Source of the DNA: a virus
Virus record (IMG/VR): IMGVR_UViG_3300047359_001773
Span: 1-58,654 of that record
DNA length: 58,654 bases
Reading direction: 5' to 3' (one strand)
In this document: piece after piece, positions 1-58,654 of the stretch
Layout: every line of letters begins with the position of its first letter
Position numbering within the stretch: the first letter of the stretch is position 1
Translations under genes and position numbers: made by a program
The notes under the pieces: model-generated
What the model saw: only the letters and a program-made list of their open reading frames with translations
Databases searched by the model: none
What the model was told of the DNA's origin: nothing

Positions 1-1
1 T

Positions 2-547
2 TTATCTACGCAAAAAACTTTCTTTTTATCTGACTTTCACGCGAGTTTTTTTAAATCTTTATATGGAAATATTTTTAATAACATCGAAATTGTACCAGAC
101 CCAATAGATAAAGAGATATTCTTCGCTAAAGAAGAGGAAAAAATATATGATATAGTTTATTGTGGATTCCTTCATGAATTAAAAGGCTTGAATAATTTAA
201 TTAAATTTGCCACAGATAATCCATCCAGAAAAATTGATGTTTTTGGCTGGGGCACAATTAACCTAGAGTCATTTTTTTTAAACTTTGAAAATATAAATTT
301 CCATGGAAGAGTTTCTCACCAAGAAACTGCAAGGATTTACAGAAAAAGTAAAGCGATATTCCACAACCCTATTGTTAATGAGCCGTTTTGCAGAATGATC
401 GCAGAATCAATATTATGTGGAGTTAGAGAGTTTCATGGCGACATGGCGAGAATTGGTTCTTATTTAGATTTTAAAGAAAAAGGGTTAGAACAATTTTCCC
501 AAGAATGCAAAAACGCTCAAAATATTTTCTGGAAAAAAGTCTTATGA
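2..547 (+). CDS. Glycosyltransferase family 4-like protein, 5'-truncated
   Basis: This is the C-terminal part of a GT-B glycosyltransferase; the frame is open from base 2, so the start lies outside the window. Visible features are the segment IVPDPIDKEIF that follows the inter-domain linker in GT4 enzymes, VYCGFLHELKG at the start of the nucleotide-sugar domain, and a late region around NPIVNEPFCRMIAES resembling the conserved E(x7)E donor-binding area. It probably transfers a sugar onto a glycan or glycolipid. Its stop codon overlaps the next start (ATGA), so it is the first visible member of a sugar operon. The family call is good; donor and acceptor are unknown. Confidence 0.75.
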   Translation, partial: LSTQKTFFLSDFHASFFKSLYGNIFNNIEIVPDPIDKEIFFAKEEEKIYDIVYCGFLHELKGLNNLIKFATDNPSRKIDVFGWGTINLESFFLNFENINFHGRVSHQETARIYRKSKAIFHNPIVNEPFCRMIAESILCGVREFHGDMARIGSYLDFKEKGLEQFSQECKNAQNIFWKKVL

Positions 548-1227
548 TTTCAGTAATTGTATCAGTATATAATTCGGAAAAGTTCTTGCCTGAATATTTG
601 AAATTTGTTAATGAACAGTTTTGCGAAAACTTTGAAATTATTTTTGTTGACGCAAATTCTACAGATTCTTCGTTGGAGATGATTAAAAATTTTAACTTTA
701 GGAGGGGTATTAGTTCTCGGGTTTTACCCGAAAAATCTAGAATCTCGATATATCAAGCGTGGAATATAGCGATTAGAGCGTCTAAAAGTAAATATATAGT
801 AAACTGGAATACAGACGATATTCTATTCCCTTCTGCCTTGCAAACCTATGAATCGTACTGCACTAAATTTCCTGATGTAGATTTGTTTTATGGAGGCTGT
901 TTTCTATGCAGAGAGCAAAATATCTCTTCCATAAATAATATTTTCATGTGGCCCGAATATAGCCACCAAACATTACTTCAAAGATGCATTTGCGGCCCTT
1001 TCCCTTTAGTTAAAAAAAGTGCAATAAAAAATGTTGGATTGTTTGACGAAAATTACATTTCAAGCGGCGATTATGATATGTGGCTCAGTTTATCAAAAAA
1101 TAATTATAAATTCAAGAGAATACCAGAAATCGTTGGAAGTTTTCTTGATAGGCCTGACTCGGTATCAAAAGACAAAATAGAATTAGCGAGACAAGAAGAT
1201 ATTGAAATTCAAAAAAAATATGAGTAG
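544..1227 (+). CDS. Glycosyltransferase family 2
   Basis: A 227-residue GT-A fold enzyme. The N-terminus ISVIVSVYNSEKFLPEYL is the classic GT2 opening, followed by IIFVDANSTDSS (nucleotide-binding strand and loop) and WNTDDILFPSAL, where the DD pair sits where GT2 enzymes hold the metal/nucleotide (DxD-like). Start chosen at the ATG that overlaps the upstream stop by 4 nt, because the GT2 core begins at residue 2. It probably adds a sugar to a surface glycan together with its neighbours. Donor and acceptor cannot be read from the sequence. Confidence 0.88.
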   Translation: MISVIVSVYNSEKFLPEYLKFVNEQFCENFEIIFVDANSTDSSLEMIKNFNFRRGISSRVLPEKSRISIYQAWNIAIRASKSKYIVNWNTDDILFPSALQTYESYCTKFPDVDLFYGGCFLCREQNISSINNIFMWPEYSHQTLLQRCICGPFPLVKKSAIKNVGLFDENYISSGDYDMWLSLSKNNYKFKRIPEIVGSFLDRPDSVSKDKIELARQEDIEIQKKYE

Positions 1228-1918
1228 ACTTGGAATCATTCAACCGGGCAGATTAGGAGACATTATTATATGTCTGCCTATAGCAAAGTATTATTTTGAT
1301 CGAGGTTACCAAATATTATGGCCAGTTCTTTGCGACTATATTGATATATTCAGAGATATAGATTATGTCGAGACGATTAATTTAAAATGTAGTATAAGCA
1401 ATTCGGTTCTCCGCGCGAAAGAAATATGTAAGCAAGCTCAATATAAGGAGCTAGACTTGTCCTTCGGTTTTTTTGGGAGTTCGGTTGAGCAATACCATTC
1501 AAATACTAATTTTGCAAAAAACTTCGTTGAAGCAAAATATAAACTATCAAATGTTCCGATTGAAGAAAGATGGAAGCTTGACTTCAAAAGAGACTATTCG
1601 CGAGAAAATTCCTTATTTAAAAAAATGATTAAGAGCTCAAGTTATGTACTTGCTCACGAAAATTCGTCACAAGGAAACCATTTTTTTATAGATGGAGACA
1701 ATATAATAAAAGTCATGCCAATTAAAGGCTACAATATTTTTAATTGGATGCAAATCATTGAGGGGGCTGAGGAAATATATTGCATTGATAGCTCTGTTTG
1801 TAACCTGATTGAATCTCAAAAACACTTAAAAGATAAAATTAAAAAATATATCCCCGCAAAGCAATTCGCTGCAGGCTGGGGCAGAACAACCTTGGAAAAT
1901 AATTGGCAGATATTATGA
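1220..1918 (+). CDS. Glycosyltransferase family 9 (heptosyltransferase-like)
   Basis: A 232-residue protein starting LGIIQPGRLGDIIICLPIAK, the hallmark N-terminus of GT9 (ADP-heptose:LPS heptosyltransferase-like) proteins. A later segment, WMQIIEGAEEIYCIDSSV, matches the donor-site region where GT9 enzymes read a cell-surface DSS/DTS motif. It is shorter than cellular GT9 enzymes (about 320-350 residues). The start overlaps the end of the previous gene by 8 nt. Likely role: adding a sugar to a lipid-linked or LPS-like acceptor. An inactive relative is possible given the length. Confidence 0.7.
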   Translation: MSRLGIIQPGRLGDIIICLPIAKYYFDRGYQILWPVLCDYIDIFRDIDYVETINLKCSISNSVLRAKEICKQAQYKELDLSFGFFGSSVEQYHSNTNFAKNFVEAKYKLSNVPIEERWKLDFKRDYSRENSLFKKMIKSSSYVLAHENSSQGNHFFIDGDNIIKVMPIKGYNIFNWMQIIEGAEEIYCIDSSVCNLIESQKHLKDKIKKYIPAKQFAAGWGRTTLENNWQIL

Positions 1919-2892
1919 AATGGTTAATTTTTTCAACAATTGGTAAAAATCCTGGAGATGAATTTATAAGAGTTGGCGTAGAATACCTAATAAGTAAAAT
2001 TGATAAAAACGCAATAATTGAAGTCCTAGACAAAGAAACTAGCGATATCTACAACAGTTCTAATTTTGACAAATGCATATGGGCAGGAATGCCTGTTTTT
2101 TGGAGTTTATATTCAAACAATAACTGGGGTATTCAATGGTGGAAAAATATGACAGGACAATGGCCCTCTCAAAATAAAAATAATTTTTGCGTACTTGGCG
2201 CAGGCAGCTTTCAAGACTGGGAAAATATATATCGAGGAGCAGACATCAATGGATTATCTAGAAGTGCGCGGCAATTAAAAGATCATTCATTCGAGGTTGT
2301 AGCTAGAGATCCTGCAGTTAATGATATATGTAAATCAAGCTTTAAAGTATTAACTTGCCCTGCTATTTTTTCTTGCCAAAATAAACCAAAAACACAATCA
2401 ATTAAAGCCTGCAACCTGATGCCGGGAGGCTCGCACTACAGAGACTTTAACCCGAATCAATCTCAAACCTGGGACTCAATACAGAAACCTATAGCAGATT
2501 CACTAATTAAAAATAATTTTGTTTTCTTTGCTCACAATAATAAAGAATACCAACTTGCGCAACAGCTTGGTTGGAATCAAAAATCAATTATAAATTACAG
2601 TGGTAATACAAATTTGGTTTTAGAAAATTATAGAAATGTAGATAAGTTTTTTGGCAATAGAGTGCATGGTTGTATAGTTTCTCGAGGTAATGGGGCAGAT
2701 GTAATTTCCTGCGGTTATGACTCAAGGCAAGAAGCTGTTAAGTTATCTGGAGCAAAAACATTTTTACCCTCGCAGATTGACGTTCAAAAAATTTCACAAT
2801 GGGCGCAATCAGATCCTATTTTAGACAAACCAGATCTTGCTAGTCTAGAGCTTGAATATATAGACATATTAAAATCTTTTAAATATATATAA
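1915..2892 (+). CDS. Polysaccharide pyruvyl transferase-like protein
   Basis: A 325-residue protein. FSTIGKNPGDEFIRVGVEYL near the N-terminus and NRVHGCIVSRGNGADVISCG near the C-terminus are the two regions that define the polysaccharide pyruvyl transferase family (a G-N/P-x-GD motif and an R-x-HG motif). Family members transfer pyruvate from phosphoenolpyruvate to sugars of surface polysaccharides, or act as related glycosyltransferases. The start overlaps the preceding stop (ATGA), so it is translationally coupled to the glycosyltransferases. The exact reaction is not established from sequence. Confidence 0.7.
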   Translation: MKWLIFSTIGKNPGDEFIRVGVEYLISKIDKNAIIEVLDKETSDIYNSSNFDKCIWAGMPVFWSLYSNNNWGIQWWKNMTGQWPSQNKNNFCVLGAGSFQDWENIYRGADINGLSRSARQLKDHSFEVVARDPAVNDICKSSFKVLTCPAIFSCQNKPKTQSIKACNLMPGGSHYRDFNPNQSQTWDSIQKPIADSLIKNNFVFFAHNNKEYQLAQQLGWNQKSIINYSGNTNLVLENYRNVDKFFGNRVHGCIVSRGNGADVISCGYDSRQEAVKLSGAKTFLPSQIDVQKISQWAQSDPILDKPDLASLELEYIDILKSFKYI

Positions 2893-2909
2893 ATACTCAC
2901 TATTCTCGC

Positions 2910-2915
2910 TATTAT
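2910..2915 (+). promoter_or_regulatory. -10 box TATTAT, 6 nt before the ATG
   Basis: TATTAT lies exactly 6 nt before the dehydratase ATG at 2922. There is no good -35 hexamer upstream, so it may be read by a phage sigma factor. The spacing predicts a leaderless transcript. Confidence 0.45.
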
Positions 2916-2921
2916 CATATA

Positions 2922-3956
2922 ATGAAAAAAATAACAGTAACAGGAGTAACAGGTCAAGACGGTAGTCATATGGTTGACTATCTTTTAAAAAATACAAATT
3001 ATAAAATATACGGTACAGCGCGACGCTTAAGCGTAAAAAACCATGAAAATATTTTACATCTAGAAAATGAATCGCGATTTGAGCTAATTGACATGGATTT
3101 AAATGACGCGCATAGTATTCGTGATATAGTGATTGATTTACAGCCAGATTTTTTCATAAACTTTGCTGCACAATCTTTTGTAGCTGGGAGTTGGAATTAT
3201 CCAATACAAACGTGGGAAACAGATTCTAATGCAGTGCTACATATTTTAGAATCAATTAGAAGGTTTTCTCCTCACTGTAGATTTTACAATGCTGGAAGCA
3301 GTGAAGAATTTGGTGACGTTGTTTTCTCTCCTCAAAACGAATCCCACCCATTACTTCCTCAATCTCCTTATGGAGCAGCAAAATGCGCCGCAAGGCATAT
3401 TGTGAGGGTTTACAGAGAGTCTTATGGTTTATATGCGATACAAGGATGGTTATTTAATCACGAAGGAAAAAGGCGAGGGTTAGATTTCGTCACAAGAAAA
3501 ATTACCCATGGCATCGCAAAAATAAAAACTCAAATAGAAAATAATCAAAAAATAACACCTCTTACTTTAGGAAATATTGAAGCTAAAAGGGACTGGAGTG
3601 ACGCAGAGGATTTTATGGACGGCGTTTGGTTAATGCTTAATCAAGATCGTCCAAAAAATTATGTACTCGGAAGCGGCGAAATGCATAGTGTAAGAGAATT
3701 TCTTGAAGAAGCATTAAATTATTCCGGTATTAAATACATCAAATCAGGCAAGAACGAAGAAGAAAAATATTTTACAGAAAACAAAGAAATACTATTTGAA
3801 GTTAATCGAAAATTTTATCGACCAGCAGAAGTTCATAAACTATGCGGAGATCCATCTTTAGCTGAAAAAGAATTGGGTTGGAAAAGAAAAACAAATTTTA
3901 AAAAATTAGTTCAAAAAATGTACGATAATGATTACAATTTATTGTGTAATAAGTAA
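2922..3956 (+). CDS. gmd: GDP-mannose 4,6-dehydratase
   Basis: A 344-residue extended short-chain dehydrogenase. It begins with the Rossmann motif TGVTGQDGSHMVDYLL, carries NFAAQSFVAGSW and NAGSSEEFG (catalytic Ser/Thr and Glu region), and the catalytic pair YxxxK at about residue 150 in SPYGAAK. These are diagnostic for GMD, which converts GDP-D-mannose to GDP-4-keto-6-deoxy-mannose, the precursor of GDP-fucose, rhamnose or perosamine. Length matches the family (about 340-370). No partner reductase or aminotransferase is seen here, so the end sugar is unknown. It follows the glycosyltransferases but has its own -10 box. Cytoplasmic. Confidence 0.93.
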   Translation: MKKITVTGVTGQDGSHMVDYLLKNTNYKIYGTARRLSVKNHENILHLENESRFELIDMDLNDAHSIRDIVIDLQPDFFINFAAQSFVAGSWNYPIQTWETDSNAVLHILESIRRFSPHCRFYNAGSSEEFGDVVFSPQNESHPLLPQSPYGAAKCAARHIVRVYRESYGLYAIQGWLFNHEGKRRGLDFVTRKITHGIAKIKTQIENNQKITPLTLGNIEAKRDWSDAEDFMDGVWLMLNQDRPKNYVLGSGEMHSVREFLEEALNYSGIKYIKSGKNEEEKYFTENKEILFEVNRKFYRPAEVHKLCGDPSLAEKELGWKRKTNFKKLVQKMYDNDYNLLCNK

Positions 3957-3958
3957 CT

Positions 3959-5131
3959 ATGGAAAATGAATCTCACTCAGCTAAACGTCCTGGACCAAAG
4001 AGTTCAGCGCAAACACCCGCAAAAAAATCAGAAAAACGTAAAGGCTCAGATAAAAATAAGCCAGGTAGCGCAGGAGAAAAAGGTGGCAAAATAACCTTTT
4101 CAGAAAAAGTTTTAGAGTCTCTAAAATCAAAAGTCAAAGAACATAACGCGAAATATAGCAAAAAAGTTACCCTTTCACAATTGAAGAAAGTTTATCGCAG
4201 GGGCGCAGGAGCATTTTCTTCTAGCCATAGACCAGGCAAAAGTAGAGGTCAATGGGCTATGGCTCGAGTGAATACATTCCTAAAAATGGTTAAGGGTGGA
4301 AAAGTTAAAGATTCATATAGAAAAGCAGACCAAGATATCGCAAAAGCTTCCGCAAATGTTCTTATTGACGACGGGGTGAGGGAAGAAAACTTTTTTACAG
4401 AAGAAGATTTTATTCAAGCAAAGTTAGATATTTATAATTATCAGCTTCAAGAAGACCCTGAGTTTACAGATGAAATGTGGAGCACGATTTTTATTGATGT
4501 TGATGAATTAGGCTTCGAAGAATATGTTAGCGAGGAAAGTTGGGCAGCAGAAGCTAATAAAGGAAAAAAACTAAACAAACCTTTCAGAACGCCAAAAGGG
4601 CCAAAAAAGTTTTCTGTTTATGTTAAAAATGAAAAAGGTAATGTCGTTAAAGTAAATTTCGGTGACCCAAATATGGAAATAAAACGTGATGACCCTGGTC
4701 GTCGCAAAAACTTTAGAGCTCGTCATAACTGTTCTAATCCTGGCCCAAAAACAAAAGCTCGTTATTGGAGCTGCAAAATGTGGAGCAAAAAGAGCGTGAC
4801 CAAAGTAACCAAGGGTGAGGAAGAAAATGTTGAAGAAACCTCAAACAAACAAGATGAAACCGAAGCAGGTCTTTGGGAAAACATTCAAAAAAAGAAAAAA
4901 AGAATGGGCAAAAACTATAAAGCTGCAAAACCAGGAGATAAAGACTATCCTTCAAAAGAAGCGATCAAAAAAGCGCAATCTAAAAAAATGAAAAAAGATT
5001 ATGCTAAAGAAGATTTTGAACCGCATATGATGTATGACCCAAAAACAGGAAAAGGCTATAAAGCAAAAACCTTAGAAGATCACCTCAAAATGAAAAAAAT
5101 GGGGTATACTCACGAAAAACCTAAAAAATAA
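3959..5131 (+). CDS. DUF5824-type phage protein, Lys-rich
   Basis: 390 residues, very rich in Lys and Glu. After a disordered N-terminus (about 55 residues of K/P/S/G) comes LKKVYRRGAGAFSSSHRPG followed by QWAMARVNTFL, the signature of the DUF5824 family found in many phages and large viruses. The middle contains VNFGDPNMEIKRDDPGRRKN and ARYWSCKMWS, another motif shared among viral proteins. The C-terminal 80 residues are Lys-rich and end with a GYKAKTLEDHLKMKKMGY segment. The family has no established function that I know; a DNA- or capsid-associated role is possible. It starts 3 nt after the dehydratase. Confidence 0.7.
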   Translation: MENESHSAKRPGPKSSAQTPAKKSEKRKGSDKNKPGSAGEKGGKITFSEKVLESLKSKVKEHNAKYSKKVTLSQLKKVYRRGAGAFSSSHRPGKSRGQWAMARVNTFLKMVKGGKVKDSYRKADQDIAKASANVLIDDGVREENFFTEEDFIQAKLDIYNYQLQEDPEFTDEMWSTIFIDVDELGFEEYVSEESWAAEANKGKKLNKPFRTPKGPKKFSVYVKNEKGNVVKVNFGDPNMEIKRDDPGRRKNFRARHNCSNPGPKTKARYWSCKMWSKKSVTKVTKGEEENVEETSNKQDETEAGLWENIQKKKKRMGKNYKAAKPGDKDYPSKEAIKKAQSKKMKKDYAKEDFEPHMMYDPKTGKGYKAKTLEDHLKMKKMGYTHEKPKK

Positions 5132-5134
5132 ATA

Positions 5135-5731
5135 TTGGACCTCGTACAAGGAAAAGATAGGGTAGTATTAATACTCTCTCACTTCTGGACACCAATTAAT
5201 ATCACTACAGCTAAAGAAGGCGTTCGAAAATTAATATCTTGCGGGTCAATATCTAATAAAAATTCCTCTGTTAAAGTTTTATCTCAATCAGGGGAGCCAT
5301 TATATTGGGAAGAATGGGTAGATGAAGAGCGGGCTACTTATTATAAAAATCAGCCATTTATATCTTCGTCAAATAAGCTATACCCAGTTCCTACTATATT
5401 GCTAACTACTGCGAAATGGGTTTACCAAACAAAGCAAAAACCTAATTTAAGATATTTATATAAAAGGTATAAAGGAAGGTGTCAAATTTGTGGAGATAAG
5501 TTTGAAATAAAAGATACTACGATTGAACATATTTATCCCAAAAGCAAAGGTGGCACAAAAGAGAGTCATAATGTCACATTAACCTGTCAACCATGCAACT
5601 CCAAAAAGGCAGCGATATATCCATACAAAAACTATAGAGGCGAAGACTTAAAGCCTTCCTACCCTTATCCCTTCTTCCATCCCTTTCAAAAAGAGCGCGC
5701 TGAATGGAGAAATTTTCTTTTTAAAAAATAA
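5135..5731 (+). CDS. HNH endonuclease
   Basis: 198 residues. The C-terminal half is a canonical HNH module: CQICGDKF and CQPCNSKK provide two CxxC zinc pairs, IEHIYPKSKGG holds the catalytic His, and HNVTLTCQPCN the Asn. The first 100 residues are not recognised. Start is uncertain: the only in-frame start near the previous stop is TTG at 5135, without a clear ribosome-binding site. It could be a free-standing homing-type nuclease or a packaging/repair nuclease. No split gene is visible nearby to mark an obvious homing site. Confidence 0.8.
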   Translation: MDLVQGKDRVVLILSHFWTPINITTAKEGVRKLISCGSISNKNSSVKVLSQSGEPLYWEEWVDEERATYYKNQPFISSSNKLYPVPTILLTTAKWVYQTKQKPNLRYLYKRYKGRCQICGDKFEIKDTTIEHIYPKSKGGTKESHNVTLTCQPCNSKKAAIYPYKNYRGEDLKPSYPYPFFHPFQKERAEWRNFLFKK

Positions 5732-5789
5732 TTGGCATAACTTTTGCAAATATATTTTATTATACTTTAACCCCTAACAAATACATATT

Positions 5790-6242
5790 ATGTCATATTA
5801 CTTCAAAAAAAATTACAGACCAGATTCAAATAAAACAAAAATAACAATGAATAATCTATTAAATGATTTATTCCTCAACTTCTCATTACCCGAAGAAACA
5901 GATTATTTTAATGATTTAGATGATTATCCAGTTCAAGCTAATGTTATTGCGAGAGAAAAAGAAACCATAATAGAACTACTAACTCCAGGAATACCCAAGG
6001 AAGACATCAACATCGAATGCGACAACGGAAAGCTCTCTGTCTCTTATAAAACCCCAAAAGAAGAATCTATCGAAGGAGAATATGTTCAGCAACAAATCTT
6101 TAAAGATGGATTCAAGAATACATTTAAACTTACATCAGAATTAGATTCTAATAAAATATCTGCATCAATGCATAACGGTATATTGGAGATTAAAATCCCT
6201 CGCAAAAAAGGAAAGTTATCAAATAAAATAAAAATTGATTGA
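5790..6242 (+). CDS. Small heat shock protein Hsp20 family
   Basis: 150 residues with an alpha-crystallin domain from about residue 48 to the end. IELLTPGIPKEDINIECDNG is the typical A-x-x-PG-x-x-K-E-D-I start, and MHNGILEIKIPRKKGK is the A-x-x-x-NG-x-L-x-I/V-x-x-P end of the family. Hsp20 proteins are ATP-independent holdases. Related genes occur in marine T4-like phages, where they may aid virion assembly or protect phage proteins. It is followed closely by the barrel protein, whose -35 box overlaps this stop codon. Confidence 0.9.
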   Translation: MSYYFKKNYRPDSNKTKITMNNLLNDLFLNFSLPEETDYFNDLDDYPVQANVIAREKETIIELLTPGIPKEDINIECDNGKLSVSYKTPKEESIEGEYVQQQIFKDGFKNTFKLTSELDSNKISASMHNGILEIKIPRKKGKLSNKIKID

Positions 6243-6266
6243 CATTTCTGATATATAATATATAAT
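6239..6266 (+). promoter_or_regulatory. Promoter of the barrel protein gene
   Basis: TTGACA at 6239-6244 and TATAAT at 6261-6266 with a 16-nt spacer. The -35 overlaps the hsp20 stop codon. A second TATAAT lies at 6254-6259. Confidence 0.6.
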
Positions 6267-6278
6267 CCTACTTTAATT

Positions 6279-6929
6279 ATGAAAAAATTATTAATTACTA
6301 TTACCGCTATTACAGCGCTTTTTATTAACGCAGCTTACGCTGGATCCGGCTCTGTATCCCTTGGATATGGAAGCGACACATTCAATAAAGGCTCTTTACT
6401 CACAGAAGAAAGTCTTTCTGCTTCAGTCGGTTACAGTCAAGAAATTGAAAGCCTAACCCTTGAAGGTTCGGCATCTTCTTTTGATGAACTCTCTGACGGA
6501 CAAAGTGTTTATGTTTTTTCTGTAGGAGCTTCTTCTGAATTTGCAGATTTACTCAAAGCTTATGTTGGCCTTGAGCATGAAGAGATTGTGAGTGGTCAAA
6601 GTCAACTAGATGCAGTTGTGAGATTGAGCTTGAATACTGTATTATCTCCTTATCTATTAATTCAAAGAGATACCAGTGATAATAACTACGTCTTCGAAGG
6701 AGGAATGTCACACGGTTTTGATTTGCAATTCGCAAATTTAACTATTGGCGGATCAGTCGGTAATTCAGATAGGTATGGACTTGAAAATAATGATTACTAT
6801 CAAGTTGGCGCGACTCTTTCAAAAAATCTAACCGATTCTATTGAAGGTTCTATAGGATATGCGAGAGTAGATTCTGAATCTATGGATGGAGAAGATTTAT
6901 TGTCTGCAGCATTTAACTTTTCTTTTTAA
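6279..6929 (+). CDS. Small outer-membrane beta-barrel-like protein
   Basis: 216 residues with a clear Sec signal peptide (MKKLLITITAITALFINAAYA, cleaved after AYA). The mature part alternates short hydrophobic and polar stretches (SVSLGYGS, LSASVGYS, NLTIGGSVGN, GSIGYARV) and ends in LLSAAFNFSF, a terminal Phe typical of substrates of the BAM machinery. It is therefore predicted to be an 8-10-stranded outer-membrane barrel, which implies a Gram-negative-type host. No named family is recognised. A terminator follows. Possible roles are blocking re-infection or changing the host surface; both are inference. Confidence 0.65.
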   Translation: MKKLLITITAITALFINAAYAGSGSVSLGYGSDTFNKGSLLTEESLSASVGYSQEIESLTLEGSASSFDELSDGQSVYVFSVGASSEFADLLKAYVGLEHEEIVSGQSQLDAVVRLSLNTVLSPYLLIQRDTSDNNYVFEGGMSHGFDLQFANLTIGGSVGNSDRYGLENNDYYQVGATLSKNLTDSIEGSIGYARVDSESMDGEDLLSAAFNFSF

Positions 6930-6953
6930 GAAATCTAATAAATGTTCCATACG

Positions 6954-6979
6954 GCCACCCAAAAATGGGTGGCTTTTTT
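6954..6979 (+). terminator. Rho-independent terminator
   Basis: Perfect 7-bp stem GCCACCC/GGGTGGC with a 6-nt loop followed by six T residues, just after the barrel protein gene. Confidence 0.9.
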
Positions 6980-7002
6980 GTGTAATTATAGTTTGTAAAT
7001 AT

Positions 7003-7008
7003 TATAAT
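7003..7008 (+). promoter_or_regulatory. -10 box TATAAT, 6 nt before the ATG
   Basis: TATAAT ends 6 nt before the ATG at 7015, right after the upstream terminator. No convincing -35 is seen. A leaderless mRNA is predicted. Confidence 0.5.
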
Positions 7009-7014
7009 CCTACA

Positions 7015-9285
7015 ATGAAAAAACTAATTTTATTATTCTTATCATCAATCTATTGCTTTGGCGATACACTTTATTTTAACAACGGAAAAGATCTAAAAGG
7101 AGATATTCTTGAGGCAAATGCGACTCACGCTTTAATAAAAAGATCTAGTGATTTACAGTTATTTAGAATAGCAATAGATTCTCTAACAGAAGATAATCAA
7201 GCTTATATTAAAAATAACTTCCCTCCCAGTCACGAAGCTTTACCTAAATTCAAAAAACCTCTAGCAGATAACGATCTAAAAACTCATGCTAATTATATTG
7301 ATAGCTTGATTGAAACAAAACTTAGAGGATATAATCTTCGACCAAATAAAGAAGTTGACGACGCTACATTTTTACGCAGATCATACTTGAAGGTTATTGG
7401 CAGGACTCCATCTTTAACAGAAGTAGATTCTTTTTTAAATAGTAAAGATAAAAATAAAAGATCGCAGCTAATTGATCAATTATTAGGTAGCGAAGGATAT
7501 GTAAGCCATTGGTTTAACTTTTGGGCAGATATATTAAGAATTAAAGATAGATTAAACAATAGAATATCTGGCGTTCCATATAAAAATTATGTAAAAGACT
7601 TCATCTCCAATAACAAACCTTATGATGAATGGGTAAGAGAGATGCTTTCTTCTTCTGGCCCACTATGGATTAAAGGTAATGAGGGAGTTAGTTATTTTGC
7701 TCGTGATGTAAATATGCCATTAGACAGTATGGCAAATACAGTTAGAGTATTCTTAGGTACGAGCTTAGAATGCGCCCAATGCCACGATCATCCATTTGAT
7801 CGCTGGACTCAAAAGCAATTTTACGAAATGGCAGCTTTTACGAGTGGCTCAACTAACTTAAGAACCAAAAGTCCAGAAAATTTAACCATATTAAACAGAT
7901 TGGCTAGAGATGAAAGGCGCAAATTAGAAAATAATGATGAACCGCAAAAATCAAGGCAATTACAAAACGGAGTGAGAGACATACAAGACATTCTTCAAAC
8001 TGGACTAGCTAGTATGGGCAATGGAAAGATAAATCTTCCAAAAGATTATCAATACGACAACGGAAAACCAAACCAAGCATTAATGGGTAAAACTATTTTT
8101 GGAGAAGAGATAGACATTAAAACAAAAGCCCCTCAATCAGGATCTAGAGAAATTTATGCAAACTGGCTAGCCTCAGATTCAAACCCAAGATTTACAGCAG
8201 TTATTGTTAACCGACTCTGGAAAGAAGCTTTTGGACTAGCATTAATTGAACCCATAGACAATATGTTTGATGATACATTAGCGACCGATCCAAAACTTCA
8301 ACTTCACCTCGAAAAAGTTATGGTTGCATTAAATTATGACCTTAAGGAATTTCTTAGAATATTATATAATACAAAAACTTTTCAGCGCCAATCTATGGTG
8401 AGGGACATTATTGCTAAAGACAACAAAGATCAGTCTATGCCCGTAGAAGTAAAATGGATTGTGGCTGGTCCAGATAGCGAAAATCAATCCAAAAATGCAG
8501 TACCATATTTCTATCAAGGGCCTATGCTTGAAAGAATGAGCGGAGAACAAATCTGGGATTCCTTAGTTAATTTAACGGTAAATAATATTGATTCTAGAAA
8601 ATTAGAGCAAAACACAAAAGGATATGAAAATTTTCAAAATTTTTCAGAAATGACAGGAGAAGAATTGTTTTTGGAATTGATGGCAAAAATAAACAAAACT
8701 GAAAGACCTAAAACTCAAAGCGAGTCTAAATTCAGCAAACCAATAAACACAGACTGTCCAATCAAACCCGGTAGAGCGATAGACCCAACATTATTAGCTC
8801 TAAATGAAAACGGAGAGACTTTAGCTTTTTGTTGTGACTCTTGTGTTGATAAATTCAAATCCCAGATTGAAAACAAGAAAAAAGAATATCAGCAAAACTT
8901 TGTAAAAGACCGTAATTCAGTAAGAGCCTCAGAACTGCCTTCTCCTGCGCCCATAGGGCACCTCATTCGTGAGTTTGGTGGTTCAGATAGGGAACAGATA
9001 GAAAACGCAAATAAAAGCGCTTCTGCGACACAAGTATTGAATCTTCTTAATGGTTTTGTTGAAACTAGATTATTAAAAAATAAAAACTTTGAAATTATAA
9101 AAGCAATACAGTCTCAAAAGTCATTAAATGATAAAATTACAACAGGATATAAATATATATTAAACAGAGAGCCCTCTTCTAAAGAAATTAAAATATTTAC
9201 TGATAATATTAAAAACGAAAAAGATGCATATAAAGAAATAATTTGGACATTAATTAATACTCATGAATTTATATTTGTAAAATAA
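7015..9285 (+). CDS. DUF1549/DUF1553 (Planctomycete-type) secreted protein
   Basis: 756 residues from the ATG with a signal peptide (MKKLILLFLSSIYCFG). Residues 20-65 resemble the SHD1-like N-terminal module of PVC proteins. A DUF1549 (PSCyt2) domain follows, with FLRRSYLKVIGRTPSLTEVD and, at residues 253-257, CAQCH followed by DHPFDRW, which reads as a c-type heme site. DUF1553 (PSD1) starts near residue 378 (IYANWLASDSNPRFT, NRLWKEAFG). An inserted YHS-like Cys cluster (CPIK, CCDSC) lies at about 580-615. Family members are secreted proteins of Planctomycetes and Verrucomicrobia, linked to polysaccharide use but biochemically poorly defined. Normally paired with DUF1501, as here. Very unusual in a phage. 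Confidence 0.9.
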   Translation: MKKLILLFLSSIYCFGDTLYFNNGKDLKGDILEANATHALIKRSSDLQLFRIAIDSLTEDNQAYIKNNFPPSHEALPKFKKPLADNDLKTHANYIDSLIETKLRGYNLRPNKEVDDATFLRRSYLKVIGRTPSLTEVDSFLNSKDKNKRSQLIDQLLGSEGYVSHWFNFWADILRIKDRLNNRISGVPYKNYVKDFISNNKPYDEWVREMLSSSGPLWIKGNEGVSYFARDVNMPLDSMANTVRVFLGTSLECAQCHDHPFDRWTQKQFYEMAAFTSGSTNLRTKSPENLTILNRLARDERRKLENNDEPQKSRQLQNGVRDIQDILQTGLASMGNGKINLPKDYQYDNGKPNQALMGKTIFGEEIDIKTKAPQSGSREIYANWLASDSNPRFTAVIVNRLWKEAFGLALIEPIDNMFDDTLATDPKLQLHLEKVMVALNYDLKEFLRILYNTKTFQRQSMVRDIIAKDNKDQSMPVEVKWIVAGPDSENQSKNAVPYFYQGPMLERMSGEQIWDSLVNLTVNNIDSRKLEQNTKGYENFQNFSEMTGEELFLELMAKINKTERPKTQSESKFSKPINTDCPIKPGRAIDPTLLALNENGETLAFCCDSCVDKFKSQIENKKKEYQQNFVKDRNSVRASELPSPAPIGHLIREFGGSDREQIENANKSASATQVLNLLNGFVETRLLKNKNFEIIKAIQSQKSLNDKITTGYKYILNREPSSKEIKIFTDNIKNEKDAYKEIIWTLINTHEFIFVK

Positions 9286-9647
9286 TCCCACTTTTTCTTT
9301 TTGAAGACATAAACCTTGCCATCTTTTACGTAGATCCATCCAAGTTTGTGAGTATAAATATAATCTTTATATTGAGGGGTGTTGTATATCCAACCTAATT
9401 TTTCAGAATAAATCCAACACATAGAAGTTTTTTCTTTATAAGTTCCATATGCTCTGCCTATATTTCTATAATTAAACCATATTGGTTTCGGTTTTTGCTT
9501 GCATCTCATACTCCATTCGCCGATATCTAATGGCTGAGTAGACTTAGCTTGATTTTTGCACCAATCACAATTATCTAAATAATCTTCTCTTTGCAATCTA
9601 GCGCATAAAATACTGGGTATAATGAATATAAGCAATAAAAACCGCAC
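9261..9647 (-). CDS. Secreted protein with LGWIY repeats
   Basis: 128 residues from a GTG start, with a signal peptide (MRFLLLIFIIPSILCA). The mature part has a Cys-rich start (CDWCKNQ, MRCKQK) and a C-terminal half built on repeats: WIYSEKLGWIYN, YIYTHKLGWIYV, and a final KKKWDYF. Repeats of the GWIY type are common in secreted proteins of marine Verrucomicrobia. It sits antisense between the DUF1549 and DUF1501 genes, its 3' end overlapping the DUF1549 gene tail to tail by 25 nt. Function unknown; extracellular or periplasmic. Confidence 0.65.
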   Translation of the reverse strand: MRFLLLIFIIPSILCARLQREDYLDNCDWCKNQAKSTQPLDIGEWSMRCKQKPKPIWFNYRNIGRAYGTYKEKTSMCWIYSEKLGWIYNTPQYKDYIYTHKLGWIYVKDGKVYVFKKKKWDYFTNINS

Positions 9648-9688
9648 AATATATCATACACTTTCTGTTGACTTTTCTCAAAATTGTG

Positions 9689-9694
9689 TAATAA
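9689..9694 (+). promoter_or_regulatory. -10 box TAATAA in a GTGTAATA context
   Basis: GTGTAATAA lies 6 nt before the DUF1501 ATG. A TTGACT sits at 9668-9673 but with only a 15-nt spacer. The GTGTAATA context also precedes the genes starting at 21845 (-) and 32568 (+), and may mark a phage-specific promoter class. Confidence 0.4.
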
Positions 9695-9700
9695 TCTATT

Positions 9701-10993
9701 ATGAACTTTAATACAATAGACGAATTAGGAAGAAGAGAATTTATAGCTCATGCTGCAAAAGCATGTTTTGGGGTGGGTCTTATGCCAATGGCAGGAGCGT
9801 ATATACATAATAGTGTTAGCGCGTTAAATCCAGGAGCAAGAGTTCCTACTGCAAGGCACGTAATCTATTTAAATATGGGAGGAGCCATGTCTCACCTTGA
9901 TACATTTGGGCCGAAGCCAGACGCACCAGATATTCAAGGTCCTACCAAATCTATTCCAACAAGCGCGGATGGAGTAATTCTTTCAGAAAACCTACCAAAG
10001 ACCGCCGAGCTTATGCATCATGCAGCAATAATTAAAACAATGAACACAAGCCAAGGAGCTCATGAGCAAGCCAGTTATTTAATGCATACAAGCTATCTTA
10101 AAAGAGGCACAATTGTTCATCCTACATTTGGTAGCTGGGTGTCCAAACTTTCTGGTTCAATCAACAGAACAATACCAAGTAATGTTAAAATAGGAGGCGG
10201 CGGAGGCGGAGCTGGCTTTTTAGAATCTAAATACGGAGCATTACCAATTAATAATCCAAGCTCAGGACTAGCCAATAGCAAAATGGCTTCATACTTAGAT
10301 CATGAGCATTTTCAAAGTAGGATATCTATCGCAGAAGCTTTAAATGAAAATTTTTCCACCCAATTTCCGCAGAAAAAAGTAAGAGCTTATTCTGACTTAT
10401 ATAAAGACGCAATTAAATTAATGAATAGTAATGACTTAAACGCTTTTGACATCACAAAAGAGCCTGAGTCAACAAGTGATCTTTATGGTCAAACTAATTT
10501 TGCAAAAGGATGCTTATTAGCAAGAAGGTTAGTAGAGCACGGGGTAAGATATGTTGAAGTAACAAGAGGAGGATGGGATACACATGATAATAACTTTGAT
10601 AGAGTAGCGGCAAATTGCGCAGATATCGATCAAGCATTAAGTGGCCTGTTAATCGATTTAAATCGAAGAGGTATGCTTTCTGAGACTTTGGTAGTTTTAA
10701 CTTCTGAATTTGGAAGAACTCCAAATATTAACGGAAGAGACGGAAGAGATCACTGGCCTTATTGCTTTACAGCTTTTTTAGCAGGAGGAGGAGTTAAAGG
10801 TGGAATGACTTATGGAGAAACCGACAAAACGGGGCGAACTCCTACAGAAGGCAAGCCTGTTAAACCAGAAGACTTAAACGCTACAATTGCACACACTTTA
10901 GGCTTACCATTAAATGACTACCAATATTCTCCTTCTGGAAGACCTTTTACAATAGCTCATAAAGGCGAGCCTTTACTTGATATCTTGTCATAA
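9701..10993 (+). CDS. DUF1501 family Tat-exported protein
   Basis: 430 residues. LGRREFIAHAAKACFGVG is a twin-arginine type signal, as in other DUF1501 proteins (MxRRxFL). Family hallmarks are YLNMGGAMSHLDTFGPKP, SEFGRTPNINGRDGRDHW and FLAGGGVKGGMTYGETD. DUF1501 belongs to the alkaline phosphatase/sulfatase superfamily and in PVC bacteria is nearly always next to a DUF1549/DUF1553 gene, as here. Length is close to cellular members (about 430-490). The substrate is unknown. Taken with the upstream gene it looks like an intact two-gene PVC export module carried by the phage. Confidence 0.9.
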   Translation: MNFNTIDELGRREFIAHAAKACFGVGLMPMAGAYIHNSVSALNPGARVPTARHVIYLNMGGAMSHLDTFGPKPDAPDIQGPTKSIPTSADGVILSENLPKTAELMHHAAIIKTMNTSQGAHEQASYLMHTSYLKRGTIVHPTFGSWVSKLSGSINRTIPSNVKIGGGGGGAGFLESKYGALPINNPSSGLANSKMASYLDHEHFQSRISIAEALNENFSTQFPQKKVRAYSDLYKDAIKLMNSNDLNAFDITKEPESTSDLYGQTNFAKGCLLARRLVEHGVRYVEVTRGGWDTHDNNFDRVAANCADIDQALSGLLIDLNRRGMLSETLVVLTSEFGRTPNINGRDGRDHWPYCFTAFLAGGGVKGGMTYGETDKTGRTPTEGKPVKPEDLNATIAHTLGLPLNDYQYSPSGRPFTIAHKGEPLLDILS

Positions 10994-10995
10994 AA

Positions 10996-11015
10996 AAGCC
11001 CCCTTACGGGGGCTT
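10996..11015. terminator. Bidirectional terminator
   Basis: Perfect hairpin AAGCCCCC/GGGGGCTT with a TTAC loop. On the minus strand it is followed by TTTTTTA, so it terminates nrdB; on the plus strand it ends the DUF1501 transcript. Confidence 0.88.
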
Positions 11016-11042
11016 GAACATTTCTTTTGGAGTTGTTCGAAA

Positions 11043-12056
11043 TTAAAAGTCGTCTTCTAAAGCCCCGCTTTGTTGATATTCTCTAACTCTTCTTTCAAAG
11101 AAATTCCCCATAGCTTGAACATCTACAACTTCACTTAGCCAAGGAAAAGGGTTTTTATCACTAGGGAAACGGTAATCTAAACCGATACCCTCTAGTCTTC
11201 TGTTTCCTATATAATGCATATATTCTACGAACATATCTGCATTTAAACCCAATATACCTGTAGGCAAAACATCGTGAGCGTAAGCTATTTCAAGCTCTAC
11301 AGCTTTTTTCATATGCTCCACAAATTCATCTTGAATTTCTTTTGTCCAGATTTCTGGATTTTGATCAATCAAAGTATTAATCAAATAAGTTCCAAACGCA
11401 ATATGAGAGCTTTCGTCTCTTAAAGTATATTTAATTTGATCGGATATTCCTTGAAGTTTATTTTGGCGACCTAAGGCTAATAACATTGCAAATCCGCTAA
11501 AAAAGAATGTTCCTTCGCAAACAATCCAATAAGTTAAAAAATTACGCAAAATTTCTTGCTTACCCTCTGTAGTGTGAGCGTTGAAATCTTGACGACTAAT
11601 ATCATTAGTAATACCCATTAAGAAGTCATCTTTTGCTTTAATACTTGGAATTGTTTCGTAAGCAGCAAAAACCTCTTCTATATCAAGATCTAAGCTATCA
11701 CAAATATACACTACCGTAAGGTTGTGAAGACTTTCCTCAAAAGCTTGACGAAGTATGTACTGACGGCATTCAGCATCAGTAATAAATCTAAAAGCCGAAA
11801 GCAGCAGGTTATTACCAACCAAAGACTCAGATCCCGCAAAGAATCCAAGGCAGCGTTTAACGAGTAATTTTTCGTCTTCTGTAATTTCATCGTTTTTCCA
11901 TTGTTTAATGTCGTTCTGCATACTAATTTCAGTAGGCATCCAATTATTCGCACAACTTTTTAAAAATAAATCCCACGCATATTTATGCTTATGAGGTAAA
12001 ATTCTATTCACCCCCGCGATATTTTTTGTTAGTAATTCTCCTGTTTTATCATTCAT
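11043..12056 (-). CDS. nrdB: Ribonucleotide reductase class Ia, beta subunit
   Basis: 337 residues of the ferritin-like R2 fold. Iron-ligand motifs are seen in order: DEKLLVKRCLGFFAGSES, EAYHN-type EESLHNLTVVYI, then EGTFFFSGFAMLLALGRQN and RDESSHIAFG. R2 holds the diiron-tyrosyl radical cofactor and works with NrdA to make dNDPs for phage replication. The C-terminus ends in DF, typical of the tail that docks into NrdA. A consensus promoter (TACAAT, 17-nt spacer, TTGACT) ends 6 nt before the ATG, so it is predicted leaderless and transcribed separately from nrdA. Confidence 0.95.
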   Translation of the reverse strand: MNDKTGELLTKNIAGVNRILPHKHKYAWDLFLKSCANNWMPTEISMQNDIKQWKNDEITEDEKLLVKRCLGFFAGSESLVGNNLLLSAFRFITDAECRQYILRQAFEESLHNLTVVYICDSLDLDIEEVFAAYETIPSIKAKDDFLMGITNDISRQDFNAHTTEGKQEILRNFLTYWIVCEGTFFFSGFAMLLALGRQNKLQGISDQIKYTLRDESSHIAFGTYLINTLIDQNPEIWTKEIQDEFVEHMKKAVELEIAYAHDVLPTGILGLNADMFVEYMHYIGNRRLEGIGLDYRFPSDKNPFPWLSEVVDVQAMGNFFERRVREYQQSGALEDDF

Positions 12057-12062
12057 AGTTTT

Positions 12063-12091
12063 ATTGTATAATAAATAACGTTCTAAGTCAA
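12063..12091 (-). promoter_or_regulatory. Leaderless promoter of nrdB
   Basis: Minus strand: TTGACT (12086-12091), 17-nt spacer, TACAAT (12063-12068), 6 nt, ATG. Confidence 0.75.
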
Positions 12092-12099
12092 GATTAAGT

Positions 12100-12369
12100 T
12101 TACTCTAATTTATCTAAAAGATGCTGATATTTTTCAATATCTATCGCAACTCTTATTGATTCATCTGCCTCTGGGTTTAGAGAGAGATACTTTTTACCTC
12201 TATCTATTATCTCTTCCAATGTTTGAACATAAGCTGTTTCAGCGTAATCTCTATTTTTTCTATAATTTATAGAATCTATATTAGAATTAATTATTCTTAG
12301 ATCTCTTCTAATTAATTTACATCTAACAATAGCTTCTTTAAAAGCTTTTAAATGTTGATGTCGATTCAC
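12100..12369 (-). CDS. Small protein between nrdA and nrdB
   Basis: 89 residues if started at the GTG that overlaps the nrdA stop (TAGTG); an ATG 51 nt upstream inside nrdA would add 17 residues. The protein is helical and charged (AIVRCKLIRRDLRIINS, AETAYVQTLEEIIDRGKKYL). No family recognised. Position suggests co-transcription with nrdA. Confidence 0.6.
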   Translation of the reverse strand: MNRHQHLKAFKEAIVRCKLIRRDLRIINSNIDSINYRKNRDYAETAYVQTLEEIIDRGKKYLSLNPEADESIRVAIDIEKYQHLLDKLE

Positions 12370-14804
12370 TATTGACAGCTTTCGCAAGTACCACCATTCT
12401 TCATCGCTTCTATACTGCAAGCGGATGGTTCTTCTTTTTTGCTTTCATCATTATGAGCTTTTTCTACTTTGGATGCAGCGCGATTACGAAGATAATAAGT
12501 TGTTTTTAATCCAGCTTCCCAGCAAGACATATAAACATCATTTAAATACTTTAAGGAAGTAGATTTATTGTATAAATTAAAGCTTACCGCTTGGTCTATC
12601 CATTTTTGGCGAGCCGCATTACATTCAATTAGTTTAAACATATCGCGATCAAACGCTGTTTTATATTTCTCTTTTAATTCAGATGGAATATCTCCATTTA
12701 GTAAAGATAGGTCCCCATCGACGCTTTTTACGAGCTTAGCGATTTTGCTATTCCATAAACCAGCATTTTTCATGTCATTAATAAAGTGTTCATTCGTAAT
12801 AAAGAAATTGCCGCTTTTGTTTTCATAAACAAACAACACAGAAAAATTAGGTTCTATACTTTGCTCTACTCCATTAATATAGCCGATGGTAGCTGTTGGT
12901 GCAATAGCCATAACATTACTGTTGCGCATGCCAAATTCAGATATATGAGCCCTTAATTCAAGCCATTCATCTTTCATGCTTTCCCCCTCACCTCTTTCAG
13001 ATTCCTTGGATTTTGTGCGGTAATTCATTAATCTATTATTAGAGTCAATAGGTAGAATATTTTTGCTCCACAGAGACCCATCAAAAGTTTCGTATCTACC
13101 TTTTTCTTTCGCCAATAGAGAACTAGCGTATATTGCATGATAAGAATAAAATTCAAATAATTTATCATTAAACTCTACAGCTTCATCACTATCAATATTA
13201 ATATTCATTCTGTGACAAATATCATGAAGAGCCATCATACCTAAACCAATAGGACGATGCCTTAAATTACTAGCCTCTGCTTCCTTAGTTGGATAAAAAT
13301 TAAGATCAACAACACTATCTAATGCCCTAATTGCAGTGTGAATAGTATTTTTTAATTTATCATAATCTAAAGTATTGTCTTCATTTAAATGATTAAGAAG
13401 GTTGACTGACCCAAGATTACATACTGCAGTCTCTCCAATATTAGTCTTTTCTCCTTTTTCGTATTTAGAAGATTTAGTGTGAAGAGTGATTTCTGTACAT
13501 AAATTACTACTATGAACAATACCTTCATGTTGATTTGTATATCTAATATTGCACGGATCTTTGAAAGTATTCCATGGGTGAGAAGTTTCAAATAAAACCT
13601 TGAGCATTTTTTTCCACAACTCTTTTGCAGGGGTTATTCTGTAATTTTTAATTAAGCCTTCTTCTGCCTGATTACATAGTTCATTGTACTTTTTATCGAA
13701 CTCCGCCCCAAACAAATCGTGCAGCCCAGATTCTTTTGGATCAAAAAAGTACCAAACATCTTCATTCTGAACTCTACGCATAAATTCATCAGGAATCCAA
13801 GAAGCAGTGTTCATATCATGACACCTCAACCTGTCATCTCCAGTGTTTCTTCTTAAGTTCAAAAAGTCTTCAAAGTCTAAATGCCAAGGCTCTAGATAAG
13901 CGCATCCAGCTCCTGGACGCTTACCTCCTTGATTCACTGCGACAAGAAGATCATTGTATATCTTAAGCCACGGCACAAGCCCGCTAGAAACACCGTTAGT
14001 CCCCTTAATATGTGAACCTGTTGACCTAAAAGGGGTTACATCAAGACCTAGGCCTCCAGCATATTTACTCTTACGAGCTTCTTGCCAAGCACCGTCAAAA
14101 ATACCATCAATACTGTCATCAAAAGTGTTTAAATAACATGAACTTAATTGAGATCTGGTCGTTCCACTATTAAAGAGAGTAGGGGTTGAAGAAGTATATA
14201 AAAATTGACTAAACATATCATAATATTTAATCGCCCAATCTTCTTTATTTTCTTCGTTTAAAGCTAAGCCCATTGCTACTCTCATCCAAAAAGACTGAGG
14301 AGCCTCCATGATCTTATCTTCTTCTCGAATGAAATATCTGTCTGTTAATATTTGTATACCCAAATATTTAAAAGAGTTATCTCTACGAATACGAATAGCT
14401 TCAGAAAGCTTCCCTAAATCATATTCCAACATTCTAGTATTAAGCTTACCACCCTTAACGAGCTTTTTTATTCCTTGAATAAAGCTCTTCCTGTATTGAA
14501 GCCTGAACGCGTCACTATCAACACCTTCTTTAAAAACTTCTTTATATACTGTATTTAGTAGTAATCTACCTGCGGCGTAACTATAGTTAGGCTCCTTTTC
14601 GATCTTTTCTCGAGCACTTAATATAAGAGCTGTATCAATTTCCTTGGTTGTGATCTTGTCGTATAATTGAAGTTGAGCATCTAGCACGATTTCACTTACT
14701 GATACATCAGCGATATCGTTACATGCGCGTTCAACATTAGCATTAATTTTCTCGACATTAAAGTCTTGAAGGCGTCCGTTTCGTTTTTTTACTTTTATAT
14801 CCAT
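12369..14804 (-). CDS. nrdA: Ribonucleotide reductase class Ia, alpha subunit
   Basis: 811 residues. An ATP-cone regulatory domain occupies about residues 1-90 (VKKRNGRLQDFNVEKINANV). The catalytic barrel shows SQLSSCYLNTFDDSIDGIF, NLCTEI and AVCNLGSVNL (active-site cysteines and the N-x-C-x-E region) and the nucleotide-binding PTATIGYINGVEQSIEPNFS. The C-terminus GGTCESCQ carries the CxxC pair that is re-reduced by thioredoxin or glutaredoxin. It reduces ribonucleotides to deoxyribonucleotides with NrdB. Its promoter leaves a very short leader of about 6 nt. Confidence 0.96.
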   Translation of the reverse strand: MDIKVKKRNGRLQDFNVEKINANVERACNDIADVSVSEIVLDAQLQLYDKITTKEIDTALILSAREKIEKEPNYSYAAGRLLLNTVYKEVFKEGVDSDAFRLQYRKSFIQGIKKLVKGGKLNTRMLEYDLGKLSEAIRIRRDNSFKYLGIQILTDRYFIREEDKIMEAPQSFWMRVAMGLALNEENKEDWAIKYYDMFSQFLYTSSTPTLFNSGTTRSQLSSCYLNTFDDSIDGIFDGAWQEARKSKYAGGLGLDVTPFRSTGSHIKGTNGVSSGLVPWLKIYNDLLVAVNQGGKRPGAGCAYLEPWHLDFEDFLNLRRNTGDDRLRCHDMNTASWIPDEFMRRVQNEDVWYFFDPKESGLHDLFGAEFDKKYNELCNQAEEGLIKNYRITPAKELWKKMLKVLFETSHPWNTFKDPCNIRYTNQHEGIVHSSNLCTEITLHTKSSKYEKGEKTNIGETAVCNLGSVNLLNHLNEDNTLDYDKLKNTIHTAIRALDSVVDLNFYPTKEAEASNLRHRPIGLGMMALHDICHRMNINIDSDEAVEFNDKLFEFYSYHAIYASSLLAKEKGRYETFDGSLWSKNILPIDSNNRLMNYRTKSKESERGEGESMKDEWLELRAHISEFGMRNSNVMAIAPTATIGYINGVEQSIEPNFSVLFVYENKSGNFFITNEHFINDMKNAGLWNSKIAKLVKSVDGDLSLLNGDIPSELKEKYKTAFDRDMFKLIECNAARQKWIDQAVSFNLYNKSTSLKYLNDVYMSCWEAGLKTTYYLRNRAASKVEKAHNDESKKEEPSACSIEAMKNGGTCESCQ

Positions 14805-14816
14805 ATTGTGTTTAAA

Positions 14817-14845
14817 ATATTAACATTTGAGGGGGTAATTGTCAA
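14817..14845 (-). promoter_or_regulatory. nrdA promoter
   Basis: Minus strand: TTGACA (14840-14845), 17-nt spacer, TAATAT (14817-14822). The -10 ends 12 nt before the ATG. Divergent from the replicase promoter 34 nt away. Confidence 0.75.
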
Positions 14846-14878
14846 TAGGAATATATAGCTGTTAACAACTTTTCTTTC

Positions 14879-14907
14879 TTGACATTGAACTATATTTACT
14901 ATAGAAT
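14879..14907 (+). promoter_or_regulatory. Leaderless promoter of the replicase operon
   Basis: TTGACA (14879-14884), 17-nt spacer, TAGAAT (14902-14907), then exactly 6 nt to the ATG at 14914. Confidence 0.75.
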
Positions 14908-14913
14908 ATTAGC

Positions 14914-15687
14914 ATGATTCCTTTATTTAAAAGTCACTTTTCTATAGGCAAAAGTATATTAACGCTTGAAGATCCAATTACACATAAAGAAGGTAAGTCG
15001 GACAGTGTTTTTACAATTGCTACAGAAAATAAATTAAAAGAAGTAGTTCTTGTAGAAGATTCATTAACTGGATTCCTACAAGCTAAAAAACAAGCAGACA
15101 ATCTTGGATTAAAATTAATTTTTGGTTTAAGAATAAACATGAAAGAAGATGCTAAAATCAACCCTAAAGAAGAAAGTCAACAATCCTCACATAAGATCAT
15201 AATCTTTGCCAAAAACGCAAATGGATGCAAATTGTTAAATAGTATATCAAGCGAAGCTAATACAGAGAACTTCAATTGTGTGGATCGCAAGACTTTAAAA
15301 AAATACTGGAAAAATAAAGACTTACTAATGGCTGTACCATTTTATGATTCATTTATATTTAATAATTTAATTAAATTTTGCAATTGCACACCAAACTTTG
15401 ATTTTTGTAAGCCAACATTGTTTATAGAGAATAATTCTCTTCCATTTGATAATTTTGTAGCTAAGAAAGTTCAAGAGTATGCAGATGGCAATAATTTAAA
15501 AACACAACATACAAAAAGTATATATTATAAAAACAAAAAAGATGTAAAAGCTCTACAAACATATAAATGCATAACTGGTAGAAGCTTCGGAAATAAAACA
15601 TTATCAAAACCAAACTTAGATCATTTCGGCAGCAATGAGTTTTGCTTCGAAAGCTGGAAGAAAAAAAATGAAAGAATCACTGCTTAG
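14914..15687 (+). CDS. DNA polymerase III alpha, separate PHP domain
   Basis: 257 residues corresponding only to the N-terminal PHP part of a C-family polymerase: LFKSHFSIGKSILTLEDP, VLVEDSLTGFLQAKKQADN and LIFGLRINM fit strands of the PHP barrel. The HxH metal-binding motif expected in the first strand is reduced to a single His (KSHFS), so it is probably not a nuclease and may only stabilise the polymerase. It overlaps the next gene by 20 nt and is followed, after an exonuclease gene, by the polymerase core. First gene of a three-gene replicase operon. Confidence 0.72.
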   Translation: MIPLFKSHFSIGKSILTLEDPITHKEGKSDSVFTIATENKLKEVVLVEDSLTGFLQAKKQADNLGLKLIFGLRINMKEDAKINPKEESQQSSHKIIIFAKNANGCKLLNSISSEANTENFNCVDRKTLKKYWKNKDLLMAVPFYDSFIFNNLIKFCNCTPNFDFCKPTLFIENNSLPFDNFVAKKVQEYADGNNLKTQHTKSIYYKNKKDVKALQTYKCITGRSFGNKTLSKPNLDHFGSNEFCFESWKKKNERITA

Positions 15688-16312
15688 ATTTCAAAAAAAT
15701 AAAAAGTATTTACTGTTTGACTACGAAACATGTAACTTAAACCTTGTATCAAACAATAAACCTTGGCAATTAGCATTTCTTGTAATAGAAAATAATAAAA
15801 TTGTAGAACAAAAAGATTATTGGCTTAAATGGGACGAATTAAACGTTTCTCCTGACGCAGCCAAAATCACTGGCTTTACAGAATCAAAGTACAAGAAAAA
15901 AGCTACATGCCCCAAAGCTGCACTAGACCACTTTGAGAAGTATTTATACGATGACTCTTATCTTAAGGTTGGTCATAACTTGCTAGGATTTGATGTTTAC
16001 ATGCATAATGTTCATCGTAAACTTATTGATGAAAATGCAGAAACTGATTTCAGCTATACTGAGCATCTAGTTGATACCTTATGTCTTGCAAAAGCTCTTA
16101 AGAAGAGAATAAGGCTAGATAAAGATGATAATTTTTTAGCATGGCAATATCGACTTAATCACTTGATTGAGAGAGGCTTAAGTTGTAATCTTAAGCAATG
16201 CTGCAAAGATTTTGATGTTGACTTTGATGAAAAAAAATTGCATGATGCTATATACGAAATTAAAGTTAACTACGAAGTATTCAAAAAAATGATATGGGAG
16301 ATAGAAGTATAA
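15668..16312 (+). CDS. DnaQ-like 3'-5' exonuclease
   Basis: 214 residues of the DEDD fold. Exo I is FDYETCN (D18, E20), Exo II is VGHNLLGFDVYMH, and Exo III is HDAIYEIKVNYEVF, beginning at H192. The Exo III aspartate of DnaQ-type enzymes is replaced by Glu (E197), a conservative change that may alter activity. Start at 15668 because the Exo I motif begins soon after; a longer frame would run into the previous gene. Lying between the PHP and polymerase genes, it is the likely proofreading subunit of the phage replicase. Confidence 0.82.
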   Translation: MKESLLRFQKNKKYLLFDYETCNLNLVSNNKPWQLAFLVIENNKIVEQKDYWLKWDELNVSPDAAKITGFTESKYKKKATCPKAALDHFEKYLYDDSYLKVGHNLLGFDVYMHNVHRKLIDENAETDFSYTEHLVDTLCLAKALKKRIRLDKDDNFLAWQYRLNHLIERGLSCNLKQCCKDFDVDFDEKKLHDAIYEIKVNYEVFKKMIWEIEV

Positions 16313-18870
16313 TGAGTTTTACAGAACAGTTTACAGATTACGAAGATTGTGCGCCTCCAGGCGTAAAATTACCAGAAATTAAAATCGAAAAGAAATACTA
16401 TGAAATGCTTGATGCATCAGAAGATATTTCAAACTTCGACTTCCTGCGCAAGCTATGTCATAAAGGAGTTTATGATAGAGGCATAGATAAATTTAAAAAT
16501 AAGAAAGAATATTTTCATAGAGCAAAATCAGAGCTTAAAATCTTAGATGAGCTAGGGTTTATAGATTATATTTTATTAAACTGGGATATAATAAATTATT
16601 GCCACGAAAATGATATACCTACGGGCCCAGGCAGAGGATCTGCGGCGGGCTCCCTAGTTTTATACTTAATTGGCGTAACTAATGTTGATCCAGTTAAATA
16701 CAGCTTATTTTTCGAGCGTTTTGTTTCTAAAAGCAGGGCAAGAAAAATAGAAAAAAACGGAACAACATATCTTGATGGCAGCCTTTTGGCTGACGTGGAT
16801 AATGATATTGCTTATGAAAGAAGGGCTGAGGTTATAGAATACATAGAAAAAAAACATCCTGCTCGTACAGCTAAAATATTAACGCTAAACACTCTTAGCG
16901 GAAAGCTCTGTATAAAGGAATGCGGAAAAATTGCTGGAGAATTTTCCGAGCAAGAAGTTAATGAGGTTAGCGACACCATTCCAAAAAAGTTTGGAGTTGT
17001 TATGCCAATTTCATCTGCAATAGAAGAGAGTGAAAAATTTGCAGATTGGGCAGCTAATAACCCAGAAGTCTTTGAGATCGCTCTTAAGCTAGAAGGTTTG
17101 AATAAAAACACTGGCGTACACCCTAGCGGAATCGCAATTTCTTTCCAAAAAATTACTGATATTTGCCCAATTCAAAAATCAAATGATGGAGCTTTAGTGA
17201 CAGGGTACGACATGAATTGGGTTGCAGAGCTTATGGTAAAGTTTGATATCTTAGGTTTAAGAACATTAAGTGTGATTTATGATGTATGTCGCAACTTAGA
17301 TATAGATATTTCCGCTGTAGACCTAAATGACGCAAACGTATATAAACCCCTGCAAGGCCTGAAGGCGCCTCACGGGCTTTTTCAGCTTGAGTCTGACACA
17401 AACTATAGGGTCTGCAAGAAAATCAAGCCAAAAGACCTAGAGCAGCTTAGTGCAGTTGTGGCAATTGGAAGGCCAGGTGCATTAGAATTTTTAGATAACT
17501 ATGCCACATATTCTGAAACAGAAGAGGCTCAGGTTATTCATGAATTTTTTAGTGATGTTTTAGACTATACAGGAGGAATTCCGTTATATCAAGAGCAATT
17601 AATGCAAATGGCGGTTAAAGTTGGGTTCACTCTTGATGAAGCGGAACAGCTCAGAAGGATCGTTGGTAAGAAAAAGGTTGATCAAATGCCTGCATGGAAA
17701 AAGAAGATTGAAGACAAAGTAGAGCAAAACGATCTGCCTAGAGAAATATCCCACATTTTGTGGAGTGTGGCAGAAGATAGTGCAAACTATTCCTTTAACA
17801 AATCGCACTCTCTTGCATACGCAACTCTATCAGCATGGACCACTTATCTAAAATTTAACTATCCACAGCAGTTTTTTATATCTTTATTAAAAATGACCAA
17901 ATACGAGCCTTCTCCACAAGAAGAAATAGCTAAAGTATGCCAAGAACTATCTAATTTCGGAATTAAATTATTATCCCCCGACTTAGCTAAGTCTGGAATG
18001 GATTTTTCTATTGAAGGTAAAAATATTAGATTTGGACTAAATAGCATCAAGGGCGTAAGCGAGAAATCCCTTCAGTCTCTTAGAGATTTTCGTTCTAGTG
18101 AAACTCCGACAAAATACGACATCTTTCTCGCAGCAAAGCAAGCAGGATTAAACATTGGTATTTTGAGCGCGTTAATACAAGCTGGAGCTTTAGAAAGTAA
18201 AGGTAAAAATAGATCGCTAATGGTCCTTGAGGCTCAAGCATTCAACCTTCTTACTGATAGAGAGAAACGTAATTTTATTTCTCTTGGTGATAAATATGAA
18301 TATAAACTTCTAAACTGCATAGCAGATACCAAAAAAGGCGACCTAGTTGGAGATGACGGGAAGCCATTAATGAAAGAATCTAGATTTAAAACATTTAAGA
18401 AAAAATATGACATATATAAGTCAATTTACGATAAAAATAAAATGTATCAAGGTTTTGCTAATTGGTATTTTGAAACAGAGTTACTTGGATACAGTCATAG
18501 CTCTTCACTGAAATCATGCTTTATGGATTCCTATGAGTCATTAAAAGACTCAAGGGACTTAAATCTTATGAATTCAGATGACAAAGGTAAATTTATCGGA
18601 GTTGTAGAAGATTGCATCAAAAGAACTTCTCGCAACGGAAATAAATATATGAAACTATCAATTACAGATGAACATGGCAAATATGATGCCATGCTTTTAA
18701 ATTCAAGAAGAGGTAATTTTTATGACAGATATTTTGAATCAAAAAAGAAAACCCCATCAAAAAAGAATATAATAGTAGTATACGGAAGAAAAGGTGAAGA
18801 TATAGTTTTTTTAGATTCATTGAATATAATGGATGAAAAGATATATATGAAAATGTCTGATATTAAATAA
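16312..18870 (+). CDS. dnaE: DNA polymerase III alpha catalytic core (C family)
   Basis: 852 residues. PTGPGRGSAAGSLVLYLIG (from about residue 105) and LADVDNDIAYERR with catalytic D161/D163 are the DnaE palm motifs. MVKFDILGLRTLSVIYD and HGLFQLESD mark the rest of the palm and fingers; LRRIVGKKK and FNKSHSLAYATLSAWTTYL follow. An OB-fold (GKFIGVVEDCIKR) lies near the C-terminus. The PHP domain is absent because it is a separate gene. The start overlaps the exonuclease stop (TAATG). It should be the phage replicative polymerase. Confidence 0.93.
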   Translation: MSFTEQFTDYEDCAPPGVKLPEIKIEKKYYEMLDASEDISNFDFLRKLCHKGVYDRGIDKFKNKKEYFHRAKSELKILDELGFIDYILLNWDIINYCHENDIPTGPGRGSAAGSLVLYLIGVTNVDPVKYSLFFERFVSKSRARKIEKNGTTYLDGSLLADVDNDIAYERRAEVIEYIEKKHPARTAKILTLNTLSGKLCIKECGKIAGEFSEQEVNEVSDTIPKKFGVVMPISSAIEESEKFADWAANNPEVFEIALKLEGLNKNTGVHPSGIAISFQKITDICPIQKSNDGALVTGYDMNWVAELMVKFDILGLRTLSVIYDVCRNLDIDISAVDLNDANVYKPLQGLKAPHGLFQLESDTNYRVCKKIKPKDLEQLSAVVAIGRPGALEFLDNYATYSETEEAQVIHEFFSDVLDYTGGIPLYQEQLMQMAVKVGFTLDEAEQLRRIVGKKKVDQMPAWKKKIEDKVEQNDLPREISHILWSVAEDSANYSFNKSHSLAYATLSAWTTYLKFNYPQQFFISLLKMTKYEPSPQEEIAKVCQELSNFGIKLLSPDLAKSGMDFSIEGKNIRFGLNSIKGVSEKSLQSLRDFRSSETPTKYDIFLAAKQAGLNIGILSALIQAGALESKGKNRSLMVLEAQAFNLLTDREKRNFISLGDKYEYKLLNCIADTKKGDLVGDDGKPLMKESRFKTFKKKYDIYKSIYDKNKMYQGFANWYFETELLGYSHSSSLKSCFMDSYESLKDSRDLNLMNSDDKGKFIGVVEDCIKRTSRNGNKYMKLSITDEHGKYDAMLLNSRRGNFYDRYFESKKKTPSKKNIIVVYGRKGEDIVFLDSLNIMDEKIYMKMSDIK

Positions 18871-18886
18871 TTTACAGTGTAATTAC

Positions 18887-21364
18887 ATGAAAATGACTCC
18901 AAAACCTAACTTTACGCCTCGCGCACAACAAGCCATAAATGAAGCTAAAAAGGTTGCTAAAAAATATTTTAACGAGTATATCACATTAGATCATTTATTT
19001 TTCGGAATGGTTAATTTAAATGCTGGAATTTTAAGTGAAATTTTATTTTTGCTGCAAATTGATCAAATACAATTAAAGGAAAAAATTGAAGATTCCCTTT
19101 TTGTAATGTCCGACCAAGATCAGCTCAATGTAGATCCAGAAGAAAATTCCCCTGTTTATGATGAGCACTTTCATCTTGTATTAAAGGTCGCCGCCTCAAT
19201 CAGCGAAAAACTCGGTCACGAATATGTTGGAATTGAACATATACTTTTAGCTTTGCTTAAATACGAAGAGTCAAATATACCAGAATATTTCGAATCATTT
19301 AATGCTACAGAAAATGATATTATTGCCGAAGTAAGAGAATATCTTCATTTATCCAAGGAACATAAACCCAACACTAAAAGCAGAGAAAAGTACTTCACAC
19401 AACCAGCTCCTGCAAAAGATTCAAAATTACAAAACTTAGAAAAATTTGCTACTAATTTAAACAACTTAGCATCTCAAGGTAAATTTGACAATATCATAGG
19501 TAAGAATAAAGAAATATCTGAAGTATGCGAAATCTTATGTAGAAGAACTAAGAATAACCCAGTTCTTTTGGGTGACCCAGGAGTAGGTAAAACCGCTATA
19601 GTTGAAGGTTTAGCTCAAGAAATCGCGAATGGATCTTGCTGCGATTTCTTGCTCAATAAAATAATTTATTCCCTAGATTTGGGATCTTTAATAGCAGGAA
19701 CAAAATATAGAGGTCAATTTGAAGAGAGGTTAAAGGGCATTATCGAGGAGGCTAAGAAAAATAAAGATATAATATTATTTATTGACGAAATACACACTTT
19801 AGTTGGTGCAGGTAGTGCAGAAGGAAGCATGGATGCAGCCAATTTACTTAAGCCATTACTGGCCAGAGGAGAATTGAAATGTATTGGAGCCACTACACAA
19901 GAAGAATATAAAAAATCTATATTAAAAGATGGAGCGCTAGATAGAAGATTTCAAGGAGTAAAGGTTATTGAGCCGACAAAAGAGGAAGCTAAGCAAATAG
20001 TCTATGGAATAAAAAATAAATACGAACAATTTCACAGTATTCACTACCCAGACGAAGTATTAGACTTAGTGGTAAATCTTTCAGCAAGATATATTGTAGA
20101 TAAACAATTCCCCGATAAAGCAATTGATATCTTAGATCAAGTCGGCTCAAAGGTCAAAATTAAAAACATTGAAAGACCCCAGGAAGCCAAAGACATTGAA
20201 AAAGAATTGGAAAATTTAGCCCTGCAAGAATCAAAGGTTCACTTAACTGGCGCAAGATCTATTGAACTAGAGGATAAACAATTAGATCTACTTGAAAGAT
20301 ATGACGAAGTTATTTCTGAGTGGGCAACAAAAACTATAAAATCTAAAATTTCAGTTAGAAAAAAAGATATATATGAAGTTATTTCTGCGAGAACAGGAAT
20401 TCCCATGTCTGAAGTCTCCAAAAAAGATTCTGAAAAAATGCTTGGACTTTTCAAACAATTAAACAAAAAAATTGTTGGACAACAAGAAGCTATAAAAGAA
20501 ATTTCAGAATGTATATTAAGATCGAAATCAGGATTGCAAGATCCAAGTAAACCTGTAGGAAGTTTTTTGCTTGTGGGTGCGAGTGGCACAGGAAAAACAT
20601 ATACAGCGAAATGTATTGCTGAATTTATATATGGAAGTAAAGATAAATTAATTCAATTGGATATGAGCGAGTTTTCCGAGAAAATTTCGTCCAGTCGCCT
20701 TATTGGTGCATCTCCAGGATATGTTGGATATGAAGAGGGTGGAGAATTAACTGAAAAAGTTAGAAGAAATCCTTATAGCGTTGTATTGTTTGATGAGGTA
20801 GAAAAAGCTCACCCAGAGGTTTTAAACATTTTATTGCAAATCCTCGAGGAAGGCTTTGTTACAGATAATTCAGGTAGAAAAATTAATTTCTCTAATTGCA
20901 CAATTATCTTAACTGGTAATATAGGTAGCGAAAAGATTAGTAAGCCTTCAATAGGTTTTGGCGCGCCAATAGGAGAAACAGAAGCTATGGATAAACTAAA
21001 AAATGAATTAAAAACATTTTTTAGGCCAGAGTTCTTAAATCGTTTAAATGAAATAATTTTGTTCAAAAACTTTGAAGCGAAAGATATCTCTAAAATCGTT
21101 AAGATTGAAGCTAGTAAATTATCAGATAAGTTAAAGGATAAAAATATCAAAATATCAATCACCCCTAAAGTATCATCCTTTATAGCAGAAAATGCTGCTT
21201 TGGAAAAAATGGGGGCAAGGCCAGTAAAAAGATTAATTCAAAAACATATAGAGAATAAATTATCAAAACTCATTCTAAGTAAAGAGTTAAGTGATAATCA
21301 AAACATTAAATTTAGTTTTGCAAAAAACGAAATAATTTACAAAATTACGGAAGCAGAGGCTTAA
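18887..21364 (+). CDS. Clp AAA+ unfoldase, ClpA/ClpC type
   Basis: 825 residues. A Clp N-domain (residues 5-150, two repeats around ITLDHLFFGMVNL and GIEHILLALLKYE) precedes two AAA+ modules: D1 with GDPGVGKT at about 229, LFIDEIHTLVGAGS and GALDRRFQ; D2 with GASGTGKT at about 564 and VLFDEVEKAHPEVLN. The middle region is too short for ClpB. An IGF tripeptide at 689-691 sits where ClpA/ClpC/ClpX bind ClpP, so it is predicted to feed a protease, presumably host ClpP. It may unfold host or phage proteins. Its 3' end overlaps the convergent gene by 20 nt. Confidence 0.9.
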   Translation: MKMTPKPNFTPRAQQAINEAKKVAKKYFNEYITLDHLFFGMVNLNAGILSEILFLLQIDQIQLKEKIEDSLFVMSDQDQLNVDPEENSPVYDEHFHLVLKVAASISEKLGHEYVGIEHILLALLKYEESNIPEYFESFNATENDIIAEVREYLHLSKEHKPNTKSREKYFTQPAPAKDSKLQNLEKFATNLNNLASQGKFDNIIGKNKEISEVCEILCRRTKNNPVLLGDPGVGKTAIVEGLAQEIANGSCCDFLLNKIIYSLDLGSLIAGTKYRGQFEERLKGIIEEAKKNKDIILFIDEIHTLVGAGSAEGSMDAANLLKPLLARGELKCIGATTQEEYKKSILKDGALDRRFQGVKVIEPTKEEAKQIVYGIKNKYEQFHSIHYPDEVLDLVVNLSARYIVDKQFPDKAIDILDQVGSKVKIKNIERPQEAKDIEKELENLALQESKVHLTGARSIELEDKQLDLLERYDEVISEWATKTIKSKISVRKKDIYEVISARTGIPMSEVSKKDSEKMLGLFKQLNKKIVGQQEAIKEISECILRSKSGLQDPSKPVGSFLLVGASGTGKTYTAKCIAEFIYGSKDKLIQLDMSEFSEKISSSRLIGASPGYVGYEEGGELTEKVRRNPYSVVLFDEVEKAHPEVLNILLQILEEGFVTDNSGRKINFSNCTIILTGNIGSEKISKPSIGFGAPIGETEAMDKLKNELKTFFRPEFLNRLNEIILFKNFEAKDISKIVKIEASKLSDKLKDKNIKISITPKVSSFIAENAALEKMGARPVKRLIQKHIENKLSKLILSKELSDNQNIKFSFAKNEIIYKITEAEA

Positions 21365-21845
21365 TAGGATCCACCTCATCAGGCTCTTTAACTTCCATGG
21401 GGTCTTCAAATTTTTCTCCAGGGTTCGTTGACACTTCATCTTTTTTCTCGTTAAAGATAGACATGCACGCTGCAAACCTATCTCCTTGTACTGGATATCT
21501 CTTTTTCATATTAGCATCAAGTATGCATCTTGTCATAAACTGATCCCCAGTTTCTTGGTTTGCTGGAGTTGGGTATCTCTTATCTTGATTGCTAAGATAA
21601 TTATTTTTTTCTTTATCCTCAAGTTCTTTTTCGTCTTTTTGGTTGGGAAATATCTTTTCATATTCTGCATACTGCAATGCTTGATCTATATTTTCATAAG
21701 CGTCAAAGATACTCCTTTTAACCCAATCTTCTAAAACAGTTTCATCTTTCACCATGTCATACATTAATCTAGCTTTTTTCCAGATATGAAATAATTGCGA
21801 TTTAACTATTTTATTTGAATTGTTGCTTTCAGATATATTGTCCAT
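21345..21845 (-). CDS. Phage head-associated protein (putative)
   Basis: 166 residues. Residues 15-60 (ARLMYDMVKDETVLEDWVKR, then AYENIDQALQYAE) and the C-terminal FMTRCILDANMKKRYP with DRFAACMSIF match two short modules that recur in tailed-phage structural and prohead proteins (the RCM-x-FP-x-x-x-RxAVC type). Precise role unknown. It is the last gene of the minus-strand head cluster and has its own putative promoter (GTGTAATAT, 5 nt, ATG). Confidence 0.6.
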   Translation of the reverse strand: MDNISESNNSNKIVKSQLFHIWKKARLMYDMVKDETVLEDWVKRSIFDAYENIDQALQYAEYEKIFPNQKDEKELEDKEKNNYLSNQDKRYPTPANQETGDQFMTRCILDANMKKRYPVQGDRFAACMSIFNEKKDEVSTNPGEKFEDPMEVKEPDEVDPIKPLLP

Positions 21846-21850
21846 ATATT

Positions 21851-21860
21851 ATATTACACG
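21851..21860 (-). promoter_or_regulatory. GTGTAATAT-type promoter
   Basis: Minus strand CGTGTAATAT ends 5 nt before the ATG at 21845, with no -35. The same CGTGTAATAT and 5-nt gap precede the gene at 32568 (+). Confidence 0.45.
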
Positions 21861-21862
21861 TT

Positions 21863-22372
21863 TTATTTATAATATGAATCCAAAGAAGGGTCTTGCCCTG
21901 TAGAAGGAGCGTCTGCGCCATAAACTTGATTTGGCTTTGCTCCGTATAAATTATAAGAATAAATTAAATCCTTTAATCTTCCCTGAGAAGAGTTGTATGC
22001 GTCTTGAAAGCTTTTGGCTATTAAATTTTGATTAGGTTTCTGAATCATTGAATCTCCTTCTTTGATAACAAGAAAATCAGATCCATTTGCTGAACCATTT
22101 AAAACTTTTCTTTGAGCTTTGCGATTATAGTCTGATATATACATTTCTCTCATGATAGACTGTTCTTCGAGATTTAATCCTTCTGGATTATTTCCGCTAA
22201 AAGAAGTATAAATTAAATTATTTAATTCTCCTAAATGGCCTTCTAACCATCCAGATATCAAGCCAATTTCCTTATTTCTTGCTTCGCCATGCTCTTCGGA
22301 ACCAATGTCTTGATCATATATGCTGACAGCAAGCTTTCCTAGGTTAGTATCTGGAAATAAATCGTGGGCCAT
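21863..22372 (-). CDS. Hypothetical head/neck protein
   Basis: 169 residues, not recognised. It begins HDLFPDTNLGKLAVSIYDQD, is acidic and mostly helical, and ends in a Gly/Ser/Tyr-rich tail (GADAPSTGQDPSLDSYYK). It lies 1 nt downstream of the SAP-like gene and close to the capsid gene, so a head-completion or connector role is likely by position only. Confidence 0.55.
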   Translation of the reverse strand: MAHDLFPDTNLGKLAVSIYDQDIGSEEHGEARNKEIGLISGWLEGHLGELNNLIYTSFSGNNPEGLNLEEQSIMREMYISDYNRKAQRKVLNGSANGSDFLVIKEGDSMIQKPNQNLIAKSFQDAYNSSQGRLKDLIYSYNLYGAKPNQVYGADAPSTGQDPSLDSYYK

Positions 22373-22373
22373 A

Positions 22374-22793
22374 TTAATCCTTTAAGTAATCAATCAGTTC
22401 TTTATGTTTTGGGTTTTTGGGGTCCAACTGCATAGGCTCTCCCATTATTTGTACACTTCCTTTTCCATGAAGACTAGATTCAAACGCCCTTTTAATTTTG
22501 TTCCTTAATACGGTTTTATTTCCAGATGGGAAAACGCCAACTTTGACCGCAAAAGACTGAAGGTCAGTTAGGTTCATATCTTGAAGCATCTCTGCGAACA
22601 CTCTTTTGTCGTTGGTTTTAAATGGATTTATTTTAGCTACGCCAAGAATATCTTCCAATTCTCGCGCGCGAGCCACTTGATCTTCGTAACTTTTACCATT
22701 TGTTTGCTGTAAATTATCAAGACTTACTTTCTTTTTTGGGGCAGATTTCTTTACGCTTACAGACTTGCTCGTTTTTGTTTTTTTATTTGCCAT
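22374..22793 (-). CDS. SAP-like domain protein
   Basis: 139 residues. The N-terminal 30 residues are Lys/Ser-rich. Residues 70-115 contain MNLTDLQSFAVKVGVFPSG followed by KTVLRNKIKRAFE, the helix-turn-helix pattern of SAP DNA-binding motifs. Such small basic proteins occur next to capsid genes and may bind packaged DNA. A ribosome-binding site (AAAGG) precedes the ATG. Moderate confidence for the domain, low for function. Confidence 0.6.
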   Translation of the reverse strand: MANKKTKTSKSVSVKKSAPKKKVSLDNLQQTNGKSYEDQVARARELEDILGVAKINPFKTNDKRVFAEMLQDMNLTDLQSFAVKVGVFPSGNKTVLRNKIKRAFESSLHGKGSVQIMGEPMQLDPKNPKHKELIDYLKD

Positions 22794-22850
22794 AATTTTA
22801 CCTTTTTCCTTTGTAAATTAATACACTAATATATATTAAAATAATAAAAT

Positions 22851-22880
22851 AAAAAATCCACCCCAGTTGCCTGAGGTGGA
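22851..22880 (-). terminator. Terminator after the capsid gene
   Basis: Minus strand: a stem of about 10 bp (TCCACCTCAG / CTGGGGTGGA, one G-U pair) with a GCAA tetraloop, followed by TTTTTT. It directly follows the major capsid gene and would limit read-through into the next head genes. Confidence 0.88.
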
Positions 22881-22910
22881 CTTTTATAAAACGTTAATTT
22901 TATTTAAAAA

Positions 22911-24035
22911 TTAAACGATAAGACCAAGCAACACGCGATCATCGATGATCATACGGCCTTCTTCAAGAGAACCGTAGTAACCAATTTTAGATTGACGTGT
23001 AACGAATTGGTCATCAGAAACAAGACTAAGCTCATCTCCGGACTCGGAATCTGTAGCTACCGCACGAATCATTGATTCGCGACTAAGGTCTACACCCACA
23101 AGAATTTCTTCAGCAGACGCATCAAAAGCCGAAGCTGCTGAATTAGTTGTATAATGTGAATCGTAAGTAGTGTTCCCGGCAGCAACATCAAATGTTGTAT
23201 TCCATTTTTGACCGACACCCATTTCATTATATTCTTGAATAGATATGCCATAGAATTCAGGAATTCCAGCGCTATTGAAGATGGCGTCGCGCATGCTGTC
23301 TGTGCCTGCAATATCAGTGTTTTCGCCTTTTGTATTGATTGGGTTATAAGCTAAACCGCGAATTTCTTCTACGATTTCAGGAGAAACCAGAAGATCTGTA
23401 ATTCCGCGTCCACGACGCTCAGCAGGAGTGCCGCCAGTCCAAGAAGTATTAATTCTTTTAGCGAGCGTAAACAACTTGTTAAGGTCAGAGAGTAAAAAGC
23501 GATTTGCTTGAGCCGAACGAATAACATGGTTTTCACTCTCAGAATTAGTTTTTGCTTTTGCCAATGCAGTCATAATCATGGTCGCAGAAGTCTTTTCTTG
23601 TTTGAGAAGAATTTCTTGCGCCATGCGTGTGAATGTTTTACTTACAACGTCAAGTCTTGAACGAGAAGCGTAACGCTTATCAAAACTCAATGCGCTATCG
23701 AGAGTATAAGTTGTGAACTTAAGCTCGCTTTGCGAAGGAGCGACTTGGTTGGTAGGAAGTCCACCAGGAACTGACTGACTCCACACTTGGATGTAATCTT
23801 CATCAGTAATATCGTGGTAAAGATCCAAAGGAATACTTGGACTCTCATCACTATTAAACTGAAGGCTAGTAAACATATTGCTAACGGTAGGAGCTGTATT
23901 AACAACTTCCGCCAAAACTGGGCCAATAAATTCAGCTAATGCAGTTTGAGCCTCATAAGCAACATCGCGATTCTTGGAAGCCATAGCTTTAATAAGCTCG
24001 ACTTGCTCGGGTGTTTTTTCTAAAGTAATTTTCAT
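22911..24035 (-). CDS. Major capsid protein
   Basis: 374 residues. Size, position (immediately after protease/scaffold and decoration genes, with its own terminator) and content fit an HK97-fold capsid protein: an N-terminal helix (EQVELIKAMASKNRDVAYEA), a central region YTLDSALSFDKRYASRSRLD, and VATDSESGDELSLVSDDQFV near the C-terminus. Base composition is more GC-rich and codon use looks more even than in the surrounding genes, as expected for a highly expressed gene. I do not match it to a particular named capsid family. Confidence 0.8.
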   Translation of the reverse strand: MKITLEKTPEQVELIKAMASKNRDVAYEAQTALAEFIGPVLAEVVNTAPTVSNMFTSLQFNSDESPSIPLDLYHDITDEDYIQVWSQSVPGGLPTNQVAPSQSELKFTTYTLDSALSFDKRYASRSRLDVVSKTFTRMAQEILLKQEKTSATMIMTALAKAKTNSESENHVIRSAQANRFLLSDLNKLFTLAKRINTSWTGGTPAERRGRGITDLLVSPEIVEEIRGLAYNPINTKGENTDIAGTDSMRDAIFNSAGIPEFYGISIQEYNEMGVGQKWNTTFDVAAGNTTYDSHYTTNSAASAFDASAEEILVGVDLSRESMIRAVATDSESGDELSLVSDDQFVTRQSKIGYYGSLEEGRMIIDDRVLLGLIV

Positions 24036-24053
24036 TATTTTTAAATTCCTTTC

Positions 24054-24677
24054 TTAGAAGCTGACTTTGCAGAGATATTTCTTTGCGGACGAATCGTTAC
24101 TTTCTTCGCCAACAGCGATCACAGAACCGACTACTGCGCCAGAACTTTGCGATCCTAATTTGCCACCAGTTTTAACTTCGAGATCATCACCAACAGATGG
24201 AGTTCCGTCAATTGCACTAGCAGAAAGAAGGACTAGCCCACGAGTCAAAACAGGAACTGTTTGACCGGGAAGCACTCCTTGGGCTTCATCAAGTTTTTGT
24301 TTGTAATAGAGTAATTTTTCTCCATTCTCGTCGAAAGCTAAGGTTTCACGAAGAGTGATCCCAAGCCCACGACCGCCAGCTGCAGCAGGAGCAACAGTCA
24401 TACCTGTGTTAGCGGGGTATCCGTTGAATCCAATATGCGCACCACTAAAACTAGCACCAAGATAATCTCTAAGATTATCTGGAGTGTCTGCGCGCAATTC
24501 GGAAACCTCACCAGGTAGAGCTCCCGCACTTACAGAAACAACAACGCCTGAGTCCCACTTTCCGCTAGAAGCTTCAACCCACCCAGAAAGTGAGTCACTG
24601 CCTCCAACTTCAAGTGAGAACATATTAACAACGTCATGCTCACTGTAGTCTCGGTATGGTAGTATTCTTTTTGCCAT
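24054..24677 (-). CDS. Head decoration-like protein
   Basis: 207 residues, Gly/Ser/Val-rich and probably all beta: VVSVSAGALPGEVSEL, NTGMTVAPAAAGGRGLG and VGDDLEVKTGGKLGS. It starts AKRILPYRDYSEHDVVNMFS, an opening I associate with proteins encoded just before capsid genes. Its position between the scaffold and capsid genes and its codon use, like that of the capsid gene, suggest a minor capsid or cementing protein. Function inferred from context. Confidence 0.6.
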   Translation of the reverse strand: MAKRILPYRDYSEHDVVNMFSLEVGGSDSLSGWVEASSGKWDSGVVVSVSAGALPGEVSELRADTPDNLRDYLGASFSGAHIGFNGYPANTGMTVAPAAAGGRGLGITLRETLAFDENGEKLLYYKQKLDEAQGVLPGQTVPVLTRGLVLLSASAIDGTPSVGDDLEVKTGGKLGSQSSGAVVGSVIAVGEESNDSSAKKYLCKVSF

Positions 24678-24696
24678 AATTTATTTTTCTATATTA

Positions 24697-26307
24697 TTAG
24701 TATGAAATTTTAACAGATTCTTTAAATGTCTTTGCGAAACGATCGCGAAGAGAATCTCCTTCAGAAGAACTTTCGTTATTATTAACCACAGCAGCCTCTT
24801 CGACTTCAAGAGAATCAAGAGCTTCTGCGACTTCGTCGCTTTCCTCAGTTTCTTCTTGAGTTTCTGATGCTTCTGCAACTTCAACTTCTTCTGTGTTATT
24901 TTCTGAAGCTTCAACTGTTTGAGATAAGCGTTTTTCAACTTCTTGAGCTACGCGATCTTCAAATGCTTTTTGTTCAGCAGCGATAAATTCTTTATTTTTG
25001 TGTTTCCAAACTTTAGCTAATTTCTCTTGATAACCAGCAAAACTTTCTTCGGTTTCGTCTAAGTTAGCAAGCTCAGAAGCTACGATTTTAGAATCATCTT
25101 CATCAAGTTGATAAATTTCGTTCAACGCTTCCATGCGAGAATTAAAACGAACTTCTGCTTCGCGAGCAGCATTCTCTTCTTCGAGAACTGCAAGTTTTTC
25201 TTGAGTGGATTGTAATTGCTGCTCTACTTCTCCCATTTTCTCTTGAAGAGAATTTTGAGCCTGAACAGCTTCTTCTTTTTCAGCTTTAGCTTTTTCAAGA
25301 TCAGCGACATATTGTTCACCTTTCTCGCGGATAGCTTCGATAAACACTTTGGAAATGCTAGCGACGCTTTCTTCAGAGAAATCTTGCTTGCCAAGCTTTT
25401 CGTCTAAAGCTGCTCGGAATTCATTTATGATTGTATCTTTATCCATAATAGTATTATGATTGGTTTCTTTGTTTAGTACATTTTCTTCTGCGGAATGGGA
25501 AGTTTTTTCGGTTTTTGTGATTAATTGATTGATTGGCGCATTTCTACTCGGTTTAGCTTCGGGCACATCTCTCTTTTCTGCGATAAGACCTTTTACATCT
25601 GCAGCAGGGTTAGATGTGAATCCAATACCAAGAGGGTAAATGTCTCCAACAATTAATCGATTAACCTTTCTACCGTCTTTCAATACTCCTTTTCCGCCTA
25701 AAGATTTTAAATAAGGAGAGTAAGCTTTAATTTCCTGAGGGTCTGATATAATAGTGGATCCATATAGGTCGTCTCCACCAACAGAAATTACATATTCATT
25801 AAACCCAACCTCCCAACTAGCTGAAACAGTTTCGTGATAATCACTCTCTTCATCGGTTGAGTTTACAACTAGATCTGCGAACTCTTTACTAGCTGTCTTA
25901 TAAATCACAGCAGCGAGAGCAATATTGTATGCATTGTCTTCAATCAAAGCTTCTTCTTCAGACATAAGCTGCGAGGAATCATCATATTTTGAAAAACCTG
26001 CAGAAACAATATGTCCGACTATTTTGTCTCTATCATGCTCAATATTCGTTGGTTTGTGAACGAAATAATCCTTAATGGCAACAGCTGCCTCACTATCAAT
26101 ACCGTCTCCATTTTTATTAAATTTATTAACTACAGCCGCATTAAACGCAACGCCAAGAAGATCAATGTTTCTATCTAAATTAATGTCTTTTGGAATTAGG
26201 GGCCTAAGTGACTCAAGTGAAGCTTTGCTTATATTGGATTCTTCAATATCGCTGGAAGCAAAAACTACACTATCGAAAGTTGTTGTATATTTATATTTTT
26301 TAGACAT
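24697..26307 (-). CDS. Prohead protease fused to scaffold-like domain
   Basis: 536 residues. The first 250 or so look like a capsid maturation protease: PTNIEHDRDKIVGHIVSAGF carries the likely catalytic His and ETVSASWEVGFNEY the Ser, followed by DIYPLGIGFTSNPAADVKGL. From about residue 290 the protein becomes a long acidic coiled coil (repeated E/A/Q/K, KAKAEKEEAVQAQNSLQEKM), typical of scaffold or core proteins. A single chain carrying both would guide assembly and then digest the core. The protein is probably cleaved during maturation. Adjacent to the terminase and capsid genes. Confidence 0.75.
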   Translation of the reverse strand: MSKKYKYTTTFDSVVFASSDIEESNISKASLESLRPLIPKDINLDRNIDLLGVAFNAAVVNKFNKNGDGIDSEAAVAIKDYFVHKPTNIEHDRDKIVGHIVSAGFSKYDDSSQLMSEEEALIEDNAYNIALAAVIYKTASKEFADLVVNSTDEESDYHETVSASWEVGFNEYVISVGGDDLYGSTIISDPQEIKAYSPYLKSLGGKGVLKDGRKVNRLIVGDIYPLGIGFTSNPAADVKGLIAEKRDVPEAKPSRNAPINQLITKTEKTSHSAEENVLNKETNHNTIMDKDTIINEFRAALDEKLGKQDFSEESVASISKVFIEAIREKGEQYVADLEKAKAEKEEAVQAQNSLQEKMGEVEQQLQSTQEKLAVLEEENAAREAEVRFNSRMEALNEIYQLDEDDSKIVASELANLDETEESFAGYQEKLAKVWKHKNKEFIAAEQKAFEDRVAQEVEKRLSQTVEASENNTEEVEVAEASETQEETEESDEVAEALDSLEVEEAAVVNNNESSSEGDSLRDRFAKTFKESVKISY

Positions 26308-26324
26308 TTACGTAAAAGGTACAC

Positions 26325-28196
26325 CTAGTTTATAAACATGGGAGTAAAAGTGTAATTCACATTTTCCACCTTAACATTCATCATATCATAATAAAGTTTA
26401 ACCATCCAATTTCCAAGAACTAATGCAGAATAAGAATCCTTTCTTGCCTTTTCTGGGCCTGTTTGCCTCTTGAGACTTGATGGCAAATCAAAAGTTTGAG
26501 TTCCTCCTGCAGAAGTCGATATTTGAATCAAAGAGCACTGTGTTTTAATTAAGTTTATCATATCAAATTGATGCTCCACGAAATCAATCATTTTTGCAGC
26601 GTTAGTTTGCCTTTCTAAGCTTTGGGAAGTTCTTAAAAATTTAATATCTTGTATAGGTATTTTTTTATTTCTTTGTTCGTTATATGCATCATCTATCGCT
26701 CTGCTTGCGAAATATATTCTATGATGATCAAAATTAGCTTGAAGTAATTCATTTGCTAATCTAATCCATTGGCTTGTAGGTTTGCGCAGATAGCATATTG
26801 TTTTATCTTGTAAATTGTATTCCTTTTTTCCTTCTATTAATTTTTGTTGATAATGTTCTATATCATCAAAGTTTGTGTTCATACATCCAATATTTAATTT
26901 ATTCTTTTTAAATAATGAACTTTCATTACATGCATTTATAAACTGAACTCCTCCATTATAATCTCCTACAATAGATACAATATTAAAATGAGTTAGTAAA
27001 TAATAAAAATAAAATATATGTTGCTTTAAGTTTGTTCCAGATAATGCATAGCTATGAACTACAGTTCCAATTTTTTTATCATCATTTAATTTTAATACCA
27101 TCATTGCAAAGTCGTCACTGCTCTCACTCTCTGCCCAACTTGGATCAAATGCTAATATATATTTTGCACCAACTTCTCCACAAACTTCTATATGAGGATT
27201 TTCACCGTCTTTTAGTGTGCAAGATGCCATTTTAGAAGTTTTAAAATATCCGCTACTGTCATCTGTAAATATAGAACCAAACTCTCTATCGAATTGACTT
27301 TGGCTCATTGTAGACTTTGCTTGATCTAAAAGATTTTGATCGTACAGTTGTTTAGGGGCGCAATCATAACTGAACTGCATTATTACTCTATGAGCGTCAC
27401 TTTGTTTTGTGCTGCCAGCCATTATTAACTCTTCGAATTGCTCGTAAGCTTTATACATGTATTCGAATTTATAACTTGCAGAGCTTAGTGCAATTAATTT
27501 ATTGTTTTTCCAAACATGCCTATCATCTTCAGACATTTCTCCTTTTTTAATTAAATTCGTCTCTAAATTATAAAGTTCTTCTCTTTGAGTTGGATTCTCA
27601 ACAACACTAAGGAAAGGTATAATGACCTCGTTGTAAATCCTTTCAGGCATCAAAGCAAACTCATCAATAATAATTCTGTGAAAACGAAATCCCCGCAACT
27701 TTTCTCCATCTCCGAGAGGTAATGCGCGTATCCTACTGCTACCTATTTCAAGCAACCATTCGTCATTGCTTTTTGATTTATGAGATATGCATTGAGCTAG
27801 ATAAGCCGCACCAGGTTTTGAAGCAATGTCTTCAATTTTTTTAAAGATCATTTTTGCCTGACGAAAAGATTTGGATAATATACCAATTTCAACACCTTGA
27901 TTTAATATTGCATCTAGATAAGCATATATCGCGGTAGTAAATGATTTACTCATTCCTCGAGACCAAACCCCCATAAAGTAATCTGTGCTAAACATGGCCT
28001 TAATGGCCATATGTTGAAAAGGAAACAACTGAACTCCGCTAACCAAGTCAGCAGTAAATGTAATATTTTCTCTAAGAAACTTATACAACAAAATTTTAGC
28101 CTCTTTCTCTTCCAAAAAACCCTTCACCTCTTCAAGTTGTTCATTGAAATTCATTTCTGGATTTCTAGATAGTTGATTTCCCGTTTCCCAAGCCAT
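26325..28196 (-). CDS. Terminase large subunit
   Basis: 623 residues. ATPase motifs: a non-classical Walker A WSRGMSKSFT (about residue 78), Walker B RIIIDEFALMPERIYNE near residue 170, and a coupling-type LIALSSASYKFEYMY. The nuclease domain begins near ILAFDPSWAESESSDDFAMM with its catalytic acidic residues, and a second acidic site lies at DYNGGVQFINAC. It cuts concatemeric DNA and pumps it into proheads. Its start shares one base with the stop of the upstream nuclease gene, so translation is coupled. Confidence 0.93.
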   Translation of the reverse strand: MAWETGNQLSRNPEMNFNEQLEEVKGFLEEKEAKILLYKFLRENITFTADLVSGVQLFPFQHMAIKAMFSTDYFMGVWSRGMSKSFTTAIYAYLDAILNQGVEIGILSKSFRQAKMIFKKIEDIASKPGAAYLAQCISHKSKSNDEWLLEIGSSRIRALPLGDGEKLRGFRFHRIIIDEFALMPERIYNEVIIPFLSVVENPTQREELYNLETNLIKKGEMSEDDRHVWKNNKLIALSSASYKFEYMYKAYEQFEELIMAGSTKQSDAHRVIMQFSYDCAPKQLYDQNLLDQAKSTMSQSQFDREFGSIFTDDSSGYFKTSKMASCTLKDGENPHIEVCGEVGAKYILAFDPSWAESESSDDFAMMVLKLNDDKKIGTVVHSYALSGTNLKQHIFYFYYLLTHFNIVSIVGDYNGGVQFINACNESSLFKKNKLNIGCMNTNFDDIEHYQQKLIEGKKEYNLQDKTICYLRKPTSQWIRLANELLQANFDHHRIYFASRAIDDAYNEQRNKKIPIQDIKFLRTSQSLERQTNAAKMIDFVEHQFDMINLIKTQCSLIQISTSAGGTQTFDLPSSLKRQTGPEKARKDSYSALVLGNWMVKLYYDMMNVKVENVNYTFTPMFIN

Positions 28197-29137
28197 TATA
28201 TCAAATCGTTATCTATGTAATACTGTAAATCTACGCCCCAAAGTCTTTGGCCCAGAACTAATAACTTTGGGATTATTCTTTCAGATTCTTCCCTACTTCC
28301 AGTGAAAACAAATTGGCAGCTTTCTGCGAATTCATGAGCTAACACTCTCATGTTATGATATATATACTTCATATTAGACATATGCGGAGCCCAGCGATTA
28401 TGCTTTTCTATACTTGAAATACTACCTTCTGTCACAATAAATAAATAGCTGTCAAAATCTTTAGCGCGCTGCAACTCATTTTTGAACCTTTCTAGATTAT
28501 TCTTGCTTAGGGTGGATTTGAAATCTTGCTCTCCTTTCCTGTCTACATAAGTATAATCATAATGTTCTTTACCTACGGCGTAATCACCGAAGTCTAATTT
28601 CAATAATTCTGAATTAGCAAATTCTAAAGGTTGTTGCTCTCTTGTGTCTATAAAGATCTTAATAGAAGGATCTATGGTTGACTTCCAGGTTTCAGGCAGT
28701 CTAGAGCTGAACATTGGCTCAACTCCAGCTTCCTTGCAGGCTGCGGAATACGATCTAAAATGTTTCTGATAAAGCTCTATGGTGGGCATCTCATTTACGG
28801 CAAGTTCCAGGTGAGAGGGGCCATATTTTAGGTTTTTTTCTGATACCCTTTTTTTTAATAGTTTTAATATATAAGGCTTTACAATTTCACTTGGTTGGTT
28901 TTCACACCATTTCAACAATTGATCTCTTGTTGAGAAATCTTTTGAGAAATACTGCTCTTTATTTTTAAAAGGAAGCAATTCTTCTTTACCAATTGATTGC
29001 AAGTACAAATTATATCTAGGATAATATTTTATATAATATTCCGCAAGAGTTATCTTGTGCGAGCGCAAATGCATATGAAGTTTTTTCTCGCTCTCGAATT
29101 CTAGAGAACAAATTTTACATATATAATTAGATGACAT
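28196..29137 (-). CDS. ERCC4-type nuclease with N-terminal C2H2 finger
   Basis: 313 residues from the ATG that overlaps the upstream gene by 11 nt. A zinc finger (CKICSLEF, then HMHLRSHK; C7, C10, H23, H27) opens the protein. The C-terminal half is an ERCC4/XPF-type nuclease core: IFIDTREQQPLEF, KLDFGDYAVG and VDRKGEQDFKSTLS, i.e. the D-x(n)-E-R/D-K-x-x-x-D arrangement. It probably recognises branched or flapped DNA. Placed directly before the terminase it could resolve replication intermediates for packaging; this role is inferred. Confidence 0.8.
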   Translation of the reverse strand: MSSNYICKICSLEFESEKKLHMHLRSHKITLAEYYIKYYPRYNLYLQSIGKEELLPFKNKEQYFSKDFSTRDQLLKWCENQPSEIVKPYILKLLKKRVSEKNLKYGPSHLELAVNEMPTIELYQKHFRSYSAACKEAGVEPMFSSRLPETWKSTIDPSIKIFIDTREQQPLEFANSELLKLDFGDYAVGKEHYDYTYVDRKGEQDFKSTLSKNNLERFKNELQRAKDFDSYLFIVTEGSISSIEKHNRWAPHMSNMKYIYHNMRVLAHEFAESCQFVFTGSREESERIIPKLLVLGQRLWGVDLQYYIDNDLI

Positions 29138-30179
29138 CTTCTTTTGAAATACCAAGAACTCTTGCCTTCCAATCAGGCATAGACTCTAATCTATCAGCTT
29201 CTTCTTTTGCGGAACGTTTTTGTAGTTCTGCGATTTTTAGCATAACTCCCCGCTCCTCTTCTTCTTGAAATAACTGCACTAAAGCTAATATATTAGCGTT
29301 TTGCTGTTGCTTAGAAGATATTCTTTTCGACCGATCACCCTGCAATTTTTGAATCAGAGACTCCATTCTTTTTTCGCACTGATTATACTCTTCACTTTTT
29401 GTTTTTAGTAGCTCCGCCAATCTAACTGTTAGGTCTTGCTGATCTTCTGCTTCATCAAACATTCTGTTTAATTTGTTGATTGCGCTTTGAATATTTTTTA
29501 AATGTATGTAATCCATACAAACGTTAATATATAAATTAATTTCATCGCTCGTAAGATCAGGTTTATCCCATGTAGCCCTAACAAATTCAGCTTCAAATAA
29601 ATCTCTATCTGCCTGCGCGTCATAAGTATTTATAACCTGAATAAACCTAGGAGAAGAAAGGAAAGCTCCAAGCGACTCAACGCTTCTTCTTTCTGTCATA
29701 GTTAATTTATCTTCATTAATGCTTGTCTGGGCTGAATCATTTATTTTTTTAATGATTTTGCTTGTAGCTTTCGGAGGAGAATATCTTCTATTTATAGCAT
29801 CTTCTGAAGCGGGAGTTTTTATCTCTTCGTTGGAATCAACGTAACCAAAAACCGCTTGATATTCTTTAGTGTTATGAGTTACCCTAATTTCAGGAAATAG
29901 TACAGCGGCAACCTGCGCACAAGTCATTCCGTTTGAAACGGATTGATCTATAAAATCTTTTTGCTCCTCAGATAAATGAACATCTTCTTTAGGGTAGACA
30001 TGTTTTGTTTCATAATCAATTTCATTATTTAGTAAAAACTCCCTAACTGCACGACCTTGCTTGCTTCTACCATCTATCTTTTCGGCCTCTGGAAAAGCTA
30101 ATCTAGTCAACTCTGTAAGATCAGATATATTTTTTGCATTATCTCTAACAATTCGCTTTTGATCTTCTGTTAACTCCAT
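29127..30179 (-). CDS. Putative small terminase / DNA-binding protein
   Basis: 350 residues, no confident family. Two similar N-terminal segments (LTEDQKRIVRDNAKNISDLT and LSEEQKDFIDQSVSNGMTCA), each followed by a FPE motif and a basic stretch, look like tandem helix-turn-helix units. The last 120 residues are a charged coiled coil (SEEYNQCEKRMESLIQKLQG). HTH plus coiled coil, located upstream of the large subunit, is the usual plan of a terminase small subunit, though it is longer than most (about 150-200). Overlaps neighbours on both sides. Confidence 0.5.
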   Translation of the reverse strand: MELTEDQKRIVRDNAKNISDLTELTRLAFPEAEKIDGRSKQGRAVREFLLNNEIDYETKHVYPKEDVHLSEEQKDFIDQSVSNGMTCAQVAAVLFPEIRVTHNTKEYQAVFGYVDSNEEIKTPASEDAINRRYSPPKATSKIIKKINDSAQTSINEDKLTMTERRSVESLGAFLSSPRFIQVINTYDAQADRDLFEAEFVRATWDKPDLTSDEINLYINVCMDYIHLKNIQSAINKLNRMFDEAEDQQDLTVRLAELLKTKSEEYNQCEKRMESLIQKLQGDRSKRISSKQQQNANILALVQLFQEEEERGVMLKIAELQKRSAKEEADRLESMPDWKARVLGISKEDVI

Positions 30180-30913
30180 AATATCGTTGATCTAACTGAG
30201 ATAATATCTTCTCTCTTTAGGATTTCTTGAGCTTTTTGTTTAAATACTTTTTTCAGATTTTTAATCTGCTTATATCCCGCTTTTCTTCCTTTCTCAGAGG
30301 TCTTATAGCCCATCTTTTTAGCTACTTCTTCTTCATCCAAATGCTTTACGAACAATAATTCATATACTTTATACTGCTTGGGAGACAACTCTTTTTGCAT
30401 ATGTTCATTTAATTTATCTTGCGACGCCAAAAGGTCAAAATTTTGATCCTGCATAGATGAAACTTCATGAGTGTGATTTTCTAAAGCTAAAGCCATCTTG
30501 ATTCCGTACGCAGGTTTTTTCGTTCTTTCCCATTTGGCATATAAAGGGCAAGAAGAATCCTGTAAGCCACTTTTAGTGAATCCGCAGAGAGATGATTCTC
30601 CACCATCTTTAGTTGCGCATGATTGATTAAAGGGGCAGTTCAAACAAGGTCTAACAAAATTGCTATAATTGTTTCGCAAAATATTTTTCATTTGATTGGT
30701 GATAATCTTGTTTACCCACGGCTTTAGCGATCTAGACTGATCCCACTGATGCCATTTTTTATGTATATGAGCCTTTATTATTTGTTGAACGTCATCGAAA
30801 TCAAACCAAGCTAACGAGTCTAAAAACCATTTATTTTTTCTTTTTTTTATCTCTAAGTCAATTTCTTCCGCTTTATCCTCGTAAGTAAAATTAAGACTTT
30901 CTTGGTCTTCCAC
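30170..30913 (-). CDS. Phage sigma factor with inserted zinc cluster
   Basis: 247 residues. Region 2-like: FDDVQQIIKAHIHKKWHQWD and KPWVNKIITNQMKNILRNNY, as in ECF-type sigma factors. Region 4-like: LSPKQYKVYELLFVKHLDEE and VAKKMGYKTSEKGRKAGYKQ with an HTH. Between them lies a Cys-rich insert (C90, C93, C99, C110, C122) that probably binds zinc and is foreign to bacterial ECF factors. It likely redirects host RNA polymerase to phage late promoters, perhaps the TATAAT/GTGTAATAT boxes without a -35. Encoded between a zinc-ribbon protein and head genes. Confidence 0.8.
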   Translation of the reverse strand: MEDQESLNFTYEDKAEEIDLEIKKRKNKWFLDSLAWFDFDDVQQIIKAHIHKKWHQWDQSRSLKPWVNKIITNQMKNILRNNYSNFVRPCLNCPFNQSCATKDGGESSLCGFTKSGLQDSSCPLYAKWERTKKPAYGIKMALALENHTHEVSSMQDQNFDLLASQDKLNEHMQKELSPKQYKVYELLFVKHLDEEEVAKKMGYKTSEKGRKAGYKQIKNLKKVFKQKAQEILKREDIISVRSTILWS

Positions 30914-31238
30914 GCTTTTTAGTTTTCTTCATGGGTTTATTTTCTTCCTCAAAATTTTCAAAAGCCTCTATAGGTATCAAATCTTTAAGATTAAATTTAT
31001 TTTTGTCTTTTTCTATACTATATGATAATTTAGAGATACTTGGAACCTCGTAAATATCTACTCCATCAGGATCATCAATCACTTCTGCTCGCCTCGAAGA
31101 AGGTTTGCGTGTGGCAGCAGTTTTTGTTTTTGCTGCAGATAATATACTTAAACTCTCTCCACAACCACCACAAAATTTTGGCGCCTGCATAGAGTACATA
31201 TTTTTAAAGCCACAATGAGGACAGTAAGAAAAAGCCAT
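30891..31238 (-). CDS. Zinc-ribbon protein with basic tail
   Basis: 115 residues. The N-terminus YCPHCGFKN and FCGGCGES form a four-Cys zinc ribbon. The middle is low-complexity, and the C-terminus ends KKTKKRGRPRKS, a basic GRPRK segment like an AT-hook. It overlaps the sigma factor gene by 23 nt, so it may be a transcription or DNA-binding accessory factor. Function inferred from composition and neighbour. Confidence 0.65.
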   Translation of the reverse strand: MAFSYCPHCGFKNMYSMQAPKFCGGCGESLSILSAAKTKTAATRKPSSRRAEVIDDPDGVDIYEVPSISKLSYSIEKDKNKFNLKDLIPIEAFENFEEENKPMKKTKKRGRPRKS

Positions 31239-31265
31239 AATAGTATATTATAGCTTAAAAAAAAA

Positions 31266-31856
31266 TTATATCAAATAACCTGCAATAACTACACTCTGTT
31301 TTTTTGTAAACTCCTCTGCATCAACTCCCCATTCTCTTTTCTCTTTGACGTACTCAAGGCAAATAGTTCCCAGTATTTTTCCATTTAAAGTTTTAATAGG
31401 TCGAGCAAATAAACTTTTAACACCTTTTTCTTGCAAGAAAGATTTAAAACCTATATCCTCTCCATAATTTTCTACATCTTTACATATAAAAGTTTTTTCG
31501 GCGGCAATCGATTTTGTTAAGCCGTGAAGATTTGAAACTCTTATGTTTTGCATAGTTTGACATTCAGAGCTTATTCCTTCGCTAATCACTTCGTATGTAC
31601 AGCTTAGTTTTTGTTGACTCCTCCCAGAAAAGTAATGTTCTCCATTATGAAATTCCATAATATAAACTCTATCAGCTTCTGTTTTTTCCATAACAAAATT
31701 AAGCGCAGAAATAACATTTCCATGCGCTGAAGGGTCATAATTCAATTCCTTACTTTTCTTTTCATCGTATTTTATTTTCAACCACATTCCAATAACAGCT
31801 GTCGCAGCAGAAACAACACCTGTTAGCACGCTTATAATATCAAGTCCACTATTCAT
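31266..31856 (-). CDS. Membrane-anchored GAF-like protein
   Basis: 196 residues. One N-terminal transmembrane segment (ISVLTGVVSAATAVIGMWL) is followed by a GAF-type sensor fold: ADRVYIMEFHNGEHYFSGRS, an internal helix/loop region with conserved Cys residues, and SLFARPIKTLNGKILGTICL. It overlaps the lipoprotein gene by 4 nt and so belongs to the holin/lipoprotein cassette. A role in sensing a signal for lysis timing is possible but unproven. Confidence 0.65.
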   Translation of the reverse strand: MNSGLDIISVLTGVVSAATAVIGMWLKIKYDEKKSKELNYDPSAHGNVISALNFVMEKTEADRVYIMEFHNGEHYFSGRSQQKLSCTYEVISEGISSECQTMQNIRVSNLHGLTKSIAAEKTFICKDVENYGEDIGFKSFLQEKGVKSLFARPIKTLNGKILGTICLEYVKEKREWGVDAEEFTKKQSVVIAGYLI

Positions 31857-32080
31857 TTTTTAAAAATTAAAGGTATAATTGCTGATAGCAAAACTATTAA
31901 TATAATAATCCCGAACCAAATTAACGGATCTTGATGATTATAGGTTTCAGTGCTTTCAGCGATATTAAATACATCTGATTTATCTTTAATAGAACCAGTA
32001 TCTGGCTTTTTACTTAAACTTTTTGCTACCTTGCTTGCGCATCCATTAAAAAACAAGATTATAAATAATAAAAATCTCAT
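31853..32080 (-). CDS. Small lipoprotein with C-terminal TM, u-spanin candidate
   Basis: 75 residues. The N-terminus MRFLLFIILFFNGCASK is a short signal ending in a weak lipobox (FNGC). The C-terminus is a membrane segment (WFGIIILIVLLSAIIPLIF) ending in KK. A lipoprotein head plus an inner-membrane tail is the topology of unimolecular spanins, which fuse inner and outer membranes at lysis. It is shorter than known examples (about 130 residues), so the periplasmic bridge would be very short. It overlaps the holin gene by 4 nt. Confidence 0.5.
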   Translation of the reverse strand: MRFLLFIILFFNGCASKVAKSLSKKPDTGSIKDKSDVFNIAESTETYNHQDPLIWFGIIILIVLLSAIIPLIFKK

Positions 32081-32511
32081 CTGCGCTTACTGGGTATTGC
32101 ATAAAAACCAATCACCATGAAACATAAATCCATAAACGATGCAAGCATCAATCCTCCGGTCATAGTCACCAGTTCCCAGTCTTTTCCCCCAAAAACCCAA
32201 CCAAAAAAACCCCACTTAGCGTTATCTCCTTTTGGAACAATTAAATCGTATGATATATGTGGATTCATTGCATAATAAATCATCAAAAAACACATTGTAA
32301 ACGTAATACTCATAAATAAAATTCTTCTTGTTACTTTTACAAAAGGATCTTTCGCATTAGCCTCCTGACTTGCGATTAAAGCGTTTAACATTTTTTCGTC
32401 CCTTGCAGCTAAAGCTAATTGATCTTGTCTTTTTTGTTCTAGCCACGCATTAATTAAATTACATGCTAGTTTTATTCCGGCTCCTATAATAGTATTTAAT
32501 ATTGGCCCCAT
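32077..32511 (-). CDS. Holin-like membrane protein
   Basis: 144 residues. A short N-terminal amphipathic segment (ILNTIIGAGIKLACNLINAW) is followed by a charged stretch, then two clear transmembrane helices (ILFMSITFTMCFLMIYYAM and LMLASFMDLCFMVIGFYAIP) and a basic end (SKRR). The layout and GWVFGGKDWELVT loop resemble the 3TM-type holins of marine phages. It should form inner-membrane holes that start lysis. No endolysin is seen nearby. Confidence 0.7.
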   Translation of the reverse strand: MGPILNTIIGAGIKLACNLINAWLEQKRQDQLALAARDEKMLNALIASQEANAKDPFVKVTRRILFMSITFTMCFLMIYYAMNPHISYDLIVPKGDNAKWGFFGWVFGGKDWELVTMTGGLMLASFMDLCFMVIGFYAIPSKRR

Positions 32512-32553
32512 AGGTTATATGTTACACCTTCTAGTTAAAAAAATATAAAAAAC

Positions 32554-32562
32554 GTGTAATAT
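32554..32562 (+). promoter_or_regulatory. GTGTAATAT-type promoter
   Basis: GTGTAATAT ends 5 nt before the ATG at 32568, matching the element before the gene at 21845 (-). No -35 seen. Confidence 0.45.
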
Positions 32563-32567
32563 ATTAC

Positions 32568-32762
32568 ATGTCACAAAAGTCAATTCTTGAAACATTAAGT
32601 AAAAATTTAAATTCTTATCAATCTACCTGCTGGCTAAAAACAGAAAATGTAAAATTAAACGGCTCAACCCCAGCAGAACTAATGATGGAAAATCAAACAG
32701 ATAAAGTTGTTAAAATTTTACCAGACGAAATAAAAAGAATTAAAAGTAAAAAAAACACTTAA
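32568..32762 (+). CDS. Small protein resembling MbcA/ParS/Xre C-terminal domain
   Basis: 64 residues. WLKTENVKLNGSTPAELMME followed by DKVVKIL follows the pattern of the DUF2384 (MbcA/ParS/Xre) toxin-binding domain, which usually reads W-L-x-x-P-N-x-x-L-x-G-x-x-P-x-E-L. In bacteria this domain is the C-terminal part of antitoxins of RES-type toxins. Here it stands alone on the strand opposite to its neighbours. No toxin gene is near. Similarity is short, so an unrelated small protein is possible. Confidence 0.5.
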   Translation: MSQKSILETLSKNLNSYQSTCWLKTENVKLNGSTPAELMMENQTDKVVKILPDEIKRIKSKKNT

Positions 32763-33470
32763 TCACTCTTTAGGAAAATCTACTAACAAAAATCGTTTCC
32801 ATTTGTTAACGCTTATGCAAAAATACATATAATGATCGTCATAAGCAAATTGGCCTGGGACTCCATAAGAATCGCTTCCAGCGGGAACATATTTAGGGGC
32901 ATTCTCTATCGTAGGAGATTCGTAATCTGTTGAAATCGTTGCTAATATAGCTGCGTTTAAGGGTTGGGACGCAAGAGCGTTTAGCGAGGGATATACATTT
33001 GAATTTCCAATGATCTCATAATATATGTTTTCTAATGATACTCTATCATTAACAAGATCGTAATTAATATCTGCGTATAGTTTAAAATTTATTGTTTTAA
33101 TAATCTCTTGCCGAGATAAATACGAAGGAATGATATTATCTACTCCATTTACAGAAAAAGATCCTGTTGGCTTAATAAGGTTTACTGAATTCCCTCCCCA
33201 CGCAATATTAATTGAAAATGTACTATTTTTAGAAAGTAAATTATCTGACTGAAAAATAATATTATTTGCTGCATTAGGATTTGTATTTACGCTAATATTT
33301 TTTTGATCTAAATATTGCCTTAACTTTAATGATTCCTGCACAAACGTACTACCTGCCATTTTGTAAGTTCCTCCCGCAGGCTTTTGAACCAAAACGTAAT
33401 CTAAATTAGGCTCGAATGATGTGTCTGAACTAGGAAGAGTTGGTAAATTTTCTATTCTCTGAGAAGTCAT
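32763..33470 (-). CDS. Tail-fibre-like virion protein
   Basis: 235 residues. The C-terminal segment YVPAGSDSYGVPGQFAYDDH with YMYFCISVNKWKRFLL is the pattern that ends many phage fibre and appendage proteins (P-x-S-x-x-x-x-G-x-x-G-x-x-A-x-D-x-x-Y-x-Y-x-C). The N-terminal part (RIENLPTLPSSDTSFEPNLD) looks like an attachment segment. The middle is beta-rich and unrecognised. It probably forms part of a receptor-binding structure. Lies between the lysis genes and the giant virion protein. Confidence 0.7.
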   Translation of the reverse strand: MTSQRIENLPTLPSSDTSFEPNLDYVLVQKPAGGTYKMAGSTFVQESLKLRQYLDQKNISVNTNPNAANNIIFQSDNLLSKNSTFSINIAWGGNSVNLIKPTGSFSVNGVDNIIPSYLSRQEIIKTINFKLYADINYDLVNDRVSLENIYYEIIGNSNVYPSLNALASQPLNAAILATISTDYESPTIENAPKYVPAGSDSYGVPGQFAYDDHYMYFCISVNKWKRFLLVDFPKE

Positions 33471-33630
33471 TGCTATAATTACTACACTTAATTTTAAAAG
33501 AGGTGTTCCTAAAAAGATGGTTGCAAATCATTTGCACATTCTTATTTTATCGATTATATATTATATTTTCTATATATACTAAACAAAACTAATTTATTGA
33601 TAATCTTATATTTTATACTACTATAACTTA
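33471..33630. other. Gene-free divergent promoter region
   Basis: AT-rich spacer between divergent genes. It holds a perfect 15-bp palindrome, TGCAAAT-C-ATTTGCA, at 33532-33546, which looks like a regulator-binding site, plus several TATA-like boxes near 33600-33625. Confidence 0.4.
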
Positions 33631-33825
33631 ATGAATGATCATTTAACTATCGTGAGCTTACTATTAGCTTTATTTTTTATGATGTGGTTTGCATGGGATC
33701 AAAATGAATTGGTAAATAATCAAAATAAAGAAATAAATAGATTACAACAACAAGTATTATTTCATAATTTATTTACTCAAAGAATATACAACAATCAAAA
33801 CCCAACATATAGAAATACAGATTAA
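33631..33825 (+). CDS. Small membrane protein with coiled coil
   Basis: 64 residues. One transmembrane helix (LTIVSLLLALFFMMWFAW) with the charged residues D/Q/N after it, then a short heptad-type helix (NKEINRLQQQVLFHNLF) and a polar tail. It resembles Rz-type or small anti-holin proteins in layout but no family is recognised. Confidence 0.55.
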   Translation: MNDHLTIVSLLLALFFMMWFAWDQNELVNNQNKEINRLQQQVLFHNLFTQRIYNNQNPTYRNTD

Positions 33826-33848
33826 TACTTTAAAAAAAATCAAAACTA

Positions 33849-33854
33849 TATAAT
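33849..33854 (+). promoter_or_regulatory. -10 box TATAAT of the 101-residue gene
   Basis: TATAAT ends 7 nt before the ATG at 33862, with no -35. Confidence 0.4.
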
Positions 33855-33861
33855 ATAAAAC

Positions 33862-34167
33862 ATGACAGATCAAAATAATCAAAGTACAGAAAATCAAGTA
33901 TCACCTGAACGAGAGGATGCAGTAGTTGCATTAGCGAACGAATTTCTTGGCCGCACAACGTTGGCAGAAGCTCTTTCGCAGGTTTCTCTAAACGCAGTAC
34001 TACAATTGGTACAAAATCAAGCTATCGCTCAAGGACGCAAGCAAGTTGAAGAAATGAATGACGATGAAGTTAAATCATTACTTGAAACGATTGAAAAAAG
34101 TAAAACAGAAAATGCCGCGAATGAAGCGGTTGAGCAGGTTAGCGAAGAAACTGCTGCAGCGAGTTAA
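33862..34167 (+). CDS. Hypothetical acidic helical protein
   Basis: 101 residues, not recognised. Polar N- and C-termini flank an amphipathic core (LANEFLGRTTLAEALSQVSL, then QLVQNQAIAQGRKQVEEM). Composition suggests a small soluble, perhaps virion-associated protein. Its 3' end overlaps the convergent gene by 29 nt, and its terminator lies within that gene. Confidence 0.6.
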   Translation: MTDQNNQSTENQVSPEREDAVVALANEFLGRTTLAEALSQVSLNAVLQLVQNQAIAQGRKQVEEMNDDEVKSLLETIEKSKTENAANEAVEQVSEETAAAS

Positions 34168-34456
34168 TAATTTCGCTTAGATTATAGCAGGCGATACGGT
34201 CTGTAACAATATTATAGCCCGGGGTAGTTCCAATACTATACCCGGGTTCTTTTTGGTCTGTAAGAATTAGCTCGGAAATAAAATCATGCGCCCCTTTACT
34301 TTTTAACCAATTCCAATAAATTGATCGAGTACCAGGTTCACATTCAAGTAAAATGTCATCAAATATATAAGTTTTTGCATATAATGTAACATCGCGAAAA
34401 CAATATATCTCACTAGGAGGTTCACTCAGGGTCGACTGGATAATAAGTTTCTTCAT
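34139..34456 (-). CDS. Hypothetical protein downstream of giant virion gene
   Basis: 105 residues, not recognised. Contains YCFRDVTLYAKTYIFDDILL and an aromatic IYWNWLKSKGAHDFI segment. It overlaps the 3' end of the 1911-codon gene by 35 nt in another frame, so the two are probably translated from one message. It could be a fibre chaperone, a common product at this position, but no motif supports that. Confidence 0.55.
   Translation of the reverse strand: MKKLIIQSTLSEPPSEIYCFRDVTLYAKTYIFDDILLECEPGTRSIYWNWLKSKGAHDFISELILTDQKEPGYSIGTTPGYNIVTDRIACYNLSEIINSLQQFLR
34217..34254 (+). terminator. Terminator inside a convergent gene
   Basis: Hairpin with outer stem CCCGGG/CCCGGG and inner TAGT/ACTA pairing, followed by TTCTTTTT. 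It serves the plus-strand 101-residue gene yet lies in the coding region of the minus-strand gene. Confidence 0.75.
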
Positions 34457-37400
34457 GTAAATTCAAATTGTGATTATGTTTCACTCCACAAGATATACAA
34501 GTTCTTTTTTTGTCCGTCAACTTTTGCATTCTATCTTGATAAAAATCTTGATTTAAAAATTCATTCAGTGAAACGGAATTTCTGTAATCTGCGCTGAGAG
34601 TATAATAATAGGCTGTATAATATTGCCTTCCTGTATACATTACTATGGGATCAGAAGGGTGATTTTTCATTTCGGTTTTAACTAATTTTTTACCGTCTTT
34701 AGCTACAGCATTATAATTCACAGAGTACCCAAGATCTTCTAACATACCAATTCCTACTGCAGTCATTGGAGAATCAGCAACATCATAAATTGGAGAAATC
34801 ATTTCTATTAAAGTGGGTCTAATTGATTTTCCTGCCCACCTTGCATATTCCCCAACATGACCACCAGTTCGACCAGTATTTATTTGAGTTTCAATTGAGT
34901 AACCTTCTGCAGGAACTGCATCGGTATTAAAAGAAAAACCTTGACTAAAAAGAAAATCTAGAGGATATGGGTTATCGTTTGATTCCGGACCAACAATCTT
35001 TTGCTGAGTACTGTTATAGTAGTATGCATATTTTGCAGAATTAATCATTTCTTTATACTTTTGAACTCCTTTTGGACCAGTATACTCTGCGCCATATATT
35101 CCATTTCTTAAATAATTTAAATAGCCAAAATAACTACCGCTCCCCCAGAAACCTCCTCCCAATCCGTGCCATAATTCATGAATCATAATTGCACATAATT
35201 TTGAAACACCATTTAACATGCCTGCATTTCCATATGTGCTTATAGTTTCTCTACCAGTTCCAGGAGGATAAATATCCATTAAATCAAGCCTAACTTCCAT
35301 AGATGTAACTTGCCTGCTTTCTCCATTAAAAACATTATTTATTGAATCGTCAAAACTACGCGGGCCACACGAAGCTAAAGTGCCAGATACAGCTCCTGGG
35401 TCAAGCAAATTGATTCTTACTTCAATTTCCATATCGGTTGTTATAACTGATTCCCAGTATGCTCGAGCATATTCAAGTTCGATTTTTTCTCTCTCCTCTA
35501 AATCTATAAAATACTTAAAATTTAATTTTAACCCAGATCTTGAACTAGGTATACTTAAATGAGGTATATTTGGTCCATATATAGATCCGGCACCCTGCAA
35601 GCCTCCGCTATATTTTTCAACATCCTCTTGATCAGAACCTCTCGCAAATACGGTTGGCTCTTCCCAATGTATAACCCCACAAAGACTACTATTATAAATA
35701 TATTGTCTATTATCTTCCGTACGTTCAAGAGTAAGAGTTGCTAGTGAATATTTTTTATCTCCAATCGGCAAATCTGAAGTTGTTGTTCGCAAATCTGGAT
35801 GAAGACTTCCAAATCTAAAAACTCCAACACTTTGATATATAATATCATCTGAAGATACCAGTTGGGGGACTTCAACTGACCAGCCATTCCAATTCCACGA
35901 TACTTCGCCATTATCACTATCATATACTTTTTCAAGGCTACCCGTGTTTTCCCAAACACGAGTATCTTTTGGCTTTATTCCAAAAACATATCTTTTGTTC
36001 TTAGGTTGAAATTGCGCGTTGGGATTAACTGAAAAATCTTTATTATTTTTTCTGTACGCAAAAACAATTTCAACGTTACCAAATTGCCCCATATTCTTCC
36101 ACGCCGACTCCATCGGAGATGTTGGTAGTACTCTATGATATTTTTCTAAAGGCACCCGTAAAGCGACCGCTGGCTTTCCCATTAAGGTCGTTCCATTGAA
36201 ATCATAAAGAGTTTGATCATTAGACTTAGGATAACTCCCTTTTTGGATATTTCCCCATGTGTACTTCCCGTCGGATCTTTGCGTTCCTAAAATATAATTC
36301 ATATAACCATACCATTGAGGAGATTGAATCATAAAACCAGCTTGAAGATCTGGACCTTCTTCTTGCGATGAATCAGGTATATTTTCGATTTGGTAATCTT
36401 TGACCGAAGAAGACCAGCCATTTCCATCGTTACCATCCTCTGGCGGTAGCGAGTTATCTTGTATTATCTTGTAAGGTCCATACAGCGCTGGAAAACTTGA
36501 CCCCTGTAAACTATTAGGGGTATTATTATAGTCAAAAAGCTCTGAATGAGGTAAAAAATTACCCATAGAAGATTTATATTTTACAATCGTTCTAGCTTGA
36601 AAATTTCGTTTTGAAGATGATTGAGAAACAGATCTTCTAAAAGCTTCAAATCTCAAAAAAGATAACCTACTTTTCGCTTTTGGCGAAAATGGTCCATGCA
36701 AAGACTCTCCTGAAATTTCATCATTATCAGTAATGTAAGTATTTAAGGGGTAGTAGTTGCATTCATCTAAAGCTCTACTATAAACGTTTTCACCTTTAAC
36801 TCTTAAATTATGAATGAACGCCCAAGAGGAGTCTGTGATTTTTTTTGATTGACTTTGAATGTTTTCAACTTCAAAATTATTATTTTCATTTTTCTGCATG
36901 TCTTCTTTTATTTCGCTAATCGCAACGCCAGGATCTGAAGGAAATTCTAATGTCCAGCTAAAAGACTCTGTTTTACTATCGAGCCCAAAAGAGATAGGCC
37001 TTCCTTCAGCAAAACAATTAATCATCATACCTTGATTCCGATCATGGTAACTCTCAGGATGAAAACTGTTTCGCGAAGGATAAGAATTGAATCTTTTGAG
37101 GTACATATTATTTTGATTTGGATAGCTATAAGCGCTTTGCCTACTAACTTCGCCATTTTCATCAATTAATATATCATAAAATTTATCTTCTATATGCAAG
37201 ACAACTTCGTCCTTCCTTCCTTTATTTACCGCTACGAAGCTTAAATACTTAAAGCATAAAACCGAACCTGGATTAAATGCATTATTTTTTTCGGAAGTTG
37301 AGATAAAAGAAATCCTAAAATAATAATGGTTATTACTCATTGGTTTTGGAAAATATTTACTATTTTTTCGAACAATGAAATGGCATCTATTTGACGCATT

Positions 37401-40157
37401 AATCCAATCTGATGGTGTATTATCTCCTAACATATAAGCTATACCGCTAGAATTAATTTTTATTATTCTCGTTGGGTAATTCAAGTATCTAATTTGAAAC
37501 TCGCAATTATTAGTGTCATTAACTGGCTCCCATTTTATAAAATCAGTGGAATATTCCACTTTCCATGCAGGCCTAACTTCTTCAAATACAATACCATTCT
37601 CATGCTTGAACCAGGAATAAAAACTGCTATTACCTGAAGAATCAGAAACCCTATCAGTCGTTCCTTCTAGTGTAGCACCTATATATTCTACATCAGTTTC
37701 GCTATTTTCATATACAACATGACCCGCTCGAACATCAAAATCTATATTTTTCTTCTTAACAATTTTTTGCCCAAAAATTTTCAAAGATCTAGGTTTAAGA
37801 ATCTCCCCGGTTCCGGTGAATCCCCCTCTATTTGGGAACCTCGGATTAAAGTATACCTGCTCTGTAAAAAATACTGGCTTTATTGTTTCATTTTTATCCA
37901 TATATCTTATATTTATAGATATATTGACAACATCTTGAATATTTAATTTAAAATTATTTTTGTCAAAAAGAAAAAAAGCAGAAATTGAAGGGTCCCCGAA
38001 ACTATTTTCGCTTAGATATCCAGCTGCCGAGAATATGCTATCCTCTGAAAGCATTGCATTAGGATTGTAAATATAATCTGCATTTTTGTAATGGCGTTCT
38101 CTCCAGGCATTTATGGCATCTTCTTTTTTATTAAATGTTTGCAGGAGCTCGTCGTCTTGAATGCATTCAAAAAAATAAACTAAAACCCCCCAGTTACTCC
38201 ATGAACTTTTAGAATTCGAAGAAGCAAGAGATATTTTACAAGCAACCAGGCCGTTTTGATCAACTCCATCAGGATGACTTTCTTTAGGGATAAAAGAAAA
38301 ACTCTTGTCTTTTATTTTATTCCTACTTGAATCACTTCGATACACCTCTATATCATTAATATATAAAATAAGAGAAGAAGAGATGTCTATATGTCTAAAG
38401 TATAATATAGTTTTAGCGTTTGGCCTTAATTTTAAATTCCAGAAAAATTGATCATATGACTCACGACCAGGTTCATTGCGAACTGGAAATACCCTAAAAT
38501 TTTGCCCTTTAGACGTCGTCGTTTCTAGGCTTTCCGCCGAATCGTTTCCTTGTGGGGTCACGAAGTTAATTAACTTATCACCTCTTTTATATAGCCCGTA
38601 AGATCCTCCTGATTTTTTTATAAAATAGTTTAATGTTGTGTTTGCCTCAAAATTCAAGTACCCATGTCCATGATCCGCCGCTTTTAAAAATATTTCCGGA
38701 AGATAGGGAGTCTCTGAAATTTGTTGCATAAATTTTTGAACATACATGCCATCCCATTCTGATTCGGCATGATGTTTAAGTGTATAAGGCTCACATTCAA
38801 TCAACATCCTTGAATCTGTATCTGTAATAGAGTCACCTGGGTCAATTAGTTTTAACTTTGAATTTTCTATGTTTGGAACTCCGTCATTATTAGGGCTAGA
38901 GTCATATTCCTCGAGTCTCATGAAATAATCTTGAGCTACCTCAGCTCCAATTCCATCATATAGAATTTTATCATAGGAGAATTGCAAAATTGAAGAAAGC
39001 GTTGTATTTTCCCACGCTTCTCTTTCATGAATTTTTTTATATAAATTTTCTAAATTATATGTTGTTTCATACCACCTTGTCCCAGGTAACCAAGACCATT
39101 GAACACGCCGATTCCGTGTTCTCATTTCCGCAGGATTTGATACGCCAATAGTCATCCATTCTTTTGTATCTGATGTCGGAGCACCCTTTGTAAAGTAATG
39201 GTGATCTGTGTGATACCAAACATGAGAGTAATCTTTATTATTTACGTTCAGAGTTGGCCAAGTATAAAAAATAAGTGGGATATACAGGTATATTGGGGTA
39301 TAGCTAGTAATATATTGACCGCCGGAAAAAGTAAATTGGGGGAACATTATTATTTGTAGTTGTGGTCTATAATCCATATTCGCTTGATATCCCCAACCCG
39401 CAGAAATCCCGGATGGATTAACATGTATTTTATAGTCGCCAAGTACGCTATTCATAAATAAATACATTAAACCGCTTCTCTGAAATTGGAATTCTTTTGG
39501 CCAAACCATGTAATCAATTTTATTAGAATAATAAGTTTTTGCAGTATATGTTACCCAAGGGTTTAGCAAGTATGTATAGTCATTATTGCTACTATATTTT
39601 ATATGTGCAGAATTAGCATTAAATGCACTACTAACACTTAATTTTTGTAATTTTTTATTATAGACGCATTGATCATGAAACATCTTGCAGGGAACCGTCC
39701 TGTATTTTGTTACTCCATCTTTTTGAGATATTTTTACATTATTATATGTATCTGTTTGTGATACATCATAAATATAATTTTGATAAGGGAATGGCACTTG
39801 GAAATTGCTACCGTTCATATTCATGAACCAAGCCATTTCACTCACATACTTACCTCCCGCAAAATATGGGCCAAGCTTGCTGCCAAGATTATAAAAATTT
39901 TGATGGTTTGCATTTATTCTGCCGGGCGAGTTTATATCTGAATATGCGCTACCTATTTGAAAATCATATAATTCAGAAAAACCATATGGAGCAAGTGTGT
40001 CGCCAAAAGGCAATTTACCTCCTTTCTCTACAATATCTTCCGTTAAGCCTTTTATGTCAGTTCTGGGATTAGACCCCTGATTGTCCCGCACAAAGAAATA
40101 AGCATCTCTTATACTCACAGGATCTAAATCCGACTTTTGCGAATAAAATTTAGCCAT
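34422..40157 (-). CDS. Giant virion protein with leishmanolysin-like metalloprotease
   Basis: 1911 residues. The N-terminus (PVSIRDAYFFVRDNQGSNPR) resembles the base-plate attachment end of phage fibres. Most of the length is beta-rich, aromatic and Asn/Ser-rich with no recognised domain. A metzincin-type protease lies near the C-terminus: HELWHGLGGG at residues 1660-1669, a later GGHVGEYARWAG with the likely third zinc His, the Met-turn region LIEMISP, and MLEDLGYSVN, the order seen in leishmanolysin-like (M8) enzymes. The last residues hold CISCGVKHNHNL, a possible zinc knuckle. Likely a tail/fibre protein that digests host surface protein. Overlaps phoH by 8 nt. Confidence 0.75.
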   Translation of the reverse strand: MAKFYSQKSDLDPVSIRDAYFFVRDNQGSNPRTDIKGLTEDIVEKGGKLPFGDTLAPYGFSELYDFQIGSAYSDINSPGRINANHQNFYNLGSKLGPYFAGGKYVSEMAWFMNMNGSNFQVPFPYQNYIYDVSQTDTYNNVKISQKDGVTKYRTVPCKMFHDQCVYNKKLQKLSVSSAFNANSAHIKYSSNNDYTYLLNPWVTYTAKTYYSNKIDYMVWPKEFQFQRSGLMYLFMNSVLGDYKIHVNPSGISAGWGYQANMDYRPQLQIIMFPQFTFSGGQYITSYTPIYLYIPLIFYTWPTLNVNNKDYSHVWYHTDHHYFTKGAPTSDTKEWMTIGVSNPAEMRTRNRRVQWSWLPGTRWYETTYNLENLYKKIHEREAWENTTLSSILQFSYDKILYDGIGAEVAQDYFMRLEEYDSSPNNDGVPNIENSKLKLIDPGDSITDTDSRMLIECEPYTLKHHAESEWDGMYVQKFMQQISETPYLPEIFLKAADHGHGYLNFEANTTLNYFIKKSGGSYGLYKRGDKLINFVTPQGNDSAESLETTTSKGQNFRVFPVRNEPGRESYDQFFWNLKLRPNAKTILYFRHIDISSSLILYINDIEVYRSDSSRNKIKDKSFSFIPKESHPDGVDQNGLVACKISLASSNSKSSWSNWGVLVYFFECIQDDELLQTFNKKEDAINAWRERHYKNADYIYNPNAMLSEDSIFSAAGYLSENSFGDPSISAFFLFDKNNFKLNIQDVVNISINIRYMDKNETIKPVFFTEQVYFNPRFPNRGGFTGTGEILKPRSLKIFGQKIVKKKNIDFDVRAGHVVYENSETDVEYIGATLEGTTDRVSDSSGNSSFYSWFKHENGIVFEEVRPAWKVEYSTDFIKWEPVNDTNNCEFQIRYLNYPTRIIKINSSGIAYMLGDNTPSDWINASNRCHFIVRKNSKYFPKPMSNNHYYFRISFISTSEKNNAFNPGSVLCFKYLSFVAVNKGRKDEVVLHIEDKFYDILIDENGEVSRQSAYSYPNQNNMYLKRFNSYPSRNSFHPESYHDRNQGMMINCFAEGRPISFGLDSKTESFSWTLEFPSDPGVAISEIKEDMQKNENNNFEVENIQSQSKKITDSSWAFIHNLRVKGENVYSRALDECNYYPLNTYITDNDEISGESLHGPFSPKAKSRLSFLRFEAFRRSVSQSSSKRNFQARTIVKYKSSMGNFLPHSELFDYNNTPNSLQGSSFPALYGPYKIIQDNSLPPEDGNDGNGWSSSVKDYQIENIPDSSQEEGPDLQAGFMIQSPQWYGYMNYILGTQRSDGKYTWGNIQKGSYPKSNDQTLYDFNGTTLMGKPAVALRVPLEKYHRVLPTSPMESAWKNMGQFGNVEIVFAYRKNNKDFSVNPNAQFQPKNKRYVFGIKPKDTRVWENTGSLEKVYDSDNGEVSWNWNGWSVEVPQLVSSDDIIYQSVGVFRFGSLHPDLRTTTSDLPIGDKKYSLATLTLERTEDNRQYIYNSSLCGVIHWEEPTVFARGSDQEDVEKYSGGLQGAGSIYGPNIPHLSIPSSRSGLKLNFKYFIDLEEREKIELEYARAYWESVITTDMEIEVRINLLDPGAVSGTLASCGPRSFDDSINNVFNGESRQVTSMEVRLDLMDIYPPGTGRETISTYGNAGMLNGVSKLCAIMIHELWHGLGGGFWGSGSYFGYLNYLRNGIYGAEYTGPKGVQKYKEMINSAKYAYYYNSTQQKIVGPESNDNPYPLDFLFSQGFSFNTDAVPAEGYSIETQINTGRTGGHVGEYARWAGKSIRPTLIEMISPIYDVADSPMTAVGIGMLEDLGYSVNYNAVAKDGKKLVKTEMKNHPSDPIVMYTGRQYYTAYYYTLSADYRNSVSLNEFLNQDFYQDRMQKLTDKKRTCISCGVKHNHNLNLHEETYYPVDPE

Positions 40158-40884
40158 GCTTTTTTTGTATTTTATTTATTACATATTTTAATATTTCACT
40201 GCGCTTAATATCTTCTGCGCCGAAATAAAAAGTATGAATACCTTGCTCTTTACTTTCGTTATCGTTAAATAATGAATACATATCTGCGAATCCACTTTTG
40301 CCATTAATATCGCTTTGCATAGGATCACCGCAAATTAATAATTTACTTCCTTCTCCTAATCGCGTCATTAACGTAGTTAATTCTTTAAATGTGAAATTTT
40401 GAGATTCATCCGCGATTACTATTTCATTTCGCCAACTCGCGCCACGTAAATAGTTAATCGGCATGCCTTTTATTATTTCTTTATCTTTTACTATACTTGC
40501 TTGACCAGGAATTAATAATTCATCTAGTTTTTCATTCATTGGCATCATGTATGGATTGATTTTTTCCGCCATTTCGCCAGGTAATGCTCCAAGACTCTTT
40601 TCGCCACTTTCTGCAATGGTTCGAACATAAGTAATTCCGCGCTCATTATTCATGTTGTAAAGCTGTAAAGCTCCGTAAATCGCGACATATGTTTTACTTG
40701 TTCCCGCGGGACCACTAATAAATATTATTTTTGAATTACTGTCAAAGATTATTTTTAATAGTTCTCGTTGTTTTTCAGTTAAACTAATTTTTTTGAGTTT
40801 TATATTAGTTTTTGTTAATGATTTGCGAATTCTTTCGATTTCGTCTTCATTCACGATTTCAGGTTGTTTCTTGCGTCGAGGCAT
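40150..40884 (-). CDS. phoH: PhoH-like ATPase
   Basis: 244 residues. Walker A is SGPAGTSKT (residues 57-65) and Walker B VIADESQNF, with MTRLGEGSKLLICGDPMQSD containing the sensor motif typical of PhoH. PhoH-like proteins are superfamily-1-related nucleotide hydrolases, very common in marine phages; their role is unsettled (RNA or phosphate metabolism has been proposed). It is the first gene of the transcript that reads into the giant virion gene. Confidence 0.93.
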   Translation of the reverse strand: MPRRKKQPEIVNEDEIERIRKSLTKTNIKLKKISLTEKQRELLKIIFDSNSKIIFISGPAGTSKTYVAIYGALQLYNMNNERGITYVRTIAESGEKSLGALPGEMAEKINPYMMPMNEKLDELLIPGQASIVKDKEIIKGMPINYLRGASWRNEIVIADESQNFTFKELTTLMTRLGEGSKLLICGDPMQSDINGKSGFADMYSLFNDNESKEQGIHTFYFGAEDIKRSEILKYVINKIQKKHG

Positions 40885-40892
40885 GTTTATAT

Positions 40893-40898
40893 ATTATA
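40893..40898 (-). promoter_or_regulatory. -10 box TATAAT of phoH
   Basis: Minus strand TATAATATATAAAC runs directly into the ATG at 40884; no -35 is seen. Similar to the box at 33849. Confidence 0.4.
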
Positions 40899-41164
40899 TT
40901 CTATAATGTACACTTTTTAAGTGTTTTATATAGGCGCCGATTATATTATTTTGTATTGTTTTCGATGATTTATTATATGGTGCCGATTTTTTTTGACCTT
41001 AACATATGTTATAATTAAATATATTGTGTTGTATATTGAGAAAACCCACCCCCGGCTGTTTTTGCACAATTCGATTGCAAAATGAATCCATTTAATGGGT
41101 AGGGTTCACTCTCTACGCTGTAGAATAATGCAATAAAATAGTTGAGTCTTTTTTCGCTTTTTGC
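40899..41164. other. Intergenic boundary between late and small-gene regions
   Basis: About 270 bp without a gene. It holds a diverged copy of the CCTAGG palindrome (41046-41079) and an AT-rich block (ATAATGCAATAAAATAGTTGA-like, 41126-41147) that recurs upstream of the genes at 42607 and 44680. This is the divergent point between minus-strand late genes and plus-strand small genes. Confidence 0.5.
41046..41079. repeat. Palindrome family, copy 1 (degenerate)
   Basis: The right arm matches the family consensus (GGCTGTTTTTGCACAATTCG, then ATTG, compared with GGC-GTTTTGTAACTCGTTG); the centre and left arm are largely eroded. Confidence 0.4.
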
Positions 41165-41192
41165 TTGCAATTCCGGCTCAGTTTGTTAGATT
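41165..41192 (+). promoter_or_regulatory. Promoter of the first plus-strand small gene
   Basis: TTGCAA (41165-41170), 16-nt spacer, TAGATT (41187-41192); a leader of about 30 nt follows. Confidence 0.6.
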
Positions 41193-41230
41193 GTATATAT
41201 AGTAAGTTAAACAATATAAGAAAAAAAATT

Positions 41231-41479
41231 ATGAAATTATCACAAGAAAAAATACAAGCTCTCTTTTCAATACTTGCCGACGCTGACGAAGGTTGCAACG
41301 ATCGTGCTTGCGACAACTTAGCAGAAGCCTTTGGTGGTAAACTTGGACTTGGTGAAGTTGTTTCAGTTCCTTCTGAGTTGTCATCCGAAAAAGTTGTTTC
41401 CGAAATACAAGATCCTGAGTTGTTTTGGGAATCGGGATGTGTCGAAGCTTGCGAAGAAATACTTGAACTTGTAAAATAA
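41231..41479 (+). CDS. Hypothetical acidic protein
   Basis: 82 residues from the ATG after AAGAAAAAAAATT. Contains LFSILADADEGCNDRACDNL and three further acidic stretches; four cysteines. Not recognised. Very acidic small early proteins of phages often bind host factors, but nothing specific is visible. Confidence 0.65.
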   Translation: MKLSQEKIQALFSILADADEGCNDRACDNLAEAFGGKLGLGEVVSVPSELSSEKVVSEIQDPELFWESGCVEACEEILELVK

Positions 41480-41495
41480 TAGAAAGGTTTATAAT

Positions 41496-41681
41496 ATGAA
41501 TAATAATAAAGTAAACGGCTTCATTGCTAAAGTGAATATAATTGACCGTAAGACCGGCGAACTAATAAGCGAAAATGTCATGATGAAATGCGAACATCAC
41601 GCGTCAATTGAAGACTTGAACAAAGATCTCGCAAAGTTTGGACTGCCTAGAAAGTTTGAACTTGTCGAATGGATAGCTTAA
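41496..41681 (+). CDS. Hypothetical small protein
   Basis: 61 residues with a good ribosome-binding site (GAAAGG, 9 nt before ATG). Begins NNNKVNGFIAKVNIIDRKTG, beta-rich, ending FELVEWIA. Not recognised. 16 nt after the previous gene, likely same transcript. Confidence 0.65.
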   Translation: MNNNKVNGFIAKVNIIDRKTGELISENVMMKCEHHASIEDLNKDLAKFGLPRKFELVEWIA

Positions 41682-41707
41682 AAAACTTAAAAAAACTTTC
41701 TTTTTTC

Positions 41708-41736
41708 TTGCAATTGCACAAAAATTTTTATAGATT
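41708..41736 (+). promoter_or_regulatory. Leaderless promoter
   Basis: TTGCAA (41708-41713), 17-nt spacer, TAGATT (41731-41736), 6 nt, ATG at 41743. Confidence 0.7.
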
Positions 41737-41742
41737 AGTATC

Positions 41743-41925
41743 ATGATTAAGATAATAAAAAACCCAAACTTTTCCGAATGGTTTAACATTTCCTTGGATG
41801 GGAAAGTTTTAGATAATGCTAGAACTAGAGCTGAGGCTTTTAATATCGCTAGTAAAATCAAAAAAAATCTTCGCAAGCAAATCAAAACAGGAGCTCGTAT
41901 CGTCTCATCAATAGAAAGAGTTTAA
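41743..41925 (+). CDS. NPNF-x-x-WFN family small protein, copy A
   Basis: 60 residues: IKIIKNPNFSEWFNISLDGK, then NARTRAEAFNIASKIKK. It is a paralogue of the 52-residue protein at 42994 (shared PNF-WFN, a gap, then GK-x-x-D-x-A and the same C-terminal helix). Predicted short beta-hairpin plus helix. Basic C-terminus suggests nucleic-acid binding. Leaderless promoter. Confidence 0.7.
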   Translation: MIKIIKNPNFSEWFNISLDGKVLDNARTRAEAFNIASKIKKNLRKQIKTGARIVSSIERV

Positions 41926-41929
41926 TACT

Positions 41930-42133
41930 ATGACAGATCAAAAAAAATTCATCGAACTAGAGCTTGGACTCGCTCTTTCTAAAGCTGAAGGTAACCTGAA
42001 TTTCCTTGCTACTGCAGAAATGAAAACATTCACACAAGGCGAAGCCGTCTTGGATGCGTTGCACGCAATACAGGAAGCAAGAAAACAATTGCAAGTAATT
42101 CTTCACAAAAATAGGCTTGACTCAACAAAGTAA
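41930..42133 (+). CDS. Hypothetical helical protein
   Basis: 67 residues, helical: KKFIELELGLALSKAEGNLN and VLDALHAIQEARKQLQVIL. The first half resembles that of the 67-residue protein at 44680 (EL-x-x-G-x-x-L-x-x-x-x-G-x-x-x-FL), so they may be distant paralogues. Starts 4 nt after the previous gene. Confidence 0.65.
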   Translation: MTDQKKFIELELGLALSKAEGNLNFLATAEMKTFTQGEAVLDALHAIQEARKQLQVILHKNRLDSTK

Positions 42134-42151
42134 ATAACTAATAATAAAATT

Positions 42152-42460
42152 ATGCGAAAAGTAACACAGCAAATTAAAAACGCCTTCGAGCAAGGCACAT
42201 CCTTAAAAGTCGGCAATACTAAAACAGATGGCAAAACCGTTTGGCTACATGGTAACGCGATTGTTAAACGCGATCCTGACGGGCTTGTGAGATGGTCGCT
42301 TGCGGGATGGAATACACCCACCACACGCGAACGCGTAAACGGCATAGCTAACGCGGGCGTTTATCAGTACAAATTCGAGCCTGTACTAAATGGTCAAGAA
42401 ATTGATTCATCCGATTGGTTCGCTTCTAATACTGCACAACCTGACCTTCTTGTGTTCTAA
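42152..42460 (+). CDS. Conserved small phage protein (LHGN / TTRERVNG type)
   Basis: 102 residues. VGNTKTDGKTVWLHGNAIVK and LAGWNTPTTRERVNGIANAG form a signature of small proteins found in many phages and some bacteria; function unknown. The remainder includes EIDSSDWFASN. A beta-rich single domain is likely. Followed by a CCTAGG palindrome. Confidence 0.75.
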   Translation: MRKVTQQIKNAFEQGTSLKVGNTKTDGKTVWLHGNAIVKRDPDGLVRWSLAGWNTPTTRERVNGIANAGVYQYKFEPVLNGQEIDSSDWFASNTAQPDLLVF

Positions 42461-42474
42461 GTAGCTAAGCAGTA

Positions 42475-42516
42475 AGGACTTAGGGCTCCGGCCCTAGGTT
42501 GTTTCATAACTCGTTG
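42475..42516. repeat. Palindrome family, copy 2
   Basis: Imperfect palindrome centred on CCTAGG (42493-42498), ending TAACTCGTTG on the right. The left half contains its own hairpin, CTTAGGGC-TCCG-GCCCTAGG (42479-42498), with a stable UNCG-type loop. Lies 15 nt after a stop codon and upstream of the next promoter. Confidence 0.75.
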
Positions 42517-42572
42517 AGTTGTAGATAGTTACATGCGATACGATAATGCAATAAAATAGTTAAATTTTATGC

Positions 42573-42601
42573 TTGTGTTTTTACTGTTTTATGCTTATGT
42601 T
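42573..42601 (+). promoter_or_regulatory. Promoter of a 29-residue gene
   Basis: TTGTGT (42573-42578), 17-nt spacer, TATGTT (42596-42601), 5 nt, ATG. Preceded by the shared block ATGCAATAAAATAGTT. Confidence 0.55.
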
Positions 42602-42606
42602 TAGGT

Positions 42607-42696
42607 ATGAATCAAAAAGATAGACAACCACTCACAGAAAGAGAAAAGATTCTCCTCGCATTCAAACTTAAAAAAACTCAAAAAAAAGTAAAATAA
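42607..42696 (+). CDS. 29-residue basic peptide
   Basis: Begins MNQKDRQPLTEREKILLAFK and ends with a KK-rich tail. No family. Supported by its own near-leaderless promoter and by the pattern of neighbouring genes, not by homology. Confidence 0.5.
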   Translation: MNQKDRQPLTEREKILLAFKLKKTQKKVK

Positions 42697-42699
42697 AGT

Positions 42700-42728
42700 T
42701 TGACATTTGCTAAAATATTCAATAGATT
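42700..42728 (+). promoter_or_regulatory. Leaderless promoter
   Basis: TTGACA (42700-42705), 17-nt spacer, TAGATT (42723-42728), 6 nt, ATG at 42735. Confidence 0.78.
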
Positions 42729-42734
42729 GTAAAT

Positions 42735-42935
42735 ATGATTAAGACAACAGAACAAATAAAGCGAGAGATCGCTCTCGAAGAAAACCAACTTGTAATGTGG
42801 AAAGGTAAAATGGATCAAGGCGAAATTGATTGGATTAACGCAAAAATTTCTGACCTCAAGGCTATGCTTCCAAAAGCTCGCTATGACAACAAAGTTCTAG
42901 CTTATGGTTGGGAATCAGTAGAAAGAAACGCTTGA
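42735..42935 (+). CDS. Hypothetical helical protein
   Basis: 66 residues: TTEQIKREIALEENQLVMWK and INAKISDLKAMLPKARYDNK; helix-turn-helix hairpin likely. Not recognised. The next promoter's -35 overlaps its stop codon. Confidence 0.65.
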   Translation: MIKTTEQIKREIALEENQLVMWKGKMDQGEIDWINAKISDLKAMLPKARYDNKVLAYGWESVERNA

Positions 42936-42960
42936 CAGGTTGCCTTAACTAGGTTAGTCT
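42932..42960 (+). promoter_or_regulatory. Promoter of the NPNF paralogue
   Basis: TTGACA (42932-42937), 17-nt spacer, TAGTCT (42955-42960); leader of about 27 nt. Confidence 0.65.
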
Positions 42961-42993
42961 TTACTAATAACATCTAAAAAAGAAATTGCGAAA

Positions 42994-43152
42994 ATGATAA
43001 ATGTATTCAGAAATCCGAACTTCCAAAATTGGTTTAATGTTCTCTACAACGGCAAGTTAGTAGATAGTGCAAAAAGTTACGCACAAGCTATGGAAATTGC
43101 GAAACGCTTAAGCAAATCGAAAAAAGCTCCGATTCTCTCAAACAATAAATAA
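42994..43152 (+). CDS. NPNF-x-x-WFN family small protein, copy B
   Basis: 52 residues: MINVFRNPNFQNWFNVLYNG, then KLVDSAKSYAQAMEIAKRL and a short basic tail. Clear paralogue of the protein at 41743 over 40 residues, diverged but with the same aromatic and Asn/Pro positions, which supports it being a real gene. Function unknown. Confidence 0.7.
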   Translation: MINVFRNPNFQNWFNVLYNGKLVDSAKSYAQAMEIAKRLSKSKKAPILSNNK

Positions 43153-43154
43153 TC

Positions 43155-43232
43155 ATGATTCTAGAAATAATCTTCCTCTCTTCGTTCTCTTTTGTCTTTT
43201 ATGTTATGTGGTCTGACCTGCTAAAAGATTAA
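43155..43232 (+). CDS. 25-residue membrane micropeptide
   Basis: Almost entirely one hydrophobic helix: MILEIIFLSSFSFVFYVMWS followed by DLLKD. Starts 2 nt after the preceding stop, so it is probably translationally coupled. No homology support. Confidence 0.45.
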   Translation: MILEIIFLSSFSFVFYVMWSDLLKD

Positions 43233-43239
43233 AAAAAGT

Positions 43240-43267
43240 TTGACGCAGAAAAAAAATTATATAATAT
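43240..43267 (+). promoter_or_regulatory. Promoter of the nuclease-like gene
   Basis: TTGACG (43240-43245), 16-nt spacer, TAATAT (43262-43267); leader of about 30 nt. Confidence 0.55.
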
Positions 43268-43303
43268 CTTTACTTATAAACTAATTGCTAAAATATAAAA
43301 ATT

Positions 43304-43942
43304 ATGAAAATTGCACCAACTCAACTCTCCGAAAAAGAATTCTCCTCTCTCAAAAACGATATAAACAAAACTTTGCGAGACATCAGAAACGGAATTGTTC
43401 ACGCACAGGGAAGAGAAAATACTCGGCATGGTAAAGCAGGAGAAATTGCAGTTTGCAAACTTTTAAACTTTAGAAATCAAGACGGCACTTTATACGAGCA
43501 AAATGGAATGGGTTGCGATGTACCAAAGTCTGTAGTTGAAAGAAGTAACTTGCCAAAAGAATTACATTGCGATGTAGAAGTCAAATACTATGAAACTAAA
43601 AGTGGGAGTCTTCTTGGTGACGCTTCTAAGAAAATTAAAAAGTTAAAAAAAGGACTTGTCTTAATTAAAGCTTTTTACGATAAAACTCCCAACAATCCTC
43701 TTCCTCAAATTCATATTGAAAAAATCGTACCAAATGCAGAAGATCTGAAAGCGTTTGAACGGATGGAGAAAATTGTAGCTTTTGTAAAGGATAAGTCAAA
43801 CCCAATCAAAGGCTTTGGCGGTACAAGAGAAAAAGTCAAGCAAGAAAACAAAAAATTCAAGACTACACGATTCTTCTTAAATAATAACTCAAACACCAAA
43901 ACCAATGGTCGGCAAATCCAACTTGTCGATCGGTGGTCATAA
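43304..43942 (+). CDS. Putative PD-(D/E)XK nuclease
   Basis: 212 residues. RHGKAGEIAVCKLLNFRNQD supplies a helix with a conserved Glu, and LHCDVEVKYYETKSG reads as the D-x(n)-E-x-K core of restriction-type endonucleases. The rest is Lys-rich and not recognised. If correct it cuts DNA; no cognate methyltransferase is near, so phage DNA would have to lack or hide the target. Moderate-to-low confidence. Confidence 0.45.
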   Translation: MKIAPTQLSEKEFSSLKNDINKTLRDIRNGIVHAQGRENTRHGKAGEIAVCKLLNFRNQDGTLYEQNGMGCDVPKSVVERSNLPKELHCDVEVKYYETKSGSLLGDASKKIKKLKKGLVLIKAFYDKTPNNPLPQIHIEKIVPNAEDLKAFERMEKIVAFVKDKSNPIKGFGGTREKVKQENKKFKTTRFFLNNNSNTKTNGRQIQLVDRWS

Positions 43943-43954
43943 ACCACTGATCTT

Positions 43955-43998
43955 CAATAACTTAGGGCTTCGGCCCAAGGCTTTTGCATAACTCGTTG
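43955..43998. repeat. Palindrome family, copy 3
   Basis: Contains hairpin CTTAGGGC-TTCG-GCCCAAGG (43961-43980, UUCG tetraloop) followed by GCTTTTGCATAACTCGTTGG-type right arm. 12 nt after the nuclease-like gene; probably also its terminator. Confidence 0.75.
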
Positions 43999-44039
43999 GA
44001 AAACAACAGTTTGCAGTATAAAAAAAATTAAAATAATCC

Positions 44040-44068
44040 TTGACTTTTGCGAAAAATTTGACTACATT
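44040..44068 (+). promoter_or_regulatory. Leaderless promoter
   Basis: TTGACT (44040-44045), 17-nt spacer, TACATT (44063-44068), 6 nt, ATG at 44075. Confidence 0.78.
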
Positions 44069-44074
44069 ACTATC

Positions 44075-44302
44075 ATGACAGATACAACATACAACGGATG
44101 GAAAAATTGGGCAACTTGGAATGTCGCTCTTTGGTTAGATAATGACGAATTCCTTTACAAGCTCTCTCGTAGATTTGTGAGCTTTAAGGATCTTGCAAGT
44201 TGCCTTGAAAATGCAGGAATGTTTGCTACTCCTGACGGAGCGAGCTTTAAAGATGAAGAGCTTGACATTTACGCACTTGACGAGTGGTTAATGGATGAAT
44301 AA
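44075..44302 (+). CDS. Conserved small phage protein (NWATWNVALW type)
   Basis: 75 residues. NGWKNWATWNVALWLDNDE is the signature of a small protein family widespread in phages of unknown function. The remainder is acidic (FKDEELDIYALDEWLMDE). Monocistronic with a leaderless promoter. Confidence 0.78.
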   Translation: MTDTTYNGWKNWATWNVALWLDNDEFLYKLSRRFVSFKDLASCLENAGMFATPDGASFKDEELDIYALDEWLMDE

Positions 44303-44307
44303 AAAGC

Positions 44308-44336
44308 TTGCAATTACTTTTTTACTTTGCTAAATT
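44308..44336 (+). promoter_or_regulatory. Leaderless promoter
   Basis: TTGCAA (44308-44313), 17-nt spacer, TAAATT (44331-44336), 6 nt, ATG at 44343. Confidence 0.7.
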
Positions 44337-44342
44337 ACTTTT

Positions 44343-44531
44343 ATGACCAAAAACGAAATGCAAAAAGAAATCTTCGAACTCCACAAAGTTCTTAAAGAGT
44401 CCATCTTAACCGACTCTCAAAGAGTTGCGATACGCAATGAAATTGGCGAGCTGGAAGACCACATCGCACTCATAGAATTTGAAGACCAGCCCGACATTGA
44501 TTGGGGATACCATGACCAAACAGATTTCTAA
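44343..44531 (+). CDS. Hypothetical acidic helical protein
   Basis: 62 residues: KNEMQKEIFELHKVLKESIL and VAIRNEIGELEDHIALIEFE; a helical hairpin with an acidic tail. Not recognised. Confidence 0.65.
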   Translation: MTKNEMQKEIFELHKVLKESILTDSQRVAIRNEIGELEDHIALIEFEDQPDIDWGYHDQTDF

Positions 44532-44545
44532 AACCTTCACAGTTA

Positions 44546-44587
44546 GCAAGTTACAAAATAACTCCTAGGCGGTTTTGTAAGTCACTG
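44546..44587. repeat. Palindrome family, copy 4
   Basis: Centre CCTAGG at 44564-44569. The right arm CGGTTTTGTAAGTCACTG mirrors the left arm CAAGTTACAAAATAACT; this is one of the most symmetrical copies. Confidence 0.78.
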
Positions 44588-44644
44588 ATAATAAAAGACT
44601 TGCAATATAATAAGATTATGCAAAAAAATAGTTGAATTTTAGGC

Positions 44645-44673
44645 TTGTGTTTTGCCGGTTTTTGTGGTAGTTT
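44645..44673 (+). promoter_or_regulatory. Leaderless promoter
   Basis: TTGTGT (44645-44650), 17-nt spacer, TAGTTT (44668-44673), 6 nt, ATG at 44680. Preceded by the shared block ATGCAAAAAAATAGTTGAA. Confidence 0.65.
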
Positions 44674-44679
44674 TTACTT

Positions 44680-44883
44680 ATGATTAAGACAAAAGAAACA
44701 CTCCTACAAGAACTCGACTTCGGAATTAAGCTTGCTCAAATCAAAGGTTCTATTGAGTTTTTGCATTACATGAACACAGAAAAAAAAGAATCCGCAAGGA
44801 CTTTGACTGAAGAAATGACAACGCAAGGACTCATTGAAAAGGTTGAAGCTCTTCAAAAAATGTTTAAAGAAATTCAAAAATAA
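44680..44883 (+). CDS. Hypothetical helical protein
   Basis: 67 residues: ETLLQELDFGIKLAQIKGSI and a C-terminal helix LIEKVEALQKMFKEIQK. Possibly a distant paralogue of the protein at 41930. Not recognised. Confidence 0.65.
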   Translation: MIKTKETLLQELDFGIKLAQIKGSIEFLHYMNTEKKESARTLTEEMTTQGLIEKVEALQKMFKEIQK

Positions 44884-44895
44884 AACGCTTTTTGC

Positions 44896-44924
44896 TTGCA
44901 ATTCAATAAAAAATAGTTTAAGTT
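44896..44924 (+). promoter_or_regulatory. Near-leaderless promoter
   Basis: TTGCAA (44896-44901), 17-nt spacer, TAAGTT (44919-44924), 8 nt, ATG at 44933. Confidence 0.6.
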
Positions 44925-44932
44925 TAAGACAT

Positions 44933-45139
44933 ATGATTAAGAAAATTAGAATTAAAAAGTGGTCAACCCACTACAGCGTTAAAGTTTGGGATAACCCATC
45001 CCAAGAATATCCACGAGTTCGTTCCGCGAACATCGACCGCAAGACAGGTCGAGCTCCATACCTTGACAGAATACTTGCGGAAGAGCAAGACATTTCTTTC
45101 TCTCAAATCCACGACGATGTGGAAACAATTTGGCAATAA
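44933..45139 (+). CDS. Hypothetical basic protein
   Basis: 68 residues: IKKIRIKKWSTHYSVKVWDN, a beta-rich start, then DRKTGRAPYLDRILAEEQDI. Start at 44933 chosen because of the promoter; a longer frame would overlap the previous gene. Not recognised. Confidence 0.65.
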   Translation: MIKKIRIKKWSTHYSVKVWDNPSQEYPRVRSANIDRKTGRAPYLDRILAEEQDISFSQIHDDVETIWQ

Positions 45140-45142
45140 AGC

Positions 45143-45170
45143 TTGACTTTCAACCTCAAATCATTAGACT
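45143..45170 (+). promoter_or_regulatory. Near-leaderless promoter
   Basis: TTGACT (45143-45148), 16-nt spacer, TAGACT (45165-45170), 8 nt, ATG at 45179. Confidence 0.6.
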
Positions 45171-45178
45171 CAATCATT

Positions 45179-45364
45179 ATGACAAAAGAACAAGAACTAA
45201 AAGAAATCATCAGAATTCAAACGCCACTTGCTGACGAGGGACACATGGAAGCCATGCAAATGGTCATTAATGCTCAAATCGAGCTTGATGAAATCCAAGA
45301 CAATCGCAAAGCTCAAGAAACTTTTTTAAAGTTTTTGTTTGCAAAACCTCAAAAAATCGTTTAA
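45179..45364 (+). CDS. Hypothetical helical protein
   Basis: 61 residues: TKEQELKEIIRIQTPLADEG then AMQMVINAQIELDEIQDNRK; two helices. Not recognised. The next gene's promoter lies in its last codons. Confidence 0.65.
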   Translation: MTKEQELKEIIRIQTPLADEGHMEAMQMVINAQIELDEIQDNRKAQETFLKFLFAKPQKIV

Positions 45365-45367
45365 TCT
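45339..45367 (+). promoter_or_regulatory. Near-leaderless promoter inside the previous gene
   Basis: TTGCAA (45339-45344), 17-nt spacer, TAATCT (45362-45367), 7 nt, ATG at 45375. It overlaps the 3' end of the preceding gene. Confidence 0.6.
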
Positions 45368-45374
45368 AATTACT

Positions 45375-45668
45375 ATGACAGAATCACAAAGACTCGAAAT
45401 TATTCGCAACATTGCGAACAATAACAACGCAGAAGTTAGTCCTGTACTTGCTAACTTAATTAACGAATTAAAAGCTGAAAAAATAGCTGAAGAAATCGTA
45501 ATTGAACACGGACTGCTCGAAGCAACTCAAAGAGATGTTGAGGATGAAGTTCAAGAACTTGCCTCATCCGAGGATAAAGCTGACGAAGATGACGATTACG
45601 ATAATGATGAAAACTTGCACGATATGACTGCGGTGAGTCCATCAATGAGAGAAATCTTTGAAGATTAA
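45375..45668 (+). CDS. Hypothetical acidic protein
   Basis: 97 residues; a helical first half (TESQRLEIIRNIANNNNAEV) and a strongly acidic C-terminal half (SSEDKADEDDDYDNDENLHD). DNA-mimic-like charge, but no family recognised; any anti-defence role would be speculation. Confidence 0.65.
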   Translation: MTESQRLEIIRNIANNNNAEVSPVLANLINELKAEKIAEEIVIEHGLLEATQRDVEDEVQELASSEDKADEDDDYDNDENLHDMTAVSPSMREIFED

Positions 45669-45670
45669 TC

Positions 45671-45699
45671 TTGACGAAAAGCTCTCTTTTTGCTATAAT
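45671..45699 (+). promoter_or_regulatory. Promoter of a membrane micropeptide
   Basis: TTGACG (45671-45676), 17-nt spacer, TATAAT (45694-45699), 8 nt, ATG at 45708. Confidence 0.72.
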
Positions 45700-45707
45700 T
45701 GAAGCAC

Positions 45708-45794
45708 ATGGAAATTACAACAATTCTAATAATTAGTTCAATAGTGGGAATAATTCGTATGCTTAAAGAGCAATTAGGAGCGGAAGAGTTTTAG
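45708..45794 (+). CDS. 28-residue membrane micropeptide, copy A
   Basis: MEITTILIISSIVGIIRMLK then EQLGAEEF: one short membrane helix and a charged tail. It is a paralogue of the 26-residue peptide at 52319-52399 on the other strand (shared pattern TI-x-x-ISSI-x-G-x-IR). A strong promoter in front and a terminator behind make a complete monocistronic unit. Confidence 0.65.
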   Translation: MEITTILIISSIVGIIRMLKEQLGAEEF

Positions 45795-45804
45795 TTAATG
45801 TTCT

Positions 45805-45857
45805 GAGGGAGTAGGTCAATAACCTAAAAAATTCTTGACCCTCCCTCATCTCTTTTA
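45805..45857 (+). terminator. Terminator of the plus-strand small-gene field
   Basis: Long hairpin GAGGGAG-TA-GGTCAA / TTGACC-CTCCCTC (2-nt bulge, 15-nt loop) followed by ATCTCTTTT. It ends the plus-strand field before the convergent minus-strand genes. Confidence 0.75.
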
Positions 45858-45861
45858 AAAT

Positions 45862-45907
45862 CAACGACTTACGGAATCGCCCCTAGGTCGTTTCATAAGT
45901 CCTTATA
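45862..45907. repeat. Palindrome family, copy 5
   Basis: CAACGACTTACGGAATCG on the left, CCTAGG centre at 45882-45887, TCGTTTCATAAGTCC on the right. Lies at the convergent junction of the two small-gene fields. Confidence 0.78.
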
Positions 45908-45998
45908 AATTATATACTTATGTAATTGTATACTATTCGCTTAAATTGTTGATTGATTGTTTTATATACTCTTAGTTTAAATGAGTATTTGTATTTGA

Positions 45999-46193
45999 TT
46001 ATTTAGTATTTGGTATTTCCAATAAATTTTTTGTTATTTTAGCTTGAGTATTTACGAGTGCAACAGTAAAAGGTGAATGTTGAGTTGCTCGATCAAGATT
46101 TGATTCAAGGTTTCGTATTGCGTTGACAATGTAGTCAAAAGTTCCTTGAATGCCCATTGGTTTGCCGTTTTTTAGTATTTGGTAACTATTCAT
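45999..46193 (-). CDS. Hypothetical small protein
   Basis: 64 residues: NSYQILKNGKPMGIQGTFDY then NAIRNLESNLDRATQ. The start resembles a short beta-hairpin followed by a helix. Overlaps the upstream stop by 4 nt; last gene of the operon starting at 47078. Confidence 0.65.
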   Translation of the reverse strand: MNSYQILKNGKPMGIQGTFDYIVNAIRNLESNLDRATQHSPFTVALVNTQAKITKNLLEIPNTK

Positions 46194-46552
46194 AATCCTG
46201 CCCTTTCTTTGTGTTTTTTTACTACTTTTTCGTTGAAGTCATTCCGAAGATCGTGAAGTAATTTTTCGTGCTTGATTCCGTCAATCTCAAATTGATGCAT
46301 CAGCGAAGTCACTTGGTGTGGAGCTTGCCAACCAAGCACATCGTCCGAAACAGAGAGTGGAACAAAGTCACCTCGTTGATTGAAGACTGCAACCTCAAAA
46401 GTGTTTGGGTGATTGCCGTAAAACAGATCACCACCATCAGTATTAGCGACAACACTAAATGAATAGCCATTGTCAAGAGTTAAGGTAGCTGAGACACCCA
46501 AGTCTTTTGCGTGAGCGTGAGGTGTGAAGTTTAAGTCATCAAAGGTCTTCAT
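46190..46552 (-). CDS. Conserved small phage protein (NGYSFSVV type)
   Basis: 120 residues. LNFTPHAHAKDLGVSATLTL, DNGYSFSVVANTDGG, FEVAVFNQRGDFVPL and DDVLGWQAPHQV match a recurrent phage protein family with N-G-Y-x-x-S-V-V and an x-E-V-A-V strand. Function unknown. Part of an operon with overlapping ends. Confidence 0.72.
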   Translation of the reverse strand: MKTFDDLNFTPHAHAKDLGVSATLTLDNGYSFSVVANTDGGDLFYGNHPNTFEVAVFNQRGDFVPLSVSDDVLGWQAPHQVTSLMHQFEIDGIKHEKLLHDLRNDFNEKVVKKHKERAGL

Positions 46553-46733
46553 GGTAGATGTAGATTGGTTGTGAATTATGGGTTAGTGTTGAGTGTTTGA
46601 CGAATGTTTTGGTGTCAATGTTCTTTTTGAATGTGTCTTCAGAGATAAACAAATCATTCTTGTCAGTCTTTTCTTCTGATTGAACAATAATAAAACATCC
46701 ATCATTTGATTTGGTTAACAAGTGTTTCATCAA
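46539..46733 (-). CDS. Hypothetical small protein
   Basis: 64 residues, mostly beta: KHLLTKSNDGCFIIVQSEEK and THNSQPIYIYHEDL. Overlaps both neighbours. Not recognised. Confidence 0.6.
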   Translation of the reverse strand: MMKHLLTKSNDGCFIIVQSEEKTDKNDLFISEDTFKKNIDTKTFVKHSTLTHNSQPIYIYHEDL

Positions 46734-46975
46734 TTACAAGAATAAGGAAGTTGTCCGTTTTTGTCAAACAAATTATCGTATGCTTGAGCTTTTTCTGCAA
46801 GTATCTTGATTGCTCCTCCAAGAACAGATAATTCATCTACTTGCTCGTTATTCATTAGATTGTTAAGGATCAGAGGTTCGACTAATCGCTCGTCAATAAA
46901 GTCCATTAAATGCTCGCCAACTTCTGAACAGCTAACATCTTGAATTTGTAGATGGTTTGGGTCGTTAAGATACAT
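46730..46975 (-). CDS. Hypothetical acidic protein
   Basis: 81 residues: HLQIQDVSCSEVGEHLMDFI, then a helical part ILAEKAQAYDNLFDKNG. Overlaps both neighbours. Not recognised. Confidence 0.62.
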   Translation of the reverse strand: MYLNDPNHLQIQDVSCSEVGEHLMDFIDERLVEPLILNNLMNNEQVDELSVLGGAIKILAEKAQAYDNLFDKNGQLPYSCN

Positions 46976-47078
46976 GAGTGAGTTTTTCCTTGTGTTTGAG
47001 TTTACGATGTATCACTTTCGCCTTAACCTTGTGAGGTCTCGACTTGGTGAAGAGAATGGTTTTTCTAATCTTAATCAT
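46965..47078 (-). CDS. 37-residue basic peptide, operon leader gene
   Basis: MIKIRKTILFTKSRPHKVKA, then VIHRKLKHKEKLTHVS; about one third Lys/Arg/His. It has a leaderless promoter immediately upstream and overlaps the next gene, so it is the first gene of the 47078-45999 operon. Possibly nucleic-acid binding, by charge only. Confidence 0.6.
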   Translation of the reverse strand: MIKIRKTILFTKSRPHKVKAKVIHRKLKHKEKLTHVS

Positions 47079-47084
47079 GGTTCA

Positions 47085-47112
47085 ATTATGACAGGTTAAT
47101 AGTGAAAGTCAA
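47085..47112 (-). promoter_or_regulatory. Leaderless promoter, CATAAT class
   Basis: Minus strand: TTGACT (47107-47112), 16-nt spacer ending CCTGT, CATAAT (47085-47090), 6 nt, ATG at 47078. Confidence 0.7.
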
Positions 47113-47792
47113 ACACAAAAAAGCTTTTCTTGGTGGTATCTCTTGAGAGTTTGTGCGGTCATAAGAAAATTTTTCTTATCTCTCTGGCTTCGCAGGGTAA
47201 TTACTGAATCAGTTGGAGTGCATCCATAACTTTTCTTTGAAAATAAATTTCCTGAGTTTTCAGCAAATAATGCCATACGCTTGTAATCTTTTCTTGCTTG
47301 GACTAAATCCTTATTCTTCAATTCTAGTGGTATGGCACGAATAAGTTTAAAATTTTCATGATCGACATAAATAACGACAATTTGTTTTAATTTACTTTGT
47401 AATGCGTTATGCCTTCCAAAAGTTTTATGAACTAAATCATTTCTATTAGCTTTTGTAATTTTTAAGGCGTCTTTGATTCTGTATCTACCAAATTTATCTT
47501 TTTTAACTCTAATTGATTTAAGTTCTGCACACGGTAGATCTCTTTCTGCCTTGTTGTTGGGAGTTGTACCAAAAAAGTATTCCTCAATAAATTGCCCGAT
47601 TAATCCGTGATTCCCTTTTGCTTGAATTGCAATCCAAGCCTCAGCCTTGTTCAAATAAGGAAACTCCTTTTTTTGATAGTGATTGATTATCATTTTTTTG
47701 AGATCGACTCCTGAAAATTGATTTAGGTATCTAACCACACTTCTTACTGAATTAATGTTTACTTTTTGTCTTGATGCAATTTTTTTATTCAT
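47109..47792 (-). CDS. MutH/Sau3AI-like endonuclease
   Basis: 227 residues. KGNHGLIGQFIEEYFFGTTP followed by RDLPCAELKSIRVKKDKFG fits the MutH/Sau3AI PD-(D/E)XK core (E in the first helix, D-x(n)-E-L-K), and IVVIYVDHENFKLIRAIPL the next strand. These enzymes nick or cut at GATC sites. No methylase is encoded nearby. It may degrade host DNA or act in phage repair. Has a CATACT-class promoter with about 30 nt of leader. Confidence 0.75.
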   Translation of the reverse strand: MNKKIASRQKVNINSVRSVVRYLNQFSGVDLKKMIINHYQKKEFPYLNKAEAWIAIQAKGNHGLIGQFIEEYFFGTTPNNKAERDLPCAELKSIRVKKDKFGRYRIKDALKITKANRNDLVHKTFGRHNALQSKLKQIVVIYVDHENFKLIRAIPLELKNKDLVQARKDYKRMALFAENSGNLFSKKSYGCTPTDSVITLRSQRDKKNFLMTAQTLKRYHQEKLFCV

Positions 47793-47829
47793 AATTTTTT
47801 TGTTATGATTAGCTTAATGTTATGATCTT

Positions 47830-47857
47830 AGTATGACATTTTCTTGAATTAAGTCAA
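47830..47857 (-). promoter_or_regulatory. Promoter of MutH-like gene
   Basis: Minus strand: TTGACT (47852-47857), 16-nt spacer ending TGT, CATACT (47830-47835). Confidence 0.65.
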
Positions 47858-47902
47858 CACTTTTTTTCGTAAAATTAAAAATAGTTGTTAATTGTTTTAT
47901 GT

Positions 47903-47948
47903 CAACGACTTACGCAACCGGCCCTAGGCAGTTTTGTAACTGCCTGGA
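47903..47948. repeat. Palindrome family, copy 6
   Basis: CAACGACTTACGCAACCGG left, CCTAGG at 47923-47928, CAGTTTTGTAACTGCC right. The right half also folds alone: GGCAGTT-TTGT-AACTGCC, a perfect 7-bp stem. Confidence 0.8.
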
Positions 47949-47958
47949 ATTCAATGAG

Positions 47959-48126
47959 TTAGTATCCTAACCATTCCAATACTTTTTGTGCATCATACTC
48001 TTCTTTATCACCCATGTCTTGAAAGAATTCGTCAATTTCTTGGCAACCATGTTGAGCAAGCACATTAAAGGCTTCACTTTGTGAGAGTTTAATTTCTTCG
48101 GCTGAGTCGTAATAAGTATCATTCAT
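47959..48126 (-). CDS. Hypothetical acidic protein
   Basis: 55 residues starting NDTYYDSAEEIKLSQSEAFN and ending AQKVLEWLGY. The ATG at 48126 is chosen because a consensus promoter ends 6 nt before it; a longer frame would overlap that promoter and the upstream gene. Not recognised. Confidence 0.65.
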   Translation of the reverse strand: MNDTYYDSAEEIKLSQSEAFNVLAQHGCQEIDEFFQDMGDKEEYDAQKVLEWLGY

Positions 48127-48132
48127 TTTACA

Positions 48133-48161
48133 ATAATAGTTTAGTTGAGTTGTTTTGTCAA
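48133..48161 (-). promoter_or_regulatory. Leaderless promoter
   Basis: Minus strand: TTGACA (48156-48161), 17-nt spacer, TATTAT (48133-48138), 6 nt, ATG at 48126. The -35 overlaps the stop region of the GP88 gene. Confidence 0.78.
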
Positions 48162-48901
48162 GAGTCAATTCCTTCTTGCACGAATCCTGTTTCATCTTTC
48201 TTTGCCATACCTTTCTCGATTAGACCAACGACCACACCTTGCTTGTCGAGAAAACGCAAATCGTTCGAATCGCCATTGACAACTTCATAACCTTTCCAAG
48301 TTCTTGGAAGTTGATTGCGAAACACAACGGCAACATTGCCACCCATAGCAAGAACCATTTCACATTTCTTATCGTTTGTTTCTGAACGAGAAAAAGTTAG
48401 ATGGTAATTAGATGGAAATTTTTGTTCATCTTTAGTAAAAGGTTTACCAAGAAAAGCACACATTCTCTTGAATGACTTTGTATAATCGTAAAATTGAATT
48501 GACGGAAACTTGTCGAAAATTGTCTTTGGTTGTCTTTCATTAAAGAAAACGAATTCCCAAGAAATGTCGCTTGTAAGGTTAAGACGAAAAACAGAATTCA
48601 TTCCTTTCTTCGTAGCTGACTTGATTGAAGAAGAAATTTCTTTCGATAACTTGGCGAGGAAATCTAATTGCTGATCGAAGAATAATTTTGTCTTTGCAAT
48701 GCGTGATGCTTGGATTGAATTCATGCGTCCACGACCAGCAGTGTTGAGACAAGAAGCAGTGCAACCTTTACTTCGCCATTGGCAAACCTCATTACCTGAG
48801 AGACTAGCAGGAGCGAAGTGAATACCCTTTGTCACATAGCCAAGCTCCTCGCCTTTGACTATCTTTGCGTTTCCTTGAGTGAGAATTGTTGTCTTAATCA
48901 T
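48158..48901 (-). CDS. GP88-domain phage protein
   Basis: 247 residues. GYVTKGIHFAPASLSGNEVC, WRSKGCTASCLNTAGRGRMN and an aromatic RLNLTSDISWEFVFF segment match the gene product 88 family first seen in mycobacteriophages, with its Cys cluster (C-x(6)-GC-x-x-x-C). Its biochemical role is unknown; the Cys pattern suggests metal binding. Leaderless promoter in front. Confidence 0.85.
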   Translation of the reverse strand: MIKTTILTQGNAKIVKGEELGYVTKGIHFAPASLSGNEVCQWRSKGCTASCLNTAGRGRMNSIQASRIAKTKLFFDQQLDFLAKLSKEISSSIKSATKKGMNSVFRLNLTSDISWEFVFFNERQPKTIFDKFPSIQFYDYTKSFKRMCAFLGKPFTKDEQKFPSNYHLTFSRSETNDKKCEMVLAMGGNVAVVFRNQLPRTWKGYEVVNGDSNDLRFLDKQGVVVGLIEKGMAKKDETGFVQEGIDS

Positions 48902-48907
48902 GACTTC

Positions 48908-48935
48908 ATTATGACAGAATAAACTCCTGTGTCAA
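48908..48935 (-). promoter_or_regulatory. Leaderless promoter, CATAAT class
   Basis: Minus strand: TTGACA (48930-48935), 16-nt spacer ending CTGT, CATAAT (48908-48913), 6 nt, ATG at 48901. Confidence 0.7.
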
Positions 48936-48971
48936 CCCCTAAAATGCAGAAAAGTAAAAAAAGTTTTTTGC

Positions 48972-49015
48972 TTGACTTATATAAAAATCCCCTAGGCGAT
49001 TTTCGTAACTCGTTG
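48972..49015. repeat. Palindrome family, copy 7
   Basis: Left arm TTGACTTATATAAAAATC, centre CCTAGG at 48991-48996, right arm CGATTTTCGTAACTCGTTG. Confidence 0.75.
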
Positions 49016-49026
49016 ATCATCAGATA

Positions 49027-49052
49027 CAAAAAAGCCCCCCAAAATGGGGGGC
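49027..49052 (-). terminator. Minus-strand terminator
   Basis: Minus strand hairpin AGCCCCCC-ATTTT-GGGGGGCT followed by TTTTTTGT, directly downstream of the 76-residue gene. Confidence 0.9.
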
Positions 49053-49077
49053 TCCGTTGCTCACTTGGAGCTTATCA

Positions 49078-49308
49078 CTAACTCACCGACCTCTTAAAAG
49101 TTTTGTCAGCACAAGTGGCTCGAAGCACATGACGACGATTTACTCGACGATTGCCTCCGTTGGTATCCTTGAACATCACATGACGAGAAGTCACTCCTGT
49201 GATTTTGGCGGAATACACCCTTCTTTGCTCGCCTCTCTTGACAAGAAGAGAAGTGAAACGACCTTTGAGAGAATCAACGACATTTTGTAGTTTTGGCTGT
49301 TTTTTCAT
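49078..49308 (-). CDS. Hypothetical basic protein
   Basis: 76 residues: KKQPKLQNVVDSLKGRFTSL, VYSAKITGVTSRHVMFKD and RRVNRRHVLRATCADK. A small SH3-like beta barrel is plausible and the charge suggests nucleic-acid binding. Not recognised. Ends at a strong terminator. Confidence 0.62.
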   Translation of the reverse strand: MKKQPKLQNVVDSLKGRFTSLLVKRGEQRRVYSAKITGVTSRHVMFKDTNGGNRRVNRRHVLRATCADKTFKRSVS

Positions 49309-49357
49309 AGTATTATTAGTTTTAATGATTTTTAGATTAGGTTAGGTTAGGTTATGA

Positions 49358-50110
49358 TTAAGAAACTGTAACTTGAGAAGTCAAACCGACTTCCGAGTCA
49401 AGAACGCCATGCAAGGCAAGTGAACGATTCGGCAAGGCGGTAATTCCACCTTTTAGAATGTGAGTGAATCCATTGTACAATGAGTGCATGGTGCGAGGTG
49501 AAAAGTCATCATGTTCAGGCTTGTGCCATTGCTCAACAACATCGGCAATCTTTGCTTTTGGAATAGCTCCGTTTTGGTAAGCACGGATGACAAGATCATG
49601 AGCTTGCTCATTGCCGAGTTCATGCTCTTTGTAGGCTTTGATGCGTTGCTCATCGCTTGCCCATGTCTCAGTCATCTTGCCGAGAGTGCGAGCGATTACT
49701 TGTGAAAGATCATTCAAGATGTTCTTGGTATGCCTACGAGCAAGCACAACTTCATTGGTAAAAATCAAGTTTGAGCAAACAAATGGAGCATTGCCCATAC
49801 AAAGTCCTGCAGGAAAGCATTTGTCGTGAGAATTACGAAGTCCAACGATTGTGCCTCGCTCATCATTGTCAACTCCTGTATTCTTAACATGAAAGAGTCC
49901 GAAGTAGCGTTGACCGAAGCGGTGAAGAGAGTGGTAAGTTTTAACGATTTCCCAACCATTACCTTTCATTTGTTTTTGCACTCGATTAACAAGGTCAGCG
50001 TGACCAATTGGTCGCCAAGAGTCAGTGGCTTGAGGGGTCACTACATTCTCAACATCCTTGAAGGAAGATTCTTTGGTTGCACATACGGAGAGATTAATTT
50101 CTTTTGTCAT
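49358..50110 (-). CDS. DUF932 family protein
   Basis: 250 residues. HRFGQRYFGLFHVKN, GLRNSHDKCFPAGLCMGNAP, FVCSNLIFTNEVVLARRHTK and a DLSQVIARTLGKM helix match the DUF932 family of phage and plasmid proteins (conserved RNSHD-x-x-x-x and RxHT). Function unknown; family members are common in conjugative plasmids and phages. It has a consensus promoter and a leader of about 30 nt. Confidence 0.85.
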   Translation of the reverse strand: MTKEINLSVCATKESSFKDVENVVTPQATDSWRPIGHADLVNRVQKQMKGNGWEIVKTYHSLHRFGQRYFGLFHVKNTGVDNDERGTIVGLRNSHDKCFPAGLCMGNAPFVCSNLIFTNEVVLARRHTKNILNDLSQVIARTLGKMTETWASDEQRIKAYKEHELGNEQAHDLVIRAYQNGAIPKAKIADVVEQWHKPEHDDFSPRTMHSLYNGFTHILKGGITALPNRSLALHGVLDSEVGLTSQVTVS

Positions 50111-50148
50111 AATTTTTAGCTTTGTGAGTTATTGTCTTTGATGAGTTA

Positions 50149-50177
50149 ATTGTACTAAATTTGGTCTAATCTGTCAA
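50149..50177 (-). promoter_or_regulatory. Promoter of the DUF932 gene
   Basis: Minus strand: TTGACA (50172-50177), 17-nt spacer, TACAAT (50149-50154). Confidence 0.78.
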
Positions 50178-50252
50178 GCTTTTTTTCTTCAATTAAGTTT
50201 TTTTTGTTTCGACTAATTTTTTTTGTTTGCGGTTATCGTCTTGATAAATACT

Positions 50253-50280
50253 AGTATGACAGAAAATACCGGTGAGTCAA
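50253..50280 (-). promoter_or_regulatory. Orphan leaderless-type promoter without a start codon
   Basis: Minus strand: TTGACT (50275-50280), 16-nt spacer ending TGT, CATACT (50253-50258), but the codon 6 nt downstream is TAT, not ATG; an 18-codon frame follows. Probably the relic of a deleted gene. Confidence 0.5.
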
Positions 50281-50325
50281 CACTTTTTTTGCATAAAATG
50301 AAAATAGTTGTAAATCCTTATCTAT

Positions 50326-50371
50326 CAATGAGTTCCGGCACGCGGGCTAGGGTTGTTTCTGTAAGTCGTTG
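50326..50371. repeat. Palindrome family, copy 8
   Basis: Left arm CAATGAGTTCCGGCACGCGG, centre GCTAGG, right arm GTTGTTTCTGTAAGTCGTTG. Outer arms pair well, centre is diverged (CTAG kept). Confidence 0.7.
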
Positions 50372-50402
50372 GGACTCAACGGGATTTGACCCGAAGAGTC
50401 CC
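50371..50402 (-). terminator. Two-step hairpin after a six-gene operon
   Basis: Stem GGGACTC/GAGTCCC enclosing CGGG/CCCG with a 6-nt loop. It lies 9 nt downstream of the last gene of the 52065-50411 operon and abuts a CCTAGG palindrome. It lacks a T-run, so it may stop or protect rather than classically terminate. It also resembles a tRNA acceptor plus T-arm. Confidence 0.55.
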
Positions 50403-50410
50403 ACATCAAC

Positions 50411-50575
50411 TCAGACTCTCTTCTCTAACTCGTAAAGCTGATCTAACAAAAGATTGTGTGCGATTTTCTTCGCCACATGATCCTTGCCTCGCAATCCACG
50501 CTTCTCAATGATTGCTAGATTGTGACCCATCTCACGAACTTGCTGACGCAATTTTTCTATTCTAGAATTACTCAT
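50411..50575 (-). CDS. Small helical protein
   Basis: 54 residues: SNSRIEKLRQQVREMGHNLA, IIEKRGLRGKDHVAKKIAHN and LLLDQLYELEKRV. Strongly amphipathic helices, coiled coil likely. Starts 3 nt before the next gene's end in the operon. Not recognised. Confidence 0.6.
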   Translation of the reverse strand: MSNSRIEKLRQQVREMGHNLAIIEKRGLRGKDHVAKKIAHNLLLDQLYELEKRV

Positions 50576-50577
50576 AA

Positions 50578-50793
50578 TTACCCTTCGTTCGGTTGTGAAT
50601 AGTGGTGATAAGCACTCTCTGCTTCCGTTTGAGATTCAAATTGAACCTCGATTAAATCCCTTTCAAAATAAGGATGATAAGGAGTATCTGACTCCTCAAA
50701 CCATACACTCCAAGTATCAGAATCTTGATTGTATGATGGCTTTTCTAATGGCTTGCCTTCGCAAACTGCTTCGATGTAGCTTTGATTTTCCAT
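50578..50793 (-). CDS. Hypothetical acidic protein
   Basis: 71 residues from the ATG just after the upstream stop: ENQSYIEAVCEGKPLEKPSY then WSVWFEESDTPYHPYFERDL. Not recognised. A longer frame exists but would overlap the upstream gene fully. Confidence 0.6.
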   Translation of the reverse strand: MENQSYIEAVCEGKPLEKPSYNQDSDTWSVWFEESDTPYHPYFERDLIEVQFESQTEAESAYHHYSQPNEG

Positions 50794-50794
50794 T

Positions 50795-50995
50795 TTAGTA
50801 ATTGTACATGGTTTTAAACATTTCGACATCGGGTTCGGTTGGCGAGTCAAAACTATTCTGCTCGTGAACCTCAAAGTATTCATGCTCTCTTCCGAGACGA
50901 ATCGAAACATGGTCGCTAGTAATGATGATCCTGCCTCCACCGACTATTGCTAGTCGAGCTTGCAGATCGTTAATAGTGTTTTGCAATTCTTCCAT
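50795..50995 (-). CDS. Hypothetical small protein
   Basis: 66 residues from ATG 50995: EELQNTINDLQARLAIVGGG, a coiled-coil start, then IIITSDHVSIRLGREHEYFE. Not recognised. Part of the 52065-50411 operon. Confidence 0.6.
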   Translation of the reverse strand: MEELQNTINDLQARLAIVGGGRIIITSDHVSIRLGREHEYFEVHEQNSFDSPTEPDVEMFKTMYNY

Positions 50996-50997
50996 AA

Positions 50998-51423
50998 TCA
51001 ATACCAACAAGTATAGTAAATGCGATAACCTTTGTCAAGCATTTTTCTTGCTTCCGAGATAAAATTTAAGTCTTGTTCTTTGTAATAGTATTCGTTTTCG
51101 GGAAAAGGTTTTCCGTCTTCATTGTTCCAAAAGTAAGAGTCAGAACCCCAAAAGAATCCATTTGATTCAGGAAATTCAAAATTGTCGATTGCGTATTCGA
51201 GTTCGTCAATGTCTGAACTTGTTAGTTGCAGCTCGACACAATTAAAGTCTTCGATAATCTCTCCATCATCATCAACTTTTCTGTTCGGGCAACCTTTGCT
51301 CTCCCAAACGCTTTCCATGTATCCTTGTAGTCGATTGTGTTTTCTCCACTCGCACAAACTCTCATCATCATCTGAATTCCGTTTGCGTGGTGGTCGTGCG
51401 TATGCGTATTGATCTAATCCCAT
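50998..51423 (-). CDS. Conserved small phage protein (MGLDQYAY type)
   Basis: 141 residues. MGLDQYAYARPPRKR, CEWRKHNRLQGYMESVW and FWGSDSYFWNNEDGKPFPEN match a very common phage family (MGLDxYxYA with WRKxxxLxxW), function unknown. Contains several aromatic acidic stretches. Member of the same operon. Confidence 0.78.
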   Translation of the reverse strand: MGLDQYAYARPPRKRNSDDDESLCEWRKHNRLQGYMESVWESKGCPNRKVDDDGEIIEDFNCVELQLTSSDIDELEYAIDNFEFPESNGFFWGSDSYFWNNEDGKPFPENEYYYKEQDLNFISEARKMLDKGYRIYYTCWY

Positions 51424-51436
51424 AATTTTCCTTTTT

Positions 51437-51670
51437 TTAGAGTTGAGCTGATTGAAAAGATGAGTCTATTCTAATCTCATCTCGTAAAGATGTCAAGTCG
51501 CAAATGATGTCGTCTAATACTTCTTCGGCTGATTGAAAAGTTGATCCAAGTGGAAACTTTTTTGGATGCAATTCGTTTTGATCCAAACACACCTTTGACA
51601 TTGGATCTGCCCATGCAAGGTTGCCTCGAACTATGCTTAGAATATCTTCTCTGATTTTTGCTTGTGTCAT
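51437..51670 (-). CDS. Hypothetical small protein
   Basis: 77 residues: TQAKIREDILSIVRGNLAWA then FQSAEEVLDDIICDLTSL. Helical, acidic. Overlaps the upstream stop by 4 nt. Not recognised. Confidence 0.62.
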   Translation of the reverse strand: MTQAKIREDILSIVRGNLAWADPMSKVCLDQNELHPKKFPLGSTFQSAEEVLDDIICDLTSLRDEIRIDSSFQSAQL

Positions 51671-52065
51671 AATACTGCTAATACTTGTTTGGGTTCTAAT
51701 CTTACGGCAATAGCATAGTCTACCATTTGCTCGGTGTCTTTGTCAACAAAATTCTCATACTTGTATGGATTGTAAGTAACGGGTCTCGCTGTTGGATGGG
51801 AATCAATCCAACTACCCATTTGCCAATTCTCGATGTAGCCTTCAATACCCGCATGAACATTTTTGCGTTTTTCTTTTAGTACCCTTGCTCTTCCGTGCTT
51901 GCTCACCTTGAATACGCAACTGTGCATAGAAAGTTCTTTTGTGTGAGCTTTAACCAATCCATCTTGACGAATGCTCCAACAATCTTTATGAAGGTTTTTG
52001 TAAGCGTAGACAGGTTGATTAAAGTTAATCTCATACTTTTTGTCGTGAGTTTTAGTCTTAATCAT
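51667..52065 (-). CDS. Hypothetical protein, first gene of an operon
   Basis: 132 residues from the ATG at 52065: IKTKTHDKKYEINFNQPVYA, RVLKEKRKNVHAGIEGYIEN and a basic beta-rich middle. Start chosen because a promoter ends 6 nt upstream. Not recognised; the operon ends at the hairpin at 50371. Confidence 0.62.
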   Translation of the reverse strand: MIKTKTHDKKYEINFNQPVYAYKNLHKDCWSIRQDGLVKAHTKELSMHSCVFKVSKHGRARVLKEKRKNVHAGIEGYIENWQMGSWIDSHPTARPVTYNPYKYENFVDKDTEQMVDYAIAVRLEPKQVLAVL

Positions 52066-52071
52066 TCTTAT

Positions 52072-52099
52072 AGTATGACACAATTTTAGCTCATGTCAA
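52072..52099 (-). promoter_or_regulatory. Leaderless promoter, CATACT class
   Basis: Minus strand: TTGACA (52094-52099), 16-nt spacer ending GTGT, CATACT (52072-52077), 6 nt, ATG at 52065. Confidence 0.68.
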
Positions 52100-52144
52100 C
52101 ACTTTTTTTAAAAAATTTATATAACATTTAAGTTGTTTATTCTT

Positions 52145-52190
52145 AAGTAGTTATGCAATTAACCCAGGGCGATTTACACAAGTTGTTCTA
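52145..52190. repeat. Palindrome family, copy 9 (diverged)
   Basis: Left arm GTAGTTATGCAATTAA, centre CCCAGGG, right arm CGATTTACACAAGTTG. Centre differs from CCTAGG, symmetry is weak. Confidence 0.5.
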
Positions 52191-52318
52191 CATCAATGAC
52201 TTTCGTTTTAAATCATTTTCATTTTAATTCAATCTAAATTTTTATTCAATTTCTTTATTTAGTTATTTATTATTTGTAATTGGCTAAGTCATTATTTGAA
52301 TAGTTATTATTTGTAATT
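52191..52318. other. AT-rich intergenic stretch
   Basis: Part of the 250-bp gap around the palindrome. AT-rich, with two copies of TTATTTGTAATT about 35 bp apart. No gene recognised. Confidence 0.4.
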
Positions 52319-52399
52319 CTACCATTTGTTATACATGTCATGTATTAATCTAATTGCGCCTATAATACTACTAATTAAAATTATAGTTGGAACATCCAT
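52319..52399 (-). CDS. 26-residue membrane micropeptide, copy B
   Basis: MDVPTIILISSIIGAIRLIH then DMYNKW: one membrane helix and short charged tail. Paralogue of the 28-residue peptide at 45708 (+). Start overlaps the glycosylase stop (TAATG), so it is translated with that gene. Confidence 0.62.
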   Translation of the reverse strand: MDVPTIILISSIIGAIRLIHDMYNKW

Positions 52400-52977
52400 T
52401 ATGCTGTTGTGCCAGAATACTGTTTCCAGATTTCAAGATCAAGATCAGTAACTGATTTACCTAACTGTCGGGCAATGTTTTTGAAGATGTTCGCGAAATA
52501 ATAGTAAGTGTTCTCATTAGTTGGCGTGCTTTTCGGGGCGTCACTGCATCCTTGGTCGCGAAGGAACCGTAGAATATGTGTGTCCAGCATAGGTTCGTCG
52601 AAATCTTCTCTGGAATGCGACAAGAAAAACCTGGCGGTTTTGAGCCCGATGCCAGGAACCTGCAGCAAACGGTTAAGCGTAACAGTCTGAAGGTCTTTGA
52701 TCTTAGCTACAGCAACATAGGAGTTGTATCTCTGGGCATAAGGACTAAGCTTAGCCCAATGCATAATCTCATTCAATCTACCCAACTTAATTAATTTTTT
52801 AATACAATTAAATGGAGTACTTTCTTCTGTAATGTTTTTTGCTCTTTCAATAAATACTTCTAATTTAGGAGCTTCTATTACAGATTTTTTACCTGCGACA
52901 TTAATACAAAATAAAATAAATTCTTCTAATTCGTATTGTGTTCTATTGTAGTTTGTTACTTCTGCTGGATTAATCAT
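52399..52977 (-). CDS. HhH-GPD DNA glycosylase-like protein
   Basis: 192 residues. LLQVPGIGLKTARFFLSHSR is the helix-hairpin-helix with the catalytic Lys position, and MLDTHILRFLRDQG supplies the conserved Asp, as in endonuclease III/8-oxoguanine glycosylases. No FeS cluster Cys motif is seen at the C-terminus, unlike Nth and MutY. It probably removes damaged or non-standard bases. It is followed by an overlapping membrane micropeptide. Confidence 0.8.
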   Translation of the reverse strand: MINPAEVTNYNRTQYELEEFILFCINVAGKKSVIEAPKLEVFIERAKNITEESTPFNCIKKLIKLGRLNEIMHWAKLSPYAQRYNSYVAVAKIKDLQTVTLNRLLQVPGIGLKTARFFLSHSREDFDEPMLDTHILRFLRDQGCSDAPKSTPTNENTYYYFANIFKNIARQLGKSVTDLDLEIWKQYSGTTA

Positions 52978-52995
52978 AATAATTTTTGTTTATGG

Positions 52996-53250
52996 TTATT
53001 GTGCAATGTGAAATGCTTTGCGAAGATTGTCGCAATCTTTACCACAAAGAAATACTTCTCTGCAGTAGTCGATGTTTTTTGATTCAATATGGTTAATGAG
53101 TTTCACCGCTTGATGAGCAGGTACCCGATCGCGAGGCAATCCGCCCCATTTAATTACTACCCTCATGTGAGGAAAGTGCTCGTTAATCTCTGCGAGTTGA
53201 GCTTGGTTAATGTACCCGTAGTTAGCAAGAATGTCTTTAATTGTCTTCAT
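52996..53250 (-). CDS. Hypothetical small protein
   Basis: 84 residues from the ATG at 53250: KTIKDILANYGYINQAQLAE then INEHFPHMRVVIKWGGLPRD and EVFLCGKDCDNLRKAFHIAQ. Start fixed by a promoter ending 6 nt upstream. An alpha-beta fold is likely; not recognised. Confidence 0.65.
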   Translation of the reverse strand: MKTIKDILANYGYINQAQLAEINEHFPHMRVVIKWGGLPRDRVPAHQAVKLINHIESKNIDYCREVFLCGKDCDNLRKAFHIAQ

Positions 53251-53256
53251 GATACT

Positions 53257-53285
53257 AGTATGAATGATATCGATCGCTTTGTCAA
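53257..53285 (-). promoter_or_regulatory. Leaderless promoter, CATACT class
   Basis: Minus strand: TTGACA (53280-53285), 17-nt spacer, CATACT (53257-53262), 6 nt, ATG at 53250. Confidence 0.7.
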
Positions 53286-53287
53286 CC

Positions 53288-53329
53288 CCAAAAAAAACCC
53301 TACCCAAGTAGGGTTACTTGGATAGGGTT
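53288..53329 (-). terminator. Strong minus-strand terminator
   Basis: Minus strand: 15-bp stem AACCCTATCCAAGTA / TACTTGGGTAGGGTT with one mismatch, a 4-nt loop, then TTTTTTTT. It ends the transcript made from the perfect promoter at 53630-53658. Confidence 0.92.
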
Positions 53330-53623
53330 GGAGGGATATGATTAAGAAATTGAAGTGGGGAGGGATTCCTGTATACCCTCAAGTTTTCGGCGTGAACAGC
53401 AGTTTCGTGTTTACCTACTTCCTACAACGATTAGACATTGGTGATTGTCCTGCTTCAGACATTTGCCCATCAGCACTCCACCACAGAGAATCGCGTACCT
53501 TAGCTCGCTCACGACGAGCTTATTCAGTCACCCACAGGAAGTCTCCGTCGAGAACTTCCAAATTCTAAAAAATGTTAAAGATCGATTATTTGATTTATTT
53601 GAGTTTGTTTCTCAATTTGTTAT
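53296..53623 (-). ncRNA. Candidate structured phage non-coding RNA
   Basis: Minus strand, about 330 nt, between a perfect sigma70 promoter and the strong terminator at 53288-53329. The core 53340-53570 is visibly more GC-rich than its AT-rich flanks. It contains at least three hairpins: 53537-53559 (GGAAGT-T-CTC / GAG-ACTTCC), 53502-53520 (AGCTCG/CGAGCT) and 53360-53380 (GAGGG/CCCTC plus AT pairs). All minus-strand frames are broken. A plus-strand frame of 76 codons exists (53338-53568) but has a low-complexity, improbable product. It does not match tmRNA, 6S, RNase P or a tRNA that I can recognise. Confidence 0.6.
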
Positions 53624-53629
53624 GCCCTT

Positions 53630-53658
53630 ATTATACTCTATATTTGATTATTTGTCAA
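53630..53658 (-). promoter_or_regulatory. Perfect-consensus promoter of the candidate ncRNA
   Basis: Minus strand: TTGACA (53653-53658), 17-nt spacer, TATAAT (53630-53635). This is the only match in the window to both consensus hexamers with ideal spacing. Confidence 0.85.
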
Positions 53659-53675
53659 GAGTTTTTTTTATTTTT

Positions 53676-53828
53676 TTAATCAGGTAATAATAAATTTTTT
53701 AATTCTTCTATTGTTTTATTTGTTAGTAGAGATAATTGTTCTAATGTGATGTTCCAATTTGTATCGTAGAGGTGTTCGATCTCTTCGTTAGTCCATTCGT
53801 GCGGTTGTTGAAAAATATTAATTTTCAT
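53676..53828 (-). CDS. Small HTH-like protein
   Basis: 50 residues: QQPHEWTNEEIEHLYDTNWN then ITLEQLSLLTNKTIEELKNL, i.e. W-x-x-x-E-I-x-x-L, then L-x-x-L-S-x-x-T-x-K-T-x-x-E-L, typical of short phage helix-turn-helix proteins. Its start overlaps the upstream stop by 4 nt. Probably a DNA-binding protein. Confidence 0.65.
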   Translation of the reverse strand: MKINIFQQPHEWTNEEIEHLYDTNWNITLEQLSLLTNKTIEELKNLLLPD

Positions 53829-54067
53829 GTGCAATTATTTCTGTTTACTCTTAATAAGTCTTCTTGTATTGATTTAATGTAATTGTATTTGCTTGATGCA
53901 GTCATACTAAGTTCTCCATTAGTTTTTTCGGTCATGTGAAGAAGATCAGTAATATGCTCATCTAACTTCGCGAGTTTAACATAAACATATTCTTTTGCAG
54001 TTAACTCATTACGAAGCTCTTGTTCTGTCGCAAACATTGATACATTAGGAGATAGTGATTCAATCAT
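53825..54067 (-). CDS. Hypothetical helical protein
   Basis: 80 residues: ATEQELRNELTAKEYVYVKL then ITDLLHMTEKTNGELSMTAS. Long helices, coiled coil likely. Coupled to the HTH gene. Not recognised. Confidence 0.62.
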   Translation of the reverse strand: MIESLSPNVSMFATEQELRNELTAKEYVYVKLAKLDEHITDLLHMTEKTNGELSMTASSKYNYIKSIQEDLLRVNRNNCT

Positions 54068-54156
54068 ATTATTTAGCTTGTTTTATCATGCAAATTACTA
54101 TTGTATTTAATAATTTATTGTATTAAGTATAGTATTATTTATTATTGCATCTTTTA

Positions 54157-54378
54157 TCATGCAAAAAATGATCTTCTGCCTAGTCTTGCTTTACTACGCT
54201 CGATTCTCGCCAAGCGTTCAGCGTCTGCTTTTTGTGCCAACATAGTAGAATAATAGATACTATCTTCGGCAACTGATCCGTAATTCGCAAACTTCCCTTG
54301 TTGATTAACAGGTGTGTGTTTGCCGTTCTTAATGTCACTCATGACTTGTGATGCTCTAGCGTTTTTTGCAATACTCAT
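54157..54378 (-). CDS. Hypothetical basic protein
   Basis: 73 residues starting SIAKNARASQVMSDIKNGKH, ending RIERSKARLGRRSFFA. A good AGGAAAAAACT-ATG ribosome-binding site sets the start at 54378. Not recognised. Charge suggests nucleic-acid binding. Confidence 0.62.
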   Translation of the reverse strand: MSIAKNARASQVMSDIKNGKHTPVNQQGKFANYGSVAEDSIYYSTMLAQKADAERLARIERSKARLGRRSFFA

Positions 54379-54415
54379 AGTTTTTTCCTTTCGCAATTAA
54401 TGGTTGATGTACTCT

Positions 54416-54443
54416 ATTATGACATACTACGACTCAGAGTCAA
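54416..54443 (-). promoter_or_regulatory. Promoter, CATAAT class
   Basis: Minus strand: TTGACT (54438-54443), 16-nt spacer ending TGT, CATAAT (54416-54421). It overlaps the end of the upstream gene. Confidence 0.6.
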
Positions 54444-54576
54444 GCTTTTTTTTGAGAAATTTTGATTTTCCTCCAAATGCCCCTGTTGGAATACCTGTTC
54501 CACCCTTATATCCTCGGAGACCTTTGCCTAACTTTTTCTTGCCGATGCCGTGCTTTCGATAGTTTATTTGCTTCAT
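54427..54576 (-). CDS. 49-residue Gly/Lys-rich protein
   Basis: MKQINYRKHGIGKKKLGKGL, RGYKGGTGIPTGAFGGKSKF then LKKKLDSES. About one third Lys/Arg and one fifth Gly; no hydrophobic core, so probably an unstructured nucleic-acid-binding peptide. Its last codons form the -35 region of the next promoter. Confidence 0.55.
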   Translation of the reverse strand: MKQINYRKHGIGKKKLGKGLRGYKGGTGIPTGAFGGKSKFLKKKLDSES

Positions 54577-54593
54577 ATTTTTGTATAATAAAA

Positions 54594-54746
54594 TTATTTG
54601 TATATATATTTTTTACCAAGGAATATGCCTATAACTATAAATAATGCCATCCAAGAAAGAAAGTTTAAATTATGAATTGCGTGTTCACACATACCTGATA
54701 CGCAATCTAAATATTTCGGATCTACTTTATCAAAAATTGTTTTCAT
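54594..54746 (-). CDS. 50-residue single-pass membrane protein
   Basis: MKTIFDKVDPKYLDCVSGMC, then a helix FLSWMALFIVIGIFLGKKYI. Adjacent to the upstream stop, so part of the 55530-54427 operon. Cys pair before the helix. Not recognised. Confidence 0.55.
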   Translation of the reverse strand: MKTIFDKVDPKYLDCVSGMCEHAIHNLNFLSWMALFIVIGIFLGKKYIYK

Positions 54747-54950
54747 TTATCTATTATATAAGAATTCAGGACTATCTGTCCACATACCCTTCGCATATTT
54801 GCCGTTGTTAGTTTTTATTTTAATCTTATCTTTTATTTCTTTTAATAAATTTTCTTCAGTTTTTCTTTCTTCGCTACTTGATGATTTTTTTTGTGTTATT
54901 ATTTCAATCATATCATCGAGCAAATTATCTATTTCTCTTCTTATATGCAT
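54747..54950 (-). CDS. Hypothetical charged protein
   Basis: 67 residues: HIRREIDNLLDDMIEIITQK then SEERKTEENLLKEIKDKIKI; helical. Not recognised. Directly adjacent to the next gene. Confidence 0.6.
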   Translation of the reverse strand: MHIRREIDNLLDDMIEIITQKKSSSSEERKTEENLLKEIKDKIKIKTNNGKYAKGMWTDSPEFLYNR

Positions 54951-54955
54951 AATTA

Positions 54956-55177
54956 TTATTTTTGTGTTAATTTAATTAAATATTTTTTTAGACTCTGTGC
55001 TTCAACCAATGCTCTTTCAACATTATCTTGCTCAAGAAAGAATGATATTGTTTCATGTGAGGTTATTACTTCTTCTGTTTCTTCATCGTTAAATGAGTCA
55101 ACATTTTGTTCGATTAACTGCACAATTTCGTAGCTTAACTGCAATACCTCTTGGGATTTTGGATCTAAATCATCCAT
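54956..55177 (-). CDS. Small helical protein, tandem paralogue B
   Basis: 73 residues: DDLDPKSQEVLQLSYEIVQL and NVERALVEAQSLKKYLIKLT. The C-terminal helix resembles that of the upstream gene (N-x-x-x-A-x-x-x-A-x-x-x-L-K-Y/K-L), suggesting a diverged tandem duplication. Overlaps the upstream gene by 8 nt. Confidence 0.62.
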   Translation of the reverse strand: MDDLDPKSQEVLQLSYEIVQLIEQNVDSFNDEETEEVITSHETISFFLEQDNVERALVEAQSLKKYLIKLTQK

Positions 55178-55376
55178 CTTTTGTTATTTGCTTTAAATAT
55201 TTAAGCGTTTCGCGAGCATTGTATATAGCTTTATCATTATCTTTTAATTGTATATAAAAATTCATACTATTATTTAATAGATTTAAATGTTCTGCTTGTT
55301 TTTCTGTTAGTGAGGTAAGCTTATTAGCGAATATGTTGCATATTTCACTACTTAATCTTTTCAAATTTTGTTTCAT
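55170..55376 (-). CDS. Small helical protein, tandem paralogue A
   Basis: 68 residues: KQNLKRLSSEICNIFANKLT and NDKAIYNARETLKYLKQITK. Related to the next gene over the C-terminal 30 residues. Overlaps the upstream gene by 29 nt. Confidence 0.62.
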   Translation of the reverse strand: MKQNLKRLSSEICNIFANKLTSLTEKQAEHLNLLNNSMNFYIQLKDNDKAIYNARETLKYLKQITKDG

Positions 55377-55530
55377 TTTTTATTTTTTGTTCTAATTGAT
55401 CTATTTGGTTTTGTAAGCCCTCTTTAATCTCTTCTGTTGGGGCACTTTTTATCATCTGTTTCAATGATTTTAGATTTTTCTCGTCAGTTAATGGCTTTGG
55501 CTCGCCCATATCTAGTGGTTCTTCATTCAT
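55348..55530 (-). CDS. Small charged protein, operon start
   Basis: 60 residues: NEEPLDMGEPKPLTDEKNLK then IKEGLQNQIDQLEQKIKNET, ending in a Lys-rich coiled coil. First gene of the operon 55530-54427; preceded by a promoter with a 12-nt gap. Confidence 0.62.
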   Translation of the reverse strand: MNEEPLDMGEPKPLTDEKNLKSLKQMIKSAPTEEIKEGLQNQIDQLEQKIKNETKFEKIK

Positions 55531-55542
55531 AATATACTATAT

Positions 55543-55571
55543 ACAATAATACAAGGTTTGAGAATTGTCAA
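55543..55571 (-). promoter_or_regulatory. Promoter of the 55530 operon
   Basis: Minus strand: TTGACA (55566-55571), 17-nt spacer, TATTGT (55543-55548); -10 ends 12 nt before the ATG. Confidence 0.62.
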
Positions 55572-55624
55572 GAATAAATGTAATCATATTGTAAATTATT
55601 GTAAATAAATGACTTAGATTAGAA

Positions 55625-55792
55625 TTATTTCAAAATAGTTGGAAATCCGTGAGAATTTCGCACAACTTTTTTTGACTCGGCTTTATTTGATGATTTATTT
55701 TGTATAATTAACCTTAATATGCGTTTTATTTGATAAAATATTTTTTGTAATTGTCGCCTTGTATTTAATATTATTTGAATTAAAATTTTCAT
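55625..55792 (-). CDS. Possible basic 55-residue protein
   Basis: KILIQIILNTRRQLQKIFYQ then LRLIIQNKSSNKAESKKV. The frame lies in very AT-rich DNA and its composition (Ile/Lys/Asn) follows that bias, so it may be spurious. Listed because it is the only frame in this gap. Confidence 0.3.
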   Translation of the reverse strand: MKILIQIILNTRRQLQKIFYQIKRILRLIIQNKSSNKAESKKVVRNSHGFPTILK

Positions 55793-56121
55793 TATTTTAT
55801 TTTTTATTGTTTTTGTTTTACTATACAAATTATATTATATTATTAAGTGTTTTTTTCTTTTTGGTTTAGGCTTTTTCTTTTTGTTTGCAAGAATTAATTA
55901 TACAAATAAAATTATATATTTAAGTCGCGTACTCCCTAATTACCCATTTCGCCCCACTTTTACCCACACTAATATTTTATCTATTCTTACAGAAACACAA
56001 TGACTTTATAATGAAATCATTTATATTTTACATAATATTGAATATTAATCTAATTTTATAATATTGTATTGTAGTATACTATGTATATGTATATGTTTAT
56101 TATATGTTATGTATAAGAATG

Positions 56122-57312
56122 TTATTCGTAATTGCGAAAAGCGATTGCATAAGGAAAGCGAGGAATACCATCAGGGGTAAGCTGAAAGTATTTAATGGTT
56201 GCTAACTGACCAATATATTCTTTGCGATTATCATATATCTCCTTGAGGTAATCAAATGAACCTTTGATGTTACTATTGAATGTACGCTTGGTCTTATCGC
56301 AATAACATACGAGATGCTTTGCAGTACCACTACGATTCCCATTTCCAACATCAATATCAATTATCTTATATTCTGCATCAATAAATTCTTTTCTTTTTAA
56401 TAATGATGTGCTACGCTTGTTTTCGTAACTTGATAATGACTTTCTAACCATTTGACCTTCGTATCCTTGTTCAAGATACTGACCATACAAACTATTTAAA
56501 TTCCCTTTTGAATAAACTTCACTTGTTTCGACTAATATAATCTGTTTGTTTTGTGTTAGATTTGCTTTTAATTCATCTATTCTAAAATCAAATGATTGTG
56601 CTTCATTTATTGTATCATTGATTCTTGGTGCATCATATACATGATATTGTATTGTATCTTCTGCTTCAGATAATCTTTCTTTATATTCTACGACCTTCTT
56701 GTCAAATGCTTTATCAGTCATCTTATCTGACTTGATTGGTTTTTGCTTGCGAACAAGTGATGTAATCTTATTAAAGTTATCTCGCAGATCGTGATTGTAT
56801 AGCTCGCCATCAAGAATAGCGTTTGGATAGGCGAGAAAGAACCCATTTAAGCTTTTTAGGATGTGAGGGATACACTCTATCTCCTTCCCTTTGCGAGTCC
56901 TTCCTATGAGCGTATTACCTTCTTTGCGAACAATACAACGAATACCATCAAGTTTTGGTTGGGAAAAAACAGGATACTTGCCCACTAATTCATCTTGACG
57001 ATCTTTGTAATTGTGTGCGAGCATAGGCTCATAGAACTTTTTTTTCTGTGCATCTATCTCATTGAGAGCATATCCACTATCTAATTTCTTTTGAAATTTA
57101 GCTTTAGCTTCTAATAATGCTTGCTCTTGTGGAGTAGTTGCGTTTGCTCGTCCTACATTCTTGGCGATTGTAGTTGTTGGCTTATCAGTTGTCTTCTTGC
57201 CATCTACAAGACCTTTGACTGCATAGAATGATGCACCATCAATGTGCATAGTCCATTCACGCAATTTACCTTTAGTGTCGATTTTGTATAGTGTCTGCAA
57301 TTTCTTTGTCAT
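56122..57312 (-). CDS. ATP-dependent DNA ligase with WGR-like N-terminus
   Basis: 396 residues. Residues 1-80 form a WGR-like domain (LYKIDTKGKLREWTMHIDG, TIAKNVGRANATTPQEQA), common in phage ligases. The adenylation core has QPKLDGIRCIVRKEG with the KxDG lysine, AILDGELYNHDL, and EGQMVRKSLSSYENKRSTS with the conserved motifs IV-V; an OB-fold ends with YFQLTPDGIPRFPYAIAFR. It seals nicks during phage DNA replication and repair. Leaderless promoter, 17/6 spacing. Confidence 0.93.
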   Translation of the reverse strand: MTKKLQTLYKIDTKGKLREWTMHIDGASFYAVKGLVDGKKTTDKPTTTIAKNVGRANATTPQEQALLEAKAKFQKKLDSGYALNEIDAQKKKFYEPMLAHNYKDRQDELVGKYPVFSQPKLDGIRCIVRKEGNTLIGRTRKGKEIECIPHILKSLNGFFLAYPNAILDGELYNHDLRDNFNKITSLVRKQKPIKSDKMTDKAFDKKVVEYKERLSEAEDTIQYHVYDAPRINDTINEAQSFDFRIDELKANLTQNKQIILVETSEVYSKGNLNSLYGQYLEQGYEGQMVRKSLSSYENKRSTSLLKRKEFIDAEYKIIDIDVGNGNRSGTAKHLVCYCDKTKRTFNSNIKGSFDYLKEIYDNRKEYIGQLATIKYFQLTPDGIPRFPYAIAFRNYE

Positions 57313-57318
57313 GCTAAT

Positions 57319-57347
57319 ATCTTACGAAATTTTGGTTTGCCTGTCAA
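57319..57347 (-). promoter_or_regulatory. Leaderless promoter of the ligase
   Basis: Minus strand: TTGACA (57342-57347), 17-nt spacer, TAAGAT (57319-57324), 6 nt, ATG at 57312. Confidence 0.78.
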
Positions 57348-57351
57348 GCAT

Positions 57352-57555
57352 TTAAATGAGTTTTTGTAATACTCGTAATTCTTTCATGCCGAGATAATTA
57401 GATAAATATACGCAAAAATCTATTAAATTAGCTCGATCTGAAAAAACAATGTCATGTCGAATGTATTCAGCTACTTGAGCATATTGACCATCTTGCCAAC
57501 GCTCTGTTAGTTGCAAAAATAAATTACTGCGATTGTCTTCTGCGTTCTTGTGCAT
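57352..57555 (-). CDS. Hypothetical small protein
   Basis: 67 residues: LFLQLTERWQDGQYAQVAEY then DRANLIDFCVYLSNYLGMKE. Helical. Overlaps the upstream gene by 32 nt. Last gene of an operon that enters from the right edge. Not recognised. Confidence 0.6.
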   Translation of the reverse strand: MHKNAEDNRSNLFLQLTERWQDGQYAQVAEYIRHDIVFSDRANLIDFCVYLSNYLGMKELRVLQKLI

Positions 57556-57706
57556 CTCTAACTTTTTGTGTTACCATTACTCCTTTATTTGTTAAAGATT
57601 CAACGAGAGGTGATCCACCTGTGTGCGAGACTTTTTTCGAGATTTGATATAGTTTTGCACTTTGCTCTTTTGGGGTATTTGATTTTGTTGTTGCTTTTTT
57701 TGCCAT
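57524..57706 (-). CDS. Hypothetical basic protein
   Basis: 60 residues: AKKATTKSNTPKEQSAKLYQ, then HTGGSPLVESLTNKGVMVTQ; basic, probably disordered at the start. Not recognised. Confidence 0.6.
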   Translation of the reverse strand: MAKKATTKSNTPKEQSAKLYQISKKVSHTGGSPLVESLTNKGVMVTQKVRDAQERRRQSQ

Positions 57707-57726
57707 AATGATATAAATTTTTGTAT

Positions 57727-57897
57727 TTAATTAAGTTCTTCTTGATGATCTTCCCAAGGAAATGTTTCAATTTGATCTAAAACTTCATTCAATAAACTAA
57801 TTTCTAATATGTATTGATGTTCAGTAGCTTGGCAATTTGTGTGTGCGTTTGCACAAAATTCCATACGCTCGTAGATTTTTTTTATTATTTCTTGCAT
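57727..57897 (-). CDS. Hypothetical acidic protein
   Basis: 56 residues from the ATG at 57897, with GGAG about 10 nt upstream: QEIIKKIYERMEFCANAHTN, then YILEISLLNEVLDQIETFPW. Not recognised. Confidence 0.6.
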   Translation of the reverse strand: MQEIIKKIYERMEFCANAHTNCQATEHQYILEISLLNEVLDQIETFPWEDHQEELN

Positions 57898-58085
57898 TTT
57901 GATATTCTCCAACTTGATTGTGTTAATGGTAGTTTGATAGTTTTGAAATTCAAATAAACATGATTTAATGTATTTAAATAATTTTTGTTTTTATTTAAGT
58001 AGTCAATCATGTTCTTCTTTGAATGGAATCCTATGATTTCTTCTTTGTCTTGTATTTTATGTGTTATGTTATACTTAAAGTTCAA
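57885..58085 (-). CDS. Hypothetical small protein
   Basis: 66 residues: NFKYNITHKIQDKEEIIGFH then SKKNMIDYLNKNKNYLNTL. Beta-then-helix composition. Overlaps the upstream stop by 4 nt. Not recognised. Confidence 0.6.
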   Translation of the reverse strand: MNFKYNITHKIQDKEEIIGFHSKKNMIDYLNKNKNYLNTLNHVYLNFKTIKLPLTQSSWRISKCKK

Positions 58086-58399
58086 TTTTTCTTTCGATCA
58101 ATGTATTCTTTAAATGTTCTTGCGTTATGTTTAATATAGCATTTATCTCCATTCTCGTCAAGCTTATTATAAGCAACCGCAAAACCTAAGTCTTTAAGGC
58201 ATTGAAGATCAACTTCGTCAAGACTCTTCTTGCGAGTCATGTTATTGATTGCTTCCGCATGAATAGATGTTACTACAAACAATGGGTTCTTTCTATTCTT
58301 TAAAATTTTTTCTTCAACTAAAATCTCGTCTCTCATGTCTTCTTCTATTGGTAAATCTAAACTTTGCCTTATGCAACCTTCTATAATTGAGTAACTCAT
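58082..58399 (-). CDS. Hypothetical protein
   Basis: 105 residues: SYSIIEGCIRQSLDLPIEED, MRDEILVEEKILKNRKNP and YNKLDENGDKCYIKHNARTF. Mixed alpha/beta. Its start overlaps the upstream micro-gene stop (TAATG). Not recognised. Confidence 0.62.
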   Translation of the reverse strand: MSYSIIEGCIRQSLDLPIEEDMRDEILVEEKILKNRKNPLFVVTSIHAEAINNMTRKKSLDEVDLQCLKDLGFAVAYNKLDENGDKCYIKHNARTFKEYIDRKKN

Positions 58400-58494
58400 T
58401 AGTCTATGTTAGTCATAATCAAAAGAAATAGCAAGACTAAAATGCACCCTGTGAATATATTGATTACATAAAATATATCAGGTAATTCTATCAT
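58399..58494 (-). CDS. 31-residue membrane micropeptide
   Basis: MIELPDIFYVINIFTGCILV then LLFLLIMTNID: one or two membrane segments. Overlaps both neighbours by a few nt, which supports translation within the operon. Confidence 0.5.
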   Translation of the reverse strand: MIELPDIFYVINIFTGCILVLLFLLIMTNID

Positions 58495-58589
58495 TTTTTT
58501 ACTTCTTTTAAATTATTGCGTTTCGCAAATTCAATATCTGTTTGACTACTTGATGCAACAAGAATAGTTGAACTAACGAAAATTCTCAT
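58491..58589 (-). CDS. 32-residue peptide
   Basis: MRIFVSSTILVASSSQTDIE then FAKRNNLKEVKK. Its ATG overlaps the upstream stop (ATGA) and its stop overlaps the next start, so it is probably translated. Function unknown. Confidence 0.5.
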   Translation of the reverse strand: MRIFVSSTILVASSSQTDIEFAKRNNLKEVKK

Positions 58590-58654
58590 GCAACTAGGTC
58601 TAGGACTTCTCCATTTTTAGTTGGAATTATAACTTCAATAAGAAAATCTCGCAA
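58586..58654 (-). CDS. Partial gene at right edge
   Basis: Last 22 codons of a gene that continues beyond the window: DFLIEVIIPTKNGEVLDLVA and stop. Too short to identify. Coupled to the downstream micro-gene by an ATGA overlap. Confidence 0.55.
   Translation of the reverse strand: MRDFLIEVIIPTKNGEVLDLVA

Follow-up and report, generated by a model that had tools for sequence, protein, structure and literature searches.

A host-derived PSCyt2/PSD1 and DUF1501 gene pair in large marine phages of probable Opitutales hosts

We identified two neighbouring genes in a marine virus, encoding a PSCyt2/PSD1 protein (DUF1549/DUF1553; hereafter PS) and a DUF1501 protein (hereafter DU), that we interpret as an auxiliary module acquired from the host by large marine phages of Opitutales, which would supply a host envelope function until lysis (probability roughly 0.65). 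The window, i.e., the whole stretch of DNA analysed, comprises the 58,654 bases of record IMGVR_UViG_3300047359_001773, which has no end repeats and holds one copy each of PS and DU (Table 1). Its GC content is 34.4%, with 33% in PS and 39% in DU, and the corresponding host loci have 39-53%. Genes for a terminase, PhoH, a DnaE-type polymerase with a PHP-domain neighbour, a ClpA/B-like ATPase and an ATP-dependent DNA ligase are found elsewhere in the window, confirming its identity as a phage; the small subunit of a class I ribonucleotide reductase (NrdB) is also encoded, and no tRNA genes were found in the 58,654 bases. The genuine phage setting and the flanking genes described in the initial annotation are therefore both as claimed. 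The small gene between PS and DU is an insert seen in one sub-group of the related phages.

Table 1. Features of the PS/DU module and its flanks, in window coordinates.
Feature	Position	Strand	Remarks
Hsp20 gene	5790		flank of module
Sigma-70 consensus TTGACA-16-TATAAT, perfect	6239..6266	+	5' of barrel gene; pattern match only
Beta-barrel-like outer-membrane protein	6279..6929	+	weak PF24653 match, below cut-off; often near DU
Terminator-like hairpin	6953..6974	+	between barrel gene and PS
PS: PSCyt2 (DUF1549) + PSD1 (DUF1553)	7015..9285	+	756 aa; predicted Sec-type leader, SHD1-like N-terminal domain, C-terminal DUF4214
CAQCH, candidate c-type heme attachment motif of PS	7771..7785	+	residues 253-257
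YHS-like cysteine cluster of PS (CPIKPGR ... CCDSC)	8755..8844	+	residues 581-610
Small predicted secreted protein	9261..9647	-	128 aa; GWIY-type repeats; between PS and DU
DU: DUF1501 protein	9701..10993	+	430 aa; predicted alkaline-phosphatase/sulfatase fold
Twin-arginine motif RREF of DU	9731..9742	+	R11/R12 99% conserved
GC-rich terminator-like hairpin	10996..11015	-	between convergent DU and NrdB
NrdB gene	11043		flank of module, next after DU
NrdA-length ORF	12369		flank of module

Among the IMG/VR relatives, whose records are possibly incomplete, PS was identified in 23 loci and DU in 34 loci, on contigs of up to 206 kb. Wherever both genes were present and fully covered in these loci, PS always lay upstream of DU, the same gene order recurring in many independent contigs. 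Across the module and its flanking regions, the window aligns at 85-92% DNA identity with two contigs of other metagenomes, one of which has a gene inserted after DU. An assembly chimera was rejected, as the same junctions occur in independent contigs and samples. We also rejected an integrated prophage, the other alternative raised at the outset, because 273 genomes sampled from the probable host order yielded nothing close to the terminase of the window; no phage contigs were found in these genomes of Opitutales. Within the annotated phages of INPHARED, we found neither PS nor a full-length DU, the sole match to the latter being partial (23%) and located in a 6.9-kb faecal contig. A weak DUF1501 match is also on record for Pseudomonas phage ZC03 (PMC5418858), but this hypothetical protein, of 61 residues, is too small to count as related to DU. 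We found no earlier report of the PS/DU pair in a phage in the open-access literature searched.

In a maximum likelihood tree of 67 DU proteins, the phage sequences resolve into five groups (A, containing the window, and B, C, D and E) that are split by bacterial sequences, with at least five label changes. Forcing all phage DU into one clade was 331 log-likelihood units worse (p-AU 6e-99), and a single acquisition by the phage lineage is thus rejected. Constraints joining A with B (p 6e-51) and A with D (p 0.005) were also rejected, although these p values are somewhat optimistic, the groups having been named after the tree was seen. Host clades enclose groups B and C, and one of them is the sister of A, a topology that fits transfer of the same gene from hosts to viruses at least three times; for D and E, the tree is compatible with either direction. 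The PS tree, which was built faster, places A and B as in the DU tree. The terminase tree is at odds with the DU groups: phages with a group E (L148) and a group C (L149) DU have terminases close to that of the window, and in L148 DU adjoins NrdB, as it does in the window, suggesting that DU versions have been swapped among close phages.

Pairwise dN/dS ratios against phage relatives were 0.036-0.12 for PS and 0.018-0.105 for DU, with synonymous sites often saturated; such values indicate strong purifying selection on PS and DU alike, in agreement with the proposal that they are kept by selection. By the trees, the AU tests and these ratios, the module is host-derived, phage-carried and selectively maintained, as expected of an auxiliary metabolic gene, which would also alter host physiology during infection.

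The origin in the PVC group suggested by the initial annotation can be narrowed, from nearest relatives and trees, to the marine Opitutales (Verrucomicrobiota). The best cellular relatives of PS belong to marine Opitutales/Verrucomicrobiota, including single-cell genomes, and those from Planctomycetota reach about 40% or less. The nearest cellular DU sequences are 81% (TMED40; clade A, that of the window), 89% (clade B) and 83% (clade C) identical. Each Opitutales genome searched contains 8-62 copies of DUF1501 and exactly one DU ortholog (64-82% identity, the next best copy reaching at most 53%); across the order, this ortholog was present in 27 of 246 sampled genomes, one copy each. Judged by sequence, it is the same single host DUF1501 ortholog that the phages carry, and the hosts of these large marine phages are probably Verrucomicrobia of the order Opitutales, an indirect assignment made through these relatives.

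The order of genes at the Opitutales locus is PS, DU, a third gene (X) and a SufS-type desulfurase, the last named from its sequence. X encodes three PSCyt1 heme domains and LRR-type repeats, and a multiheme TPR cytochrome is often located upstream of the locus on the opposite strand. X was absent from the phage regions read. Some of the fully read host loci have a sulfatase downstream, and some an FGE-sulfatase-like gene upstream. This proximity is the only link we identified to the polysaccharide use initially proposed for the module, which we do not retain as its function. In Verrucomicrobia, PSCyt genes have been described in the vicinity of sulfatases and in combination with carbohydrate-binding modules (PMC5615132).

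We identified phages in which DU is present and PS is not. The PSCyt2 domain was missing from 12 of the 20 DU-bearing phage records searched, some as long as 194 and 206 kb. Among these 12, L038 is a truncated case, in which the contig breaks off inside PS and only the final portion of the gene is retained. DU without PS was found in L039, L047, L048-L053, L056-L058 and L149, spanning groups A (L039, L056), B (L047, L058) and C (L149) and the searched sequences of D. In these cases PS is missing from the DU neighbourhoods read, and since the records are fragments it might lie elsewhere in some. Thus, the idea of a selected module is correct in that both genes are under purifying selection, but the pair is rejected as the unit: in phages, DU is the core and PS is optional.

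DU matched DUF1501 (PF07394) over the complete profile (1-390 of 390; E=2.3e-110; 369.8 bits against a cut-off of 27), indicating that the gene is an intact member of this family, as first reported. The expected signal peptides are present on both proteins, but they appear from their sequences to be of two kinds, a typical Sec-type leader on PS and a twin-arginine leader on DU. DU had no match among solved structures by sequence, and no meaningful alignment was obtained when a profile of a wide range of DUF1501 proteins was compared with host sulfatases. A structural model of DU (mean pLDDT 70, higher in the core) matched known folds with Z scores of 16-19 over 235-275 residues (PafA and ENPP6, both 18.9; sulfatases, about 17), placing it by predicted fold in the alkaline phosphatase superfamily. 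Conserved candidate active-site residues are D67, H121, D293, H295, E336, R339 and H351, and the strand bearing E336 was aligned with the metal-Asp strand of one sulfatase in a short, weak, in-register match. We rejected DU as an S1 sulfatase, since the C/S-x-P-x-R motif is absent from all phage DU. No conserved Ser/Thr/Cys nucleophile was identified near H121, so that DU may lack hydrolase activity altogether, and non-enzymatic roles are possible. If it is an enzyme, a first guess from the modelled fold would be a phospho- or sulfo-ester substrate on the envelope or on an exported molecule.

Such an activity might alter the surface of the infected cell: DU, with or without PS, would modify an envelope or capsule glycan, leading to superinfection exclusion or to virions that do not stick. 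The leaders suggest that both proteins are exported, enzymes of the alkaline phosphatase fold often act on phospho- or sulfo-esters, and genes for nucleotide-sugar enzymes, glycosyltransferases and outer-membrane barrels lie nearby in the window and in many related phages. Other, quite different DUF1501 proteins (in L150, L151 and a second copy of L019/L045) form a second phage cassette that sits among other surface-type proteins. However, the module's own neighbourhood is not constant, with short phage genes following it in L002 and L008, and the capture each time of the same host ortholog, little altered, suits support of a host function better. We therefore regard a surface change as unlikely.

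PS would start at the ATG at position 7015, as in the initial annotation, most likely the true start of an ORF spanning 6886-9285, as the longer reading from 6886 would contain the hairpin upstream. Read from this start, PS is intact, with near-complete matches above cut-off to both PSCyt2 (PF07583; E=1.3e-45, 156.4 bits, profile positions 2-205 of 209) and PSD1 (PF07587; E=8.3e-26, 91.3 bits, positions 2-241 of 244), which together with the CxxCH motif identify it as a member of the PSCyt2/PSD1 group. The heme-type motif noted initially is indeed kept, C253, C256 and H257 being invariant across 50 phage and bacterial relatives, and PS probably binds one heme covalently; host relatives of group A (the TMED40 group) have an additional CxxCH. 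The YHS-like cysteine cluster is present in the PS of the window, but it is missing from the other phage sub-groups with PS, and no YHS model was matched at E<=0.01, the spacing of the cysteines being merely similar. Phage PS have one such cluster or none, and other Opitutales one or two. In a model of mean pLDDT 86.5, residues 14-72 of PS resemble SHD1 (fold search, Z 6.1); the remainder gave no convincing fold match, with only weak phycobilisome-linker-like helices, and sequence comparison with solved structures returned noise only.

The cytochrome-like features of PS raise a second alternative, that of an electron-transfer or envelope-stress module, in which PS would be a cytochrome that maintains periplasmic redox balance or respiration during infection, and DU would be its partner. 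This is consistent with the invariance of the CxxCH motif and with the tri-heme and multiheme proteins beside the host copy, and in Rhodopirellula baltica a PSD1/PSCyt2 gene has been reported together with an ECF sigma factor whose expression rises in response to heat, cold and salt (PMC2754498). Yet the heme-binding motif of PS is a candidate identified from sequence, the multiheme partners are absent from the phage regions read, and many phages keep DU alone, which lacks a heme motif. We consider this reading less likely still than a surface change. Neutral host cargo or a chimeric assembly, functionless in the phage, is very improbable, as it is favoured only by the general fact that large phages acquire host-like genes, and is opposed by the low dN/dS ratios (0.018-0.12 overall, often with saturated synonymous sites), the identical junctions in independent samples and the repeated capture of one ortholog.

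We favour instead the supply of a host envelope function by the phage. That viruses took up the same host gene at least three times suggests that its envelope role is important in infection. From the order of the host genes, we infer that PS, DU and the tri-heme PSCyt1/LRR protein X may form one envelope complex or pathway, with DU exported folded through the Tat pathway and PS through Sec. As host expression drops in infection, the phage would provide newly made DU, as the component in shortest supply or greatest demand, and some phage lineages would also supply PS, keeping the host envelope function running until lysis. Phages would exchange the gene for the version of their current host, which would produce the repeated captures and swaps. 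It is conceivable, at somewhat below even odds, that this one DUF1501 copy among tens in Opitutales is an envelope bottleneck that virulent phages must keep supplied. If so, captures by phages would mark the essential copy and offer a route to the function of the DUF1501/PSCyt expansion in PVC bacteria. Both families are strongly expanded in Planctomycetes and Verrucomicrobia, the papers found call their function unknown, and repeated phage capture singles out the copy to study first. The literature leads (redox chemistry, extracytoplasmic stress, a chitin synthase operon) are leads only, none of them a tested function. The results also yield a host assignment open to testing: marine Opitutales would be the hosts of this widespread lineage of large, uncultured marine phages.

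Among known systems, the closest is the Opitutales PS-DU-X operon, which shares with the phages the two genes in the same order, a DU 77-89% identical to clades A-C and the CxxCH motif. The phages differ in lacking X in the regions read, in a shorter PS, in having one YHS-like cluster or none, and in often carrying DU alone. DUF1800-DUF1501 operons of other bacteria, including those of chitin-synthase clusters (PMC5122149), similarly place DUF1501, with a Tat motif, directly after a larger DUF partner, and we found this arrangement in one Opitutales genome (L266). Their partner is DUF1800 rather than PSCyt2/PSD1, and a profile comparison of the two was not significant, so that homology was not shown. 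The alkaline phosphatase/NPP/sulfatase superfamily resembles DU in its modelled fold, but the sulfatase motif and a conserved nucleophile are both lacking from phage DU.

Finally, cyanophages carry psbA and often psbD, host-derived genes that have been repeatedly exchanged with hosts under strong purifying selection, one being commoner than its partner. The supply role of psbA is demonstrated and both products are photosystem core proteins, whereas PS and DU would be exported and their supply role is one that we infer. The likeness is thus one of pattern only: host origin, repeated exchange, one gene more widespread than the other, and purifying selection.

For the module of the PSCyt2/PSD1 (DUF1549/DUF1553) protein (PS) and the DUF1501 protein (DU), many relatives have sugar genes comparable to those of the window upstream of their DU gene. 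The GWIY-repeat gene between PS and DU was identified in one sub-group of phages, its product sharing 34% identity with a portion of a reading frame of 1524 aa from a genome of the Opitutales, the probable host order.

Features of the window surrounding the module and elsewhere
Feature	Position	Strand	Context
Glycosyltransferase, pyruvyl-transferase-like and GDP-mannose dehydratase gene cluster	188-3956		Upstream of module
Perfect sigma-70 consensus (candidate, pattern match)	6239-6266		5' of outer-membrane barrel gene
Strong hairpin terminator (predicted)	6953-6974		3' of outer-membrane barrel gene
Small secreted protein, GWIY-type repeats	9261-9647	-	Between PS and DU
PHP-domain protein	14914		Part of apparently split DnaE-type polymerase
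225-aa protein, exonuclease-like by eye	15635		As above
DnaE core	16294		As above
1911-aa protein	34422-40157	-	

The DnaE-type polymerase (14914-18870) appears to be split into separate, overlapping genes. The 1911-aa protein had no match in Pfam or PHROG.

We additionally observed a second DUF1501 cassette, of a subfamily other than that of DU, in the related phages L019 (13331-17640), L150 and L151, with a large membrane-anchored protein adjoining the DUF1501 protein. This neighbour looks vWA-like by eye in L019, which also encodes a secreted GWxY-repeat protein in its cassette, and contains TSP3 repeats in L151. The cassette DUF1501 of L019 matches DU at 37%, and those of L150 and L151 match bacterial sequences at 34-35%.
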